A DNA stretch of 64,000 nucleotides, from assembly GCA_030429455.1 (NCBI GenBank), contig JAUIFC010000003.1, positions 1-64,000 on the forward strand. The letters run 5' to 3'. This document shows, one piece after another, positions 1 to 64,000 of this stretch (positions are counted from its first letter, which is position 1; the number at the start of each line of letters is the position of its first letter). Below the pieces are notes generated by a model that had not been told where the DNA came from, did no database searches, and worked only from the letters and a program-made list of their open reading frames with translations. Position numbers and translations under genes: made by a program. The stretch comes from Bacteroidia bacterium (GTDB lineage: Bacteria > Bacteroidota > Bacteroidia > Flavobacteriales > Flavobacteriaceae).

Positions 1-1
1 A

Positions 2-340
2 TGGCAAGTAACTAATCAGGTTAAAGAAATTCTTGGCTATACTTGTTATAAGGCATTTTTCACCTCTAACGTACCAGAATTGAATAGAGCATCTATGATA
101 ATTCCTACATATGCTTGGTTTACTAATGAAATCCCCGTAATAGGTGGTCCAACAATTTTTGGAAGTCTCCCTGGACTAATTTTGGAGTTAGAGACAAAAG
201 GAGGATACTTTATAGCTACTGAAATTAAACAAACTACTAAAAAAGTAAATAAGATTGACATAAATGATAAAAATGTTATGGATTTTATTCAAGCTGAAAA
301 GTACTATGAAAAAATTATACGTGACAAAATTGGAAATTAG
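2..340 (+). CDS. GLPGLI family protein, 5'-truncated by the window edge
   Basis: C-terminal part of a GLPGLI-family protein. The frame is open from the first bases, so the start lies left of the window. Visible are an ILGYTCYKA block (equivalent to ILGYNAHKA in the copy at 2411), a WFTNEIPVIGGPT block and the family motif GSLPGLI. GLPGLI proteins are a Bacteroidota family of exported proteins, often paralogous, with no established biochemical role. This is copy A of four in tandem. It is followed by a hairpin terminator at 392-419. Identity of the family is firm; function is unknown. Confidence 0.85.
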   Translation, partial: WQVTNQVKEILGYTCYKAFFTSNVPELNRASMIIPTYAWFTNEIPVIGGPTIFGSLPGLILELETKGGYFIATEIKQTTKKVNKIDINDKNVMDFIQAEKYYEKIIRDKIGN

Positions 341-391
341 TTATTTAAATGCCCTTTTATGTCTTAGCTTGCCTTAATCTCTATTACTATT

Positions 392-419
392 CAGCTATCT
401 AAAAATAGCTGTTTTTTTT
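392..419 (+). terminator. Intrinsic terminator after GLPGLI copy A
   Basis: CAGCTAT (392-398) pairs perfectly with ATAGCTG (405-411) across a 6-nt loop, followed by eight T. The same stem sequence recurs at 1684, 3175 and 4427, always just after a GLPGLI gene. Confidence 0.75.
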
Positions 420-500
420 ATTCCTATTTATCTAATGGAATTCAAAATGCAAGAATTATGTAGTAATTCAAATTTAACCATCATGTTCTCTATAAAAATC

Positions 501-525
501 AAAAATTGCGGGATTTCCCGTATTG
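501..525. promoter_or_regulatory. Conserved inverted repeat upstream of peptide B
   Basis: The block TTGCGGGATTTCCCGTATTG contains the palindrome CGGGA-TT-TCCCG. It lies 56 nt before the ATG at 582. Near-identical copies lie 56 nt before the peptide at 2185 and 57 nt before the one at 3407. Constant position and symmetry suggest an operator for a dimeric regulator. The regulator is not identifiable here. Confidence 0.6.
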
Positions 526-581
526 TATAATCACCCTTTAAATAGTTTCCTTGAAGAATTTAATTTAAAAATTCTATAAAA

Positions 582-812
582 ATGAAAAAAGTATGTTTAT
601 TTTTGATGTTAAGTGTGTTTGCACTTGGGAGTAGTGGGTTTAAATCGCATGAGATTGTTAATCCCGAAATAGGTTACGATTGTGGACAACATGCGCAAAT
701 GGCGTATAAGCTAAGTAAGTTTATATATCCTGGTGATCAACAGAGAGCCTATGATAAGTATAACGAAGCTTATTTTGATTGTTTATCCGACGGAGGAGAT
801 GCTATTTATTAA
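582..812 (+). CDS. Small secreted two-cysteine peptide (copy B)
   Basis: A 76-residue protein with a classical signal-type N-terminus (MKKV, a hydrophobic run, then ALGSSGF) shared almost exactly with the peptide at 2185. The mature part, from about residue 21, is different and carries a C-x32-C pair. It has helix-compatible sequence on both sides of a PGD turn, suggesting a small helical hairpin that a disulfide could staple. I do not recognise the family. It is the first gene of the cassette: the inverted repeat precedes it, and a hairpin with a T tract separates it from the GLPGLI gene. A secreted structural, signalling or bacteriocin-like peptide is conceivable, but nothing in the sequence decides this. 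Confidence 0.65.
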   Translation: MKKVCLFLMLSVFALGSSGFKSHEIVNPEIGYDCGQHAQMAYKLSKFIYPGDQQRAYDKYNEAYFDCLSDGGDAIY

Positions 813-821
813 TTTTTAATC

Positions 822-852
822 GAGGGATAATATTATGTCCCTCATTTTTTTT
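822..852 (+). terminator. Hairpin plus T tract between peptide B and GLPGLI B (attenuator candidate)
   Basis: GAGGGA (822-827) pairs perfectly with TCCCTC (838-843) over a 10-nt loop, followed by A and eight T (845-852). The T tract ends exactly at the ATG of the GLPGLI gene (853). It has the form of an intrinsic terminator and would let the peptide be transcribed in excess over the downstream gene. Confidence 0.6.
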
Positions 853-1575
853 ATGAGATATTTATTATATATATTATTTTTTAGCTTTTCAAGCTCTGCT
901 CAAAATTTTGAGCTGACTTATCATTTGACTAGTTATAAAGAACCCCAGTTTGAATTTGAATTCACTCAAGAAATGGAGCAGGAATTAAAAAAAGAATTAG
1001 CTTCTTTTCGGAGGTTTTCTAAAAATTTCACACTTTTTGTGTTGGCGAATGAACAAGACTATTTCATTAAAATTGATGATGTATTGACGATTGACAATAA
1101 AAACCCCTACACGAAATCAGTAAATCTTTATTATCTTGGGTTGAAATCAAATGTTTTATTTATAAACAACGAGCTATATTACCACAATGACACAGATAGC
1201 TTTATTACAAAAGCTATCCCTTCAGAAACCATAGATTGGGAAATAGATAGCAAGAAACATCTTGTTAATGGTTACGATTGTTACTCAGCAGTTTTAATAG
1301 ATAAAGAAAAAAAATATGGTTTATTAGCAAGTGATCTAAAAGTTTGGTTTACTGATGAAGTAGGTATTGTCGGAGGTCCAACTTTATTTGGAAAGCTACC
1401 TGGTTTAATTGTTGCAGTTGAGAATAATTTTGTAAGATTTGATCTTAAAAAAATTATTAAAACTAAAAAGAAATTACCTTCGGTGAAAGAGTTCGTGAAA
1501 AATAAGAATGTTTTAAGTCATCAGAAGGTTATAGAACATTTTAAAAAGTTGGATGAAGAATTAATGAAGGAATAA
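853..1575 (+). CDS. GLPGLI family protein (copy B)
   Basis: A GLPGLI-family exported protein of 240 residues. The ATG at 853 is preferred over the in-frame ATG at 835. It gives a clean signal peptide (MRYLLYILFFSFSSSAQ), whereas 835 sits inside the hairpin of 822-852. The C-terminal third has the conserved WFTDEVGIVGGPT and GKLPGLI blocks, preceded by an LVNGYDCYSA block. The predicted location is the periplasm or the inner face of the outer membrane. Substrate and activity are unknown for the family. It pairs with the small peptide at 582. Downstream lies a receptor stub (1648-1863), suggesting the cassette once had its own receptor. Confidence 0.85.
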   Translation: MRYLLYILFFSFSSSAQNFELTYHLTSYKEPQFEFEFTQEMEQELKKELASFRRFSKNFTLFVLANEQDYFIKIDDVLTIDNKNPYTKSVNLYYLGLKSNVLFINNELYYHNDTDSFITKAIPSETIDWEIDSKKHLVNGYDCYSAVLIDKEKKYGLLASDLKVWFTDEVGIVGGPTLFGKLPGLIVAVENNFVRFDLKKIIKTKKKLPSVKEFVKNKNVLSHQKVIEHFKKLDEELMKE

Positions 1576-1647
1576 TAGTCCTGAATGCTATAAATTTTTG
1601 TTTAGTAAACTAAACTGAAGAAAATATTTCCATAAACAAAATAATTA

Positions 1648-1863
1648 TTGGGTCAAAGAAATTACAATTCGTCAATATCATTAAACAGCTACCTAATAAT
1701 AGCTGTTTTTCTTTTATCTACACTTTTCGGCTATTCACAAAACTACCAATTAAATGGTAAAATTCAAGACACTTTACAAAACCCAATCCCAAATGCCAAT
1801 ATTATTGCCACGCCATTAGCAGAAGAGGCAAGCATTACTTTTGCAATTAGCGGTCTTATATGA
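1648..1863 (+). pseudogene. 5' remnant of a TonB-dependent-receptor-like gene (copy B)
   Basis: The translation from position 1648 (TTG) reads a signal peptide, then NYQLNGKIQDTLQNPIPNAN and AEEASITFAIS. It aligns with the start of the intact receptor at 4391-7099 (QAHQLKGLTQDSLQNPIPNT, AEDANITFAIS). Similarity ends abruptly near 1858 and a stop follows, so only the signal peptide and the start of the carboxypeptidase-regulatory-like domain remain. The hairpin at 1684-1714 lies within the signal-peptide codons, as it does in the intact gene. This is a deletion remnant of a duplicated cassette. Confidence 0.75.
1684..1714 (+). terminator. Conserved hairpin after GLPGLI copy B
   Basis: AACAGCTA (1684-1691) and TAGCTGTT (1700-1707) form a perfect 8-bp stem with an 8-nt loop and a T-rich tail. 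It is the same element as at 392, 3175 and 4427 and overlaps receptor-stub codons. Confidence 0.65.
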
Positions 1864-2103
1864 TGAATAAAGGCTAAAACTTGTATACAACATTTTTTGA
1901 TAAAATTTTCAAGTTTCATCGGCTAGACAATTACCATTGCAAAAATTAACAATTAAATCGACGATAATAATCAACTAATATTTTTGGCGATGTGTGCTGA
2001 TCAATTTTGTGATTACATTTAAATTGTAACAAACCTATTTTGTCTTAAAATGCCAATTCTAAATGACCTAGGGGTTGTGTAAATGTATTTAGCAACAGCA
2101 GTT
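1864..2103. other. Intergenic spacer between cassettes B and C
   Basis: A/T-rich sequence between the receptor stub and the next inverted repeat. I see no coding frame, RNA gene or repeat in it. It probably holds promoter elements of cassette C. Confidence 0.5.
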
Positions 2104-2128
2104 AAAAATTGCGGGTTTTCCCGTATTG
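2104..2128. promoter_or_regulatory. Conserved inverted repeat upstream of peptide C
   Basis: Same element as at 501-525 with one changed central base (CGGG-TTTT-CCCG). It is again followed by TATAATCAC and lies 56 nt before the peptide ATG at 2185. Confidence 0.6.
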
Positions 2129-2184
2129 TATAATCACTTCTTAAATAGTTAATTTAGAGAAATTAATCTTAAAAATTTATAAAG

Positions 2185-2418
2185 ATGAAAAAAGTATGTT
2201 TATTTTTGATGTTATGTGTGTTTGCACTTGGGAGTAGTGGGTTTACAACTATTAAATCCACTTCACCAGAACCACAACAGCCTTCTTGTTTTGAGACAGC
2301 AAGAGCTTTTGTAATTGCCTTATATGGCGAAATTAATCTAAGTAATGTTCAACTAGTTTTAGACATAAATGAAGCTTGTGAAGATGGAAGATTAAATCCA
2401 AGTATAGATAATGACTAA
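2185..2418 (+). CDS. Small secreted two-cysteine peptide (copy C)
   Basis: A 77-residue paralogue of the peptide at 582. The first 20 residues differ from that copy at a single position, and the DNA there is nearly identical. The mature region is unrelated in sequence but again holds two cysteines (C-x29-C). A conserved leader with a diversified mature part is the pattern seen in families of secreted effectors or processed peptides; that reading is inference. Its stop overlaps the start of the GLPGLI gene by 8 nt, so translation of the two is probably coupled. There is no hairpin between the genes here, unlike in cassette B. Confidence 0.65.
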   Translation: MKKVCLFLMLCVFALGSSGFTTIKSTSPEPQQPSCFETARAFVIALYGEINLSNVQLVLDINEACEDGRLNPSIDND

Positions 2419-3145
2419 ATATTTTGTTTTTTTTATACTCATATGTTTGCTTAGTGCAGAAATACAAGCACAAAGCACTGACGTTTATTATAAGATATTT
2501 CCAAAGGATATTCTTAAAGATAAGCAAAATATAGATCAACAAACTAAGCGACTTGTTGAAGGAGGTGTAAATTATACAAAAAAAGAGGAATATATTTTAA
2601 AAATTAACGATACCCTATCTATATTCTCTAAGGTAAATAAATTGATATCTTTAGATGATCCTCTAAAAGATATACATGAAGGTATTGCTAGTAATTTTAC
2701 AAATTTTAACAAGCAAACATCATATAATTTTAAAAAGAACCGAATTATATATGACATAAGTATCCTAAACATTACTTATACCGTTATGCAGGAACCAATC
2801 AATTTTGATTGGAAATTATCTAATGATCAAAAAAAAATTTTAGGATACAATGCCCATAAAGCAGAAGGTGTACATAAAGATATATTGACAGGTAAAACTT
2901 TTAAAATAGAGGCCTGGTTTATAAGAGATTTACCTATCTCAACTGGTCCTGATGTTTTTATGGGTTTACCAGGCTTGATTGTAGAATTAGATTTGCCAAG
3001 AAGCGTTATTAGAATTTCTAAAATTGAAAAAACCAATAAAGCAGATATTAATTTGAAAATAAATGAAAAACAGGCCATAGATAGAGATCAATTAGATAAG
3101 ATTATTGGAAATCTAAATACGAAAGTAAACGAAATTAGTAATTGA
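2411..3145 (+). CDS. GLPGLI family protein (copy C)
   Basis: A 244-residue GLPGLI-family protein. The signal peptide is MTKYFVFFILICLLSAEIQA, with cleavage likely before Q. The region ILGYNAHKA, then AWFIRDLPISTGPDVF, then GLPGLIVELD carries the textbook family motif. The start overlaps the upstream peptide by 8 nt. It is the most canonical of the four GLPGLI copies in this window. Function is unknown. Followed by the hairpin at 3175-3204 and a decayed receptor stub. Confidence 0.87.
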   Translation: MTKYFVFFILICLLSAEIQAQSTDVYYKIFPKDILKDKQNIDQQTKRLVEGGVNYTKKEEYILKINDTLSIFSKVNKLISLDDPLKDIHEGIASNFTNFNKQTSYNFKKNRIIYDISILNITYTVMQEPINFDWKLSNDQKKILGYNAHKAEGVHKDILTGKTFKIEAWFIRDLPISTGPDVFMGLPGLIVELDLPRSVIRISKIEKTNKADINLKINEKQAIDRDQLDKIIGNLNTKVNEISN

Positions 3146-3174
3146 GAATTAAAAGGTTTATTTATTCTATTATA

Positions 3175-3204
3175 AACAGCTACAAAATGTTAGCTGTTTT
3201 TTTT
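3175..3204 (+). terminator. Intrinsic terminator after GLPGLI copy C
   Basis: AACAGCTA (3175-3182) and TAGCTGTT (3191-3198) form a perfect 8-bp stem with an 8-nt loop, running into eight T. Confidence 0.75.
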
Positions 3205-3262
3205 AGCATTTTTGTCAATATATCAAACCCATAAATTAACTGGCAAAACCCAAGATTATATT
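3197..3262 (+). pseudogene. Short decayed receptor stub (copy C)
   Basis: After the hairpin, one frame reads YQTHKLTGKTQD. This matches SQAHQLKGLTQD just after the signal peptide of the intact receptor. The preceding signal-peptide-like codons are in another frame, and stops follow at once. It is a frameshifted relic about 65 nt long. Confidence 0.55.
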
Positions 3263-3324
3263 ATTTATCGACTTTAATAAATCATATCCAGGTTTAAATT
3301 TTTAGTAAAGAGTTAGAAAACATA

Positions 3325-3349
3325 AAAAATTGCGGGATTTCCCGTATTG
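3325..3349. promoter_or_regulatory. Conserved inverted repeat upstream of peptide D
   Basis: TTGCGGGATTTCCCGTATTG, identical to the copy at 501-525 over these 20 bases, 57 nt before the ATG at 3407. The bases after it differ (ACAAGAAG instead of TATAATCAC). Conservation is therefore focused on the palindrome. Confidence 0.6.
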
Positions 3350-3406
3350 ACAAGAAGCATAATTCTTTGTTCTTTTGAAGCATATTAATCTTAAAAATTT
3401 ATAAAA

Positions 3407-3659
3407 ATGAAAAAAGTATTACTTGTCCGCCTTTGGAGGATTATTTTTGATGCTAGCGGTATTTACGTTAGGGAGTAGTGGGTTTAAAATTGATGCTATA
3501 CCTGGTCAAGATTGTGATGATTTTGGTGCCCAAAAGTATAATAATCATTTGGCTAACAACCCTGGTGATTATGAGGGAGCGAACATGGCATATTACGGAT
3601 ACTATTGGGCATGCATGAATATAGGCGGATTTTCTAGGTTTGAAGTAACTTTAGATTAA
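3407..3659 (+). pseudogene. Small secreted two-cysteine peptide (copy D), frameshifted leader
   Basis: The conserved start ATGAAAAAAGTATTA at 3407 is out of frame with the rest. Near 3421-3425 the sequence CTTGTCC appears to hold one extra base. Removing one T would read MKKVLLSAFGGLFLMLAVFT followed by LGSSGF and a C-x32-C mature part, about 84 residues in all. As written, the 3407 frame ends at an early stop. The 3423 frame needs a TTG start, which would still give a hydrophobic N-terminus. It could be a true frameshift, a base-call error or a TTG-started gene. The mature part resembles copy B (PGD turn, second Cys after an aromatic run). The GLPGLI gene follows 4 nt later. Confidence 0.6.
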
Positions 3660-3663
3660 CAAA

Positions 3664-4389
3664 ATGCATAAATTTCTATTTGTTTTTTTATTTGTAACTA
3701 GTCTATGTTATAACCAAAATTATGTGTTAGAGTATAAGATAGTCGAATTTAAAGAATTAAAAGAATCTGACTTTCCCAGTAAAGATAATTACATTAATTT
3801 TCAAGAGGAGTTTAAACTTGTTAAAAGGTTTTTGAAGGGGAAAAAAGTATTTGTTTATAAAGTGCAAGGAGGACATTATTATCAAGTCGTTGATAGTTTG
3901 GAAAGTGATTTTTCCCCCAATCCATATTTATCAACATTATTTCTTGGCTATGCTGGTTTAAAAGAAAATTTTTATTGTCAAAACGGTAATACTTATTATT
4001 ATAATTCTTTGAGTCCTTTTGTTACGAAATTAGATAAGGACGATTATCAATGGAAAATTTTGAGAGACGGAATTTTAGTAAATGGATACGACTGTATTGA
4101 GGCAGAATTAGTTAATAGTTCTAATGCCAAAGTCGATATTTCATCAGATAATTTAAAAATATTATTTACAAACGATCTTGGAATATCAGCAGGTACTACT
4201 GTATTTGCAAACATACCAGGCGTAATAGTTAAGCTAGAAAATAAATTCTTAAAATTGAAGTTGTCTAGTATTAAACCATACAAAGGAAAAATCCTATTAT
4301 TTGATGAGTTTATTGATGAAAAAAAAGTTCTAAATCATAGTGATGCTCAAGATTATTATAAAAAGGCAACAAAACACTTACGAAATTAA
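3664..4389 (+). CDS. GLPGLI family protein (copy D, divergent motif)
   Basis: A 241-residue protein of the GLPGLI family by layout: signal peptide MHKFLFVFLFVTSLCYNQ, an LVNGYDCIEA block, and LFTNDLGISAGTTVF followed by ANIPGVIVKLE. The signature is altered (IPGVI in place of LPGLI, and GTT in place of GPT), so this copy is diverging. It is the partner of the frameshifted peptide at 3407 and lies directly before the intact receptor. The open frame of the receptor extends back over its last 50 nt. Confidence 0.8.
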   Translation: MHKFLFVFLFVTSLCYNQNYVLEYKIVEFKELKESDFPSKDNYINFQEEFKLVKRFLKGKKVFVYKVQGGHYYQVVDSLESDFSPNPYLSTLFLGYAGLKENFYCQNGNTYYYNSLSPFVTKLDKDDYQWKILRDGILVNGYDCIEAELVNSSNAKVDISSDNLKILFTNDLGISAGTTVFANIPGVIVKLENKFLKLKLSSIKPYKGKILLFDEFIDEKKVLNHSDAQDYYKKATKHLRN

Positions 4390-4390
4390 T

Positions 4391-7099
4391 TTGCAATTGA
4401 AGAGTCCTTGTTATGAATTTGAGAAGCAGCTATTAACAATAGCTGTTTTTTTCTTTTTACCTCTTTTGACTTACTCCCAAGCCCATCAACTCAAAGGCTT
4501 AACCCAAGACTCCCTCCAAAACCCCATCCCCAATACCAATATTATTGCGACACCATTAGCAGAAGATGCAAACATCACCTTTGCCATAAGTAGTCTTGAA
4601 GGTGAGTATAGCCTTAAACTCCAACACAAGATCCCTTATAAAATAGCCATTACCCATCTGGGCTATTCAAAAATCACAGATACGGTAACACTAACCAGTG
4701 ATAAGATAAAAAACTATACCTTACAAGAAAGTACAGAAACCTTAGAAGAAGTCCTCATAAAAGCCGAAATGGCTGTTATAGTCAAAGAAGATACCATCAC
4801 CTACCGTACAGATCAATTTAAAACTGGCGAGGAACGTAAACTAAGGGATATCCTTAAAAAACTCCCTGGCATAGAAGTTGATCGGGCTGGAAACGTTACC
4901 GTTAATGGCAAACCCGTCACTAAACTTATGGTAGATGGCAAAGAATTTTTTACTGGTGATGAAAAACTGGGTGTCAACAACATTCCAGCCGATGCTGTAG
5001 ATGAAGTAGAAGCCTTGGACAATTATAGCGAAGTGGCTTTTCTTAAAGGCTTAGAAGACTCCGACCGTATGGCACTTAACATAAAACTTAAAGAAGGCAA
5101 AAAGAAATTTGCCTTCGGTGATATAGAGGCTGGAGTAGGTCATGAAGACCGCTATATTGTACATCCAACTTTGTTTTATTACAGCCCTAAAACAGCTGTA
5201 AATGTGATAGGTGATTTTAACAATATTGGTAAAAAATCATTCTCGGTACAGGATTATGTCAACTTTGAAGGTGGTTTTGCCCAATCCATCAATGACCCTT
5301 CTGGTTATTTTAATTTGTTTCGTGATGATTTTGCACAGTTCTTAAGTCAAAGTGATTTTGTATTTAATAAAAATGACTTTGGTGCAGGGAGTATTTCACA
5401 AGAATTGTTTAAAAACACCACCTTCGATGCGTATTCTATAATCAATAAAGGGAAAGTCCAAACCAGAACTAACACTTCTAATGACTACCTTGCTGAAAAC
5501 ACAGAAGACGAGTTAAGGGAAGTGACAAATGAGCAAACCACTACCTTTAGTATTAATAAACTAAAGTTTAGTTATGATAATTTTGATGACACTGCCTTAA
5601 CCTATAATGTATTGCTAAAAACATCTGATGCAGACGGTGTTAACCAAACCAATTCGACTACGCCAAGTGCAGAGCAATTTGTCAATACAACACAAACCCC
5701 AAATTCTATATCAGTTAGTCAAGAAGCCTCGCTAAACAAGCAATTTTCGTACAAACATACCACGTCGTTAAATGCTAAATACAAATTCAATCGCCAATCT
5801 AACACTTTAGACTGGCTGTTTAACCAACCTGTGTTTTCTAATATCATCCCACTTATTGACGAAGGTACTGATTTTAATATCCTTCAAAATACCAAAGAAG
5901 AAAACCATTTGGTAAGAGCAAACCTAAAGCATTACTGGGTAATCAATAATTTTAACCACATTTATCCAATTGCAGGCTTTACCTATTTTAATGCCGATTA
6001 CGATAATGTAGATCAACAAGTTTTATTGGATGGTAGCATCAACAGTTTTCAAGAAGCAGGATTTAATAATAATATAGATTATAATCTTTTTGATCTGTAT
6101 GCAGGATTTCAATACAAGTTTAAAATCGGAAACTTTGTCGGCAAGCCTGGTATATTGGCACATCAATATATATGGAAAGTCGATCAATTTTCAGAACCAA
6201 TAGCAGACGATCATAAAATAGTTTTTCTTCCAGAAGTAGATTTGGAATACAAAATAAATGCCAGTAAAAGACTTAAACTACGATATAACCTAATCTCCAA
6301 CTTTGGAAATGCCCAGCAATACGCAAACCGACTACGCTTATTGTCTTTTAATAGCATAGGACGCGGAAGTGCTGATCTGGAAAACCAATTGTACCATAGA
6401 TTAAATTTAAGGTATTTCAACTTTAATCTGTTTAAAGGCATCACATTTAATACAGGTTTTTCATATACCTATAGAGCACAAAGTATAAGAAGCCGTACAC
6501 TAATTGAAGGTATTGATCAGGTAAATACGCAGTTTTACACGGATCTACCTGAAAACACGTATGGTGTAAACCTGAATTTGAGCAAGCGCTTAGGGAAATG
6601 GCGATTAAGTTTTAATTCTAATGCGTCTTTAAGAGATTACATAAGAATTATAAATTTAGAAGAGAATAAATACAATTCTCATAACATACGATACGAATTA
6701 AAGGCAGATACGCGATTTAAAGAGTGGCCTAATTTTGAGTTTGGACTGTCTCAAACCTTCAACAGTTTATCTACCTCTACTTTTGAAAACGATTTTATGC
6801 AGGTACAACCTTTTGCTTTAGTCGAATACGATTTTTTAAAGGATTTCTTATTCAAATTTGACTATCGCTACAACTACTTTGAAAATAGAGCACAAAACAC
6901 TTTTAATCGTTTTGAGATAGGTAGTGCTTCTTTAGAATATTGGAAAGAAGATTCTGCATGGCGTTTTGTATTAAGTGCTGAAAATATTTTTGACACACAA
7001 TTTAAACAAACCAATTCAGTCAACAATTTTTTAGCTTCAGATACGAGTATTTTCATTCAGCCTAGAACAATAGTATTTAGTGTTATCTATAAGCTATGA
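4391..7099 (+). CDS. TonB-dependent-receptor-like outer membrane protein with N-terminal carboxypeptidase-regulatory-like domain
   Basis: A large outer membrane beta-barrel of about 900 residues. In order it shows a signal peptide (LLTIAVFFFLPLLTYSQ), a carboxypeptidase-regulatory-like domain (QLKGLTQDSLQNPIPNT to about TLQES), a plug-like region (KLRDILKKLPGIEVD, NGKPVTKLMVDGKEFF, LGVNNIPADAVDEVE), and a barrel ending in FSVIYKL. The frame is open from a GTG at 4340 inside the GLPGLI gene. No ATG lies before the signal peptide, and TTG at 4391 or 4397 is the likeliest start. The hairpin at 4427-4452 lies inside the signal-peptide codons. The cargo is unknown; the peptide or a GLPGLI-linked ligand is only a guess from context. 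Its stop overlaps the convergent recombinase remnant by 6 nt. Confidence 0.85.
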   Translation: MQLKSPCYEFEKQLLTIAVFFFLPLLTYSQAHQLKGLTQDSLQNPIPNTNIIATPLAEDANITFAISSLEGEYSLKLQHKIPYKIAITHLGYSKITDTVTLTSDKIKNYTLQESTETLEEVLIKAEMAVIVKEDTITYRTDQFKTGEERKLRDILKKLPGIEVDRAGNVTVNGKPVTKLMVDGKEFFTGDEKLGVNNIPADAVDEVEALDNYSEVAFLKGLEDSDRMALNIKLKEGKKKFAFGDIEAGVGHEDRYIVHPTLFYYSPKTAVNVIGDFNNIGKKSFSVQDYVNFEGGFAQSINDPSGYFNLFRDDFAQFLSQSDFVFNKNDFGAGSISQELFKNTTFDAYSIINKGKVQTRTNTSNDYLAENTEDELREVTNEQTTTFSINKLKFSYDNFDDTALTYNVLLKTSDADGVNQTNSTTPSAEQFVNTTQTPNSISVSQEASLNKQFSYKHTTSLNAKYKFNRQSNTLDWLFNQPVFSNIIPLIDEGTDFNILQNTKEENHLVRANLKHYWVINNFNHIYPIAGFTYFNADYDNVDQQVLLDGSINSFQEAGFNNNIDYNLFDLYAGFQYKFKIGNFVGKPGILAHQYIWKVDQFSEPIADDHKIVFLPEVDLEYKINASKRLKLRYNLISNFGNAQQYANRLRLLSFNSIGRGSADLENQLYHRLNLRYFNFNLFKGITFNTGFSYTYRAQSIRSRTLIEGIDQVNTQFYTDLPENTYGVNLNLSKRLGKWRLSFNSNASLRDYIRIINLEENKYNSHNIRYELKADTRFKEWPNFEFGLSQTFNSLSTSTFENDFMQVQPFALVEYDFLKDFLFKFDYRYNYFENRAQNTFNRFEIGSASLEYWKEDSAWRFVLSAENIFDTQFKQTNSVNNFLASDTSIFIQPRTIVFSVIYKL
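4427..4452 (+). terminator. Conserved hairpin inside the receptor signal-peptide codons (attenuator candidate)
   Basis: CAGCTATT (4427-4434) and AATAGCTG (4438-4445) form a perfect 8-bp stem with an AAC loop, then seven T. The same element terminates cassettes A and C. Here the receptor frame runs through it (codons for QLLTIAVF), so receptor mRNA must be made by read-through. Confidence 0.6.
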
Positions 7100-7681
7100 T
7101 TGTTTTTGTTTAATTAAATTCAACAACACTATCAAAAAATTAATTACCTTGCTGAGGGCCTCGTCGGCTTCCTTGTGCATAAAGTTCTGCTGGTAATTGA
7201 TCGTTGTGGTGATCGAGGAATGACGATAGAGCTTTTGTAACATCTGTATCGGTATCTTATCCCTTGAGATATTGCCAAAAGTATGACGCGCAATATGCAT
7301 GGTTAGCTTCTTATCAATCTGAGCCATGGTGGCTACTTGTTTGAGATAGTGGTTAAGCTTCTTATTGGCAGTTTTGGTTTTCCTAAATATATCTTGAATA
7401 TCTTTTTCATTGGCTTTTTTAAGCTCTGGAAAGACGTAATCCTGTTCTGATCTTTGTTTATGTTCATGCTCGTCTCGATATTGGTTTAGGATCTTTTCAA
7501 CCTTGGGCGATATCTTAATCGATAACACCTTGTCATTCTTATTCATGGTATAGTGCAATCGTCCATCGTTAATCTGATGCCATTTAATCTTGAGTACATC
7601 ACTTAATCGCATTCCGGCAAAGTAAAAGCTAAACAGCCATACATTTAAAGCGTGGTTTTGTTGGCTATTTAACCCTTCCAT
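7094..7681 (-). pseudogene. Tyrosine recombinase (phage-integrase family), N-terminally truncated
   Basis: The catalytic half of a tyrosine recombinase, 195 residues where full proteins have about 300-400. The active-site residues are present: Arg in FAGMRLSDV, His-x-x-Arg in HIARH, His in YRHSS and the Tyr in NYQQ. The N-terminal SAM-like core-binding domain is missing. The open frame begins at the junction with the truncated gene at 7665-8093. In-frame stops lie just upstream, so the fragment is a deletion remnant of a mobile element. It is unlikely to be active without its DNA-binding domain. Confidence 0.8.
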
Positions 7682-8093
7682 CCTCTCCTAAAGGCTCTAT
7701 GATATTTAAAAAAATTGAATCCTCAACTTGTGTAAAAAAAAATAATTCTTTAAAGCCATTTTGATTAGCATCAGAAGAAAAAATTTGCTTGTTTTCTGTT
7801 AAGAATGTGCCCCTAAAGTTCCATTGGTCTATTAAAATGCCATCTTTGGTAAATACATTTATGGCAGGGAATTTTTCATTGTTTTGATCATTTAAGCCTT
7901 TGATGGTCTCGCTCCAGCCATCATTGTCTATATCGTAGTAATAAAAACTAGCTTTTACATCACTTAATTTCTCTTCAACTACATCTAAATTGTATTTGTT
8001 AAAATACTCAGGAAGAAATACAATAATTGTTACAGCCAAAATAGCAGCTATTGCATATTTGCTTAAAAAAATAGAAACTAGTTTTTGATTCAT
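7665..8093 (-). pseudogene. Truncated membrane-anchored protein with FG-GAP/VCBS-like repeats
   Basis: 142 residues: an N-terminal membrane segment (ILAVTIIVFLPEY region) followed by calcium-site-like repeats DIDNDGWSE and DANQNGFKE of the FG-GAP/VCBS type. In larger proteins such a head often precedes long periplasmic or sensor regions. Here it stops right after the junction with the recombinase remnant, with GEDGRVK as apparent read-through tail, and overlaps that remnant by 17 nt. It is best read as the 5' end of a gene cut off by the event that also truncated the recombinase. The identity of the parent gene is not known. Confidence 0.6.
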
Positions 8094-8358
8094 AAATACA
8101 GCTAGTTAGTGGCATAAAAGTAAAATATTACATCCAATTTTTTACTTTAATTAGTTAATAAATGTAAAAAATACTAAGCTATGAGGTCTATCGTACTCAA
8201 TATTGAGTATAGAAATTATGGAGAAAAAAGTAGATATGCTTGAGAAGTGCAAATTAATACTTGAAGTACAATGTGTAATTTGATTACAGCAAATCATTAT
8301 GGGGTTTGCTGTGTATATTAATGTATTAAGCACAGAACCGAGCGATTCATTTTAAAAC
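8094..8358. other. Intergenic spacer
   Basis: A/T-rich sequence between the truncated gene and the 3' end of hipA. Both neighbours are on the minus strand, so it should hold the promoter of the truncated gene. I find no other feature. Confidence 0.4.
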
Positions 8359-9597
8359 TCAAATCAACATCGATTTTCGAACCAATGGGATGAGGGGTTT
8401 GCTTACGCCAAACTCATTAGCAAGTCTTTCCCATTCTTGTAATGCGGTTTCTGTTTGATTGATTATTTCTTTAACCTTTGTTTTTTCAAGACCAGCAATT
8501 TCACCAAGTTTAAAGAGGTGTTTTAGACTTGGGTTTTGCCCTTCACCTAACACCATTGTGCTCAAATGGCCTCTTGGTCCAGAAGAAAATGTCAAGTCAT
8601 AGGCAGGAGATAATTTCCATTCGCCCTTATCATCCATAAGAAAAGAGAAATTTTTAGCATGGTCATCACGGTTGTGTGCCATGACATTAAAAATGGCCAA
8701 GCGATACATTTTTTCAACTTCTCGAACATCCTGCGTTAAGGCATGTGTCAAACTGATCAAGTCCTCATAATCCAGTGAAGGAAATCTGAAATTGGAGTGA
8801 AGTAATCCGCCTGCACTGTGCATATGCCATTTTTTGTTAGCTTGTCTATCAAAACGTTGGGTTGCAAAAAAACCTGCGCTATGTTTAGAGTAAAACAAAT
8901 GTATAGGCATCATATCCAAACCAGCCTTTTTAGCCATAAGGCCATACACATATTCGATTGCTCCTGCATCGAATCCATCTGTGGAATTTGAAAATTTTAC
9001 GAGCCAATGTTCAAAACCATTTGGCAGATTATCCTTTCCCGCTATGATTTGGTCTTTCTCCACATTCAAGCCAATCAAAGCTTTTGGTCTTGCGCCGGCA
9101 GAAGACCCATTTAAGGTCATGAGTTCTTTGATGACCTCACTCGTTTGACCAAATAAGATGTCTTGAGTGTGATTAAAAAGTTGGTCAAGATTAAGTTCTT
9201 TTTCAGACGCAATGTCCAAAGGATAGTCAGGCTCATAAACCAATGCGCCAAGGCCAGTTTTACCAACATGAGCTAACCTGTCTAGAGGTGTTAAGCGTTC
9301 AGGATTTATACTTTGGTTTCTCATAAAACGATCAAACAACAAGCGTCCCCAACCGTCGGGTAAACTGTCATTAAAAACACCTGCCAAACCTTCAAAAATT
9401 GAATTATTAAATCGAATTAGTCCTGGTTCAAGCGGTAATTTGAAAGGTGAAATCTCTAAGTTGGATTGGATAAATTCCTGTTCATATTCAAAAAATATAT
9501 AGCCATCTAAAGTTGCTAATCGACCAACAGGGATGATATCGCTGTAAAACTGAAGCCCAACTTTTATTTCTTTAAGGAGTAAGTTGTCATTACTCAT
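8359..9597 (-). CDS. hipA: HipA-family serine/threonine kinase toxin
   Basis: Type II toxin-antitoxin kinase, 412-415 residues, close to the usual HipA length. HipA phosphorylates a cellular target (glutamyl-tRNA synthetase in E. coli) and is neutralised by HipB. Seen here are the Gly-rich nucleotide loop GSSAGARPK (167-175, counted from the ATG at 9606), the catalytic loop HNRDDHAKN (311-319) and the metal-binding YDL (336-338). Two starts are possible. The ATG at 9597 gives an ATGA 4-nt overlap with the stop of hipB, typical of translational coupling; the ATG at 9606 is three codons longer. It sits downstream of hipB, next to a recombinase scar, which fits an accessory island. Confidence 0.9.
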   Translation of the reverse strand: MSNDNLLLKEIKVGLQFYSDIIPVGRLATLDGYIFFEYEQEFIQSNLEISPFKLPLEPGLIRFNNSIFEGLAGVFNDSLPDGWGRLLFDRFMRNQSINPERLTPLDRLAHVGKTGLGALVYEPDYPLDIASEKELNLDQLFNHTQDILFGQTSEVIKELMTLNGSSAGARPKALIGLNVEKDQIIAGKDNLPNGFEHWLVKFSNSTDGFDAGAIEYVYGLMAKKAGLDMMPIHLFYSKHSAGFFATQRFDRQANKKWHMHSAGGLLHSNFRFPSLDYEDLISLTHALTQDVREVEKMYRLAIFNVMAHNRDDHAKNFSFLMDDKGEWKLSPAYDLTFSSGPRGHLSTMVLGEGQNPSLKHLFKLGEIAGLEKTKVKEIINQTETALQEWERLANEFGVSKPLIPLVRKSMLI

Positions 9598-9896
9598 GTT
9601 CGCCATCCTCTTTGTCGTTTTTTAGGCGACGCTTTTAAGACATCGTCAATTGTTTTAAACTTGTTTTGAGGGGTATTCAGGGCGTCTATTATGTTTTCGA
9701 TGCAGCCTAGCGACATGCAGATCTTTACAAAAGATCCTAACGAAATTTTCCCTTCTTGTTCAAATTTGCGTAAGGTGGCCAAACTTACCCCAGAACGTTC
9801 CGACACACCTTTTTGAGTCAGGCCTTTTTGTAGCCTTAACTCTTTTAGTCGTTCAGCTATGGTCGTTTGAGCTTTTTTTGGTGAAATAAATAACAT
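9594..9896 (-). CDS. hipB: HipB-family helix-turn-helix antitoxin
   Basis: A 100-residue XRE-type DNA-binding protein. The helix-turn-helix spans about residues 13-65 (ERLKELRLQKGLTQ, VSLATLRKFEQEG). As the antitoxin it would bind HipA and repress its own operon. It is the first gene of the two-gene operon and overlaps hipA. A perfect 8-bp inverted repeat with 24-nt spacing lies immediately upstream at 9901-9940, which is where an operator is expected. The C-terminal tail is basic (KKRQRGWR). Confidence 0.88.
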   Translation of the reverse strand: MLFISPKKAQTTIAERLKELRLQKGLTQKGVSERSGVSLATLRKFEQEGKISLGSFVKICMSLGCIENIIDALNTPQNKFKTIDDVLKASPKKRQRGWRT

Positions 9897-9900
9897 AATA

Positions 9901-9940
9901 ATAGTAATTATATGTAAATATAATAAATAAATATTACTAT
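9901..9940. promoter_or_regulatory. Candidate HipB operator
   Basis: ATAGTAAT (9901-9908) and ATTACTAT (9933-9940) are perfect inverted arms. Their starts are 32 bp apart, about three helical turns. The pair begins 4 nt upstream of the hipB start codon. Autoregulation through paired operators is known for hipBA in E. coli; the assignment here is inference. Confidence 0.5.
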
Positions 9941-10360
9941 CGTATTAGTTAATTAGTTGTTCTCGACTTTTGTTTTAGAATTTAGTGATGAAAAAGCTAT
10001 GAACCCTGTTCTAACGCTTTTATTTTCTGTAAGAGATGATTAGAATAAAGTTTTGATATTATCCGTGTTTTTTCTTGTCAATTATTAGTTTTGAAATAAA
10101 AGATACGCTGTTAGAATGACAAGATGGTATAAATGTATGGGGCAACATAGTTGAAATTTATTAGGCTTATTATTGTGTTCTTATGGAATCAAAGTTCTGA
10201 AGTAATCCATTTTTTTTGGAATAATCAACTTATGAAACAAAATACGGTATTCAAGTTTGGTAAGTATCTAATCCCAAGAAATTGCATATATGGTTAAATT
10301 TTATTTAGGTTTTGGGCTCAAATTTTATTATCATGCCTGCATTTTTAATTTTCATCCATT
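9941..10360. other. Intergenic spacer between divergent hipB and the binding-protein gene
   Basis: About 420 nt, A/T-rich. It must hold promoters for both directions. I see no open frame with protein-like composition and no hairpin terminator or RNA gene. Confidence 0.4.
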
Positions 10361-11128
10361 TTGATAATTACAGATTTCCTAAGTAGAACAATTCAATTCA
10401 ACAGCGCTCCAAATCGCATTGTGTCATTGGTGCCAAGCCAAACTGAACTTTTAGTCGATTTAGGTTTGGAAGAAAAAATAGTTGGGGTAACAAAGTTCTG
10501 TGTTCATCCAAAACACTTAAGATCTTCAAAAACGCTTGTCGGCGGAACTAAACAAGTTCATCTCGACAAAATAGAACGCTTAAATCCGGACGTGATCTTG
10601 TGTAATAAAGAGGAAAATACACAAGAGATTGTAAACTCTTTAGAGCATGTAGCGCCAATTCATATTTCTGATATCAAGACATTAAAAGATAATAATAGGT
10701 TGATATTGGACTATGGAAAGATTTTCAATGTTGAACATAAAGCCAACCAGTTGGTACAGCAATTAATTTATGAAACAAATGGTTTTAAGGCATTTATAAC
10801 AACTCAACCCGAACTAAAAGTTGGCTATTTAATATGGAGAAATCCTTGGATGGCGGTGGGAAATGATAACTTTATTCAGCATATGTTGGAGGTTAATCGA
10901 TTTCAGAATGTATTTCAACATTTGAAGAGATATCCCGAAATAGATATACATAATTTGCCAGAATTAGACCTGTTGTTATTGTCTTCGGAACCCTATCCTT
11001 TTAAAACTAAACATTTGGACGACATCCCACTTCCTAAAGAAAAAATCAAGTTTGTCGATGGCGAATTGTTCAGTTGGTACGGCTCAAGGATGCTTAAGTC
11101 TTTTGAATACTTTAAAAGTTTGAGATAA
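10361..11128 (+). CDS. Periplasmic-binding-protein-like ABC transporter component (helical-backbone metal/cobamide receptor)
   Basis: 255 residues of the class III periplasmic-binding fold used for cobalamin, haem and siderophores. Seen are the start of the first lobe (PNRIVSLVPSQTELLVDLGL), GVTKFCVHP, LNPDVILCNKEE, and second-lobe blocks ending in the C-terminal helix MLKSFEYFKSLR. The start is TTG at 10361 (MIITDFLSR); no ATG is available nearby. No signal peptide or lipobox is visible, so it may act in the cytoplasm or the annotated start may be internal. No permease or ATPase lies next to it. BtuF-like substrate specificity is possible but not shown. Confidence 0.75.
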   Translation: MIITDFLSRTIQFNSAPNRIVSLVPSQTELLVDLGLEEKIVGVTKFCVHPKHLRSSKTLVGGTKQVHLDKIERLNPDVILCNKEENTQEIVNSLEHVAPIHISDIKTLKDNNRLILDYGKIFNVEHKANQLVQQLIYETNGFKAFITTQPELKVGYLIWRNPWMAVGNDNFIQHMLEVNRFQNVFQHLKRYPEIDIHNLPELDLLLLSSEPYPFKTKHLDDIPLPKEKIKFVDGELFSWYGSRMLKSFEYFKSLR

Positions 11129-11202
11129 GGTTTTTATTTTGATTCGTTAAAAATTTGGAGTTATTTATTGATAACTCATTTATTACTTTTAATTTAGCAG
11201 TT

Positions 11203-11979
11203 ATGTTAAGCCATTCCGTATACAAATTAGATGCAGACGCAAAATGGGTCACCTTCGTCCATGGTGCTGGCGGGAGTTCGTCTATTTGGTTTAAACAAAT
11301 ACGAGATTTCAGAAAGCACTTCAATGTATTGCTCTTAGATTTACGCGGGCATGGCAATTCCAAACCTACGCTAAAAGATAGTTTTAAGTCCGATTATACC
11401 TTTGATAGCATTTCTCTAGACATTATTGAAGTTCTCGATCATGTCGAAATTAAAAAGTCACATTTTATAGGCATTTCTTTAGGAACCATTCTGATAAGGA
11501 ATATTATAGAAAAATTTCCAGATCGGGTTGATAAAGTTATCCTTGGTGGTGCAATTATGAAAATGAACATACGCTCCAGGTTTTTGATGAAAATGGGTGT
11601 CATTTTCAAATCGGTTGTGCCGTACATGTTGTTGTATAAATTTTTTGCCTTTATCATTATGCCCAGAAAGAACCATAAGGCGTCAAGATTACTCTTTGTG
11701 AATGAAGCTAAGAAACTTTACCAAAAAGAGTTTATCAGATGGTTTAAGTTGGCTTCAGAAATTAATCCTTTATTGAAATTTTTTAGAGAAAAAGAATCTG
11801 ATATACAATCGCTATATGTTATGGGTGAAGAAGATCACTTGTTTCTACCAAGCATCAAAAAGATTACCGAAAATCAAAAAAATGCCATGCTTCATGTCAT
11901 CGAAAAATGCGGCCATGTGGTTAATGTCGAACAGCCCAATATTTTCAATACCCAAAGTATAGCTTTTCTTAAAGCTTAA
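11203..11979 (+). CDS. Alpha/beta hydrolase
   Basis: 258 residues from the ATG at 11203, chosen because the frame's earlier TTG (11155) adds sequence outside the fold. The oxyanion motif HGAGG is at 20-24, the LDLRGHGNS turn follows, and the nucleophile elbow GISLG (90-94, Ser92) is intact. The acid is probably in the VMGEEDHLF segment, and the catalytic His is in CGHVVNVEQP. This is a typical soluble esterase/lipase-like hydrolase; the substrate cannot be inferred. It lies 45 nt ahead of a 3-hydroxyacyl-CoA dehydrogenase gene, so a role in acyl or thioester metabolism is possible. Confidence 0.82.
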   Translation: MLSHSVYKLDADAKWVTFVHGAGGSSSIWFKQIRDFRKHFNVLLLDLRGHGNSKPTLKDSFKSDYTFDSISLDIIEVLDHVEIKKSHFIGISLGTILIRNIIEKFPDRVDKVILGGAIMKMNIRSRFLMKMGVIFKSVVPYMLLYKFFAFIIMPRKNHKASRLLFVNEAKKLYQKEFIRWFKLASEINPLLKFFREKESDIQSLYVMGEEDHLFLPSIKKITENQKNAMLHVIEKCGHVVNVEQPNIFNTQSIAFLKA

Positions 11980-12024
11980 GCCTTTTAGTAGAAATAATCC
12001 TATCTTTAGCCCCAAAATTTAAGC

Positions 12025-13179
12025 ATGAATTTAGGTGTCGTAGGTGCAGGAACTATGGGTCGTGGAATTGCTCAAGTTGCCATGACTAACAGCTGTAAAG
12101 TGGTGTTATTCGATAGGAGTGAAGATGCGCTAGAAACCACAAAAGTTGAACATAAAAACATTCTAGATCGATTAATCAAAAAAGGGAAGTTGCAAGGCAC
12201 TTCTCAAGATTACTTGCAGAATATCACATATACCCAAAGTTTAAAAGACTTTGAACATGTAGATTTCTTAATCGAAGCTATTGTTGAAGATTTTGCCATC
12301 AAAAAAGAGCTATTTCAATCTTTGGAAAACATTGTTGCGACCGATGCAATTTTAGCGACAAATACATCCTCTTTATCCATTGCTTCCATTGCTTCAGCTT
12401 TAAAGAATCCGTCAAGATGTTTAGGGGTGCACTTTTTTAATCCAGCGCCAATTATGCCTCTTGTTGAAGTTATTCCAGCAGTTCAGACCAGCGATAGCGT
12501 TTTTAATCATGTGTATGAAACCCTAACATCTTGGAATAAAATTGCTGTAAAGGCAAAAGATACGCCAGGATTTATTGTAAATCGCGTTGCTCGTCCTTTT
12601 TACGGCGAAGCCTTAAGAATTCTTGAAGAAGGAATTGCCGATGTGCCGACTATTGATTGGGCAATGACGAGTATTGGAAAATTTAGAATGGGACCATTTC
12701 AATTGATGGATTTTATTGGAAACGATGTGAATTATACGGTGACTGAAACCGTTTTTCAGTCTTTTTACAACGATCCGCGATACAAGCCGTCTTTTACTCA
12801 AAAACGCTTAGCGGAAGCAGGTTATTTAGGAAGAAAGTCAGGAAAAGGCTATTATGACTATGATAATTTTTCAAGCAATCCTAAACCCACAAAGGATGAA
12901 ACTTTAGGACATCACATCCTCAATAGAATTTTGGTGATGCTCATTAATGAAGCTGCGGATGCGTTGTACCTTAACATTGCCTCTGCAAAAGACATCGATT
13001 TGGCCATGGAAAAAGGAGTGAATTATCCAAAAGGATTGTTGAAATGGGCAAATCAAAAAGGAATCACGTGGTGTAAAGAACGCATGGACGATTTGTACAA
13101 CACATACCATGAAGACCGATATCGCTGCAGTGCTATATTGAGAAAATACAGTGCAGAAAATCTTCAATTTCCAGTCTAA
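12025..13179 (+). CDS. 3-hydroxyacyl-CoA dehydrogenase (PaaH-like)
   Basis: 384 residues. It oxidises 3-hydroxyacyl-CoA to 3-ketoacyl-CoA with NAD+, in fatty-acid or aromatic-acid beta-oxidation. The Rossmann motif GAGTMGRGIAQ (7-17) binds NAD. ATNTSSLSI and GVHFFNPAPIMPLVEV hold the catalytic His region, and GFIVNRV and GYLGRKSGKGYYDY are standard for the family. It is longer than the ~280-residue butyryl-type enzymes because a second C-terminal dehydrogenase domain follows (about 290-384). Its stop overlaps the tatD start by one base (TAATG), so the two are co-transcribed. Confidence 0.9.
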   Translation: MNLGVVGAGTMGRGIAQVAMTNSCKVVLFDRSEDALETTKVEHKNILDRLIKKGKLQGTSQDYLQNITYTQSLKDFEHVDFLIEAIVEDFAIKKELFQSLENIVATDAILATNTSSLSIASIASALKNPSRCLGVHFFNPAPIMPLVEVIPAVQTSDSVFNHVYETLTSWNKIAVKAKDTPGFIVNRVARPFYGEALRILEEGIADVPTIDWAMTSIGKFRMGPFQLMDFIGNDVNYTVTETVFQSFYNDPRYKPSFTQKRLAEAGYLGRKSGKGYYDYDNFSSNPKPTKDETLGHHILNRILVMLINEAADALYLNIASAKDIDLAMEKGVNYPKGLLKWANQKGITWCKERMDDLYNTYHEDRYRCSAILRKYSAENLQFPV

Positions 13180-13949
13180 TGCTATTAACAGACACACACG
13201 CACATTTATACAGCGATGTTTTCGAAAACGATAGAGATGCCATGATTCAAAGAGCATTGGAACAAGGTGTTGAACGTTTTTTTATTCCAGCGATAGATTC
13301 CGAAACGACCCAAGCCATGTACGATTTGGAAACAAAATATCCAAATCACATGTTCTTAATGATGGGTTTGCATCCGACTTCTGTTCAAAAAGATAGTTAT
13401 TTAAAAGAACTTGATCTTGTAGAACAAGAAATGAAAAAAAGAACCTTTTACGCTATTGGCGAAATTGGAATTGATTTGTATTGGGACAAAAGTACTTTAG
13501 GCATTCAGCAAGAAGCATTTCACAAGCAGATAGCGTTGGCCAAGGCATATAAACTTCCAATTGTTATTCATTGTAGAGACGCGTTTAACGAAGTTTTTGA
13601 AGTGTTGGAAGCTCATAAAGGTGATGATTTAAAGGGAATTTTTCATTGCTTTACAGGAACTTATGAAGATGCATTAAGAGCATTGTCTTTTAATATGAAG
13701 CTTGGAATAGGTGGTGTTGTGACATTTAAAAATGGTAAAATTGATCAATTTTTAAATAAAATTAGTTTAGAACATATTGTATTAGAAACCGACTCGCCCT
13801 ATTTGTCGCCAAAACCTTACAGAGGAAAGCGAAATGAACCAGCTTATTTAAAATTTGTAGTTCAACGACTTTCTGAAATAAACGTACTTGCTCAAGCTGA
13901 AATCGCAGAAATAACGACGAATAATTCCAAAACTGTTTTTGGAGTATGA
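13179..13949 (+). CDS. TatD-family metal-dependent hydrolase (DNase)
   Basis: 256 residues. The TIM-barrel amidohydrolase-like family contains 3'-5' DNase and D-aminoacyl-tRNA deacylase activities. Metal ligands are visible in DTHAHLYS near the N-terminus, EIGIDLYWD, VIHCRDA, FHCFTGT, and ETDSPYLSP. This is the standard set and suggests an active enzyme. It starts in a 1-nt overlap with the upstream dehydrogenase and ends 3 nt before the asparaginase start, so the three form one operon. Confidence 0.92.
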   Translation: MLLTDTHAHLYSDVFENDRDAMIQRALEQGVERFFIPAIDSETTQAMYDLETKYPNHMFLMMGLHPTSVQKDSYLKELDLVEQEMKKRTFYAIGEIGIDLYWDKSTLGIQQEAFHKQIALAKAYKLPIVIHCRDAFNEVFEVLEAHKGDDLKGIFHCFTGTYEDALRALSFNMKLGIGGVVTFKNGKIDQFLNKISLEHIVLETDSPYLSPKPYRGKRNEPAYLKFVVQRLSEINVLAQAEIAEITTNNSKTVFGV

Positions 13950-13952
13950 TAT

Positions 13953-15002
13953 TTGACAGCCGTGAATAAGAATTCATCAAATATTCTTCTCATTTATACC
14001 GGAGGAACCATAGGAATGCTAAGGGAAAAAGGCAGTAAAAGTCTGAAAGCTTTTAATTTTGATCAACTTCTATCAAAGATTCCAGAGTTGAAACTTTTAG
14101 ATCATAATATCGATACGATAAGTTTTGATAAACCCATGGATTCCTCTGATATGGGTATAAAGGAATATCAGCAATTGGCTGAAACCATTTTTCATAATTA
14201 TGAATTGTATGATGGTTTTGTGGTATTACACGGAAGCGATACCATGGCATATACGGCATCTGTGCTTTCATTTATGTTAGAGAATTTGGCTAAACCCATT
14301 ATTTTCACAGGCTCACAATTGCCTATTGGCGATTTAAGAACAGATGCAAAGGAAAACCTGATAACTAGTATTCAAATTGCTGGGCTTAAGCAAAACAACA
14401 AATCGGTTATTAGGGAAGTAGGTTTGTATTTTGAGTATAAATTATACCGTGGTAATCGAACCTCAAAAATTAACGCAGAACATTTTGAAGCTTTCGACTC
14501 ACCAAATTACCCACCATTGACAGAGTCTGGAGTGCATTTGAAAATTAATGAAAATTTTATCCTTAAAATTAAAAGGAAGAAGCCACTCATTTTACATAAA
14601 GAGCTTGAGGATCATTTACTTTTATTAAAACTTTTTCCAGGTTTAAGTCAGGATATGTTTGCACATTTATTAAATATTAAAGACATCAAAGGCATTATAA
14701 TCGAAACTTTCGGAAGTGGAAATTATAAAACAGAGGATTGGTTCATAAATGGCTTAAAGTCTAAAATTGAAAATGAAATTCCTGTAGTAAACATAACGCA
14801 ATGCTTAGGTGGACAAGTCCAAATGGGCAAATATTATAACAGCGAAAAACTCGAGCAAATAGGTGTAATCTCGGGAAATGACATTACAACAGAAGCTGCT
14901 ATTGCCAAAATGATGTTTCTGTTGCCAAAAAAGTTAAATTACGAAGTGTTCAAGACTATTTTCGAAACCTCGATAAGAGGTGAAATTACCGAAGAGATTT
15001 AA
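13953..15002 (+). CDS. ansA: Type I (cytoplasmic) L-asparaginase
   Basis: 349 residues, a normal length. It hydrolyses L-asparagine to aspartate and ammonia. The first active-site motif TGGTIG (16-21) carries the nucleophilic Thr, and the second, HGSDTMAYTA (93-102), holds the Thr/Asp pair. FTGSQLPIGDLRTDAKENL is characteristic of the type I enzymes. No signal peptide is present. The start is TTG at 13953, three bases after tatD; a GTG at 13962 is an alternative. It is the last gene of the operon before tRNA-Ser. Confidence 0.9.
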   Translation: MTAVNKNSSNILLIYTGGTIGMLREKGSKSLKAFNFDQLLSKIPELKLLDHNIDTISFDKPMDSSDMGIKEYQQLAETIFHNYELYDGFVVLHGSDTMAYTASVLSFMLENLAKPIIFTGSQLPIGDLRTDAKENLITSIQIAGLKQNNKSVIREVGLYFEYKLYRGNRTSKINAEHFEAFDSPNYPPLTESGVHLKINENFILKIKRKKPLILHKELEDHLLLLKLFPGLSQDMFAHLLNIKDIKGIIIETFGSGNYKTEDWFINGLKSKIENEIPVVNITQCLGGQVQMGKYYNSEKLEQIGVISGNDITTEAAIAKMMFLLPKKLNYEVFKTIFETSIRGEITEEI

Positions 15003-15023
15003 ACATATTTGTCTAGAACAACT

Positions 15024-15031
15024 TATATTTG
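15024..15031 (+). promoter_or_regulatory. -7 box of tRNA-Ser promoter
   Basis: TATATTTG matches the Bacteroidota -7 consensus TAnnTTTG exactly and lies 17 nt before the tRNA. A clear TTG -33 box at the usual distance is not seen. Confidence 0.5.
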
Positions 15032-15048
15032 CAAACTGTTTTTTAATT

Positions 15049-15136
15049 AGAGAGGTGGCCGAGTGGTCGAAGGCGCACGCCTGGAAAGTGTGTATGCTCC
15101 AAAAGGGCATCGAGGGTTCGAATCCCTTCCTCTCTG
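15049..15136 (+). tRNA. tRNA-Ser (GGA)
   Basis: A complete 88-nt class II tRNA. The acceptor stem AGAGAGG/CCTCTCT is a perfect 7 bp with discriminator G, as in serine tRNAs. The anticodon GGA lies in the loop of the CCTGGAAAG region, followed by a long variable arm and a T-arm with TTCGAAT. CCA is not encoded. It is followed by a strong terminator. Confidence 0.95.
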
Positions 15137-15143
15137 CAAAAGA

Positions 15144-15172
15144 AAATCCTCGACTTTTGTCGAGGATTTATT
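15144..15172 (+). terminator. Terminator after tRNA-Ser
   Basis: AAATCCTCGAC (15144-15154) and GTCGAGGATTT (15159-15169) form a perfect 11-bp stem with a TTTT loop and a T-rich 3' side. Confidence 0.8.
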
Positions 15173-15229
15173 GTTTTCAAGAACGTTGAAAACCCGAGTT
15201 TTCATAAGTAATTGGAAAAAATAAAGACT

Positions 15230-15415
15230 TAATCACGCTAGTGATTGGGATTTTCATGTTTGCCCAAGATAACCCTTTTTGGGATCAAGGTACTTAATTT
15301 CTTTTACTATGGATGGTTAGAAGATTAATGAACCTTAATTCACGACGGTGATTTGAATTTTCCTGCCTGAACCAGATACTTTACTGGGATCAAGGTATTT
15401 AAGTTTTTCTTCTCT
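15230..15415. repeat. Degenerate direct repeat, about 75 bp units, 106 bp apart
   Basis: Unit 1 (from about 15230) and unit 2 (from about 15336) share TAAT-CACG, GTGATT, ATTTTC and a GGGATCAAGGTA block in the same order. On the minus strand the matching frames read NTLIPVKYLVQAGKF (unit 2) and STLIPKRVILGKHEN (unit 1), each ending in a stop. This suggests two decayed copies of the same C-terminal coding tail. The stretch 15190-15560 holds no other feature that I can support. Confidence 0.45.
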
Positions 15416-15552
15416 ACGCTATACAATTCATATCGAGCTGGTGAGTAGACGTCAACAATACCAATTTTTAGTCGTAATCCATTCCTGCTAATAAGACATC
15501 TAAAACACAAGTTGGGCGATTAATATCAATGGAGTCAGTTTTCTGTTATAGT

Positions 15553-15588
15553 TCAAAAATAAAAAAACCTCAACGTATGTTGAGGTTT
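15553..15588 (-). terminator. Terminator of rpsT
   Basis: AAACCTCAAC (15565-15574) and GTTGAGGTTT (15579-15588) form a perfect 10-bp stem. On the minus strand it is followed by seven T, then ATTTTT, 27 nt beyond the rpsT stop. Confidence 0.8.
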
Positions 15589-15615
15589 GTAATAATGTAA
15601 GACTATTTTTATTCT

Positions 15616-15867
15616 TTATAGCGAAGCCACGTGCTTCGTCAATTTAGACTTAAGACGATTGGCTTTGTTGCCGTGTATAATGTTTTTCTTCGCTAATTTG
15701 TCAACTTTTGAAATCACACTAAGAAGCATGCTTTGCGCTTCAGCTTTTTCAGTAGTGTTTTGTAGTTTTCTTATGGCGTTTCTTGCCGTTTTGTGCTGAT
15801 AACGGTTACGTAATCTTTTAGTTTCGTTACTTCTAATTCTTTTTAAAGCAGATTTGTGATTTGCCAT
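15616..15867 (-). CDS. rpsT: 30S ribosomal protein S20
   Basis: An 83-residue, strongly basic protein beginning [15 protein letters not shown], the diagnostic S20 start. [15 protein letters not shown] and the C-terminal [19 protein letters not shown] complete the family pattern. It binds 16S rRNA early in small-subunit assembly. It is a single-gene unit, with two tRNA-Glu genes upstream on the same strand and its own terminator downstream. Confidence 0.97.
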
Positions 15868-15898
15868 TTGTTTTGTTTTTAGTCTTACTTATATGTTG

Positions 15899-15970
15899 TA
15901 GCCCGTAGGGGAATCGAACCCCTCTTACCAGGATGAAAACCTGGCGTCCTAGCCGATAGACGAACGGGCC
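15899..15970 (-). tRNA. tRNA-Glu (TTC)
   Basis: Read on the minus strand: acceptor GGCCCGT/ACGGGCT, anticodon stem CCAGG/CCTGG with loop TTTTCAT, giving anticodon TTC, and T-arm AGGGG-TTCGATT-CCCCT. The first acceptor pair is a G-T wobble. CCA is not encoded. Confidence 0.93.
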
Positions 15971-16001
15971 ATTTTATTTATTACTTATTAGAACATTTTT
16001 G

Positions 16002-16073
16002 TAGTCCGTAGGGGAATCGAACCCCTGTTATCAGGATGAAAACCTGACGTCCTAACCACTAGACGAACGGACC
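16002..16073 (-). tRNA. tRNA-Glu (TTC), second copy
   Basis: Minus strand: acceptor GGTCCGT/ACGGACT, anticodon loop TTTTCAT (TTC), and the same T-arm as its neighbour 31 nt away. It differs by compensated changes in the acceptor and anticodon stems, so both copies look functional. The first pair is again G-T. Confidence 0.93.
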
Positions 16074-16137
16074 AACTCGCAAATTGCGGGTGCAAAAATA
16101 CATTAATTTGTCAATGTAGCAAAAATTTTTCAATATT

Positions 16138-17616
16138 TTAATAGGCTTTAGCATATAAGACTTTGGCTTTAGCGGGATTGTTGGAATACATGCATTTCTT
16201 TCCTTCTAAATCATCTTCGCTGATGATGCATCTTATTGTGGCTTTTGTTTCTTTTTTTATGAGTTCTTCTGTCTCAGCGCTTCCGTCCCAAAAACACTCT
16301 GCAAAACCGCCTTCATTTTCAATATATGCTTTAAAATCAGCATAAGAATCAATAAATTTAGTATGATTCGTCGTGAAATTATGGGCTTTGGTATATAAAT
16401 TTTTTTGAATGTCTTCAAGGGTTTGAATTACAGTACCAGATACATCATCTGCGCTAACAAAAGACTTAGTAAGAGTGTCTCTTCTTGCGAGTTCTACGGT
16501 TCCTTTTTCTATATCTTTTGGGCCAATGGCAATCCGCAGTGGTACACCTTTCATTTCATATTCTGCAAATTTCCATCCTGGTTTATGAGTGTCTCGATCA
16601 TCAAATTTGACAGTAATGCCGTTAGCCTGCAAGTCTTTTTGAATGGTTTTAGCTTTGTCGCTTACCAAATTAAATTGTTCTTGATTTCTGTATATCGGAA
16701 CTATGACGACTTGGAATGGTGCAAGCTTTGGAGGTAAAACTAAACCGTTATCATCGCTATGAGACATGATCAAAGCGCCCATTAATCGAGTGGATACGCC
16801 CCAACTTGTTGCCCAAACATAGTCAAGTTTACCCTCTTTATTGGCGTATTTTACTTCAAATGCTTTAGCAAAATTTTGACCTAAAAAGTGAGATGTCCCT
16901 GCTTGAAGTGCTTTGCCATCTTGCATAAGCGCTTCTATGCAAAAGGTCTCTTCCGCACCTGCAAATCGTTCGCTTTCAGATTTTTTTCCTTTTATCACGG
17001 GCATGGCCATATACTCCTCTGCAAATTGGGCATAGACATTGTTCATAAGGATGGCTTCTTCAACAGCTTCTTCCTTTGTTTCGTGAGCCGTGTGTCCTTC
17101 TTGCCAAAGAAATTCGGCAGTTCTTAAAAAAAGCCTTGTGCGCATTTCCCAACGCATTACATTTGCCCATTGGTTTATTTTAATAGGTAAATCTCTATAC
17201 GATTGAATCCAATTTTTATAAGTATTCCATATGATTGCTTCGGAAGTTGGTCTTACGACAAGCTCCTCTTCTAATTTGGCCTCTGGATCTACAACGAGTT
17301 TTGTCTTGTCATTGTCGTCGCTTTTAAGTCTGTAATGTGTCACTACTGCACATTCTTTTGCAAATCCTTCAGCGTTTTTTTCTTCAGCTTCAAAGAGGTG
17401 TTTAGGGACCAACAAAGGAAAATAAGCATTTTCATGTCCAGTTTCTTTGAACATGATGTCAAGTTGTTGTTGCATCTTTTCCCATATCGCATAGCCATAA
17501 GGCTTAATGACCATACAACCTCTTACTGCAGAATTTTCTGCTAATCCTGCTTTAACTACGAGTTCGTTATACCACTTAGAATAATTGTCGGAACGTTTAG
17601 TTAAGTGTTTAGACAT
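16138..17616 (-). CDS. proS: Proline--tRNA ligase (short, archaeal/eukaryal-like type)
   Basis: 492 residues. A class II synthetase that charges tRNA-Pro. It has the type without an inserted editing domain but with the extra C-terminal region, common in Bacteroidota. Motif 2 is around [20 protein letters not shown], with RPTSEA just before it, and motif 3 is around [16 protein letters not shown]. The anticodon-binding domain contains [25 protein letters not shown] and the C-terminal FWDGSAETE block. The protein ends in KVLYAKAY, as is usual for this type. It lies upstream of the two tRNA-Glu genes on the same strand. Confidence 0.96.
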
Positions 17617-17716
17617 ATTTTGAATTTTGGCATAGATGTTGTATCTATGTAGAGTGAAAATTAAAGTTGCAAAACTAAGTATTTTAATAAAATATTAATC
17701 TCTAAAACCACAAGTT

Positions 17717-18853
17717 ATGAAATCAAATTTTGATCTAAAAAAATCGGTAAAATATATTGCTGGATTTGTGATGGTGGTTTTTGTGTCTTCATGTGCATCA
17801 ACCTATGATAACTCAAGTGTTCAAAATGATGGAATATACGCGAACGATGCTAAAACTAATGAGTCTTCTCAACAACGAAATTCGAATCAGTCTGAAAAAG
17901 GTGAGTATTATCAAAATTATTTTGCAGAGCAAGATCGTTTGATTTCACAAGCTATGGATCAGAATGAAGTTTTCACAGATATAGAAAGCTATTCTTCTGC
18001 CAATCCTGACATGGAAACAGAGGAAGTTTTAATTGACGAAAACGACCTTGAATACAGAAGTTATGGAGGCTGGGGTACTCAACCTACATCTGTGACTATA
18101 AATGTTGTTGATACTGGAATTTGGGGTCCAACTTGGGGTTGGGGCTGGGGTTCTCCTTGGGGCTGGGGTTGGAGTAACTTTGGCTGGAATTTATGGGGTC
18201 CCGCACCTGGTTGGGGTTGGGGTTCTTGGTATGGTCCTCGTTGGGGCTGGAACGGATTCTGGGGAGCTGGCTGGGGCTGGAATGGTTTTTATGGTCCTGG
18301 TTGGGGTTGGAACAACTATCACAATAACACATGGGCTTTCCATAATAATTACAGAGCTGGGTCAAATGCACTCACTAGAGGTGGTAGATCGAATTTAGCT
18401 TACAATAGCAGAGGTTATGCGCGTAGTAATACTAATCTAAATTCTAGAACATCAACGAGCAGGAGTAGATTAAATTCTGGGACAAGGACAAGTAGGGAAT
18501 ATGTAAGTTCGGACGGAAGACGTATTCGTAATTCAAGTAATATAAATGCACAAACTCGAAATAGTAGAAGTAATAGAGCAACGACAACAAGACGAACTAG
18601 CAGGTCTTCTTATTCTAATCCAGGTAGTTATAGGAATAGTAGTGTAAGAGGTAGATCAAGTAGCTCTAATAGAAGTTATAACTCAGGGCGTTCTGGTTCG
18701 AGTTATAGGTCTTCTGGCAGTAGTTCGAGGGCAAGAAGTTCTTCAAGAAGCAGTAGCTCTCGCTCATACAGTAGCGGAAGCAGAGGTGGTAGTAGGTCTT
18801 CGGGAAGCCGATCCTCTGGAAGCCGATCTTCAGGAAGAGGAGGAAGACGATAA
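17717..18853 (+). CDS. Low-complexity lipoprotein: Gly/Trp-rich middle, Ser/Arg-rich tail
   Basis: 378 residues. A signal peptide with a lipobox (VVFVSSCASTYD, Cys at about 26) is followed by an acidic/polar segment to about residue 115. A domain of about 80 residues made of GWGWG, PGWGW and WNGFW/Y repeats comes next. The last ~160 residues consist almost only of Ser, Arg, Gly, Thr, Asn and Tyr. This composition is typical of cell-surface or matrix-forming proteins that self-associate. I do not recognise a defined family. The start follows the divergent proS promoter region. A hairpin terminator (18880-18925) closes the gene. Confidence 0.75.
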   Translation: MKSNFDLKKSVKYIAGFVMVVFVSSCASTYDNSSVQNDGIYANDAKTNESSQQRNSNQSEKGEYYQNYFAEQDRLISQAMDQNEVFTDIESYSSANPDMETEEVLIDENDLEYRSYGGWGTQPTSVTINVVDTGIWGPTWGWGWGSPWGWGWSNFGWNLWGPAPGWGWGSWYGPRWGWNGFWGAGWGWNGFYGPGWGWNNYHNNTWAFHNNYRAGSNALTRGGRSNLAYNSRGYARSNTNLNSRTSTSRSRLNSGTRTSREYVSSDGRRIRNSSNINAQTRNSRSNRATTTRRTSRSSYSNPGSYRNSSVRGRSSSSNRSYNSGRSGSSYRSSGSSSRARSSSRSSSSRSYSSGSRGGSRSSGSRSSGSRSSGRGGRR

Positions 18854-18879
18854 AGATTAAACAGAATAATTAATTACAT

Positions 18880-18925
18880 AAACTGCCTAGTAAGATATGT
18901 TTGCGAAATACATGGCAGTTTTTTT
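18880..18925 (+). terminator. Terminator between lipoprotein and FadL-like gene
   Basis: AAACTGCC (18880-18887) pairs with GGCAGTTT (18914-18921), followed by T to 18925. The loop is long (26 nt). Its position just before the ATG at 18939 supports that start over the ATG at 18897, which would lie inside the hairpin. Confidence 0.55.
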
Positions 18926-18938
18926 ATACCATAATATC

Positions 18939-20447
18939 ATGAAAATAATATCCCTTTTATGCTGTTTGCTAGTGTTTGTTTCAAGTGCTAAAGCACAAGA
19001 TATTACAGATGCTTTAAGGTTTGGAAGAGAAGATCTGTTGGGTACAGCTAGATTTACTGGAATGGGTGGAGCCTTTAGTTCACTAGGTGGTGATATGTCT
19101 GCGTTGAAATTAAATCCAGCGGGCTCCTCCGTATTTTTAACTAACCATGTCTCTGGAACTTTAAACTTAGGCGTAAGAAACAACGATGTCAGTTTCACCA
19201 ATGGTTTCACAGAAGATAACGACTCAACCTTTGATCTTAATCAGGCTGGAGTTGTCATGGTCTACACGGCAAACAACGAGGACGCAGTGCTTTCAAAATA
19301 TGCATTTGGTATTTCATATGAACAGGTTGCAAACTTCGATGATACTTTTTTGGCTAGAGGTGATAGCAACGAATCCATAGATCAATTCTTTTTAAATAGC
19401 GCAAATGGCATTCCATTGGATTTTTTGTCCCCTCTTCCTGGAGAGTCGATTGCAGATTTGTACAATTTTCTGGGAGAGACTCAAGGCGTTAATGCTCAAA
19501 ACGCCCTTTTAGGATACCAATCTTTTGTTTTTGATGCTGTCGATCCTGATGATTTCAACAACACGGAATACATTTCCAATGTAAACGCAGATACGTTTCG
19601 CAACGATTATTTTATCAGAGAGGATGGTTATAATGGTAAATTTTTATTCAATGGAAGTATCGAGCTCAAAAAACGATTTTATTTTGGTTTGAATTTGAAC
19701 GCACATTATTTTGAATATGATAGATTTACATCGTATTCGGAGTCTAATAACAATCCAAATAGCGATATAAATTCTGTCCGTTTTGAAAATAGACTACGGA
19801 CAAGAGCAAATGCCTTTTCTTTTAATTTAGGAACGATTGCAAAGCTCACCAACCAGTTGAGGGCTGCACTTTCTTATCAGTCGCCAACTTGGTACATCGT
19901 CACCGATGAAACTTCTCAGGCAATACGCACAAATAGTAACGAATTTGGCAGTTCTTTTGTCGATCCTAATGTGATTAATATTTTTCCTGATTATAATTTT
20001 AGAACGCCTCATAAATGGGTTGCGGGCTTGTCTTATGTGTTTGGAAAAAGCGGTTTGTTAAGTGTAGATTATAGTATCCAAGATTTTTCGAATTCAGAAT
20101 TTAGAACCAATAGTCCTGATTTTGATATGGTAAATCAAACTGTAAATCAGAACCTTACACAAGTTACGTCGCTTAATGTAGGTGGTGAGTATGTTTTTAA
20201 AAATCTGAAATTTAGAGGTGGTTATTTCTTACAAGATTCGCCTTATGAAAATAATGAGCTTCAAAGTAGCTTAGAAGGATTTAGTTTAGGACTTGGTTAT
20301 ACCATATTTAATACTAATGTCGATTTGTCCTACAGCCGAGCATCTTTGACAAGAAATGATTTTCTGTACGACACTGGGCTAAGCAATTTAGCAAATATAG
20401 ATGCAAACATTACAAATGTTTTTTTAACAGTTGCGATAGGTTTTTAA
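18939..20447 (+). CDS. OmpP1/FadL-family outer membrane transporter
   Basis: 502 residues from the ATG at 18939, which gives the signal peptide MKIISLLCCLLVFVSSAKAQ. The mature start DALRFGREDLLGTARFTGMG, followed by GGAFSSLGGDMSALKLNPAG, is the typical FadL/OmpP1 hatch segment. The rest is an alternating beta-barrel ending in FLTVAIGF with a terminal aromatic. Family members move long-chain fatty acids or other hydrophobic compounds across the outer membrane. The gene lies 63 nt ahead of an Omp85-like gene on the same strand. Confidence 0.85.
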   Translation: MKIISLLCCLLVFVSSAKAQDITDALRFGREDLLGTARFTGMGGAFSSLGGDMSALKLNPAGSSVFLTNHVSGTLNLGVRNNDVSFTNGFTEDNDSTFDLNQAGVVMVYTANNEDAVLSKYAFGISYEQVANFDDTFLARGDSNESIDQFFLNSANGIPLDFLSPLPGESIADLYNFLGETQGVNAQNALLGYQSFVFDAVDPDDFNNTEYISNVNADTFRNDYFIREDGYNGKFLFNGSIELKKRFYFGLNLNAHYFEYDRFTSYSESNNNPNSDINSVRFENRLRTRANAFSFNLGTIAKLTNQLRAALSYQSPTWYIVTDETSQAIRTNSNEFGSSFVDPNVINIFPDYNFRTPHKWVAGLSYVFGKSGLLSVDYSIQDFSNSEFRTNSPDFDMVNQTVNQNLTQVTSLNVGGEYVFKNLKFRGGYFLQDSPYENNELQSSLEGFSLGLGYTIFNTNVDLSYSRASLTRNDFLYDTGLSNLANIDANITNVFLTVAIGF

Positions 20448-20510
20448 GGCATCATCATTTTAGATTTTGAACCAAAAATACCAATCGGCGTTAAAACCCG
20501 TTCAATCCTT

Positions 20511-22166
20511 ATGAAATGGGTTTTTGCATTCTTGCTTTTGTTTTTATATAATACTGTCTTTTCACAACAGTTGTATTTAGAGTTGAAAAGCAATAATGTG
20601 ACTGAAGATTCTTTATTGAATAGTTTTCAGTCAAAGAAATCTTTTAAGGATGTCATGGCAATTGAAAAATATTCATTTGACCTTATTGACAAACTAAAAA
20701 ATGAGGGTTTTTTTAATATAAGACATCAAAAACTTCAGAGACTAAATGATTCGGTTTTTGCATTAAATCTTATGTTGAATAAAAAATACACGCACGTTTA
20801 CATAAGAAATTTAGGTGAATTTAGGAAAAAATATCCATTAAAGGATTCGGTTATAAAGACTAATAACCTTCAAAAAATACTTTACAACATATTAAATAGT
20901 TTATCAGCTGAGGGAAAAGCCTTTAGTCAAATTCAATTAAAAGAGATTGAAATTTCGGATAGCGACACCATTTCAGCCAATGCACATCTAGACATTTCTA
21001 AAAAGCGAATAATTGATGACATCATCATACGAGGATATGATAATATGCCAAAAGGTTTTGTGAAAAATTATGCAGCTATTAGAAAAGGGGATATTTATAA
21101 TAAAGAAAGACTTCTATTGGATGCAGATCGTTTAGCGGAACTGAATTTTTTGGAACAAACAAAAGCACCACAGGTACTTTTCACTCCAGATTCAACCAAA
21201 CTTTATATGTATTATAAAAAGTCTAATGCAAATAGTTTTGATGGTTTTCTTGGATTTAATAACAGTGATGAAAACGATGTTCAGCTTATTGGAAACATAG
21301 ATTTGAAGTTGGTAAACAATTTTAATTATGGGGAAGAGCTAAATCTTAATTATAGAAATGATGGGAACGAACAAGAAAAGTTTGTTTTAGGGATTAGATT
21401 GCCCTATATTTTTAATTCAAAATTTTCTTTAGAAGCACAGTTGAATTTTTTTCGGCAAGACTCTACATTTTCAAACTCCAATCAAAATCTTAAGTTTGAT
21501 TATCAAATAAATCCAAATCTAAACGCAGGTCTTGTAGCAGAATTTGAAGAATCTTCAAATCTGTTATCGACTGAAATAGATAGAGAAGACATTGCCGATT
21601 ATACGAAAGACAAATATGGGTTTAGCCTACTTTTTTTAAACCCTAAACGATTAAATCCATTATTTCTACCTTCCCAATATCTTAATTTCAAATTTGGTTT
21701 TGCCAATAGAAATTCAAGTCAGTTAACTGAAAGGCAAGAGTTTGCAACATTGGAAGGGCGATATATTATAAAAGTGGCCAAAAGGCAGTTTGTTTATTCA
21801 GGGATTCAGGGAGGTTTTTTGTCTTCTGATGAATATTTAACTAACGAATTGTACCGTTTAGGGGGTATAAATTCGATTAGAGGCTTTACCGAAAACAGGT
21901 TTTTTGCAAATATTTACGGTACTATTCAGACTGAATATAGGTATATTCTGGGTTCCAATTTGTTTATTCACAGTGTATTGGATTACGGGTTTTTTGAGAA
22001 TGCGGTAAATAGTTTTGATGAAAATTTATATAGTTTAGGAATAGGCATAGGTTTGCAGACCAAAGCAGGTCTTTTAAGGTTCATAGCCGCCAATGGGGGA
22101 TCCTCTTCTGAGGCCTTAGGATTAAAAAATACTCAAATACATTTAAAATTTGTTACGATATTTTAG
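20511..22166 (+). CDS. Omp85/BamA-TamA-like outer membrane protein
   Basis: 551 residues: signal peptide MKWVFAFLLLFLYNTVFSQ, then a region of about 170 residues with POTRA-like segments (DDIIIRGYDNMPKGFVKNYA is a POTRA-type strand-helix). The rest is a 16-strand-type barrel with the diagnostic GGINSIRGF loop, equivalent to the RGF motif of BamA. It ends in HLKFVTIF with the C-terminal aromatic. It is shorter than BamA (about 800+ residues with five POTRA), so it is more likely TamA-like or a lipid/protein-translocation paralogue. It follows the FadL-like gene by 63 nt. Confidence 0.75.
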   Translation: MKWVFAFLLLFLYNTVFSQQLYLELKSNNVTEDSLLNSFQSKKSFKDVMAIEKYSFDLIDKLKNEGFFNIRHQKLQRLNDSVFALNLMLNKKYTHVYIRNLGEFRKKYPLKDSVIKTNNLQKILYNILNSLSAEGKAFSQIQLKEIEISDSDTISANAHLDISKKRIIDDIIIRGYDNMPKGFVKNYAAIRKGDIYNKERLLLDADRLAELNFLEQTKAPQVLFTPDSTKLYMYYKKSNANSFDGFLGFNNSDENDVQLIGNIDLKLVNNFNYGEELNLNYRNDGNEQEKFVLGIRLPYIFNSKFSLEAQLNFFRQDSTFSNSNQNLKFDYQINPNLNAGLVAEFEESSNLLSTEIDREDIADYTKDKYGFSLLFLNPKRLNPLFLPSQYLNFKFGFANRNSSQLTERQEFATLEGRYIIKVAKRQFVYSGIQGGFLSSDEYLTNELYRLGGINSIRGFTENRFFANIYGTIQTEYRYILGSNLFIHSVLDYGFFENAVNSFDENLYSLGIGIGLQTKAGLLRFIAANGGSSSEALGLKNTQIHLKFVTIF

Positions 22167-22276
22167 GCGAAATTAAATTATTTTATGAATTATATAATTT
22201 TTTAAAATAATCTGGCGGATTTACACATTATTTACATTAATTTTACATATTTGCTTATTAATTCAAATAACTAAAT

Positions 22277-25200
22277 ATGAAAACAACTACTCAAGGATTA
22301 TTAGCATTCCTCATGATGCTAATTGTGCAATTTTCCTTTGCACAACAAAAATCAGTCACGGGTACAGTGGTTGATGAAACTGGAATTCCTATTCCAAGTG
22401 TAAATGTCTTTATCAAAGGTACAACAGATGGTACGCAAACCGACTTTGATGGTAATTATACAGTGGAAGTAGGAAGTGACCAGACATTAGTCTTTTCTTA
22501 TGTGGGCTTTCTGACTCAAGAAATCCTCGTAGGAAATCAGAGTACAATTAATGTCACTTTGGCTTCGGATGTAGAGCAACTCAACGAGGTACTGGTTACA
22601 GCTCAAGGTATCAAAAGAGAAAAGAAAGCTCTCGGATACGCGGTAAGTTCAATTAAGTCTAAGGACATTGAACAACGTACTGAAGGAGATCTTGGACGTG
22701 TACTTAGAGGTAAAGCGTCTGGTGTAAATATTACACAGCAAAATGGTATTTCTGGTTCAGCTACCAACATCAACATTAGAGGTCAGATTTCTTTCAGTCA
22801 GAACAACCAACCTTTGTTTATTGTGGATGGAGTTCCTTTTAGTTCAGATACAAATCCTTCTGGAGACTTTGTAGATGGCAACTCGGGTTCAAGTCGTTTT
22901 TTAGACCTTGACCCAAACTCTATTGAAAGTGTTAACGTACTGAAAGGTTTTTCTGCCGCAACCATATATGGTGAGGCTGGTAAAAATGGTGTCATACTTA
23001 TTACAACAAAAGCTGGTGCTGCTGGAAACATTGTCAAAAAAACAGAAGTAACAGTAAATTCTTCGGTTTTCTTTAACGAAATCGCTTCGATGCCAGATTA
23101 TCAATACCAATACGGTAATGGTTTTGATCAGGCGTTTGGTTGGTTCTTTAGTAACTGGGGACCAAGTTTTGATGAAGGTGGACCAGCAGGTTGGGGCAAT
23201 CAGGCTGCTATAGACGAGAATGGTACATTGGAGCATCCATATAGTACGGCATCCTCTGCTACAGGAATTCCTCAGGCATTTCCTGAGTTCGCAGGTGCGC
23301 GCTACGACTGGAAACCTTATCGAAGTGTAGAAAACTTCTTTAGAACAGGTACTGTTATAAACACATCTGTAAATGTAAGAGGAAGTTCTGCAGATGGTAA
23401 AGTAGGCTATAATTTTAGTTATGGTCACTTAAAAGACGAAGGCTTTACACCAGGTAATGAAGTGGGCAGAAATAACTTCTCAATGGGAGGTAATGCAGAA
23501 TTAAGTAACAATTTTACAATCAGTGGTACTGCAAATTATAGTAGAACCAATTTTAAAACACCTCCGATTGCGGCAAGTACAGGTAACGGTGCTTTCGGTT
23601 CAGGATCTTCACTTTTTGGAAACCTTTTCTTTACGCCAATTAGTGTGGACATGTTAGGTTTGCCTTATGAGAATCCGCTAACGGGAGCAAGTGTATACTA
23701 CAGACAGAACAACTCTATACAGCATCCACTATGGACTCTTAATAACGCTCAGAACAGACAGTTGACCAATCGATTCTTTGGTAATTTAACTGCCAAATTT
23801 GATTTTAGTGATAACTTGAATCTAGTTTACCGTTTAGGCTATGATTTTTATAACGAAAGAAATACAAATTATCAAAATAAAGGTGGTGTAGATTTACCAG
23901 CAAGAACACTTAGTGGTATATTAGATACTTTTGATAATAATAATATGATCTGGGATCATAACTTTATTCTTTCTGGTCAATATAACCTCACAGATGATAT
24001 CGATGTTTCATTCAATGCTGGAGCAACTTCAAGATCTGTATCTTATGATAGACAAGGGGTTTCAAGCTCAGGGCAATTAGTGTTTGATGTTTTAAGACAT
24101 AACAATTTTGAATTATAGGATGAAATTCAATTTACAACCTACCAAAACATTGTTGGTTTATACGGTCAGGCAGAGTTTGGATACAAGGATTATTTATTTG
24201 TTACTGTTAATGCACGAAACGATTGGGCATCTAACATGCCAGAGAATAATAACTCTCTTTTCTATAAAGGAGCATCTGCTTCATTCTTGCCAACAGCTGC
24301 AATAGAGGGTTTGAGATCAGAAACACTTAATTTCCTAAAAGTTAGAGCTGGTTACGGAGAATCTGCAGGATTTGCACAAGGTTTTCCTACTTCTGTAAAC
24401 ATCGAAGCAAATGCACAAGCTTGGTTAAATAGTGGTGCGTTTGTCGCAATAAATACAACTGACAATTTCCTAGCTAATCCAAACTTAAAACCAGAACTTT
24501 ACTCAGAGGTTGAGTTCGGTATTGAGTCGCGTTTATTTAACAATAGACTGTCTCTTGACATGTCATATTTTGACAGACTCTCGAAAGATTTAATCGTAAC
24601 TCAACCTTTAGACCCAGCTTCTGGTGGTACCCAGAGACAAACCAATATAGGTGAAGTAACATCTTGGGGTATTGAAGCGGATTTAGGTTACGATGTTTTT
24701 AAATCAAACGACAGAACAGGTTTCAATTGGAACATAAATGGAAACTTTACTTTAATAAGAAATGAAGTTACCGATTTAGGAGATAATAGCGGTGGTGCTA
24801 TTATTTATGCCGGTTTCTCTGACCTTGGTAATGCTGCTATCGAAGGTTTTCCTTTGGGAACAATGGTAGGTACTAGAATTGGTAGAGACGATAATGGAAA
24901 TTTCCTTGTAGATGGTAATGGTGATTACGTCATTGAAAATCTTGATGAAACGGGTAATATACCAGTTATAGGTGATCCAAACCCAGATTTTGTACTTAAC
25001 GTAGGAAGCTCCTTAAGTTATAAGAATTTTAATCTTGGTTTCCTTATTAACTATAGACAAGGTGGAGATATCTATTCTTCAACTGTTGCCACTTTATTAG
25101 GAAGAGGTTTAATCGAAGAGACTGTAGATAGAGAAAGTACTTATATTTTACCTGGTATAAGCCAGGCTACAGGATTGCCAAACACCACTCAAATTAATAA

Positions 25201-25513
25201 TTCTACGTATTACTTTAATAACGTATTGTTCGGGCCAAGTGAACTTCAAGTTTATGATGGGACAACTTTAAGATTGCAAGAGGTATCACTTGGGTACACG
25301 CTTCCAAAGAAAATACTTGAAAACACACCTTTTGGTTCAGTATCGGTTAGTGTTCAGGGCTTTAACCTTTGGTTTAAATCATTTAATATTCCAGAAAGTG
25401 CTAATTTTGATACTAATGTCGCTGGTTTAGGTGTGGGCAATGGTGCAGGCTTTGAATTTTTAACTGGTCCAAGTAGTAGAAGATATGGATTTAGCCTAAA
25501 AGCAACATTCTAA
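22277..25513 (+). pseudogene. SusC/RagA-family TonB-linked outer membrane protein interrupted by an in-frame TAG
   Basis: A single reading frame of 1,079 codons encodes a full SusC-type protein: signal peptide (MKTTTQGLLAFLMMLIVQFS..FAQ), carboxypeptidase-regulatory-like domain, TonB plug (IRGQISFSQNNQPLFIVDGV, ATIYGEAGKNGVILITTKAG) and barrel ending GFSLKATF. Codon 614 (24116-24118) is TAG. The frame is unchanged on both sides: the residues after the stop (DEIQFTTYQNIVGLYGQAEF) continue the barrel without gap. CAG to TAG would be a one-base cause. It could be a fresh nonsense mutation, a base-call error or read-through. It is followed at 25527 by its SusD partner. Confidence 0.85.
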
Positions 25514-25526
25514 AAACAATAATGAT

Positions 25527-27203
25527 ATGAAAAATATATTTAAAATACTTTCAGTAGCATGTCTCTTAGTAATTGGGGCTTGTGAAACAACAGAATTGGA
25601 TTTAAGAGAAAATCCTAACAACTTAAGTGCAGGTCAGGAGGATCTTGATCTTGTATTAAACAACATACAATTAGAATTTGTAGATTTTCTTGATGGCACA
25701 GGTGGTCAAGGCGATGGTTTTGGTAGAATAGGTGCCGAGTTGTGTAGAATAGACTATATGAATGGTAGAAATTATACCAATGCTTATGGTCCAGCTGGTT
25801 TTGACGATGAGTGGACAACTGCTTATGCAGACATGCTTACAGACATTAGATTGTTAGTTCCAAGTGCATTAGAGCAAGAATTGTATGTTCACGTTGGTAT
25901 TGCTAAGACGTTAGAAGCATTTACCCTTGTAACTTTGGTGGATTTCTTTGGAGACGTACCTTACTCAGAAGCAGTATTAGAAGAATTTCCAAATCCTCTA
26001 AGAGATTCTGGAGCAGATGTTTATGCCTCTGCGCTTACTTTACTTGACGAGGCAATAGCCAATTTTAATTTGGAGCCTTCAACAAATCCTGATATAGATT
26101 TCTATTACAATAGTGATGTGTCTAAGTGGATAAAAGCGGCAAATACAATTAAGTTGAAGATTTACCTTCAGTCGAGATTGGTAGATTCAAATGCTATGGC
26201 AAGTTTCAATGCTATTATAGATTCGGGTGACTATATTACTTCATCAGCAGACGATTTTCAATTTGCAGCATACGGTACGAATGAGGTTCAGCCAGATGTT
26301 CGCCATCCAAGATATACGGAAAGTTATACTGTAAACGGAGGAATTGACTACATGTCTAATTGGTTAATCAGCACAATGCTTAACGATGATGATCCTAGAA
26401 TACGATACTATTTCTACAGACAGGTAAGTTCAACCCCAAATAACGATGCGCCTAACGAAGAAACCTTACAATGTTCTGTGCAAAGTGTACCAGTTCATTA
26501 TCAAGGTACTCCATTTGCTGATATTTGGTGTTCTCTTCCTAATGGTTATTGGGGCAGAATACACGGTAGTAACGAAGGTATTCCACCAGATGGATTCTTA
26601 AGAACCCTTGCAGGTGTTTATCCAGCAGGTGGTGCCTTTGACGATAGTAGATTTGAGGCACTTGGTCAAGGAGATGGTGCTGCTGGAGCAGGAGCAATTA
26701 CGCCAATTATTCTAGCATCTACAGTAGATTTTTACAGAGCAGAAATGGCAATGGTCAATGGAGATATGGCATCTGCTAGAGCATTTATGTTAGATGGACT
26801 GCAAAAATCTGTTTCAAAAGTAAGTTCTTTTGCAGCAAACGATACATCTGCGGATTTATCATTTGAGCCAACGGCGGGAGAAATTTCAGATCATTCTGCA
26901 GACGTAGCTCTAAGATTTGATAACGCTAGTTCAGATGAAGACAGATGGAATGTATTGGCAGAACAGTTTTTTATAAACTTATATGGGAACGGTATTGATG
27001 GTTATAATTTTTACAGAAGAACGGGATACCCAACAACTGTACCCCCAAACGTTGAGCCTAATCCAGGATCGTTCATAAGATCTTTGTTCTATCCTGCAAA
27101 TCATGTGAATAATAACTTTAATGTAACACAAAAAGAAAGTGTAACGCAACAGGTCTTTTGGGATAACAATCCAGCATCTCCAGGATTCCCAGCACAAAAT
27201 TAA
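25527..27203 (+). CDS. SusD/RagB-family nutrient-binding outer membrane lipoprotein
   Basis: 558 residues: signal peptide with lipobox (VACLLVIGACETTE), placing it on the outer membrane surface. It has helical TPR-like regions typical of the SusD-like_2 group (IAKTLEAFTLVTLVDFFGDVPYSEA, WIKAANTIKLKIYLQSRLV) and a C-terminal GNGIDGYNFYRRTGYP segment. It forms the lid over the SusC barrel. It lies 13 nt after the interrupted susC at 22277. If that barrel is not made, this lipoprotein has lost its partner. The ligand is unknown. Confidence 0.9.
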   Translation: MKNIFKILSVACLLVIGACETTELDLRENPNNLSAGQEDLDLVLNNIQLEFVDFLDGTGGQGDGFGRIGAELCRIDYMNGRNYTNAYGPAGFDDEWTTAYADMLTDIRLLVPSALEQELYVHVGIAKTLEAFTLVTLVDFFGDVPYSEAVLEEFPNPLRDSGADVYASALTLLDEAIANFNLEPSTNPDIDFYYNSDVSKWIKAANTIKLKIYLQSRLVDSNAMASFNAIIDSGDYITSSADDFQFAAYGTNEVQPDVRHPRYTESYTVNGGIDYMSNWLISTMLNDDDPRIRYYFYRQVSSTPNNDAPNEETLQCSVQSVPVHYQGTPFADIWCSLPNGYWGRIHGSNEGIPPDGFLRTLAGVYPAGGAFDDSRFEALGQGDGAAGAGAITPIILASTVDFYRAEMAMVNGDMASARAFMLDGLQKSVSKVSSFAANDTSADLSFEPTAGEISDHSADVALRFDNASSDEDRWNVLAEQFFINLYGNGIDGYNFYRRTGYPTTVPPNVEPNPGSFIRSLFYPANHVNNNFNVTQKESVTQQVFWDNNPASPGFPAQN

Positions 27204-27214
27204 AAATAGTAATT

Positions 27215-28144
27215 ATGAAAAAAATATTTAAATTAACATACTTATTTCTTGTTTTACTTATTGTAAGCTGTACAAGTGATGATAGCGTTATCACCCAGGT
27301 AGATGATAATGTAGAAAGAGGAGCTATTCTGCGAACAATTGAAGTAGCTGCCTTAAACTATGATTTGAGAGAGGGAAGTCCTTCTTGGTCTGTGACCGTT
27401 GAAATGGAAGACAATAATCAAGGTAACCTTTTAGATAGAGTGGAAGTTTTTGTAACTTTCTTCGATAATACGCCAGAAAATGGAGAAAACCCAGTTGATA
27501 AATCTTTGGTAAAAACTATTCAAGCATCTGATTTTCAGAATGGTCCTAATGACTTGCCACGGTCAACTTTTGAAGTATTATTGACTGAAGCTGCTGCGGC
27601 TGCTGGTCTTAATGAAGATCAATACACTGGTGGAGATGTCTTTAGAATAGAATTAGAACTAAACCTGACTGACGGTAGAGTGTTTACTCTAAATGATGTG
27701 AATGGTGGTGTGGCAGGAGGATCTTTTTTCCAGTCTCCTTTTCAATATAGCCTGACCTTAATAGGTTGTCCGCCAAGACCTGGTGTCTATACCATAGAAA
27801 TGACAGACGCATTTGGCGATGGCTGGCAAAGCACAACAGCAGATGATGGTCCTGGTATTCAGATTTTTGTGGATGGACAATTGATTGCTGAAGCAGGAAT
27901 ATGTACAGCCTATAACAATTCCATGGATGCATTCTGTACGGGAAGTGGTAGTTCAGGGAGTACTTCATTTGAGATTCCTGTAGGTGCTCAATCTGCGACT
28001 TGGATTTTTCCAGGCGACTTTTGGGGCGAAATGGGATTTGAAATCTTCTTTGGAGAAGGAGATGACAAATTCTCAATATATAGTGCTGCAGAAGGATCAA
28101 CTTCGGCAGGGGAGTTCTTTGTTGTACTTTGTAATTTCGATTGA
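27215..28144 (+). CDS. Outer membrane-associated lipoprotein of the first SusCD locus
   Basis: 309 residues: lipobox LIVSCTSDDS (Cys at about 19). An N-terminal beta-rich part (ILRTIEVAALNYDLREGSPSW to FTLNDVNGG) is followed by a second domain beginning PPRPGVYTIEMTDAFGDGWQ. The DAFGDGW motif is a calcium-loop-like feature seen in secreted Bacteroidota beta-sandwich domains. It lies 11 nt after the susD gene and ends the operon before a strong terminator, so it is probably a surface ligand-binding (SusE/F-like in position) lipoprotein. No family name is assigned. Confidence 0.7.
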   Translation: MKKIFKLTYLFLVLLIVSCTSDDSVITQVDDNVERGAILRTIEVAALNYDLREGSPSWSVTVEMEDNNQGNLLDRVEVFVTFFDNTPENGENPVDKSLVKTIQASDFQNGPNDLPRSTFEVLLTEAAAAAGLNEDQYTGGDVFRIELELNLTDGRVFTLNDVNGGVAGGSFFQSPFQYSLTLIGCPPRPGVYTIEMTDAFGDGWQSTTADDGPGIQIFVDGQLIAEAGICTAYNNSMDAFCTGSGSSGSTSFEIPVGAQSATWIFPGDFWGEMGFEIFFGEGDDKFSIYSAAEGSTSAGEFFVVLCNFD

Positions 28145-28197
28145 TACAGTTAGTCTATATCAAAATATACTAAAATCTCATTTTTAGCTTTTTTATT

Positions 28198-28229
28198 AAA
28201 ACCACCTTTTTTTTTAAGGTGGTTTTTTT
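28198..28229 (+). terminator. Terminator of the first SusCD operon
   Basis: AAAACCACCTT (28198-28208) and AAGGTGGTTTT (28216-28226) form a perfect 11-bp stem with a T7 loop and T tail. Confidence 0.85.
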
Positions 28230-28536
28230 GTTAGTCCTTATTAAGTCTAAATACGACTTATATTTGTAAAGAAAAGACAATTGTTTTTTGTATTGATTTT
28301 AGTTTTATGAGTAAAGAATCAAAGGTTATTCATATTTAAAGAAATTGTTTCAATTTGTCTTCGATACACCGAGAGATTGGTGATTCAGCATTTAAACTCC
28401 AGTCTTTTGGTTTAATTGGAGCTAATATTATTTATAATTAAAATAATTTTCATTTTATATCATTATTAGTTTAACAAAAATTTGGTTTCTATTTTTTTTA
28501 TTGTCAAATTTGGCTTGCTAATTTAAATTAATTAAT
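28230..28536 (+). promoter_or_regulatory. Promoter/5' leader region of the second SusCD locus
   Basis: About 300 nt without a gene. The last 40 nt (28497-28536) read TTTATTGTCAAATTTGGC, then a GCTAATTTAAATTAATT stretch. They match the 40 nt before the third susC (33541-33582) almost base for base. Nothing else is evident upstream. Confidence 0.5.
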
Positions 28537-31500
28537 ATGCGAGTAAGTTTAACAAAAATTTTGTCACTATTTCTAGTGATGTTTGTGCAGTTCATGTTTG
28601 CACAAGAAAAAACTATCAGTGGTGTTGTTTTAGACGAGACTGGGGAACCATTACTTGGAGCCTCAATTTTGGTTAAGGGTACGCAAGAAGGTACAACCAC
28701 AAACATGGACGGAATCTACAGCATTCAAGCCAATGTTGGCGATGTCCTGGTTTTTAGTTACGTTGGGTATGAGAATTTTGAAGCCGTAATAGGCGCTTCG
28801 ACTACAATCAACGTGAGTATGCAAATCAACAATACTTTAGACGAAGTTATTGTCGTTGCCTACGGTACAACAACAAAAGAGGCCTTTACCGGTTCTGCGA
28901 GTGTGGTTGGGTCCGAAGAACTTGCCATAAGAAACGTAACCTCACCAATTCAGGCCATAGAAGGTAGAGCTACAGGTATCCAGTTTACATCTCCCTCTGG
29001 TCCTGGTGCATCGCCAGGAATAGTCATTAGAGGTGTTGGAACCTTAAATGGTGATACAGATCCTCTATTTGTTGTAGATGGCGTTCCGTTTGAGGGAGCT
29101 TTAAATACCATTAATCAAGAGGATATAGAATCATTTACGGTATTAAAAGATGCTGCTTCAACTTCTTTATATGGAGCTAGAGCTGCCAATGGTGTGGTAA
29201 TTATTACAACCAAAAAAGGTAAAAAAGGCGCAATTAAAACAACAGCTTCTATGCAGTCTGGTTTAGTAACTAATGCGGTCCCATTATACGATCAGGTTTC
29301 CCCTGGTCAATATTACGAGGTAATGTGGGAAGCACTTCGAAATTCGTCTGCTGGTGGTGGCGATCCTGCTTTTGCTTCGGCTAACATTTATAATCAATTA
29401 GGATACAATCCTTTTAATGTTCCAAATGATCAAATCGTTGGAACCGATGGACGTCTTAATCCTAATGCAGAAGTTATTTACAGCAGCTTAGATTGGTTAG
29501 ACTTTTTACAGCAAACTGGTGTAAGACAAAATTATAACGTCAATGTATCTGGTGGTGGTGATAATCACAGTGTTTTCTTTTCCGCTTCTTACTTAGATGA
29601 AGAGAGCTATGTTATAACTTCTGGTTTTGACAGATTTACCGCAAGACTAAATGCAGAATTTGATGTGAATGAACGTTTAAAAATAGGTGGTAGTTCCAAC
29701 GTAGCAATTACCGAGGCTAATGGTCCAAGTTCAGCTGGTACAGGAAGTATTGTGAATCCTTTCAGCTTCGCACAAAATATTGGATCTATATATCCAGTAT
29801 ATGTCAACGATTTACAAGGAAATATAGTAAGAGATCTTGCTGGTAATCCTGTATTTGATAACGGTGAAGGTTTTCCTGAGTTCAACATTGGCTCAAGGCC
29901 TAGAAATCAAGGAAGACACGCTTTACAGGAATTATTATTGAATAACGAATTTGATCAAGACAATACGTTTGGTATCAGATTATTTGGTGAAGTAAAAATT
30001 ATTGAAGGTCTAAAATTAAGAGTTAGTTATGGTCGAGATATCAACGAATTGTTTGAAAGCGAATACGAAAATGAAGTTATTGGTGATGCACAACCAGTTG
30101 GTAGATTAAGCCAAACCAGAGCCAGACGAGATATAGAAAACTTCAACCAAATCCTTTTTTATAATAGGAGTTTTGATAATCATAATTTAGATATTACTTT
30201 AGGTCATGAGAGTTACGAAGAATTTTTCTCAGATCTCGACGGTTTAGCAACTACTCAAGCAGCTAATGGAATTTTTGAATTTGCAAACTTTTCTAACATT
30301 GTAGACTTAGATGGAGCAACCTTTGATAAATCTATTGAGAGTTATTTTTCAAGAATAAACTATAATTACGATAATAGATACTACATAAGCGCCTCTGTTA
30401 GAAGTGATGGTTCTTCAGTTTTTGCAGAAGATAATCGATGGGGTACATTTTATTCGTTTGGTGGTTCATGGCGAGTAGATCAAGAACAATTTATGGAAAA
30501 TGTGACCTGGCTAGATCGTTTAAAGCTTAGAGCATCTTGGGGTGAGGTTGGAAATGATGACCTATTAGATTTCTATTTGTCACAGGCAAGATTTTCTATA
30601 ACATCTAACGCTGCTGACCCAGCTGTAATTTTTACGGATATTGGAAATGCAGCTCTACAATGGGAAACCATAGAAACATTTGATGTTGCCGCAGAGTTTT
30701 CGTTATTCAATAATTTCTTAGACGGTTCTGTCGAATATTATAAAAGAAATTCAACAGACTTATTATATAACTTACCTATTCCAGCAAGTAATGGTTTAAA
30801 TATAGTACCTGTAAATGCTGGTGATATGTTCAACTCAGGCTGGGAAGTCGCTTTAACGGCGCATTTATACAAGAAGAGAGATTTCCAATGGGATGTGACA
30901 CTTCAAGCTTCTACGTTTAAAAACGAAATTACAAGTTTGCCGAACCCATTTATAAATGGTTCTAAGCGTTGGGCAGAAGGCAGATCTAGATTTGATTTCT
31001 TTTTGCTTAGAACAGCTGGTGTAGATCCTGAAACGGGCGATCAATTGTTTTTCAGATACGAATTAGATGAAAATAACGAATCTATTCCTGTATTAGACGA
31101 TAATGGAAACCATCTAACGACTAACGATTGGCAAGACACAGAAAGAGCATATACAGGAGATTCTTCAATCCCAGATTTATTAGGATCCGTATTTAGTACA
31201 ATTAGGTACAAAAACTTTACTTTTGATTTCTTAATTAATTATGGTGTTGGAGGGAAAGTTCTAGACAATGCTTACTCAGGCTTGATGCTAAGTAGTGATT
31301 ATGGTCGAGCTTTACACCCTGATATCTTAAATGCTTGGAGACAACCTGGCGACATTACTGATGTACCTAGACTTGAAAACGGAAATGTAAATTTGGTAAG
31401 AACACAATCTGATAGATTCTTAACAGATGCTTCATTTATTACACTAAGAAACGTAAATTTAAGCTATAGTTTTGATAAAAATATTACTGATGCCATAGGT

Positions 31501-31656
31501 GTTGATAATCTAATGTTATCATTAACTGGAGAAAATCTGTTTTTAGAGAGTAAGAGAAAAGGTTTAAATCCACAATTTAATTTAGCAGGAACACCTTCAA
31601 ATAACAATTTTTCTCCACAGAGAATTATTTCAGTGGGATTAAATGTTTCATTTTAA
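28537..31656 (+). CDS. SusC/RagA-family TonB-linked outer membrane protein
   Basis: 1,039 residues, full length. The signal peptide ends MFVQFMFAQ, then comes the carboxypeptidase-regulatory-like domain (ISGVVLDETGEPLLGASILV), the TonB plug (VIRGVGTLNGDTDPLFVVDG, STSLYGARAANGVVIITTKK) and a 22-strand-type barrel ending RIISVGLNVSF. It imports a ligand captured by its SusD partner, energised by TonB. The SusD gene follows after 12 nt. Unlike the copy at 22277 it has no internal stop. No glycoside hydrolase, peptidase or regulator is nearby to suggest the substrate. Confidence 0.93.
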   Translation: MRVSLTKILSLFLVMFVQFMFAQEKTISGVVLDETGEPLLGASILVKGTQEGTTTNMDGIYSIQANVGDVLVFSYVGYENFEAVIGASTTINVSMQINNTLDEVIVVAYGTTTKEAFTGSASVVGSEELAIRNVTSPIQAIEGRATGIQFTSPSGPGASPGIVIRGVGTLNGDTDPLFVVDGVPFEGALNTINQEDIESFTVLKDAASTSLYGARAANGVVIITTKKGKKGAIKTTASMQSGLVTNAVPLYDQVSPGQYYEVMWEALRNSSAGGGDPAFASANIYNQLGYNPFNVPNDQIVGTDGRLNPNAEVIYSSLDWLDFLQQTGVRQNYNVNVSGGGDNHSVFFSASYLDEESYVITSGFDRFTARLNAEFDVNERLKIGGSSNVAITEANGPSSAGTGSIVNPFSFAQNIGSIYPVYVNDLQGNIVRDLAGNPVFDNGEGFPEFNIGSRPRNQGRHALQELLLNNEFDQDNTFGIRLFGEVKIIEGLKLRVSYGRDINELFESEYENEVIGDAQPVGRLSQTRARRDIENFNQILFYNRSFDNHNLDITLGHESYEEFFSDLDGLATTQAANGIFEFANFSNIVDLDGATFDKSIESYFSRINYNYDNRYYISASVRSDGSSVFAEDNRWGTFYSFGGSWRVDQEQFMENVTWLDRLKLRASWGEVGNDDLLDFYLSQARFSITSNAADPAVIFTDIGNAALQWETIETFDVAAEFSLFNNFLDGSVEYYKRNSTDLLYNLPIPASNGLNIVPVNAGDMFNSGWEVALTAHLYKKRDFQWDVTLQASTFKNEITSLPNPFINGSKRWAEGRSRFDFFLLRTAGVDPETGDQLFFRYELDENNESIPVLDDNGNHLTTNDWQDTERAYTGDSSIPDLLGSVFSTIRYKNFTFDFLINYGVGGKVLDNAYSGLMLSSDYGRALHPDILNAWRQPGDITDVPRLENGNVNLVRTQSDRFLTDASFITLRNVNLSYSFDKNITDAIGVDNLMLSLTGENLFLESKRKGLNPQFNLAGTPSNNNFSPQRIISVGLNVSF

Positions 31657-31668
31657 AAATATATAGAT

Positions 31669-33318
31669 ATGTCACATAAAATTAAAATACTATTATTGGT
31701 ATTGTTATTAATACCAGCATCTTCTTGTCAAGAAGACTTTTTAGAGCGAACACCTACCGATGCTATTGCAGCAGCGGATGCACTAGCCAACGAGAATAAT
31801 ATGCAACTTGTTCTTAATGGTATTCACAGAGGATTATTTTCTCAATCACAAACTATTTTTCCAGGTGGTGACACAGCCAGAGCAGGTAACCACTATTGGG
31901 TGCCGCTTGGCGATAATTTAGCAGGCTACTTAATTCATTCTGCAAACGCAAATAACCTAGGATGGAGAAATGAAATGCAATGGATCTCTCACACAGATCA
32001 AACTTCATTAACTTGTGAGTTGCTTTGGTACCATAGATATAACATTATACTTCATGCTAATTTATTAATTAATGGAATTACAGAAGGCAGTTTTACTGAA
32101 ACGCCTGAACTCAATACTATATTAGGACAAGCATATACGTATAGAGCTTATGCCTACCTATCACTTGTTCAGCATTATGCAAAAGGATATTTGATTGGAA
32201 ACCCAGATACAGATCCTGGTGTTCCATTATTATTTTCATCAGAATCACCATTTACAAGTGAGCCAAGATCTAGCGTACAAGTTATCTATGATCAAATAGG
32301 TAACGATTTAGATGCTGCAATAGCTTCTTTTGAAAATGGCGCACCAAGACCATCTGGAGGTCCAGAAGTTAAATCTCAACTCAATATTAATGTTGCTCAT
32401 GGTTTAAAAGCAAGATGGGCACTTTCAAAAGGAGATTGGCAAACAGCTGCAAGCGAAGCAGTATTAGCTAGAGATGGTTTTCCTCTAATGGGTGAAAGCG
32501 ATTGGAAATCTGGTCTTAACACTAATGATCTTTCTGAGGTTATTTGGGGAAGCAACGTTATAGAAGCAGAAACGACATTCTTTAGATCCTATTTTTATTT
32601 AGCAAGTAATACTTTTAATGGTAGCCAAATTAGAAATAATCCAAAGATTGCCGATAGAAGACTAGTAGATGCCATTCCTGATACAGATTATAGAAAAGAT
32701 GTTTTTTTACCTGATGCTCCAAATTCCAATACTTCTGCAGCAAATGGTGAAGGCGGATGGGCTAATAATACAAATCCCCTTTACACAACAGAAGAGGAGT
32801 TTGATCAAGCAATTGCAGATATAAAAGCAACTTACGGTTTAGTATCTGGACATAACACTCACCCATATATGCACTTTAAACTTGCTCAGAAAAATCCAGG
32901 TACTATAGATCCAGATGATGTTATTTATATGCGTTCTGCTGAAATGTATTTGATAGAAGCTGAAGCTCATGCTATGCAGAATAATATATCCGATGCTCAA
33001 GCCGCTCTTCAAACCATCGCTGGGGCTAGAGACACAGCCTTCGATGCGTCTAATTATGGTTCTCAAGAAGCACTTATGGACGAAATTAAATTCCAAAGAA
33101 GATTGGAATTGTGGGGCGAAGGTTTCGGTTATACTGACAAAATTAGATGGGATGAAGGTATAGATCACAGTGCAAATGGTGGTTCAGGTGCCTCTGAAGT
33201 TTTATATCAAGAAGCATATGTTGTAGAAAGACCATCAGTTAACCCTGACTGGATTTTTAAAATTCCACAAGCTGAAATAGATGCAAATCCAAATATTACA
33301 CCAAGTGATCAAAACTAG
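31669..33318 (+). CDS. RagB/SusD-family outer membrane lipoprotein
   Basis: 549 residues: lipobox LLLIPASSCQEDFLE, the typical SusD opening after the Cys (DFLERTPTDAIAAADAL). The TPR-like core includes TYRAYAYLSLVQHYAKGY. The C-terminal RagB/SusD domain has YMRSAEMYLIEAEAHAMQ, FQRRLELWGEGFGYTDKIRW and a final IFKIPQAEIDANPNI. It acts as the ligand-binding lid for the SusC at 28537. It ends the operon, with a terminator at 33350-33387. Confidence 0.93.
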   Translation: MSHKIKILLLVLLLIPASSCQEDFLERTPTDAIAAADALANENNMQLVLNGIHRGLFSQSQTIFPGGDTARAGNHYWVPLGDNLAGYLIHSANANNLGWRNEMQWISHTDQTSLTCELLWYHRYNIILHANLLINGITEGSFTETPELNTILGQAYTYRAYAYLSLVQHYAKGYLIGNPDTDPGVPLLFSSESPFTSEPRSSVQVIYDQIGNDLDAAIASFENGAPRPSGGPEVKSQLNINVAHGLKARWALSKGDWQTAASEAVLARDGFPLMGESDWKSGLNTNDLSEVIWGSNVIEAETTFFRSYFYLASNTFNGSQIRNNPKIADRRLVDAIPDTDYRKDVFLPDAPNSNTSAANGEGGWANNTNPLYTTEEEFDQAIADIKATYGLVSGHNTHPYMHFKLAQKNPGTIDPDDVIYMRSAEMYLIEAEAHAMQNNISDAQAALQTIAGARDTAFDASNYGSQEALMDEIKFQRRLELWGEGFGYTDKIRWDEGIDHSANGGSGASEVLYQEAYVVERPSVNPDWIFKIPQAEIDANPNITPSDQN

Positions 33319-33349
33319 TTTGTAGTCTTATTCTTTTGAATATATTCTT

Positions 33350-33387
33350 AAAGCCTTTGCAAAATTAACCTTGCAAAGGCTTTTGTT
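33350..33387 (+). terminator. Terminator of the second SusCD operon
   Basis: AAAGCCTTTGCAA (33350-33362) and TTGCAAAGGCTTT (33371-33383) form a perfect 13-bp stem, followed by TTGTTTT. Confidence 0.85.
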
Positions 33388-33540
33388 TTAACATTATGAA
33401 ATTGTTATATCTATTGGTATCATAGCGTTTTCGAGCATTGCTCTATTGTGTAGGAGTATTTCAAGCTTCTAAAACCTTTTAGTTAAGTTTTAACAGCCAA
33501 ATATTAAATTAAAGTAAAAAAAGTTTGTCGGAATGAGTAT

Positions 33541-33582
33541 TTATTGTCATTTTTGGCGTTGGCTAATTCAAATAAATTAAAA
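33541..33582 (+). promoter_or_regulatory. Conserved leader before the third susC
   Basis: TTATTGTCATTTTTGGC, then GGCTAATTCAAATAAATT, closely matches the leader before 28537. A shorter version, TTAATTCAAATAACTAAAT, precedes 22277. This suggests a shared promoter and 5' UTR for the three loci. Confidence 0.5.
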
Positions 33583-36500
33583 ATGAGAACAAAGTTTAGA
33601 GTAACTCTAACGCTACTATTAGCGTTTGTTGTGCAGATTTCGTTCGCGCAACAAAAGACTGTCAGCGGTAATGTCGTTGATGGAGATGGTCTGCCAGTTC
33701 CCGGGGTAGATGTTCAAATTAAGGGAACCCAAAAAGGTACACAAACAGACTTTGATGGTAATTATTCCATCAGTGTATCTTCTGATCAAACATTAGTATT
33801 TTCTTATGTTGGTCTAAAAACACAAGAAATCCTTGTAGGAAATCGATCTGTAATCGATGTGACAATGCAAACTGACCTTGAAGAGTTAGAAGCTGTAGTT
33901 GTTACCTCTTACCAGGGTATTCTTAAAGAGTCTGAAGTAGTGTCATCTTCTTCGACTGTAAAATCTGAAGCTATAGAGCAAGTGCCAATCGCATCTATAG
34001 ATCAAGTATTACAGGGGAATGTTGCTGGTGCTAACATTAGAACGGCGTCTGGGCAACCAGGTCAATCGGCTACAATTTTAATTAGAGGACGTACTTCATT
34101 AAATGGAGATTCGGAACCTTTATTTATTGTGGATGGTATGCCAGTTAATCAAGATAACTTTAGAAACATCAACTCTAATGATATCGAAACAATGCGTGTT
34201 CTTAAGGATGCTGCAGCGACTGCTATTTATGGAAATAGAGGTGCTGCTGGTGTAATTTTAATTACTACTAAAAAAGCAAAAAAGAACGAAAATTTAAAAG
34301 TTCAGTACAGAGGGCTTTACGGTGTTGCAACTTTACCAGAACAAAACTTCACGGTAATGAACACGCGTCAATTATTAAATTTCCAGAAAAATGTACTGCC
34401 GGGTAATCAGTTTGGTGATGGTTTATCCGATGCGGAAATCAACGCTTTAGCGAATTCGGTATCTACAAACTGGGCAGATTTAATTCAACAGCAGGGAACT
34501 ACACAGTCCCATGAACTTGTAATTACTTCTGGAAGTGAAAACTTATCATCGTTTACTTCAATGCAATACTTTCAACAAGAAGGTACAACTTTAGGTTCAC
34601 AATTAGAAAGATTTTCTGTAAGAAATAACCTTAGCGGTAATTACAAGAAATTCAACTATAGTTCAAACTTAAGTATTGCTTATTCTAAAAGTGATTTTGT
34701 TGTAGATGCGCAAAGAGGTGGAAATACTGGAGGTCAGTTAGACAATCCATTTATCGTTCCATTCCTTGCATTTCCATATTTGAATCCTTACAATCCAGAC
34801 GGATCCTTAAATGTAGTTGGTACTGAAGCTTCTGGTGCTTTAAATGCCGATGGATCTATCAATGTTGATGGTGCAAACGGCTTTTTAAATACGCCATTTA
34901 TAGCGCTTAACACTCAGCGATTTAATCAAGATAGAGAAAATGAATTTAGATTAATTGGTAGCTTACAAGCCGATTATAACATTGTCAAAAATGTGACTAT
35001 TGGAGCCTCTGTAGGAACCGACTACATTCATAGTCAAGATTATTTCAGAAACGATCCTTTAAGTATTAGAGGTTTGTTTACAAGAGACAATTTGGTGCCA
35101 GAAGATCAACGTGATGATTTCTTTGGAGGTACACAAGCAGAAAGTTCTTTCAGAGATTTCTCTTTTAACACCAATGCTTTTGTAAGATATACGAATACCT
35201 TCGCAGACAAGCACACAGTTAATGCTGCGGCATTCACAGAATACTTCTATCGAAATATTCAGAATATGGGCTTCAGCCAGAGCGGACTTAATCCTAAATT
35301 CCCTGGTTCTTCAGCAGGTTTTGTTGACGGAGCGACTCTTATAGACGATGTTCCAGTATTTGTTCCAGGTGTATTTTCATCTGAATCGGAATTTGCATTA
35401 TTCTCCTATTTTGGAAACGTAACTTATGACTATGACGGTAGATTCGGTCTTGACGTAACAGTTAGACGTGACGGTACTTCTCGTTTCCAAGAAAGAAATA
35501 GATTTGGTACATTCTATTCTGTTGGTGGTCGTTGGAATATTGACCAAGAAAACTTTATGGATGATGTGGACTGGGTGTCTAGTTTAAAACTTAGAGCCAG
35601 TCATGGTGTGACAGGTAACCAAGGTGTTGGAGGATTCTACCAAGCATTTCAAGCAGTTGCTGGTGGAAATGGATACCAGAACTCAGCGCAGTTATCTCCA
35701 GCAGGATTTGTTGATGAAGATGTTATTTGGGAAACGACTACACAAACCAACTTTGGTGTAGATTATGGTTTCTGGAATAACAGGTTGACTGGTGCTTTAG
35801 ATGTTTATTACAAAAGAACGGATGACTTATTCTTTGGTAAGAATATTTCTCCAGCAGGTACAGGTTTTTCAAGTGTAACTACCAACGTTGCTGTAATGGA
35901 TAACACTGGTGTTGAATTACAATTGTCTTATGACCTTTTAAGAAAATCACCAACGAACGATTGGAATATTAATGTGTTCTTTAATGGTGCTTACAATGAA
36001 AACAATGTTGTAGATGTTGCCAATACTCAAGGTTTCGTAGAAGCCGCTGGTCCTGGTTTAAGAATTGCGGAGGACGAGAGAGCATTTACTTATTTCCTTC
36101 AAAGATGGGCTGGTGTTGACCCTTCAAACGGACAACCATTGTATTATGATGCCGAAGGTAATATCACTAACGTCCTTAACAGAGCAGAGGAAGGTGTTTA
36201 TTTAGATAAGCAGTTTGATCCTGTATTTACTGGTGGATTCGGAACAAACATTTCATGGAAAGGTTTCACGTTATCAGCGTTATTCTCTTGGCAAGCAGAA
36301 GCCTATCGTGTAAACGGTTCTTTAGCATTGCTTGAAGACTTCGACTTAGTAAATATTACTAACTTGAGTACGTCAATGTTTGATTTATGGCAACAACCTG
36401 GAGATTTAGCAACAATACCAGCTGCTAATCAGGCGTCTGGTCTGCGTATTACTTCTTCAAACCAAACTGATAGATATCTAGAAGATGCATCTTTCTTAAG

Positions 36501-36711
36501 GTTAAGAAATGCGAATATCGCTTATAACGTAAGTAAAGACACATTAGACAAAATAGGTATGTTCTCTGCTATTAGAGTATATGTTCAGGGAACTAACTTA
36601 GTAACTTGGAGTGAATGGAGAGGATACGATCCTGAAGCTAACGATAGCTTAGAGTTCTTTAACTTCCCGACCCCTACTACAGTTTCTTTTGGATTAGATT
36701 TAACTTTTTAA
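33583..36711 (+). CDS. SusC/RagA-family TonB-linked outer membrane protein
   Basis: 1,042 residues from the ATG at 33583. This start is preferred over an upstream TTG (33544), which would fall in the conserved leader. The signal peptide is MRTKFRVTLTLLLAFVVQIS..FAQ, followed by the carboxypeptidase-regulatory-like domain, which is very similar to that of the copy at 22277 (GTQTDFDGNY, SDQTLVFSYVG, TQEILVGN). Plug blocks are ILIRGRTSLNGDSEPLFIVDG and AIYGNRGAAGVILITTKK, and the barrel ends PTTVSFGLDLTF. It is paired with the susD at 36724 (12 nt gap). Substrate unknown. Confidence 0.93.
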   Translation: MRTKFRVTLTLLLAFVVQISFAQQKTVSGNVVDGDGLPVPGVDVQIKGTQKGTQTDFDGNYSISVSSDQTLVFSYVGLKTQEILVGNRSVIDVTMQTDLEELEAVVVTSYQGILKESEVVSSSSTVKSEAIEQVPIASIDQVLQGNVAGANIRTASGQPGQSATILIRGRTSLNGDSEPLFIVDGMPVNQDNFRNINSNDIETMRVLKDAAATAIYGNRGAAGVILITTKKAKKNENLKVQYRGLYGVATLPEQNFTVMNTRQLLNFQKNVLPGNQFGDGLSDAEINALANSVSTNWADLIQQQGTTQSHELVITSGSENLSSFTSMQYFQQEGTTLGSQLERFSVRNNLSGNYKKFNYSSNLSIAYSKSDFVVDAQRGGNTGGQLDNPFIVPFLAFPYLNPYNPDGSLNVVGTEASGALNADGSINVDGANGFLNTPFIALNTQRFNQDRENEFRLIGSLQADYNIVKNVTIGASVGTDYIHSQDYFRNDPLSIRGLFTRDNLVPEDQRDDFFGGTQAESSFRDFSFNTNAFVRYTNTFADKHTVNAAAFTEYFYRNIQNMGFSQSGLNPKFPGSSAGFVDGATLIDDVPVFVPGVFSSESEFALFSYFGNVTYDYDGRFGLDVTVRRDGTSRFQERNRFGTFYSVGGRWNIDQENFMDDVDWVSSLKLRASHGVTGNQGVGGFYQAFQAVAGGNGYQNSAQLSPAGFVDEDVIWETTTQTNFGVDYGFWNNRLTGALDVYYKRTDDLFFGKNISPAGTGFSSVTTNVAVMDNTGVELQLSYDLLRKSPTNDWNINVFFNGAYNENNVVDVANTQGFVEAAGPGLRIAEDERAFTYFLQRWAGVDPSNGQPLYYDAEGNITNVLNRAEEGVYLDKQFDPVFTGGFGTNISWKGFTLSALFSWQAEAYRVNGSLALLEDFDLVNITNLSTSMFDLWQQPGDLATIPAANQASGLRITSSNQTDRYLEDASFLRLRNANIAYNVSKDTLDKIGMFSAIRVYVQGTNLVTWSEWRGYDPEANDSLEFFNFPTPTTVSFGLDLTF

Positions 36712-36723
36712 TTTATACACAAA

Positions 36724-38133
36724 ATGAAAAAAAATTTTTTAATAATAACTTTAGCAACATTACTAACGAGTTGTGAGGATCAATTAAATAGAGTTCCTAT
36801 TGATTCCTTGATTGATGCAACTGCTTATCAGAATGTTGATGATGTATCTGCTGGTGTTGTTGGTGTCTATACAGGTATAGACTATACTAATCAGGCAGAC
36901 TTAAATGCGATGTTTACTGACAATGTTCAGTTAGGAGATGATAGTGGAGGTCAAAAAGTAGCTTCACTAAATTTACAATTAGACCCACAAATTAATAGCT
37001 TTGCTATTTGGTCAAGCCAGTATAACACAGCTAACGATGTTAACAGAGTGCTTGATGCAGCTTCGAATCTTACAGTTAGTGCTGCGGATCAGCCAAGATT
37101 AGATAATTTGTTGGCTCAATTGTATTTAATAAGAGCATTCGCTCATATGGAAGTGATGTTATATTACGGAGAGGATTTTGAAGATTCTAGTGCGTTAGGA
37201 GTTCCTTACCAAGATTTTTTAAGCACAACAGCTGAACCACCAAGGTTAACAACTGGAGAGGTGATTGAGAAGATTGCTTTAGATATCACAACTGCAGAAT
37301 CCTTATTCAATGGTGGATTTGATGATATTTTTAGAGCAAATCCAGATTACGCTAAATTCTTAAGAACGAGATTGGCTTTGTATAGTGGAGATTGGGCTGG
37401 TGTAATATCAAGTTCAAATGCTCTTATCGCAGATTATCCATTGGCAGATCAGGCTCAATACAGAGACATGTTTGCGGGAGATTTGGACCAAACAGAAGTA
37501 ATATTTAGTTACGATAACAGAGCTGGTGCAAACTTTAATAATATCAGCGGTGAATTCCGTTTTGGTGGTGGAGGTAACTTTATTTCTATGTCCAATGAAT
37601 TGCATGGCATCTTAGAAAACGAGTTTAATGTAAATAACGATGTCAGATTTGAAGTAAATGTAGATCCAAATAATGATCCGGATATTTTCAATCAAAAGGG
37701 CATCAACAAATTTCCTCTAGGTGCTAGTGGATTTATAAACGATTTCAAAACTGCTAGAATTTCTGAAGTATACTTAATGAGAGCTGAAGCATTTGCAAGA
37801 CAATCTCAGTTTGCAGAGGCAGCGGAGGCGCTTCAAGCAGTTAGAAATGCAAGAAGAGGCACATCAGACGCTTCTACACCTTATGCTAGTCTTTTTGATG
37901 CAATTACAGACATTAGATTCGAAAGACGTTTAGAGTTATGTTACGAAGGTCATAGATACATCGATTTAAAAAGATTTAGAAACATACTTAACGAAGGTAT
38001 GTCTAGAGATCCTTCTGATTGTGCTGGTAGTGTTCCATGTAACCTTTCTGTAAACGATAGAAGATGGACATTCCCAATTCCTCTGCAAGAGTTAAATGGT
38101 AATTCTAATATGGTACAAAATCAGGATTGGTAA
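36724..38133 (+). CDS. RagB/SusD-family outer membrane lipoprotein
   Basis: 469 residues: lipobox LATLLTSCEDQLNRVP with the SusD start (IDSLIDATAYQNVDDVSAGV). The TPR-like core contains AQLYLIRAFAHMEVMLYYGED, and the C-terminal domain has ISEVYLMRAEAFARQSQ and FERRLELCYEGHRYIDLKRF. It is shorter than the two other SusD proteins here. Partner of the SusC at 33583, and followed by two lipoprotein genes in the same direction. Confidence 0.93.
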   Translation: MKKNFLIITLATLLTSCEDQLNRVPIDSLIDATAYQNVDDVSAGVVGVYTGIDYTNQADLNAMFTDNVQLGDDSGGQKVASLNLQLDPQINSFAIWSSQYNTANDVNRVLDAASNLTVSAADQPRLDNLLAQLYLIRAFAHMEVMLYYGEDFEDSSALGVPYQDFLSTTAEPPRLTTGEVIEKIALDITTAESLFNGGFDDIFRANPDYAKFLRTRLALYSGDWAGVISSSNALIADYPLADQAQYRDMFAGDLDQTEVIFSYDNRAGANFNNISGEFRFGGGGNFISMSNELHGILENEFNVNNDVRFEVNVDPNNDPDIFNQKGINKFPLGASGFINDFKTARISEVYLMRAEAFARQSQFAEAAEALQAVRNARRGTSDASTPYASLFDAITDIRFERRLELCYEGHRYIDLKRFRNILNEGMSRDPSDCAGSVPCNLSVNDRRWTFPIPLQELNGNSNMVQNQDW

Positions 38134-38154
38134 AATATTTAAAAATTACAAAAA

Positions 38155-38967
38155 ATGAAAAGAATAATATATATACTTAGTTTGATTTTAATCGTAACAT
38201 CATGTGACGATTTTAGTCCAGGTACATTTGACGGGGGTCAGACCTTGGTTTACTTTAATGATACATCTGCAAATTTGGATGTTATAGTAGACGCAACAGG
38301 AACTTTAGAAGTACAGATAAACACTACTACTTTATCAAACACAGATAGAACGGTTACTTTCCAAATTGTTGAAGAAGATACGAATGCCGATGCAGAAAAT
38401 TATGTGATAAGTTCATTTTCTGCTACAATTCCAGCAGGTGAGTATTTTGGGTCATTTGTTGTTGAAGGTGTAGACAATAGTGTAGAACCAGAACCAAAAT
38501 TATTACTACTAGAACTTGTAGATGCTGGTGACGATGCAGTAATAAGTGCTGCTACACTGGAAATTAGTATTAAGCAGGTATGTCCAATTCCAGATGATTT
38601 TATGGTAGGCTTATATACACTTGATGATACTGGAGGTTTCCCTAACTTTAACAGTGGTATTGAGGTAGATTTGAGAGTAGGTGAGGTGTCAACTCAAAGA
38701 CAATTTGATGCTACATTCTTGCCAACAACAGGTGTTGCGACAGATGTAGTGGTTACTATCGATTTAGCGTGTAATACATTTATTTTACAAGAAATTGATA
38801 TTAATGTTCAATGTAGTGGCCCTCCATATTTAGTTACTTCCGCTGGAAATGACAACAGTGGATATTCAATAGACTCCGATGTTGTACATGTAATCAATTA
38901 TTTGCAGGATCCAGAAGCATCTTGTGGAGACGCATCTATACAAAATATTACTTTAACAAAACTTTAG
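38155..38967 (+). CDS. Lipoprotein of the third SusCD locus (Calx-beta-like N-terminal half)
   Basis: 270 residues: lipobox LILIVTSCDDFSPG. Residues of about 25-140 form a beta-sandwich with Calx-beta/SusE-like features (DRTVTFQIVEEDTNADAENY, TIPAGEYFGSFVVEGVDN, LLLLELVDAGDDAVIS). A second beta-rich domain follows, with conserved Cys (CPIPDD, LACNTFI, NVQCSG, ASCGDAS). It is probably surface exposed and ligand binding. It lies 21 nt after the susD gene and 3 nt before another lipoprotein gene. No defined function. Confidence 0.7.
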   Translation: MKRIIYILSLILIVTSCDDFSPGTFDGGQTLVYFNDTSANLDVIVDATGTLEVQINTTTLSNTDRTVTFQIVEEDTNADAENYVISSFSATIPAGEYFGSFVVEGVDNSVEPEPKLLLLELVDAGDDAVISAATLEISIKQVCPIPDDFMVGLYTLDDTGGFPNFNSGIEVDLRVGEVSTQRQFDATFLPTTGVATDVVVTIDLACNTFILQEIDINVQCSGPPYLVTSAGNDNSGYSIDSDVVHVINYLQDPEASCGDASIQNITLTKL

Positions 38968-38970
38968 AAC

Positions 38971-39828
38971 ATGAAAAACATATTTAAACAAACCTTTGTT
39001 GCCATTGCTCTAGTTTTATCTTTTGCGAGTTGCGACAACATAGATCTAGATGGTTTTGAACCTAACCTAACCAGTGGTTGGGTAGAATTCGAGAGTGCAT
39101 CTGATCAAGTACTTAGCGATGTTGGGACAATTACGATTCCAATGGAATATAATGTGCCAGTAAACAAAGTAAACACTCAGGTAACTTACACAGTCGAAGT
39201 TATTGCTGGTGATGGTGCTGGAGTTACAACTGGTACATTTACTGCTACAGTAGCAGAAAATACGGTAGATTTGAGCATAGACTATGCCATAGATCCTACA
39301 ATTGCATCGAATTATACGTTGTTATTTACAATCGTTTCAACAAGTAATCCTGATGTTATAATTGGACTTGAAGGCGATAACCCTGATACTTTTACATTAG
39401 AAGTATGTTATAACGTATTTCCTTTAAATTGGACAGGTGATGCTTATATCGGAGATCCTACTAATCCTAGTAATCTCATTACTACATTCGATTTGGTTTT
39501 AACACCAACTGGAAACGACGGGGAATATACAATGAATACGGCGTGGGGAACAGACTTTGTTGCTCAAGCGACTGGTAACCCTGGATTTGATGGATTATTT
39601 ATTTATGATGGTGGTTTATTCACTATAAGTCCAGATAATACTGTTGTAATTTCAGAAGATCCTAATGATGATAGATTTACGGGAACAGTATCACAAGATG
39701 CGGCATTAAACGAAGCTAATGGTAACCTATTTGACCCTTGTTCTGAGCAATTATTTTATACGCTTGGACAAGGCTTATTTACTAATCCATTTACAGTAAA
39801 TGTTGTAATGTCTCCTACAGCTGAATAA
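38971..39828 (+). CDS. Lipoprotein of the third SusCD locus (paralogous layout)
   Basis: 285 residues: lipobox VLSFASCDNIDLD. The layout mirrors the preceding gene: an N-terminal Calx-beta-like domain (VGTITIPMEYNVPVN, TVDLSIDYAIDPTIASNY), then a C-terminal beta-rich domain starting CYNVFPLNWTGDAYIG and ending VNVVMSPTAE. Two neighbouring surface lipoproteins in one SusCD operon resemble the SusE/SusF arrangement by position only. The last gene of the operon; a terminator follows at 39853. Confidence 0.7.
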   Translation: MKNIFKQTFVAIALVLSFASCDNIDLDGFEPNLTSGWVEFESASDQVLSDVGTITIPMEYNVPVNKVNTQVTYTVEVIAGDGAGVTTGTFTATVAENTVDLSIDYAIDPTIASNYTLLFTIVSTSNPDVIIGLEGDNPDTFTLEVCYNVFPLNWTGDAYIGDPTNPSNLITTFDLVLTPTGNDGEYTMNTAWGTDFVAQATGNPGFDGLFIYDGGLFTISPDNTVVISEDPNDDRFTGTVSQDAALNEANGNLFDPCSEQLFYTLGQGLFTNPFTVNVVMSPTAE

Positions 39829-39852
39829 TTTTTGAGTTATTCTAATAAAATT

Positions 39853-39880
39853 AAATCCCGCTTTATGCGGGATTTTTTAT
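39853..39880 (+). terminator. Terminator of the third SusCD operon
   Basis: AAATCCCGC (39853-39861) and GCGGGATTT (39867-39875) form a perfect 9-bp stem with a 5-nt loop and T-rich tail, just before the rlmB start at 39890. Confidence 0.85.
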
Positions 39881-39889
39881 TTTTACACC

Positions 39890-40606
39890 ATGAATACAAC
39901 AACAATTTTTGGAATTCATCCTGTACAAGAGGCTTTAAAGGGTGAGGTGTCAGTGGAAAAAATATGGTTACTAAAGGAAGGTAAGCACCATAAAGACATT
40001 ATTTCTCTTGCAAAAAAAATGCATGTCAATGTAAGTTTTGTGCCTTCGCCGAAGTTTCGTAAGTTTCAATCTAAAAATCATCAAGGTGTAGTTGCTTTTT
40101 TGTCTCCGATTGAGTTCGCAGACTTTGAAGAAACCATTACAGAGCGTTTAAATCAAAACAAAAATTCAGTCTTTCTATTATTAGACGGGATAACAGATGT
40201 TAGAAATGTAGGTAGTATTTTGCGTACTGCAGAATGTGTTGGGGTAGATGCTGTAATTCTTCCTCAGCAAGGTTCAGCAAGAATCAACGATGACATGGTC
40301 AAAACATCGGCAGGTGCCATATTTAATATTCCTATTTGTAAAGTTAACCATCTAAAGGACGCTGTCTTTTTTCTTAAAGCGCATGACATAAAGGTCATTG
40401 GTGCATCCGAAAAGGCAACAAAATCCTTGTTTGAATCGGAAATTAAAAAGCCTGTTGCTATCGTTATGGGAAGTGAAGGTCACGGCATTCAAAAAGGTTT
40501 ACTCAAAATGCTAGACGAAACCTATAAACTGCCAATTAAAGGAAACACTCAGTCGCTTAATGTTAGTGTAGCTGCGGCATTATTTATGTACGAATTAATC
40601 CGATGA
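39890..40606 (+). CDS. rlmB: 23S rRNA (guanosine-2'-O-)-methyltransferase RlmB, TrmH/SpoU family
   Basis: 238 residues, the usual length. N-terminal substrate-binding domain (IFGIHPVQEALKG to about 80), then the SPOUT knot with the three family motifs: LLDGITDVRNVGSILRTAEC, VAIVMGSEGHGI and LNVSVAAALFMYEL. It methylates G2251 (E. coli numbering) of 23S rRNA using S-adenosylmethionine. Members of the family modify other RNAs, so the exact target is by homology. The 3' end overlaps the convergent rhomboid gene by 12 nt. Confidence 0.88.
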   Translation: MNTTTIFGIHPVQEALKGEVSVEKIWLLKEGKHHKDIISLAKKMHVNVSFVPSPKFRKFQSKNHQGVVAFLSPIEFADFEETITERLNQNKNSVFLLLDGITDVRNVGSILRTAECVGVDAVILPQQGSARINDDMVKTSAGAIFNIPICKVNHLKDAVFFLKAHDIKVIGASEKATKSLFESEIKKPVAIVMGSEGHGIQKGLLKMLDETYKLPIKGNTQSLNVSVAAALFMYELIR

Positions 40607-41350
40607 TTTTTTAGGTTTGTAATGAAATTTAACGAAGATTCGATTATTGTTAGTTTCTTCAGTTTTTTCAGTTTCTTCATCTTCTATGTCTAGTTCCTTC
40701 GGACTGAAATTCCCATATTCGTCGAATTGTTGCATAAATTCATCATCTTCTTCATTGTAATCTTTCAACTCCCAATTGTATTTCTTTTTTATTGGAAATG
40801 CTGTTTTAAAAACCAAAGCACATAAAAGTCCAACAATAAAACCTGATAGATGGCCTTCCCAGGATATTCGTTGTTCAATTGGAAATAAACCCCAAATCAT
40901 ACTTCCGTATATAAATACGACGCCTAAAGAAAGTGCGACAAGTCTGTAATATTTTGAAAAAATTCCCTTGAAAAACAAAAATGAAGCAAGTGTATAGACC
41001 AATCCACTAGCACCAATATGATAACTAGGCCTTCCAATGAGCCAAGTAATGAGTCCTGTGAGTACAATGCCAAGAATCATCACCCTAAATGCTAATTTTC
41101 TATAAAAATAGAATAAAGCCATGCTGAGTAATAATAAAGGGACAGAATTATTAAATAGATGTTTTAAACTGCTATGGATAAAAGGTGATAGTATGATTCC
41201 TTTTAGTCCTTTCAATTTTAAAGGATATATGCCTGATTTGTTAAAGTTAAATCCAAATTTAATTTCTAACCAAAATACAAACCACAAGATTAACACCAAA
41301 CCTATAGGGAAAATTAGAATTTCATGTGTATATTTAAATTCTTTGGACAT
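40595..41350 (-). CDS. Rhomboid-family intramembrane serine protease
   Basis: 251 residues with six predicted membrane segments. The catalytic Ser is in GASG (113-116, Ser115) and the catalytic His is in WEGHLSG (His167). The first-loop HSSLKHLFNN element supports a real rhomboid. A charged cytoplasmic C-terminal tail of about 60 residues (EEDDEFMQQFDEYGNF and a run of Glu/Thr) follows. It cleaves membrane proteins within the bilayer; substrates are unknown. Convergent with rlmB and divergent from rarA. Confidence 0.88.
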   Translation of the reverse strand: MSKEFKYTHEILIFPIGLVLILWFVFWLEIKFGFNFNKSGIYPLKLKGLKGIILSPFIHSSLKHLFNNSVPLLLLSMALFYFYRKLAFRVMILGIVLTGLITWLIGRPSYHIGASGLVYTLASFLFFKGIFSKYYRLVALSLGVVFIYGSMIWGLFPIEQRISWEGHLSGFIVGLLCALVFKTAFPIKKKYNWELKDYNEEDDEFMQQFDEYGNFSPKELDIEDEETEKTEETNNNRIFVKFHYKPKKSSD

Positions 41351-41416
41351 GCCATAAAGATATTGAATATTGTACCATTTTTACAATAGCGGAAATAATG
41401 TCATAAATATACTGTA

Positions 41417-42697
41417 ATGAATCAACCACTTGCTGAACGTATTCGTCCAAAGAATTTAAATGAATTTATAGGACAAGATCACTTACTAGGAGAAAAAGGT
41501 GCTTTAAGCCTTGTGTTGAAGAATAAATCTTTGCCATCGCTAATTTTGTGGGGTTCACCAGGAATTGGTAAAACAAGTTTGGCCAACATTATCGCAAATG
41601 AACTCGATAGAACCATCTACAAATTAAGTGCAATAAATAGTGGCGTAAAAGAGGTTAGAGAAGTTATAAACAGTGCAAAAAAGCAAAGTGGGATGTTTTC
41701 AGCAAACAACCCAATTTTGTTTATAGATGAAATTCATAGGTTTAGTAAATCTCAACAGGATTCGCTGTTAGAAGCGGTAGAAAAAGGATGGGTAACACTT
41801 ATTGGAGCAACGACCGAAAATCCGAGCTTCGAGGTTATATCGGCTTTATTGTCTAGATGCCAAGTGTATGTCTTAAAACCATTTGACAAGAACAGCCTTT
41901 TAGCTCTTATCCATAGAGCAGTTAATACAGATATAATTCTGAGCAAATATTCGATTGTTATTCAAGATAATGAAGCCTTGTTAAGATTAAGTGGTGGAGA
42001 TGCTCGAAAGCTTTTAAATGTCCTTGAGTTAGTCGTTAATTATTTAAAATCTGAAGAAAAAATAGTAATAACAAACGATTTAGTTTACAAGGTAATTCAA
42101 CAAACACCATTAAAATATGATAAAAATGGAGAACAACATTATGACATTATTTCTGCATTTATCAAATCCATTAGAGGGAGCGACCCAAATGCAGCCGTCT
42201 ATTGGTTGGCACGCATGTTAGAAGGAGGCGAAGATATTAAATTTATAGCGAGGCGTTTAATTATTTTGGCTTCGGAAGACATTGGTTTAGCAAATCCAAC
42301 AGCATTGGTCATGGCAAATAATACGTTTCAAGCCATAAATACGATAGGCATGCCAGAAGCTAGAATAGTCTTAAGTCAATGTGTAATTTATCTTGCGAGT
42401 TCTCCAAAAAGCAATTCGGCATATTTGGCAATTGATAAAGCACTATCTGCGGTAAAAGAAACGGGTAATTTGGAAGTGCCATTGGCAATCAGAAATGCAC
42501 CTTCCAAGCTTATGAAAGAAATTGGCTATGGTAAAGGCTATAAATATGCTCATGACTATACCAACAATTTCGTTTATCAAGAATTTATGCCAGAGGAGTT
42601 GAAGAATACCAGTTTTTACAAAACATCGTCAAATGCGAGAGAAGATAATCTTAAAAACTTTTTACAAAAACGTTGGAAAGACAAATACGATTTTTGA
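41417..42697 (+). CDS. rarA: Replication-associated recombination protein A (AAA+ ATPase)
   Basis: 426 residues, standard length. An AAA+ ATPase of the RarA/MgsA/WRNIP1 group that acts at stalled replication forks. Walker A GSPGIGKTS (46-54), Walker B with DEIH (104-107), sensor-1 region TLIGATTENPSFEV, and arginine finger SALLSRCQ. The C-terminal oligomerisation domain contains SIRGSDPNAAVYWLARMLEGG and IGYGKGYKYAHDY. A single gene with its own promoter region. Confidence 0.93.
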   Translation: MNQPLAERIRPKNLNEFIGQDHLLGEKGALSLVLKNKSLPSLILWGSPGIGKTSLANIIANELDRTIYKLSAINSGVKEVREVINSAKKQSGMFSANNPILFIDEIHRFSKSQQDSLLEAVEKGWVTLIGATTENPSFEVISALLSRCQVYVLKPFDKNSLLALIHRAVNTDIILSKYSIVIQDNEALLRLSGGDARKLLNVLELVVNYLKSEEKIVITNDLVYKVIQQTPLKYDKNGEQHYDIISAFIKSIRGSDPNAAVYWLARMLEGGEDIKFIARRLIILASEDIGLANPTALVMANNTFQAINTIGMPEARIVLSQCVIYLASSPKSNSAYLAIDKALSAVKETGNLEVPLAIRNAPSKLMKEIGYGKGYKYAHDYTNNFVYQEFMPEELKNTSFYKTSSNAREDNLKNFLQKRWKDKYDF

Positions 42698-42772
42698 AAG
42701 ACAATACTTTTATAAAGTGAGTTCCAAGTAATATTTTTACATTTCTACATATTATCAATCAATTAAGACAAA

Positions 42773-42847
42773 TGTCAGGTTGAGAGCAGTCGAATCCTAT
42801 TTGATTTTAGTGATTTAAATGACCTCTCGACTGCGCTTAAGGTGACA
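42773..42847. repeat. Imperfect palindromic intergenic repeat
   Basis: TGTCAGGTTGAGAGCAGTCG at one end and the approximate reverse complement, CGACTGCGCTTAAGGTGACA, at the other. The arms differ at four or five positions, with an A/T-rich centre. This type of terminal sequence is a dispersed intergenic repeat that I recognise from many flavobacterial genomes. Only one copy is present here. It may form a large hairpin in transcripts from either side. Confidence 0.6.
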
Positions 42848-42906
42848 TTGAAACCTTGCTTGTTTTAAAGCATTGTAAATTAATAATTCTTAAATCGAAC
42901 TCAAAT

Positions 42907-43662
42907 TTATAGTTTTTTGAAAACTATTTTTTGTACCTCAACCTTGTCTTTTGCCAAGTATTCAACAATCATATCTCCGTTTGGATTGAAGTAGGCAGCA
43001 CCATCTATATCAGACGAATCATAACTAAATGTTCCTCGATCTGCTTGGCTTAAAGTGGCGAAAACAGTTATACCTTCGTCCTCAAAAAGTGTGTAATTGT
43101 CACCTTTTTTAAGAAGCCAAAGCGTTTTGCCTTCAAAACTATATTTTACAGCCCGTTGGCTAAATGGTGTGTCGTCACTCTCGGTTTCTTCAATTGTCAT
43201 TTTGGTGGTCTCTTCAGGTTTTTCATACGAGGTATTCACGTATTTTGAAGAGATGAACAAAAATTCGTCAAGCGCTATTGTCAAAGCTTCCTTGTAAGCC
43301 ACTTCATAAGCTTTTTCTCTACTCGAACCTCGACTTTCAAAAACTACATTTCCATAACAATTACGCAATTGGAAAAGTAAGTTAGATGTAAAAATTCCTT
43401 TTTCCTTTATGACATTTGCTTTTAATGCCATGCAATTATTTTCACTAAGTTCAATAGGCATTTTTTCACCTTCATCCATATAAACTTTAAAACCTGCCTC
43501 TTTCAATTTTACTCTTGTCAAAACATTTAATTGAAATTGATTGGGTTTAGACAGAAAATTGTATTGCAATGGTACAATGGCGTATTTGTATGTTTTTGAG
43601 TTATTTTGAGCTTGAATTGCTGTCGAAAAAAGGACGAGTAGTATAAGAATAAATTTTTGCAT
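42907..43662 (-). CDS. Secreted protein of unknown function
   Basis: 251 residues with signal peptide MQKFILILLVLFSTAIQAQ. The mature part begins YKYAIVPLQYNFLSKPNQFQ and includes FQLRNCYGNVVFESRGSSRE followed by KAYEVAYKEALTIALDE. This resembles the outer-membrane-associated proteins with a two-domain alpha/beta layout found widely in Flavobacteriaceae, but no function is known to me. The C-terminal segment (from about 160) is a separate beta-rich region with short repeats such as YTLFEDEGI. It is 10 nt from the HAD gene and on the same strand. Confidence 0.7.
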   Translation of the reverse strand: MQKFILILLVLFSTAIQAQNNSKTYKYAIVPLQYNFLSKPNQFQLNVLTRVKLKEAGFKVYMDEGEKMPIELSENNCMALKANVIKEKGIFTSNLLFQLRNCYGNVVFESRGSSREKAYEVAYKEALTIALDEFLFISSKYVNTSYEKPEETTKMTIEETESDDTPFSQRAVKYSFEGKTLWLLKKGDNYTLFEDEGITVFATLSQADRGTFSYDSSDIDGAAYFNPNGDMIVEYLAKDKVEVQKIVFKKL

Positions 43663-43672
43663 GGTATTAAAA

Positions 43673-44353
43673 CTAAAGTAAGTTTTTTAAATCGCTAAGT
43701 TGTTCTATGTGCGCGGTTTCAAAATTAGGTTTTTTGCCAAAAAAAACGGTAAACATTCCAAAATCTTTTGCACCTTGAATATCTGCTTCAAGGCTATCAC
43801 CAATCATAAGACTCTCTTTACGCTCGGCTTTTGCAGCTTTTAAAGCATGATCGAAAATGCGACGATCTGGCTTCTTATAACCAGAGCCTTCGGCGGTTGT
43901 TACGGTTTTGAAAAAATGTTTAATTTGAGATGATCGTAACTTCTTATGTTGAATATGTTCAAATCCATTGGTGATGATATGTAATTCGTAGGTCTTCGAA
44001 AGATAATTTAAAATTGAATTTGCATCGGGAAACAAATGAATTTGTTCGGATAAATAATTGATGTATTCTTCTGCGATAAGATCTATCATTTCCCTATCAT
44101 AGGGATAATCTAAGATCGAGAACACCTCTTTTAGCCTTTCATGTCTTAAATTCTTGGAACTTATCTGGTTATTCCTGTACATGTTCCAATACTTGAAGTT
44201 TATTGGTTTGTAAACTTCAATAAATGCATCCAAATCAAATGGTATGTCATGTTTATCAAAAATAATCTTGAAGGTTAGTTTTGAATTTCTTTCAAAATCC
44301 CATAAAGTGTGGTCTAAATCGAAGAAAACGTGTCTTATTTTTTCTCTAAACAT
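43673..44353 (-). CDS. YjjG-type HAD-superfamily nucleotidase
   Basis: 226 residues. HAD motif I FFDLDHTLWDFE (catalytic Asp pair), motif II IITNGFEH, motif III around GYKKPDRRIF, motif IV IGDSLEADIQGAKDFGM. The pattern LDHTLWDFE is typical of the YjjG group, which dephosphorylates pyrimidine nucleotides including non-canonical ones. It overlaps the upstream gene (44335-45624) by 19 nt on the same strand. Confidence 0.87.
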   Translation of the reverse strand: MFREKIRHVFFDLDHTLWDFERNSKLTFKIIFDKHDIPFDLDAFIEVYKPINFKYWNMYRNNQISSKNLRHERLKEVFSILDYPYDREMIDLIAEEYINYLSEQIHLFPDANSILNYLSKTYELHIITNGFEHIQHKKLRSSQIKHFFKTVTTAEGSGYKKPDRRIFDHALKAAKAERKESLMIGDSLEADIQGAKDFGMFTVFFGKKPNFETAHIEQLSDLKNLL

Positions 44354-45624
44354 TTTAAAATCATTGAAATTTTTTTCAAAATAGATTCTTTTTGTGTTAG
44401 GTTAGAAAAATCTTGAATATTTAATAAAATATTTAACCTAACACCTAGATTATTTATATCAGAAAGCTTTTGTTCGAGTAAATCCAGATTTGTTTCCTTT
44501 AAGATTGATGAATTGCAATAATAAGGATGAATTTCTCTTGGCGAAGTTTGTTCAAGATTCAAATCGTAAAATAGATGTGATGTAAATGTACCTGATCTAA
44601 AACCAATTGCATTGTAATAACCCATAGAATAGTCTTTATCGACAGTGGTGCTATTTAGATTAACGTAGTAATTAGGAAAGTTGATGGATTTATCTTTTAT
44701 AAGAATGCTTTTCAATTCGTGATTTGCAATATTCTCAAAACGCTTGATCTCTTTAGTTAAAACACTAGAATTTTTGACGCCTTCATGGCTAAGCAACAGA
44801 CCAATTTCGCTATAGTCGCCTATAGATTTAATAAGTCTTTTGTAAACCGTTTTTCTATGGCTAATATTTTTGGTGTGGATGCTATAATCTCCTAATTGGA
44901 AGGTAAAAAGCATATCTAGAGGTTTATTATTCTTAAGCTCCACTAAAAAATCATAAACATCGTATGGGTCATTCTTTGGAATAAACCAAGTTTTTATTCG
45001 AGAAAAAACTTCGCGAAATTTAAAGCCAAATGTATCTTTAATAAACCCAACAAGACTTCTGGAAATCCCGTAACCTCTGTATTTGAAGGCTTTGTCTACG
45101 CTGAATATTAATTTTAAGTTCCCTTTTTTATCTGGATATTTCAGTTCTACAAATTTTGATTTTAAGACATCAAAAAAGCAATCCATCCAAATGTTTATGA
45201 TTGGTTTTTCTATAAAAGCACTTTTAAAGGCTATGCTATCTTCAACAGGAAAATCGCCGATACTATTTTTGACATGAGGCAAATATTCTTCGTATCTACA
45301 AAGCAAATAAAAACTTGATGAAAAAATATCATATGGGATTTCGCTTTGTTGAGAAGTGTTGAAGAAATACGGATTGCCGTTCCAATTAGAGACATTTATC
45401 TCTACATCATTAACACCTTGTTGTTCTAATAGGCCATAGGCTTGAACAAAAATTTCGTTGCCCAAGCGTTGTTTGCTGTATGAAAACTTTATGCCTTTAT
45501 AGGCTATAAATGTTTCAATTTTTGTCGTAAACTTTATTCGAAATCCCAAAATACGGCCATATACTTGTTGGAACGTATAATTTATTCTTGGCGTTATTTT
45601 TGGGACATATATTAAAAGTTCCAT
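44335..45624 (-). CDS. Polysaccharide deacetylase-like family protein
   Basis: 429 residues. The N-terminus (LLIYVPKITPRINYTFQQVY) matches a group of Bacteroidota proteins annotated as polysaccharide-deacetylase-like. The central region LIFSVDKAFKYRGYG corresponds to the place where the active group has a TxDxD motif, here changed to FSVDKAF. Key metal ligands are therefore not clear and activity is uncertain. QLGDYSIHTKNISHRKTVYK and IGLLLSHEG fit the family's central strands. The 3' end overlaps the HAD gene by 19 nt. Confidence 0.65.
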   Translation of the reverse strand: MELLIYVPKITPRINYTFQQVYGRILGFRIKFTTKIETFIAYKGIKFSYSKQRLGNEIFVQAYGLLEQQGVNDVEINVSNWNGNPYFFNTSQQSEIPYDIFSSSFYLLCRYEEYLPHVKNSIGDFPVEDSIAFKSAFIEKPIINIWMDCFFDVLKSKFVELKYPDKKGNLKLIFSVDKAFKYRGYGISRSLVGFIKDTFGFKFREVFSRIKTWFIPKNDPYDVYDFLVELKNNKPLDMLFTFQLGDYSIHTKNISHRKTVYKRLIKSIGDYSEIGLLLSHEGVKNSSVLTKEIKRFENIANHELKSILIKDKSINFPNYYVNLNSTTVDKDYSMGYYNAIGFRSGTFTSHLFYDLNLEQTSPREIHPYYCNSSILKETNLDLLEQKLSDINNLGVRLNILLNIQDFSNLTQKESILKKISMILKCLEKK

Positions 45625-45627
45625 GAG

Positions 45628-46326
45628 TTATAGGAGCATTTCGTCTGCAAAGCTAAAATAAGATTTGTCGGTTACAATAATATGGTCTAACAATTTTATT
45701 TCCATAATTGCAGAGGCTTTTTTTATCTTACTCGTCAATGCTTTGTCCTGTTCACTTGGTCTTAAACTCCCGGAAGGGTGATTGTGAGACAAGATGATAG
45801 CTACAGCACCGCTTAGCAGAGCCTTTTTAAAAATTATTCTGCTGTCTACAACAGTACTTGTCATGCCACCTTTGCTTATTTGATATCTGTTTATAACTTT
45901 ATTGGAATTGTCTAAATATAAGACCCAAAATTCTTCATGCGCAAAATCGCTATAGATGGGTTTTAAAACGGCATATGCATCCTGACTGGATTTTATTTTA
46001 GGATATAAGGGAATATCTGCATTTCCGTGGCGTTTTCCTAATTCCAAGGCAGCGACTATGCTTATGGCTTTGGCTTCTCCAATTCCTTTGTACGATTGAA
46101 GCTCTTCGATAGTCATTTTGCTTAATTGCTTTAATTGAAATTTTTTGTCCTTAAGTATACGCTTACACAACGCCACAGCAGATTCTGTTCGATTCCCCGA
46201 TCCAATTAAAATTGCCAGAAGCTCTGCATCGCTCAGGGCGTTTTTGCCTTTGTGTAGTAATTTTTCTCTTGGTCTATCGTCTAAAGACCAAGATTTAATA
46301 GATGTGCTTTCTTTCGATTCAGGCAT
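45628..46326 (-). CDS. radC: RadC-family JAB1/MPN-domain protein
   Basis: 232 residues. The N-terminal helix-hairpin-helix part contains GIGEAKAIS (91-99). The C-terminal MPN domain has the metal-binding JAMM motif HNHPSG (181-186) with the following D of PSEQD and an upstream conserved Glu (HEEFWVLYLD). The name RadC is historical, and a DNA-repair role is not well established. It starts at the ATG at 46326 and ends 3 nt before the deacetylase-like gene. The three minus-strand genes 43673-46326 may be co-transcribed. Confidence 0.9.
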   Translation of the reverse strand: MPESKESTSIKSWSLDDRPREKLLHKGKNALSDAELLAILIGSGNRTESAVALCKRILKDKKFQLKQLSKMTIEELQSYKGIGEAKAISIVAALELGKRHGNADIPLYPKIKSSQDAYAVLKPIYSDFAHEEFWVLYLDNSNKVINRYQISKGGMTSTVVDSRIIFKKALLSGAVAIILSHNHPSGSLRPSEQDKALTSKIKKASAIMEIKLLDHIIVTDKSYFSFADEMLL

Positions 46327-46491
46327 TTCTAAAAATATAAAAATAAACTGAAAGTAATAACGCCGCCATCTATTTTTTCAAATATTGATTATTTTCTTGA
46401 TCAAGTATATTAAGTTAAGTTTAAAATTAAATTGTTAATATATAAACTATATTTACAACCAACTTTAAGTTTTTAAATTAATTACCATCAA

Positions 46492-48327
46492 TTGAACTAT
46501 TTTAAAAAAATTATCCGATTTGCAAAGCCTTACAAGGCATATGCCATTGGAAATATTATTTCAAATGTTTTTTACGCCCTATTTTCTGGTTTGTCATTCA
46601 TGGTTTTAATGCCTCTGTTACAAGTACTATTTAAACCAGATGCGGAAAGAATTACAGAAAAACCGGTTTATACAGGCTATACAGAATTTGCAGATTATTT
46701 CAGCAATTCACTTAATTTTTATATCACAAAGACTGCCGGGTCGGACCCTTCCAAAGCTTTGGTCTTTATCATAATACTTGTTATTTCTGTATTTTTTCTA
46801 AAAAACGTTTTTAACTATTTAGCATTGTACTTTATTACATTTTTAAGGAATGGTGTCCTTAGAGATCTTAGAAATGCGCTTTATAAGAAGGTATTAGACT
46901 TGCCAATTTCATTTTATTCCGAAAAACGTAAAGGTGATGTGATTGCTCGTCTCGGAACGGATGTTTTAGAAATACAACATTCCTTCTTGTCAATTTTAGA
47001 GTTACTCATCAGAGAACCTTTAACCATTTTGTTCACCATTGGTTATATGATGGCTATTAGTGTTAAGCTTACTGTATTTGTTTTTATTTTTATCCCAGTT
47101 TCAGGCTTTATTATTTCATTGATAGGTAAAAGTTTAAAACGAAAATCGGACAGAGTTCAAAAAGAGCAGGGCGATTTTCTTTCGATTATAGATGAAACAT
47201 TAGGCGGTCTTAAGATCATTAAGAGCTATAATTCTGAAGGCTTATTTTTCAAAAGATTTGGTGATTCAACACAACGATTTTTTCAGTTTTCTAACGCTTT
47301 ACTTAATAGAACCAACTTAGCTAAACCAACAAGTGAGTTTTTGGGAATAGCCGTTATAGGTGTATTACTTTGGTTTGGAGGCAATATGGTCTTGGTAGAA
47401 TCTAGCCTTGAAGGAGAGCAGTTTTTAACCTTTATGGGTTTGGCTTACAACATATTAACGCCAGCAAAAGCCATAAGTAAAGCGAGTTATGGGGTTAAAA
47501 AAGGCAATGCAGCAGCAGAACGCGTATTGGAGATATTAAACACAGAAACAACTATCAAAGAAAATCCTCAAGCTCAAGTGCTTAAAACCTTTAGCACTTC
47601 AATCGAGTTGACCAATGTTTTCTTTAAATATGATGAAAAATTGAAATACGTTCTGGAGGATTTCACGCTTTCTATACCCAAGGGAAAAAGTGTAGCTTTA
47701 GTTGGGCAATCAGGAAGTGGCAAGTCTACAATCGCCAATTTGGTAACGCGCTTTTATGATGTAAATAAAGGTGAAATTAAAATAGATGGTCATAACATCA
47801 AGGATGTTAGAAAATCATCGTTGCGACAGCAGTTAGGTCTAGTAACACAGGATTCTATCCTTTTTAACGATTCAGTAAAAAACAATATTTTAATAGGCAA
47901 ACCAGAGGCAACAGATGCAGAAATTATAGATGCACTTAAAATTGCAAATGCTTGGGAGTTTGTAAAGCAACTGGATCAAGGTATCGATACAAATATTGGT
48001 GATGCTGGAGGTAAACTTTCTGGTGGACAAAAGCAAAGACTATCTATTGCTAGAGCTGTGCTTAAGAATCCTCCTATTATGATTTTGGACGAAGCCACTT
48101 CTGCACTAGATACCGAAAGCGAAAAACTCGTACAGCAAGCCCTTGAAAATATGATGAAAAACAGAACGTCGCTTGTTATTGCTCATCGCCTTTCTACCAT
48201 TCAAAATGCAGATCAGATCATTGTGATGCAAGCCGGTAAAATAGTAGAACAAGGCAAACATCAAAGTCTGTTGGCCAAAAATGGAGTTTATAAAAAATTG
48301 GTAGAAATGCAGTCTTTTCAAGACTAG
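46492..48327 (+). CDS. ABC exporter, fused permease and ATPase (MsbA-like)
   Basis: 611 residues. Six-helix transmembrane domain (about 15-320), then the nucleotide-binding domain with Walker A GQSGSGKST, signature LSGGQKQR, Walker B ILDEATSALD and H-loop IAHRLST. It forms homodimers that export lipids or drugs; lipid A flippase MsbA is the closest well-known relative. The start is TTG at 46492 (MNYFKKIIRF) and is not backed by an ATG. The last gene before the ECF sigma factor (6 nt gap), so the sigma gene may share its transcript. Confidence 0.9.
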   Translation: MNYFKKIIRFAKPYKAYAIGNIISNVFYALFSGLSFMVLMPLLQVLFKPDAERITEKPVYTGYTEFADYFSNSLNFYITKTAGSDPSKALVFIIILVISVFFLKNVFNYLALYFITFLRNGVLRDLRNALYKKVLDLPISFYSEKRKGDVIARLGTDVLEIQHSFLSILELLIREPLTILFTIGYMMAISVKLTVFVFIFIPVSGFIISLIGKSLKRKSDRVQKEQGDFLSIIDETLGGLKIIKSYNSEGLFFKRFGDSTQRFFQFSNALLNRTNLAKPTSEFLGIAVIGVLLWFGGNMVLVESSLEGEQFLTFMGLAYNILTPAKAISKASYGVKKGNAAAERVLEILNTETTIKENPQAQVLKTFSTSIELTNVFFKYDEKLKYVLEDFTLSIPKGKSVALVGQSGSGKSTIANLVTRFYDVNKGEIKIDGHNIKDVRKSSLRQQLGLVTQDSILFNDSVKNNILIGKPEATDAEIIDALKIANAWEFVKQLDQGIDTNIGDAGGKLSGGQKQRLSIARAVLKNPPIMILDEATSALDTESEKLVQQALENMMKNRTSLVIAHRLSTIQNADQIIVMQAGKIVEQGKHQSLLAKNGVYKKLVEMQSFQD

Positions 48328-48333
48328 GTCAAG

Positions 48334-48882
48334 ATGGAAATTCAAGATGAAATAGAACTAATAAAACAATTATGTTCTGAGAAACATAAGCATATTGCTT
48401 TTTCTAAATTAGTTGAGATATTTAAGGAAAAGCTCTATTGGCATATCCGTTATATCCTTAAAAGTCATGAAGATACGGACGATGTTTTGCAAAATACGTT
48501 CATTAAAGTTTATAAAAATATAGACGACTTCAAAGGCGATAGCAGATTGTATACTTGGATGTATCGCATTGCTAGAAATGAGTCCATTACTTTTCTGAAT
48601 AATAGAGCAAAGCGATTAAAAATCACCAATGAAGAACTTCAAGAGCAAGTGTTAAATAATCTTGAAAGCGATGTCTATTTTGAGGCTGATGAGATAAAGT
48701 TGAAACTTCAAAAAGCTATAAGTAGTTTGCCAGAAAAGCAAAGAGAAGTCTTTCAATTAAGGTATTTTGAAGAAATGAAATATCAAGAGATGTCCGAACT
48801 TTTGCAAACCTCGGAAAGTGCTTTGAAATCAAATTACCACCATGCATCAAAAAAAGTTGAGGAGTATCTTAAAAAGAATTAA
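48334..48882 (+). CDS. ECF-family RNA polymerase sigma factor
   Basis: 182 residues with sigma region 2 (HEDTDDVLQNTFIKVYKNID, SRLYTWMYRIARNESITFLN) and region 4 (SLPEKQREVFQLRYFEEM, QEMSELLQTSESALKSNYHH). It redirects RNA polymerase to a small regulon. Followed by a membrane protein (anti-sigma-like) and a secreted helical protein, the usual Flavobacteriaceae triad. It is 6 nt after the ABC exporter gene. Confidence 0.92.
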   Translation: MEIQDEIELIKQLCSEKHKHIAFSKLVEIFKEKLYWHIRYILKSHEDTDDVLQNTFIKVYKNIDDFKGDSRLYTWMYRIARNESITFLNNRAKRLKITNEELQEQVLNNLESDVYFEADEIKLKLQKAISSLPEKQREVFQLRYFEEMKYQEMSELLQTSESALKSNYHHASKKVEEYLKKN

Positions 48883-48914
48883 ACTTTTTTAATTTCTAGA
48901 AGTCTAAGCCTTAG

Positions 48915-49379
48915 ATGATAGAAACTAAAAACATATCAAAATTATCTGGTTATAGGCTTCCTGAAGATTATTTAGATAATTTTAATGTTGAAAATATTGG
49001 TCATGACAATTCACAAAGTGGAGGTTTTAAAGTGCCTGAGAGTTATTTTGAATCGTTTACTGTTACGCCACCAAAGCCTTCTAAAATCGTCTATCTATAC
49101 AACTACAAATCTATTGCAGTAGCAGCCGTTTTGATTGTTATTTCGTGTACAATGCTAATTAATTTGATAAGCTTGCATAAAACGAATGAAAGTTTAGACT
49201 TTAGCAAAATAGACAAAGAACAGCTTTATGATTACATCGAAGATGAACTGTATTTAGATCATGATTTGTATATAAATAACGCCGATAAACCATCACCTAG
49301 TTCGACTCCAAATTTCTCTGAGGATGACGTTTTAGACTACTTGGATGATTCATCCATCGAACAATTAATTGATTATTAA
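48915..49379 (+). CDS. Single-pass membrane protein of the ECF group (anti-sigma-like)
   Basis: 154 residues. A cytoplasmic part of about 60 residues holds two similar LPEDYLDNF and VPESYFESF motifs. One membrane helix follows (IAVAAVLIVISCTMLINLI, about 66-84), then an acidic periplasmic tail with two related DYIEDEL and DYLDDSS elements. The position between sigma and sensor, and the topology, fit an anti-sigma factor, but no ZAS zinc motif is visible. Inference by context. Confidence 0.6.
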   Translation: MIETKNISKLSGYRLPEDYLDNFNVENIGHDNSQSGGFKVPESYFESFTVTPPKPSKIVYLYNYKSIAVAAVLIVISCTMLINLISLHKTNESLDFSKIDKEQLYDYIEDELYLDHDLYINNADKPSPSSTPNFSEDDVLDYLDDSSIEQLIDY

Positions 49380-49382
49380 GGT

Positions 49383-49823
49383 ATGTACAGGGTGTTTTTT
49401 CAATATTTTAAAATTGTTTTTTTCTGCTTGGCATTTGTTTGCTCTTTTGATGGATTGTCACAAGAGAAATCGGATGTAGATTCTTACAAAATAGCATTTA
49501 TCACAGAACGCTTAAATTTGACATCATCTGAAGCAGAAAAATTTTGGCCTATCTACAATAAGCATAATAACAAGTACATTGAGCTTAAAAAAACAGTTTG
49601 GGAACCTATTAAAAATGAGCTTAACACTATTGATGCTTTGCCAGAAAAGGACGCCGATAGGTTGTTAGAAAGATACAGAAGCTATAGAAAGAAGCGCTTG
49701 CAATACAGAGAAGCTTTTATAAATGAGCTTCTAACGGTTATTTCTCCAAAAAAAATTATGCAACTCAAAAAGGCAGATTACGATTTCAATAAAGAACTGC
49801 TAAAACAAATGAAATCCGAATAA
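49383..49823 (+). CDS. Sensor of ECF-type sigma factor (periplasmic helical protein)
   Basis: 146 residues with signal peptide (FFCLAFVCSFDGLSQ). The mature part is all-helical, with ITERLNLTSSEAEKFWPIYN at the start and paired basic/acidic helices, similar to Spy/CpxP-type LTxxQ proteins. In Flavobacteriaceae this protein is annotated as the sensor of the linked ECF sigma factor. It starts 3 nt after the membrane protein gene. Confidence 0.75.
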   Translation: MYRVFFQYFKIVFFCLAFVCSFDGLSQEKSDVDSYKIAFITERLNLTSSEAEKFWPIYNKHNNKYIELKKTVWEPIKNELNTIDALPEKDADRLLERYRSYRKKRLQYREAFINELLTVISPKKIMQLKKADYDFNKELLKQMKSE

Positions 49824-49857
49824 TTTTATTCTAGATTATTCCAAGGTACTTTTTACC

Positions 49858-49865
49858 TACTTTTG
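49858..49865 (+). promoter_or_regulatory. -7 promoter box of the rsmB-like gene
   Basis: TACTTTTG matches the Bacteroidota consensus TAnnTTTG and lies 16 nt before the ATG at 49882. The -33 box is not clear. Confidence 0.4.
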
Positions 49866-49881
49866 CAGCATAAATTATAAT

Positions 49882-51090
49882 ATGCGTTTACATAGAAATT
49901 TGGTTTTTGCTGTGGTAGATTGTCTTCAGCTTATATTTAATGAAAATAAGTATGCTGATAAGCAATTACATAAAACTTTGAAATTAGATGCCCGATGGGG
50001 TTCAAGAGATCGTAGCTTTATTGCAGAAACTGTGTATGATATCGTAAGATGGAAACGCTTGTATGCCGAAATTGCAGAAGTTCAAGTGCCTTTTTCTCGA
50101 GAGAATTTGTTTAGAATTTTTGCGGTATGGGCGACTTTAAAAGGAATAAGACTTCCAGATTGGCCGCAATTTGTAGGTACACCAACACGAAGAATAAAAG
50201 GCAAATTTGATGAGTTGTCCAAAATAAGAAAGTTTAAAGCTTCCATTCCAGATTGGTTAGATGCTCTAGGCTATGATGAATTAGGAGGACTTTGGGATAA
50301 TGAAATCAATGCTCAAAATGACAAAGCTCCTGTCGTTCTTCGTGCCAACCGACTGCTAAGTAATAGAAACTCTTTGATAAATGCTTTGGCTAAGGAAAAC
50401 ATTTATGCAAAGCCAGTATCGATCGTTAAGGATGGAGTGATCTTAAATGAAAGAGCAGATGTTTTTAAGACTGAAGCTTTTCAAAATGGATGGTTTGAAG
50501 TTCAAGATACTTCTTCTCAAATGGTAGCCGAACTTCTTGCGCCCAGACCAGGAGAACGCGTTGTGGATACTTGCGCAGGTGCAGGAGGAAAGACCTTGCA
50601 TATTGCTTCTTTAATGCAAAATAAAGGGCAAATTATAGCTCTAGACATTTACCAAAAAAAGTTGCAGGAACTAAAAAGGAGAGCAAGGCGCTCAAAGGCA
50701 TTTAATATCGAAACACGACCGATAACTTCGTCTAAAGTAATTAAGAAACTTAAAGGGTCGGCAGATAAAGTATTAATAGATGCACCTTGTAGCGGTCTTG
50801 GGGTTTTGCGACGAAATCCTGACGCCAAATGGAAACTTAAAAAAGAGTTTGTAGAGAGTATAAAAACCACTCAACAGGCAATACTTCAGGACTATTCGAC
50901 CATAGTTAAAAAAGGAGGGACGTTGGTTTATGCCACATGTTCTGTTTTGCCATCGGAAAATAGACATCAGGTCGATGCGTTTTTAAAGTCTGAAAATGGT
51001 AAAAATTTCAAGCTAATTTCAGACAAATCCATATTAACGCATAAAACAGGGCAAGACGGATTTTACATGGCGAAACTTCAATCGATTTAA
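49882..51090 (+). CDS. RsmB/NOP-family rRNA (cytosine-C5) methyltransferase
   Basis: 402 residues. N-terminal NusB-like RNA-binding domain, then the Rossmann methyltransferase. SAM-binding motif DTCAGAGGKTLH, catalytic Cys in DAPCSGLGVLRRNPDAKW, second Cys in YATCSVLPSEN. RsmB methylates C967 of 16S rRNA. The family also contains other RNA m5C enzymes, so the exact site is by homology. Its own promoter-like box lies upstream. Confidence 0.88.
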   Translation: MRLHRNLVFAVVDCLQLIFNENKYADKQLHKTLKLDARWGSRDRSFIAETVYDIVRWKRLYAEIAEVQVPFSRENLFRIFAVWATLKGIRLPDWPQFVGTPTRRIKGKFDELSKIRKFKASIPDWLDALGYDELGGLWDNEINAQNDKAPVVLRANRLLSNRNSLINALAKENIYAKPVSIVKDGVILNERADVFKTEAFQNGWFEVQDTSSQMVAELLAPRPGERVVDTCAGAGGKTLHIASLMQNKGQIIALDIYQKKLQELKRRARRSKAFNIETRPITSSKVIKKLKGSADKVLIDAPCSGLGVLRRNPDAKWKLKKEFVESIKTTQQAILQDYSTIVKKGGTLVYATCSVLPSENRHQVDAFLKSENGKNFKLISDKSILTHKTGQDGFYMAKLQSI

Positions 51091-51214
51091 GATTTTGAAA
51101 AAGTACCAATTTTGGAGTAGAATATTTCTTCCTAAATAATGAATGTTGTTTATTCTTCAAATTTCCAGATTGCATATTTTCAAATTAATATACGTTCTTT
51201 GCAAAAAAAATGTA

Positions 51215-52339
51215 GTGAAAAAAAATTATACTTTACTGTTTACTTGTTTCATAGGTAGTTTATGTTTTGGACAGGTTCCAAATGGCTATTACAACTCAGC
51301 AGTCGGATTAACGGGTTATCCTCTTAAAACTGCTTTAAAAAATATAATTGACGATGTTAATGATGGCAATGGGTTACCTTCACACAATCCTCAGCCTTAT
51401 TCCGATTTAGACAATGCTTACCCAATGGCCAATTCTGGATTTAGAGATGAGTATTCAAGTTATGACAATGATGGGTTTTTACTTGATATATATTCTGAAA
51501 ACCCCAATGGCTCAGATCCTTATAATCACATTTTGGTAACCGACGAATGTGGTAATTATAATGGCGAAGGCGTATGTTACAATAAAGAGCATTTGCTTCC
51601 TCAGTCCTTTTTTGATCAGCAAATGCCAATGCGAGGAGATATCCACTATGTATTTCCAACTGATGGTCAAGTAAATGGTTATCGATCCAATTACCCTTTT
51701 GGAGAAGTAAGTAATCCAACTTTGACCACACAAAACGGTTCCAAAAGAGGTTCCAATACATTTCCAGGTTATTCTGGAATAGTTTTCGAACCCTTAGATG
51801 AATTTAAAGGAGATATCGCACGCGGATTATTTTATTTTGCGACAAGATACGAAGATCAAATAAACACAAGTGGTTGGGATAGCCCAAATGGAAATGTTCT
51901 TAATTCGAGTAAAAATCAGTTTTACGACGATTGGTACATTGATTTATTATTAAGTTGGCATCTGTCTGATCCTGTTTCTCAAGAAGAATTGGATAGAAAC
52001 GATAACGGGTTCCTTCATCAAAATAACAGAAATCCTTTTATAGATAATCCCACATATGTTCAAGCCATTTGGGATGAAAATTTTAATACAAATGCCTTTG
52101 AAAAGTTATCAGTTGAAATTTACCCAAATCCAGTTAAAGGTAATTTTTTGACGATTAAATTAAACAATAATTTGTCGTATAAAATTGAGGCCTATAACAT
52201 TTTAGGCAAAAGTGTTTATAGTCAGAATATTAAAAACAATACGACTATTATTAATGTGGAAAACTGGTCTAGAGGTGTTTATTTGCTGAAAGTGTTTAAC
52301 GCAAGCACCTCTGAAACTGTAAAAGTGGTAATTCAATAG
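51215..52339 (+). CDS. Secreted endonuclease I family protein with T9SS sorting domain
   Basis: 374 residues from the GTG at 51215; the earlier in-frame start at 51143 would add 24 residues before a perfect signal peptide (VKKNYTLLFTCFIGSLCFGQ). The His-Me finger nuclease core is visible in VCYNKEHLLPQSFF, MRGDIHYVFPTDGQVNGYRS and PFGEVSN. The C-terminal ~75 residues (VEIYPNPVKGNFLTIKLN, SRGVYLLKVFN) are a type A sorting domain for the type IX secretion system. It is predicted to be a secreted, surface-anchored or released DNA/RNA nuclease. Convergent with ftsZ, with a shared terminator. Confidence 0.88.
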   Translation: MKKNYTLLFTCFIGSLCFGQVPNGYYNSAVGLTGYPLKTALKNIIDDVNDGNGLPSHNPQPYSDLDNAYPMANSGFRDEYSSYDNDGFLLDIYSENPNGSDPYNHILVTDECGNYNGEGVCYNKEHLLPQSFFDQQMPMRGDIHYVFPTDGQVNGYRSNYPFGEVSNPTLTTQNGSKRGSNTFPGYSGIVFEPLDEFKGDIARGLFYFATRYEDQINTSGWDSPNGNVLNSSKNQFYDDWYIDLLLSWHLSDPVSQEELDRNDNGFLHQNNRNPFIDNPTYVQAIWDENFNTNAFEKLSVEIYPNPVKGNFLTIKLNNNLSYKIEAYNILGKSVYSQNIKNNTTIINVENWSRGVYLLKVFNASTSETVKVVIQ

Positions 52340-52362
52340 TAATTCATTAGCTTATATAATAA

Positions 52363-52398
52363 AAAATCTGCTTTACAAGAATATATAAAGCAGATTTT
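52363..52398. terminator. Bidirectional terminator between endonuclease I and ftsZ
   Basis: AAAATCTGCTTTA (52363-52375) and TAAAGCAGATTTT (52386-52398) form a perfect 13-bp stem with a 10-nt loop and a T-run or A-run on either side, serving both convergent genes. Confidence 0.8.
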
Positions 52399-52420
52399 CG
52401 ATTTTAATTTAAATAGAGCT

Positions 52421-54313
52421 TTAATCTACATTGTCATGAAGATAAGAGTTGTTTTGTCTTAAAGTTATTTCATTATTGTCTTCATGTAATGTAGTTCTAG
52501 AAAGTTTGCTACCACTAGTTTTAGGTTCTTCCAATTTAACTCCAGCTCTTTTAAAAGCAGGGTTTTTTTCTATGTCATAAATATTTTGATGTGTAAATTT
52601 ATGGTTGAATTGCTTCATGTTAGCTCGTCGTTCAGCTGCTCTTGCTTTTAATTCGTTAATAGAAGAATTAAGAGGGTCTACTGCAACTTTTGTTTGGATT
52701 TGATCTGCAGATAAAGCATTTTCTTTAGGTTCAATTTTAGTTTTAAATTTTAAAATATCATCCTCTTTTGTTTGTTCTGTTGCGTCAACATTTTCTCTAT
52801 CACTTTCTAATTGATGGGTGATTTTGTTATTTTGATCAACTCTTTCGTATTCAGCTTCTTGAACTTCAATGTTTTTTAAATCTTCATTAAGATCGAAAAC
52901 TATTCTCGTGTTTTCTGCTTCTTCAACATTATGATGTTGTTCTGTAAAGCTATTGCTTTCGTGTTCTTCAACTTCATTTTTTTGGTTAAACAAATCAAAT
53001 GTTAATTTCTGATGTTGAGGGTTGTTTTCAGTTTCAAAAATATCATTGTTCGTTTTGTCGACAATTTCAAAGTCATTACTCATTTGAAATTCTGCTTCAA
53101 CATCAATGTTTCTTATGCTATCTGAGGTTTTAATAAGTTCATCTTTTGGGATATTATTAGTTGGCTCAGCATTTTTGGTTTGGACTTCATTAAGTTCAAA
53201 ATGTTTATGATCTAGACTCTTTTTTTTAACAATTCCAGTATTTTTTGCGGACAAGTCTATTTCTGCTTTTTGCTCAGAACCCAAGTGGTGAATGATTTTT
53301 TTTGTTTTGGTATTCACGATGTCATCTTGTTGTTCGACATTAAATCCCGTAGCAATGACTGTTACCGCAATAGCATCTTCTAATGTTTCATCCTCACCAA
53401 TACCCATAATAATGTTTGCACTATTTCCGGCCTCATTTTGGATGTGGTCGTTTATTTCTCCTATTTCATCTATAGTGATTTCATCTTTGCCAGAAACAAT
53501 TAAGAGCAAGACATTTTTGGCTCCAGTGATTTTGTTGTCGTTTAATAGAGGTGAGTCTAACGCTTTTTCGATGGCTAATCTAGATCTATTACTTCCCGAA
53601 GCATTTGCAGAGCCCATTATTGCAGTACCGCTATTGCTTAATACTGTTTTTGCATCTCTCAAGTCGATATTTTGAGCGTAATGATGCGTGATAACTTCCG
53701 CTATTCCTCTCGACGCGGTGGACAAGACTTCATCCGCTTTAGAAAATCCTGCTTTAAAACCAAGATTTCCGTAAACCTCTCTAAGTTTATTATTGTTAAT
53801 TACAATTAAAGAATCAACATTGTTTCGCAATTTTTCAACACCAAAGAGAGCTTGGTCGTTTCTTAATACTCCTTCAAATTTAAAAGGAACGGTAACAATG
53901 CCAACAGTTAAGATTTCCATTTCACGTGCAAGTCTTGCAATTACTGGTGCTGCTCCTGTTCCTGTTCCACCACCCATTCCAGCAGTGATGAAAATCATTT
54001 TTGTGTTTTTGTCTAGAAGGGTTTTAATGTCTTCCATGCTTTCCATGGCAGCCTGTTCTCCAATTTCGGGATTTGCTCCGGCACCTAGACCTTCCGTCAG
54101 GTTTACTCCTAATTGAATTTTATTAGGCACAGGAGAACTGGCAAGGGCTTGAGCATCTGTGTTGCAAATCACAAAATCTACACCTTTTATGCCTTGTTTA
54201 AACATATGGTTTATGGCGTTAGAACCTCCACCGCCAACACCTATCACTTTAATTACATTAGATAAGTTTTTAGGCAAATCGAATGCGATGTTATTTAGAT
54301 TTTCATTATTCAT
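52421..54313 (-). CDS. ftsZ: Cell division protein FtsZ with long C-terminal linker
   Basis: 630 residues: tubulin-like GTPase with the signature GGGTGTG (114-120) and the synergy-loop region NVEQQDD near 330. A linker of over 200 residues (about 340-560) is rich in Glu, Gln, Asn and Asp. A conserved tail with NPAFKRAGVKLEE comes near the end. The long linker is typical of Flavobacteriia (E. coli FtsZ has 383 residues). The Z-ring protein. Last gene of the dcw cluster here, 20 nt after ftsA. Confidence 0.97.
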   Translation of the reverse strand: MNNENLNNIAFDLPKNLSNVIKVIGVGGGGSNAINHMFKQGIKGVDFVICNTDAQALASSPVPNKIQLGVNLTEGLGAGANPEIGEQAAMESMEDIKTLLDKNTKMIFITAGMGGGTGTGAAPVIARLAREMEILTVGIVTVPFKFEGVLRNDQALFGVEKLRNNVDSLIVINNNKLREVYGNLGFKAGFSKADEVLSTASRGIAEVITHHYAQNIDLRDAKTVLSNSGTAIMGSANASGSNRSRLAIEKALDSPLLNDNKITGAKNVLLLIVSGKDEITIDEIGEINDHIQNEAGNSANIIMGIGEDETLEDAIAVTVIATGFNVEQQDDIVNTKTKKIIHHLGSEQKAEIDLSAKNTGIVKKKSLDHKHFELNEVQTKNAEPTNNIPKDELIKTSDSIRNIDVEAEFQMSNDFEIVDKTNNDIFETENNPQHQKLTFDLFNQKNEVEEHESNSFTEQHHNVEEAENTRIVFDLNEDLKNIEVQEAEYERVDQNNKITHQLESDRENVDATEQTKEDDILKFKTKIEPKENALSADQIQTKVAVDPLNSSINELKARAAERRANMKQFNHKFTHQNIYDIEKNPAFKRAGVKLEEPKTSGSKLSRTTLHEDNNEITLRQNNSYLHDNVD

Positions 54314-54333
54314 AATAGATATATTTTTTAATT

Positions 54334-55671
54334 TTATTCTGCGTCGTTTAAAAATTTCTTGAACCTGTCTACAAAACTATCTAGAAAGGTTTTTCCTTGT
54401 TTTTCAATTACTTTTTGAGTATTTACCTTATTTGTTGTTGGATTGTCATGAGTTTCTTTAACCAAATCTTCCTTTTGAATTTCTTGTTCTTTTTTCTTTA
54501 CTCTTGTTACTGGTTTTATATTTTCAAGACTCTTCATCACCAGTCCAACTGCTGTTGCATATATTGGACTTGCGGTCTCCTTGTCCGTGTCTCCAGCCAA
54601 GTGTTCGTTAGGGTATCCAATCCTAGTGTCCATACCAGTAATGTACTCTACTAACTGTTTAAGATGTTTTAGCTGTGCGCCACCGCCAGTTAATACAATA
54701 CCAGCTATTAATTTTTTGCGTTTCTCCTCGTGTCCGTAATTTTTTATTTCTAAAAATGCTTGCTCTATTATTTCGACTACTCTGTAGTGAATTATTTTTG
54801 ATAAATTTTTAAGCGATATTTCTTTTGGTTCTCGGCCACGCAATCCTGGTATCGACACAATTTCGTTTTCTTTGTTTTCTCCAGGCCAGGCAGAACCAAA
54901 TTTTACCTTTAACAGTTCAGCTTGTTTTTCGATTATAGAACATCCGTCTTTAATGTCCTCGGTTATGATGTTGCCACCAAATGGAATGACCGCTGTGTGC
55001 CTAATAATGCCATCTTTAAAAATCGCAATATCAGTCGTTCCTCCGCCAATATCAATTAGTGCGACGCCAGCTTCTTTCTCTTCTTGACTCAATACGGCAT
55101 TGGCAGAAGCTAATGGCTCTAAAGTTACTTCGTTAAGTTCTAAACCAGCACTTTTTATACATCGTCCGATATTTCTAATCGAAGATATTTGACCGACAAC
55201 AACATGAAAATTGGCCTCAAGACGACCTCCATACATGCCAATAGGTTCTTTTATTTCCGCTTGTCCATCAACTTTGTAGTCCTGTGGCAACACATGAATA
55301 ATTTCTTCTCCTGGCAACATGACCAACTTGTGGACTTGGTCGCAAAGCGATTTGATATCTTTAGGGTCTATTACTTCGTCCACACTTTTTCTAGTTATAT
55401 AATCGCTATGTTGCAAACTTCTAATGTGTTGTCCAGCAATACCGACAGTAACCGATGTCACATCTTTGCCAGACTTCTCTTCTGCGTCTTTTATGGCGAG
55501 TTGTATAGATTGGATGGTTTGAGTGATGTTGTTTACAACACCTCGGTGAACACCTAGGCTTTTCGTTTTTCCTAGGCCTAATATTTCAAGCTTTCCAAAT
55601 TCATTTCGACGCCCTATCATTGCCACAATTTTTGTGGTACCAATGTCTAATCCTACTGCTATTTCTTCCAT
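54334..55671 (-). CDS. ftsA: Cell division protein FtsA
   Basis: 445 residues. Actin-like ATPase with the phosphate-1 region EEIAVGLDIGTTKIVAMIGR, SHS2/1C insert, and phosphate-2 motif ALIDIGGGTTDIAIF. A C-terminal amphipathic tail FLDSFVDRFKKFLNDAE serves as the membrane-targeting helix. It anchors FtsZ to the membrane. It lies 11 nt after ftsQ and 20 nt before ftsZ. Confidence 0.96.
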   Translation of the reverse strand: MEEIAVGLDIGTTKIVAMIGRRNEFGKLEILGLGKTKSLGVHRGVVNNITQTIQSIQLAIKDAEEKSGKDVTSVTVGIAGQHIRSLQHSDYITRKSVDEVIDPKDIKSLCDQVHKLVMLPGEEIIHVLPQDYKVDGQAEIKEPIGMYGGRLEANFHVVVGQISSIRNIGRCIKSAGLELNEVTLEPLASANAVLSQEEKEAGVALIDIGGGTTDIAIFKDGIIRHTAVIPFGGNIITEDIKDGCSIIEKQAELLKVKFGSAWPGENKENEIVSIPGLRGREPKEISLKNLSKIIHYRVVEIIEQAFLEIKNYGHEEKRKKLIAGIVLTGGGAQLKHLKQLVEYITGMDTRIGYPNEHLAGDTDKETASPIYATAVGLVMKSLENIKPVTRVKKKEQEIQKEDLVKETHDNPTTNKVNTQKVIEKQGKTFLDSFVDRFKKFLNDAE

Positions 55672-55682
55672 TAGTGTTTAAT

Positions 55683-56399
55683 TCAATATTTTTCACAAAC
55701 AACTTGTGACCCGAATTGTAACTTTATTGTTTTATATTTTTGCAACAGAGAATCTCTTTCTGCTTTGACATAAAACGCCTTGAAATTAAAAAATTTCTGA
55801 TTAAGTTCTTTCGAGTTACCCAAATAGATTTCAAAGTCATGATTTCTCATTTTTAGACTATATTGTTCGTTTGGATAACCCTTTACTTGTGTCACCATTT
55901 TTCTTAAAAAATTATCTGTATGTATAAACTTCAAAAGTCTATAAACATTTGAAGTTTGATTCTTGTTTAAATTATACACTATAGGAACTCTAGCTGTGTA
56001 GTGATTGGAAAGCGGCATCTCTTTTCCATTTATATCAATATAATAATGATTATCACCTATGACTCTTCCTATTGGTTTTGGTTGAAATATTTCGACGTGT
56101 AAACTATTGTCAAGACTCAAGTACACTTCTGCATTTTCAACCATTGGATGAATCTCCAGTTGAGTTTCTAACAAGTTCAAATCTAAGTGTTCTACAGGCA
56201 TGTTCTTAACATGTTTTTGGTTTTGTATCAACAATTTATTAACTGTTGCAGTATCTATGAAGTTATTGTCATTTTGACTAAAACTAATGTCTATACTCCT
56301 GATTACTTTTTGTTTATGTCTGTTGTAAGTAAAACCTACTAATACAAGAAATAGGCAAATACTTAAACTGATTTTAAGTATGTCAAGTTTGTCTTTCAT
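55683..56399 (-). CDS. ftsQ: Cell division protein FtsQ/DivIB
   Basis: 238 residues. Short cytoplasmic N-terminus, one membrane helix (ILKISLSICLFLVLVGFTY, about 8-26), then a POTRA-like periplasmic part (VIRSIDISFSQNDNNFIDTA) and a beta region with PIGRVIGDNHYYIDINGKEM. Low sequence conservation is usual for FtsQ, and position in the dcw cluster supports the call. It overlaps murC by 4 nt (ATGA). Confidence 0.88.
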   Translation of the reverse strand: MKDKLDILKISLSICLFLVLVGFTYNRHKQKVIRSIDISFSQNDNNFIDTATVNKLLIQNQKHVKNMPVEHLDLNLLETQLEIHPMVENAEVYLSLDNSLHVEIFQPKPIGRVIGDNHYYIDINGKEMPLSNHYTARVPIVYNLNKNQTSNVYRLLKFIHTDNFLRKMVTQVKGYPNEQYSLKMRNHDFEIYLGNSKELNQKFFNFKAFYVKAERDSLLQKYKTIKLQFGSQVVCEKY

Positions 56400-57745
56400 T
56401 TCAAATATTTTTGCTTAATTAAATTCGATTCTACACCAATATCTCCTGCACCCAATAGAGCGCAAATCATGCCTTTTTGTACCTTTATTTCATTATAAAT
56501 TTCTTTTTTTTCGATTACTTTTTTATCCTCTACACTTATCATTTCCAAAAGTTTGTTTGAGGTGATATTTGGAATAGGCTTTTCTCGTGCGGGATAGATA
56601 TCGAGTAATCTAACACTATCGAATTTGCTGAGACTTACCGCAAATTCGCTCATAAAATCCTTTGTTCTGCTATATAGATGAGGTTGAAATATTACCATAG
56701 ATTTCTGATTTGGATGCATTTCTGAAATTGCTGAGAATACAGCATTTATTTCTGTAGGATGATGGGCATAATCGTCTATAATAGTATATTCTTCGGTGTC
56801 TACGATGTAGTTAAACCGTCGTTTAACACCCTTAAAAGTTGCCAGAGATTTTGTGTATATCTCGGCTTTCTTAGGGTTGTAATCTAAGGCTAAACTTAAA
56901 GCACATAGCGCATTGAACAAATTATGTTGACCTGGCATTTTAAGTTGAACATCATAATAGGTTTTTCCATTAGCTGTATAGTTGAAGGTATAACAGCCAT
57001 TTTCAATCCTAATATGGTCTGCGTAAATATTTGATGTATTACTGAATCCAATTGTCTTTCCTCCAAAATGGATATTGGAATTGTGATAAAGCTGATTTTT
57101 ATTTTTGACTAAATTGGCAAAATCACTAAAACTTTTTTCTAGATTTTTTTTAGAATTATAAATGTCCAGATGGTCTGCATCTACATTGCTAATTACTGCA
57201 TAATCAGGCGATAGGTTTAAAAACGATCTGTCAAATTCGTCGGCTTCAACAACATAAATGTCATTTCCATTCGAGATGTAATTTGAATTATAATTTTCCG
57301 AAACGCCTCCTGCAAAAATCGTAACTGGTTCATTTGCGTCTTTTAAAATATGTCCAAGCATACATGTAATAGTAGTTTTACCATGTGTGCCTGCAATGGC
57401 CATACAAGTTTTTTCCGAACTTATTTGACCTAAGACTTTCGCTCTTTTTATATAGGCGAATCTATTGTTTATAAAGTATGAAAATACAGGTTGATCTTCT
57501 TTAATTGCTGGAGTATAGACTATTATGCTGTTTTCTTTGTTTAAAGAGCTGGCTAGAGTCAAGTTGTAATCATATTCGATGTTGGCTCCTTGGTCTTCTA
57601 AGGATTTACATAATTCAGTTTTGGTTTTGTCATATCCCAATACGCTTTTTCCTTGCTTTAAAAAATGAAAAGCCAGCGCACTCATCCCTATTCCGCCAAT
57701 ACCGAGAAAGTAAATATGTGTGATATGTGATGAATTTATGCGCAT
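56396..57745 (-). CDS. murC: UDP-N-acetylmuramate--L-alanine ligase
   Basis: 449 residues. N-terminal Rossmann domain with FLGIGGIGMS, ATP-binding GTHGKTT (119-125), then Mur ligase middle and C-terminal domains (DDYAHHPTEI, FQPHLYSRT). It adds L-alanine to UDP-MurNAc. Overlaps of 4 nt with ftsQ and 1 nt with murG indicate tight translational coupling. Confidence 0.96.
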   Translation of the reverse strand: MRINSSHITHIYFLGIGGIGMSALAFHFLKQGKSVLGYDKTKTELCKSLEDQGANIEYDYNLTLASSLNKENSIIVYTPAIKEDQPVFSYFINNRFAYIKRAKVLGQISSEKTCMAIAGTHGKTTITCMLGHILKDANEPVTIFAGGVSENYNSNYISNGNDIYVVEADEFDRSFLNLSPDYAVISNVDADHLDIYNSKKNLEKSFSDFANLVKNKNQLYHNSNIHFGGKTIGFSNTSNIYADHIRIENGCYTFNYTANGKTYYDVQLKMPGQHNLFNALCALSLALDYNPKKAEIYTKSLATFKGVKRRFNYIVDTEEYTIIDDYAHHPTEINAVFSAISEMHPNQKSMVIFQPHLYSRTKDFMSEFAVSLSKFDSVRLLDIYPAREKPIPNITSNKLLEMISVEDKKVIEKKEIYNEIKVQKGMICALLGAGDIGVESNLIKQKYLK

Positions 57746-58833
57746 TATTTGATGATTTTTTCAATAATATCTACAATGTCTTTTGTAGCGTTTGGTTTAG
57801 CTAAGGTTTTAATATTTTTGGATAATAGCTTCTGTTTTTCTTTGTTTTGAATAAGTTCTAATACATTGGGTAGAAAATCGGTGTTTATTTGTTTCTCTTC
57901 AATACAGATTGCTGCATTTTTTATTGTAATGGCATTTGCATTTTTAAATTGATGATTTTCAGCTACATTTGGTGACGGGATAAAAATTACCGGTTTGCCA
58001 ACTAAACATAACTCGCTGACAGAACCCGCTCCAGCTCTAGAAATTATGACGTCTGCTGCGGCATAGGCCTTTGGCATATCTTCTATAAACTCTAAAACCC
58101 TTACATTCTTTTCTTCAAGGTGTTTATAATCGTTGTAGTAAAAAGAACCACATTGCCAAACGACATTACAGTTTTGGGCTACTAGATCCTTGACGTACTG
58201 CTTTATCGTTTTGTTGATGGTTCTCGCTCCTAAACTTCCACCAATGACCAGAATAGTGGTTTTATGTTTGTCAAGATTAAAACTATTTAAAGCTTCCTCT
58301 CTTGATATTGTTTTTTCTAAAATGTCTTTACGTATCGGATTTCCAGTAAAATAAATTTTATCTTTTGGAAAATATTTTTCCATTCCTGCATAAGCTACAC
58401 AGATTGCCTTGGTTTTATTTGCAACCCATTTGTTAGTAATTCCAGCGTACGAGTTTTGTTCTTGGATAAGTGTAGGAATACCCATATAATTTGCTGTTTT
58501 AAGTAATGGTGCACTTGCAAATCCACCGGTGCCAATAACAATTTGAGGGTTATGTTTTTTTATGATGAATATGGACTTTAACATGCTCCAAATGAGCTTA
58601 ATTGGAAACAAAATATTTGATAAACTTAGTGACCGTTGAAACCCGCTTATCCATAACCCCTTAATATCATATCCAGCCTTTGGTACTTTTGTCATTTCCA
58701 TGCGGTCTTTAGAGCCAACAAACAGGATGTCTGCCTGACGAAAACGAGATTTTATTTCGTCGGCAATAGCGATTGCAGGAAAAATATGTCCTCCTGTTCC
58801 ACCACCTGATATGATAACTTTTAAGGGTTTCAT
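57745..58833 (-). CDS. murG: UDP-GlcNAc transferase MurG
   Basis: 362 residues. GGTGGHIFPAIAIADE at the N-terminus, GTGGFASAPLL, IGGSLGARTIN, and the donor-binding RAGAGSVSELCLVGKP. It transfers N-acetylglucosamine to lipid I to make lipid II at the inner membrane. It overlaps both its neighbours by 1 nt (ftsW stop/murG start and murG stop/murC start). Confidence 0.96.
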   Translation of the reverse strand: MKPLKVIISGGGTGGHIFPAIAIADEIKSRFRQADILFVGSKDRMEMTKVPKAGYDIKGLWISGFQRSLSLSNILFPIKLIWSMLKSIFIIKKHNPQIVIGTGGFASAPLLKTANYMGIPTLIQEQNSYAGITNKWVANKTKAICVAYAGMEKYFPKDKIYFTGNPIRKDILEKTISREEALNSFNLDKHKTTILVIGGSLGARTINKTIKQYVKDLVAQNCNVVWQCGSFYYNDYKHLEEKNVRVLEFIEDMPKAYAAADVIISRAGAGSVSELCLVGKPVIFIPSPNVAENHQFKNANAITIKNAAICIEEKQINTDFLPNVLELIQNKEKQKLLSKNIKTLAKPNATKDIVDIIEKIIK

Positions 58834-60065
58834 TAAGTTTGGCTTACTACATCTAATGGGTTATTATCTTCTACTTCTGTTTCAGTGTCGTCTTTTTTGC
58901 TAGTAGAGCTTACGCTTAAAACTATACCAATTCCTATACAAGTCATCCAAATGGATGAACCTCCACTGCTTATAAGCGGCAGTGTTTGTCCAGTCACAGG
59001 GAATAGATTGACTGCAACTCCTATATTAATAAGAGCCTGAAATATTATGGGTAATCCAACTGCCGCAACAAGTAATTTGGCGTACAGAGATTCATTTTTT
59101 GTAAAAACAATGGCTATTCGCAGTAACAAAAAGAGGTAAAAAGACAAAACTATAAATCCTACAATCATTCCAAATTCTTCAACTATAATGGCATAAATAA
59201 AATCCGAAGACGATTGAGGAAGGAAATTTCGTTGTACACTTTTGCCTATGCCTTTACCTGTAATGCCTCCAGTAGCAATGGCAATTTTTGATTCTCTAAC
59301 TTGGTATATTTCTTCCTTTTTTTCTTCGCTTTCTTCTCCTTTTTCAAATGGCATAAAGCTTTCTATTCTACTCGTCCAAGTATCCACTCTGTTTGGTAAA
59401 AGTCCAGGAAAAGCTTTTGAAACTAGTACAAATATGGTAACAGCTGTTATTGAAAAAACAAGTATATAAGAGCAATATTTAATAGGGTAGCCGCTTATGA
59501 AAGCCAGTAAAAGAACCATGCAAAATATGATGGCTGCTGTCGAAAAATTTGAAGGAAATATCAGTCCGACAACTATAAATACGGGTATCCATAGTGGGAG
59601 TATAGTTTCATTAAAATTAAATGTCCTTTTTACAATTTTGGATAAATACCCAGCAACATATACCATTAAAACTATGGATGCAAAACTTGAAGTTTGGAAA
59701 CTCATGTTTACAACAGGTATTGTTAACCAGCGACTTGCATAGGAGCCTTCGATAGTTGTTCCTTCTATGGCGGTAAGAACTAATAAAATAATAACTATAG
59801 GAAGAAGTATGATGGAAATTCCCCAAAATAATTTAAATCTAATTTTATGTACTCCAAATATGAGAATAAAGCCCATGAATAAATGTGCTGCATGCTTTAA
59901 AAGATAGCTTATGGTATTTCCGTCACCGTCATTTAGATAAGCCAAGTTGCTACTAGCGCTGTATACAGGGAATAATGAAAATACCGCCAATAACGTTACA
60001 ATTACCCAAATGGGTTTGTCACCTTTCAGGTTTGGACTTATAATTTGAACTGCTGTATTTTTCAT
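58833..60065 (-). CDS. ftsW: SEDS-family cell division protein FtsW
   Basis: 410 residues from the ATG at 60065 (MKNTAVQIISPN), chosen because the longer frame (to 60149) would overlap murD by 74 nt. About ten membrane helices, with the SEDS loops YASRWLTIP, GKSVQRNFLPQSSSDFIYAI and the C-terminal GQTLPLISSGGSS. A peptidoglycan polymerase of the divisome. It starts 10 nt after the murD stop. The charged C-terminal tail (KKDDTETEVEDN) is cytoplasmic. Confidence 0.95.
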   Translation of the reverse strand: MKNTAVQIISPNLKGDKPIWVIVTLLAVFSLFPVYSASSNLAYLNDGDGNTISYLLKHAAHLFMGFILIFGVHKIRFKLFWGISIILLPIVIILLVLTAIEGTTIEGSYASRWLTIPVVNMSFQTSSFASIVLMVYVAGYLSKIVKRTFNFNETILPLWIPVFIVVGLIFPSNFSTAAIIFCMVLLLAFISGYPIKYCSYILVFSITAVTIFVLVSKAFPGLLPNRVDTWTSRIESFMPFEKGEESEEKKEEIYQVRESKIAIATGGITGKGIGKSVQRNFLPQSSSDFIYAIIVEEFGMIVGFIVLSFYLFLLLRIAIVFTKNESLYAKLLVAAVGLPIIFQALINIGVAVNLFPVTGQTLPLISSGGSSIWMTCIGIGIVLSVSSTSKKDDTETEVEDNNPLDVVSQT

Positions 60066-60075
60066 TTCTCTGTTT

Positions 60076-61413
60076 TTATAAATTTCTAACAGCTTTTTTA
60101 AACTGATTTCCTCTGTCCTCATAGTTTTTGAACAAATCGAAACTTGCACAAGCTGGAGATAATAGTACCGTATCTTCGGATTCTGCTAAATGGTATGCCA
60201 TTCTCACACACTCTGTCATGGATCGAGTTTCATAAATATCATCTACACATTCATTAAAGCTCTCTACTATTTTTTGGTTGTCCACACCAAGACAAATAAT
60301 TGCTTTTACCTTTTCGTTCACGCTACTGAGTAAACTTGTATAATCATTGCCTTTATCTACGCCACCAACAATCCAAATTGTATTCGCAGGCACAGATTTT
60401 AACGCATAATCGGTTGCGTTGACATTTGTGGCCTTAGAGTCGTTAATGTAAGTTACATTGTGTATTTTCAGTACTGTTTCTAATCTGTGTTCAACGCCTT
60501 GAAAAGCGCTTAGTTTTTCTCTGATTGTTTTTTTTCTAATTTTAAGCAGGTGTGCGGCTGTAGAGGCAGCCATGGCATTTTTAGTATTATGTTCGCCTCT
60601 TACTTCAAGTAAATCTAATGGCATAAGTTCTATATTTTCGTTTATGTTGATAATTATTTTGTTGTCTTTTATGTAAGTCCCAAATTCTAATTCTCGCCGA
60701 GTGGATAATGGGATGCATTTTGATTTCACCGGATTGTTTTTAAGCCAATTGCACAAGTGATTTTCATCTGCATTGTATATAAAATAGTCGTCTTCGGTTT
60801 GATTTTCAGCTATTCTGAATTTTGATGCCGTGTAAAGGTTAAAGTCATTATTGTATCGGTCTAAATGATCTGGCGTTATAGATGTTAGTATAGCAATATT
60901 TGGTTTGAATTTTTCTATACCATCCAACTGAAAACTGCTTACTTCCAAGACATAGTTTTCGGCGTTGTCCACTGCAACAGATTTAGCAAAACTGATACCG
61001 ATATTGCCAGCTAACTTGGTGTTTGGTAATTCGCCATTCAGAATGTGAAATGTCATGCTGGCAACAGTGGTTTTTCCATTGGAGCCGGTAATGGCCACAA
61101 GATTTGCATTAGTAAACAATGCACCAAATTCGATTTCGGAGATGACTGGGATATTTTGTGCTATCAGATGTTTTACAATTTGAACATCATCAGGTATTCC
61201 TGGGCTTTTTATAATTACATCGGACGCTGACAATTTTTCAAGGCTATGTTTGCCCTGTTCGTATTCAATATTATTTTTTTCAAAATAATCCCGTGTGGCA
61301 TTTGGAATGGTGCCTGCATCGCTAACTAGCACTTTAGCCTTTAGCTTTTTTGCAAGAATTGCAGCACCCATGCCACTTTCTCCACTTCCTAATATGCCTA
61401 CATTCTCTATCAT
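60076..61413 (-). CDS. murD: UDP-N-acetylmuramoyl-L-alanine--D-glutamate ligase
   Basis: 445 residues. N-terminal domain ([20 protein letters not shown]), ATP-binding GSNGKTT (110-116), [13 protein letters not shown], and C-terminal domain with [15 protein letters not shown] and [19 protein letters not shown]. It adds D-glutamate to UDP-MurNAc-L-Ala. It overlaps mraY by 4 nt. Confidence 0.96.
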
Positions 61414-62624
61414 CTTACTTTAAGCGTTATTATAGATATTACAGCCAATAAAATTCCAATAATCCAAAATCTAACTACAATTTTGCTTTCATGAAAACCT
61501 CTCTTTTGGTAATGATGATGCAAAGGCGACATTAAAAATATCCTACGCCCTGCGCCATATTTCTTTTTGGTATACTTAAACCAACTTACTTGCATGACCA
61601 CGGAAAGGTTTTCTATCAGAAATATGCCGCAAAGTATAGGTAGAAGAAGTTCTTTTCTAACTGCAATTGCAATTACAGCAATGATTCCACCAATGGTCAG
61701 ACTGCCCGTATCCCCCATAAACACTTGAGCTGGAAAAGTATTGTACCATAAAAAACCTATCAATGCGCCTGTAAATGCTGCAATGAATATGACCATTTCG
61801 CCAGAGTTAGGAATATTCATAACATTTAAGTATTCTGAAAAAATCACGTTTCCAGATATCCATGCGAAAATGCCTAAGGTTAAAACAATTATTGCAGAGC
61901 TTCCTGCAGCTAAGCCATCAATTCCATCTGTTAAATTTGCTCCATTTGAAATTGCTGTCACTATAAAAATTACAATAGGAATAAAGATAAGCCAAGCGTA
62001 GGCAGACAAATCTTCGCTTATCCAAGTGATAAAACTGGCATAATCTAACTCGTTGTTCTTTAGGAATGGAATTGTTGTTTTGGTCGTTTTTATTTTTTCG
62101 CCTGTTTCGACTATTTCATTGGTTACAGGGTTTAATGTGATGTCGTTTCTTGTTGTAATGTCTTCATGAAAATACATCGTTGCTCCAACGATAATTCCCA
62201 AACCTACTTGACCAAAGACTTTAAATTTGCCTTTAAGTCCTTTTTTATTTTTCTTAAAAATTTTAATGTAGTCGTCTATAAACCCGATGCTTCCCATCCA
62301 TAATGTTGTGACAATAAGAAGAAGAATATATATATTAGTCAAATCCGTAAGTAGCAAAACAGGCAACAAGGTAGAAGCAATAATGATAATTCCACCCATG
62401 GTTGGCGTTCCTGCTTTTTGCTGTTGCCCTTGCAGGCCTAAATCTCTTACACTTTCTCCAATTTGCTTTCTTCGAAGAAAGTTGATAATAGATTTACCAA
62501 AAATTGTTGAAAACAAAAGTGCTAATATAGCGGCCAATGATGCTCTGAATGACAAATATTGATATAATCCAGATCCTGGATAATCATAAAGACTTTCTAG
62601 ATATTCAAATAAATGGTACAACAT
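61410..62624 (-). CDS. mraY: Phospho-N-acetylmuramoyl-pentapeptide-transferase
   Basis: 404 residues with ten membrane segments, somewhat longer than the 360-residue E. coli enzyme because of an insert of about 45 residues ([20 protein letters not shown] and following), common in Bacteroidota. Catalytic region [20 protein letters not shown], then [12 protein letters not shown] and [15 protein letters not shown]. It makes lipid I. It starts 1 nt after the murE stop and overlaps murD by 4 nt. Confidence 0.96.
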
Positions 62625-62625
62625 A

Positions 62626-64000
62626 TTATTTATTTAGAAGTTTTAGACAAGATTTTATGATTTTCATATCATCAAAGTCTTTTTTCTGTCCTTTTATGAT
62701 TTGAAAGGTTTCGTGCCCTTTACCAGCTACAAGGATGATGTCGTTTGCTTTAGACAACATGCATGCAGTTTTTATAGCGTCATATCTATCGATAACACTC
62801 AATGTTTTACTTGTATTTTGTGGCTGTACTCCAGCTTCAATCTCCTCGATTATCGTTTTAGGATCTTCATCTCTAGGATTATCGCTAGTAAAAATGACAT
62901 GATCACTAAGTTGGGCTGCTATTTTGCCCATCTTTGGTCTCTTTGTTTTATCTCTGTTGCCACCACAACCAACTACAGTAATAAGGTTTTCGTTTTTAGT
63001 TCGAATGCTATTTATGGTTTGTAACACATTTTTTAATGCGTCTGGCGTATGAGCATAATCTACAATAACGCTCACTTTTTCTTTATTGGTTCTAAAATGT
63101 TCAAATCGGCCATGCACGGGTTCAAGTTCACTTAGAAATTTTAGGCTTTCAATAGGCTCAACGCCTAGTAAATCCGCTATTCCAAAAACTGCCAATAAAT
63201 TATAGGCATTAAATTCGCCAATTACTTTTGTCCAAAGGTCTTGGTCGTTTATTTTTAATTGCAAGCCTGAGAAGCTATTTTCCAAAATTTTCGCCTTGTA
63301 ATCCGCAAAAGATTTTAACGCGTAGGAATACTTTTTTGCTCTCGAATTCTGTAGCATGTATGCTCCGTTTTTGTCATCTATGTTTGTTAAAGCGAAGGCT
63401 TGTTTTGATAATTGATCAAATAGTTTCTTCTTTACGTCTCTATAAGTTTCAAAAGTTTCATGGTAATCCAAATGATCATGAGAAAGATTTGTAAATCCGG
63501 CACCATCAAAATCCAATCCTAAGGACCGTTTTTGGTCTATGCCGTGTGAGCTCACTTCCATAAACGCATATTCGACTCCTGAATCTACCATCTTTTTCAG
63601 ATACTTATTTATGGTTAGAGAATCTGGAGTTGTGAGATTTGTAGGAAACTCCTTGTCGTTTACAAGAATTTTTACAGTTGAAATTAAACCGACTGGATAA
63701 CCCAAATTTGCGAACAGTTGATAGAGTAATGTTGTTACAGTTGTTTTTCCATTTGTTCCGGTGACTCCAACCAATTTTAAGTGCGTAGAAGGATTGTCAT
63801 AATAGTTTGAAGCCATATACGCCAACGCCTCTCTTGTATCTCTGACCTTTATGTAGGTAATGCCATTTATTTTTTGGTCTGGAAAGGCTTCGCAGACGAT
63901 GGCAATAGCGCCTTGGTCAACAGCTTTTTTTATGTAATCATGACCATCGGATAGAGTACCTCTGATGGCCACAAACACATCGTTAAGCCCAACTTTTCTA
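62626..64000 (-). CDS. murE: UDP-MurNAc-tripeptide synthetase (meso-DAP type), 5' end outside window
   Basis: 450 residues are seen from an internal GTG, but the frame continues open to the window edge ([14 protein letters not shown]), so the true start lies to the right. ATP-binding [25 protein letters not shown], and the DNPR motif ([11 protein letters not shown]) that marks meso-diaminopimelate as the added amino acid. It is the first dcw gene visible; ftsI, ftsL and mraW are expected further upstream in Bacteroidota. Confidence 0.95.

Follow-up and report, generated by a model that had tools for sequence, protein, structure and literature searches.

Whether an in-frame stop codon inside an otherwise open transporter gene marks a lost function, an error of the draft or a codon that the cell still translates is the question raised by a susC/ragA gene of a Psychroflexus-like bacterium, located in the window (the whole stretch of 64,000 nucleotides that was analysed). 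Bases 24116-24118 of the forward strand read TAG and form codon 614 of the frame that starts at ATG 22277. With the TAG written as X, this frame (22277-25513) comprises 1,078 codons and ends with TAA at 25511-25513; under translation table 11 the ORF from ATG 22277 gives 613 residues. The frame is open on both sides of the TAG, no second lesion was found in the 1,078 codons, and the gene contains no N bases. A first-pass annotation had reported the in-frame TAG, and both its position and the residues given before and after it were confirmed.

The 5′ part of the gene (22277-24118, forward strand; 613 codons plus TAG) starts with a signal peptide, recognised by eye, followed by a carboxypeptidase-regulatory-like domain (PF13715, residues 27-107), the plug (PF07715, residues 117-239) and the first part of the barrel. 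The remainder of the frame (24119-25513, forward strand) adds 464 open barrel codons plus TAA. When the TAG was read through, the protein matched TIGR04056 with 555.7 bits (cut-off 368.25) over profile positions 2-981 of 981, while the truncated product alone scored 339.9 bits, under the cut-off. The score against the short SusC signature model TIGR04057 was 43.9, just below its cut-off of 46.2. Pfam domains of the read-through protein were PF13715 (CarbopepD_reg-like, N-terminal), PF07715 (plug) and PF00593 (TonB-dependent barrel), and the best solved match by sequence was BT_2264 (PDB 5fq6, E 3.6e-93). Judged by these matches, the interrupted gene is a member of the SusC/RagA family of TonB-linked outer membrane proteins (TIGR04056). 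The parts before and after the stop cover profile positions 2-505 and 534-981, respectively, as neighbouring pieces of one protein, which bears out the earlier view that both halves belong to one barrel frame. A frameshift or insertion was rejected, as a single frame runs throughout and the profile match is continuous on read-through.

Directly 3′ of susC lies a gene for its SusD-like lipoprotein partner (25527-27203, forward strand; SusD-like_2, PF12771), followed in the same operon by a putative lipoprotein gene (27215-28144, forward strand) in which a lipobox was recognised by eye and which matched nothing in Pfam or NCBIfam at E 0.001. Both had been described as intact and were found to be so, with 69% and 67% identity, respectively, to the corresponding genes beside the susC of the nearest relative (G035, see below). 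Behind this operon, window positions 28537-38133 hold two more SusC/SusD pairs on the forward strand. The second SusC/RagA gene (28537-31656; TIGR04056, 737.8 bits) and the third (33544-36711; 719.4 bits) are intact and show no internal stop; the SusD gene of the second pair (31669-33318) matched PF07980 and PF14322, and that of the third (36724-38133) matched PF07980. No glycoside hydrolase match was obtained among the neighbouring genes scanned by Pfam (part of the scan at E 1e-10). The gene preceding susC (20511-22166) bears no likeness to the one gene compared, which precedes the susC of G035.

Relatives of the gene were sought in 100 genomes (its own plus 99 relatives), with up to seven candidates scored per genome. 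The nearest among the matches listed was the copy of G035, a genome of another genus, which is 75% identical and has no stop; seven same-genus copies were 56-57% identical, and no sibling copy above 75% identity was among the matches listed. A contig scan of further genomes, from which very near records were possibly omitted, yielded at least 79 susC loci, the nearest being 65% identical among the matches listed. A plasmid megablast with the interrupted susC gave no match. For the alignment, 79 contig-scan loci were combined with 18 of the 30 loci of the 100-genome search (L006-L023, including the window gene), giving 97 copies, and loci of 31-34% identity (L024-L035) were excluded; removal of four exact duplicates left the window gene and 92 distinct relatives. 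Within the matched stretch all 92 are free of internal stops (L065 is truncated by a contig end), and the stop in the window gene is thus more than a chance feature.

At the site of codon 614, glutamine was found in 48 of the 55 relatives that are at least 50% identical (32 CAA, 16 CAG) and in 58 of all 92; the other seven of the 55 carry S, S, N, F, V, T and A. The origin from CAG by a single C-to-T change, as suggested earlier, is compatible with glutamine being the usual residue, but the nearest relative has CAA at this site.

The four same-genus genomes with the best FtsA matches (G026, G010, G011 and G014; 84-85% identity over nearly the whole length) gave only weak best matches to the interrupted SusC (E 2e-52 to 3e-92), and G035, nearest by SusC, has an FtsA that is 77% identical to that of the window. 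Thus, for window positions 22277-28144, the nearest susC relative is in another genus and the best FtsA genomes have no close copy. The operon looks patchily distributed, and transfer or differential loss could be the cause of this difference between SusC and FtsA.

In our judgement the TAG is probably genuine and young, and the locus is likely to be an ordinary nonsense allele of one SusC gene. A recent nonsense mutation would then disable one SusC/RagA TonB-dependent transporter, with ribosomes terminating at codon 614 via release factor 1. The 613-residue product would keep the signal peptide, the plug and an estimated first 40-45% of the barrel. Given what is generally known of barrel assembly, this product would be expected to fail to insert into the outer membrane and to be degraded, because the C-terminal end of the barrel is missing; it is presumably non-functional. 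The SusD-like lipoprotein encoded behind susC would lose its transporter, and the uptake of one nutrient would be lost. Such a loss may be tolerable, since ten further SusC genes that exceed the family cut-off remain in the genome.

How long ago the gene was interrupted was addressed by comparing the parts before and after the stop. Against G035, a proportion of 0.158 of the non-synonymous and 0.762 of the synonymous sites had changed before the stop, compared to 0.177 and 0.776 behind it; synonymous sites are saturated at this distance, and these proportions describe the long past only. In a relative-rate test between the window lineage and the G035 lineage, restricted to sites at which at least five of seven outgroup sequences agree, lineage-specific changes numbered 27 vs 27 before the stop and 31 vs 19 behind it. 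The latter ratio was not significant (binomial p = 0.12), nor was the contrast between both parts (Fisher p = 0.24). Because no significant relaxation was found behind the stop, the lesion, if real, is probably young. On the other side, the window gene departs from the consensus at 7 of 232 near-invariant sites (four before and three behind the stop), compared to 0-3 in the nine relatives checked. The seven replacements are mostly mild; they could reflect a somewhat older relaxation, and lean mildly against a young lesion. The first-pass annotation had considered the mutation recent on account of the intact partner genes. The absence of a second lesion and the relative-rate test are compatible with that age, but the intact neighbours say little about it.

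It is possible, though rather unlikely, that the TAG is a draft error, either a base-calling or consensus error or the allele of a minor strain, and that the main gene of the organism is intact. The genome (4.13 Mb) is a draft of 310 contigs, 86.48% complete with 1.86% contamination, which leaves room for such errors. Another draft of the genus, G018 (listed as 79% complete), contains an in-frame TAG in ftsA (G018:C325:14081-15265, L154), where the FtsA of the window has Glu and that of G001 has Asp. As ftsA is generally considered essential, this stop is probably a draft error, and such errors may therefore occur in draft genomes like these.

Against a draft error at codon 614 stands the rarity of internal stops elsewhere in the genome. 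Among 33 SusC-profile matches (11 over the cut-off) and 24 TonB-receptor barrel matches, the interrupted susC was the only one with an internal stop, and none of 39 ABC-transporter matches had one. A base-rate scan was carried out on 472,204 bases, comprising the window, the part of locus L149 beyond the window and 20 further stretches of the genome. It reported stops with a strong coding signal directly on either side, as scored by a hexamer model for which the scanned sequence itself was the training set, and its sensitivity was gauged only by its recovery of the interrupted susC. Inspection by eye assigned 20 of its 22 candidates to junctions between adjacent genes that share a frame: in 17 of these a Met follows the stop by no more than 20 codons, two (window positions 13947 and 20445) precede separately listed ORFs, and one (L165, stop at 5933) was placed here by eye. 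This sorting left just two in-frame stops between coding halves, the interrupted susC and a transposase frame. The latter (L170:5000-6628, contig C30, minus strand) has 541 sense codons and a single internal TAA; the half behind the TAA matched a transposase DDE domain (E 3.1e-7) and the first half gave no Pfam match. Errors of this kind thus do not seem to be frequent in the draft.

Read-through of the TAG, by a suppressor tRNA or by leaky termination, with full-length SusC being made at a perhaps low and regulated level, is improbable. The absence of significant relaxation behind the stop fits read-through, although a very young mutation would be expected to give the same outcome in the selection test, and the site of codon 614 tolerates several residues (seven of 55 relatives do not have Gln). 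In opposition to this, no relative among the 92 has a stop at the site, and TAG serves as an ordinary terminator in this genome. Among 47 of the 60 ORFs of the window that were picked as plausible genes, 28 end in TAA, 11 in TGA and eight in TAG; the count omits the two susC pieces as well as overlapping ORFs in a different frame or on the other strand. The ORF just upstream of susC itself ends in TAG. Release factor 1 is encoded in the genome (497.8 bits, cut-off 423.25), and no TAG-reading anticodon was present in the 38 tRNA hits obtained with 150 of 373 candidates scored in a genome that is 86.48% complete, so that a tRNA may have been missed. Thirty-six of these anticodons were assigned by ARAGORN and two by eye (C119:765-877, CAT; C31:269-365, GAT). 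On these three counts, terminator use, RF1 and tRNAs, stop-codon recoding is unsupported, and nothing suggests a changed genetic code here.

Two of the tRNA loci were noted as side observations. The match at C119:765-877 (L147:66-178) has about 40 extra bases between the D-arm and the anticodon arm; it was found whole in none of the 26 other same-genus genomes searched, six of which match 33 bases only. The region C31:1-1600 (L146) contains seven tRNA genes (His, Gln, Asp, Arg, Cys, Asn and Lys) and an eighth tRNA-like match, all on one strand and confined to 1.3 kb of a contig of 5.2 kb, and might represent a phage tRNA array.

We give still less credence to the idea that the TAG has been kept as useful, with leaky or conditionally suppressed termination at codon 614 providing small, controlled amounts of full-length SusC. 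Least probable of all is a two-chain barrel assembled from separately made halves, a possibility raised without proof by the authors for Anabaena All2620/All2619 (PMC2771747), where all2620 is transcribed. In the window gene, the first start codon in frame behind the TAG is ATG 24236, 39 codons downstream and with no earlier GTG or TTG; translation from it would begin within the barrel, and no signal peptide was seen there by eye. ATG 24120, directly behind the TAG, lies in a different frame that is open for 61 codons only. The 3′ half is therefore unlikely to be translated on its own. A split copy was found in none of the 92 relatives.

Under the preferred reading of a nonsense allele, and if the base is real, the locus would be another example of a genome that has several SusC/SusD pairs losing one receptor. 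Annotation should treat it as one interrupted susC, either a pseudogene or the result of a sequence error, instead of two genes.

Compared to SusC/RagA proteins as represented by TIGR04056 and BT_2264, the window copy shares the domain order, the full profile coverage on read-through and the SusD gene directly behind it, and differs in its in-frame TAG at codon 614. No paper reporting a susC gene with a stop codon was among the matches listed from the open-licence PubMed Central literature. For Flavobacterium psychrophilum, one isolate has been reported to carry TonB-dependent receptor pseudogenes (PMC9331221); that study compared several isolates, against one genome here, and does not state the kind of lesion in its accessible part. 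The closest parallels come from Anabaena sp. PCC 7120, in whose annotation two TonB-dependent transporter genes were each split by a stop codon within the barrel part (PMC2771747). As in the window gene, a plug and an incomplete barrel precede the stop and the missing part of the barrel follows it. The Anabaena genes differ in encoding cyanobacterial transporters of other types, not SusC, and their stops were resequenced, whereas the TAG of the window is known from draft sequence. Resequencing upheld the stop between all2620 and all2619 and revealed no frameshift within 500 bp, and the authors took the transcription of all2620 as a sign against a pseudogene; by analogy, this would count against reading the window gene as a nonsense pseudogene. 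The stop between alr4028 and alr4029 proved non-existent on resequencing and was a sequence error, which favours the draft-error explanation of the window TAG. Since one of these stops was confirmed and the other was not, the interrupted susC has, as far as the accessible text of that study goes, close precedents both ways, for a genuine stop and for an error in the sequence.
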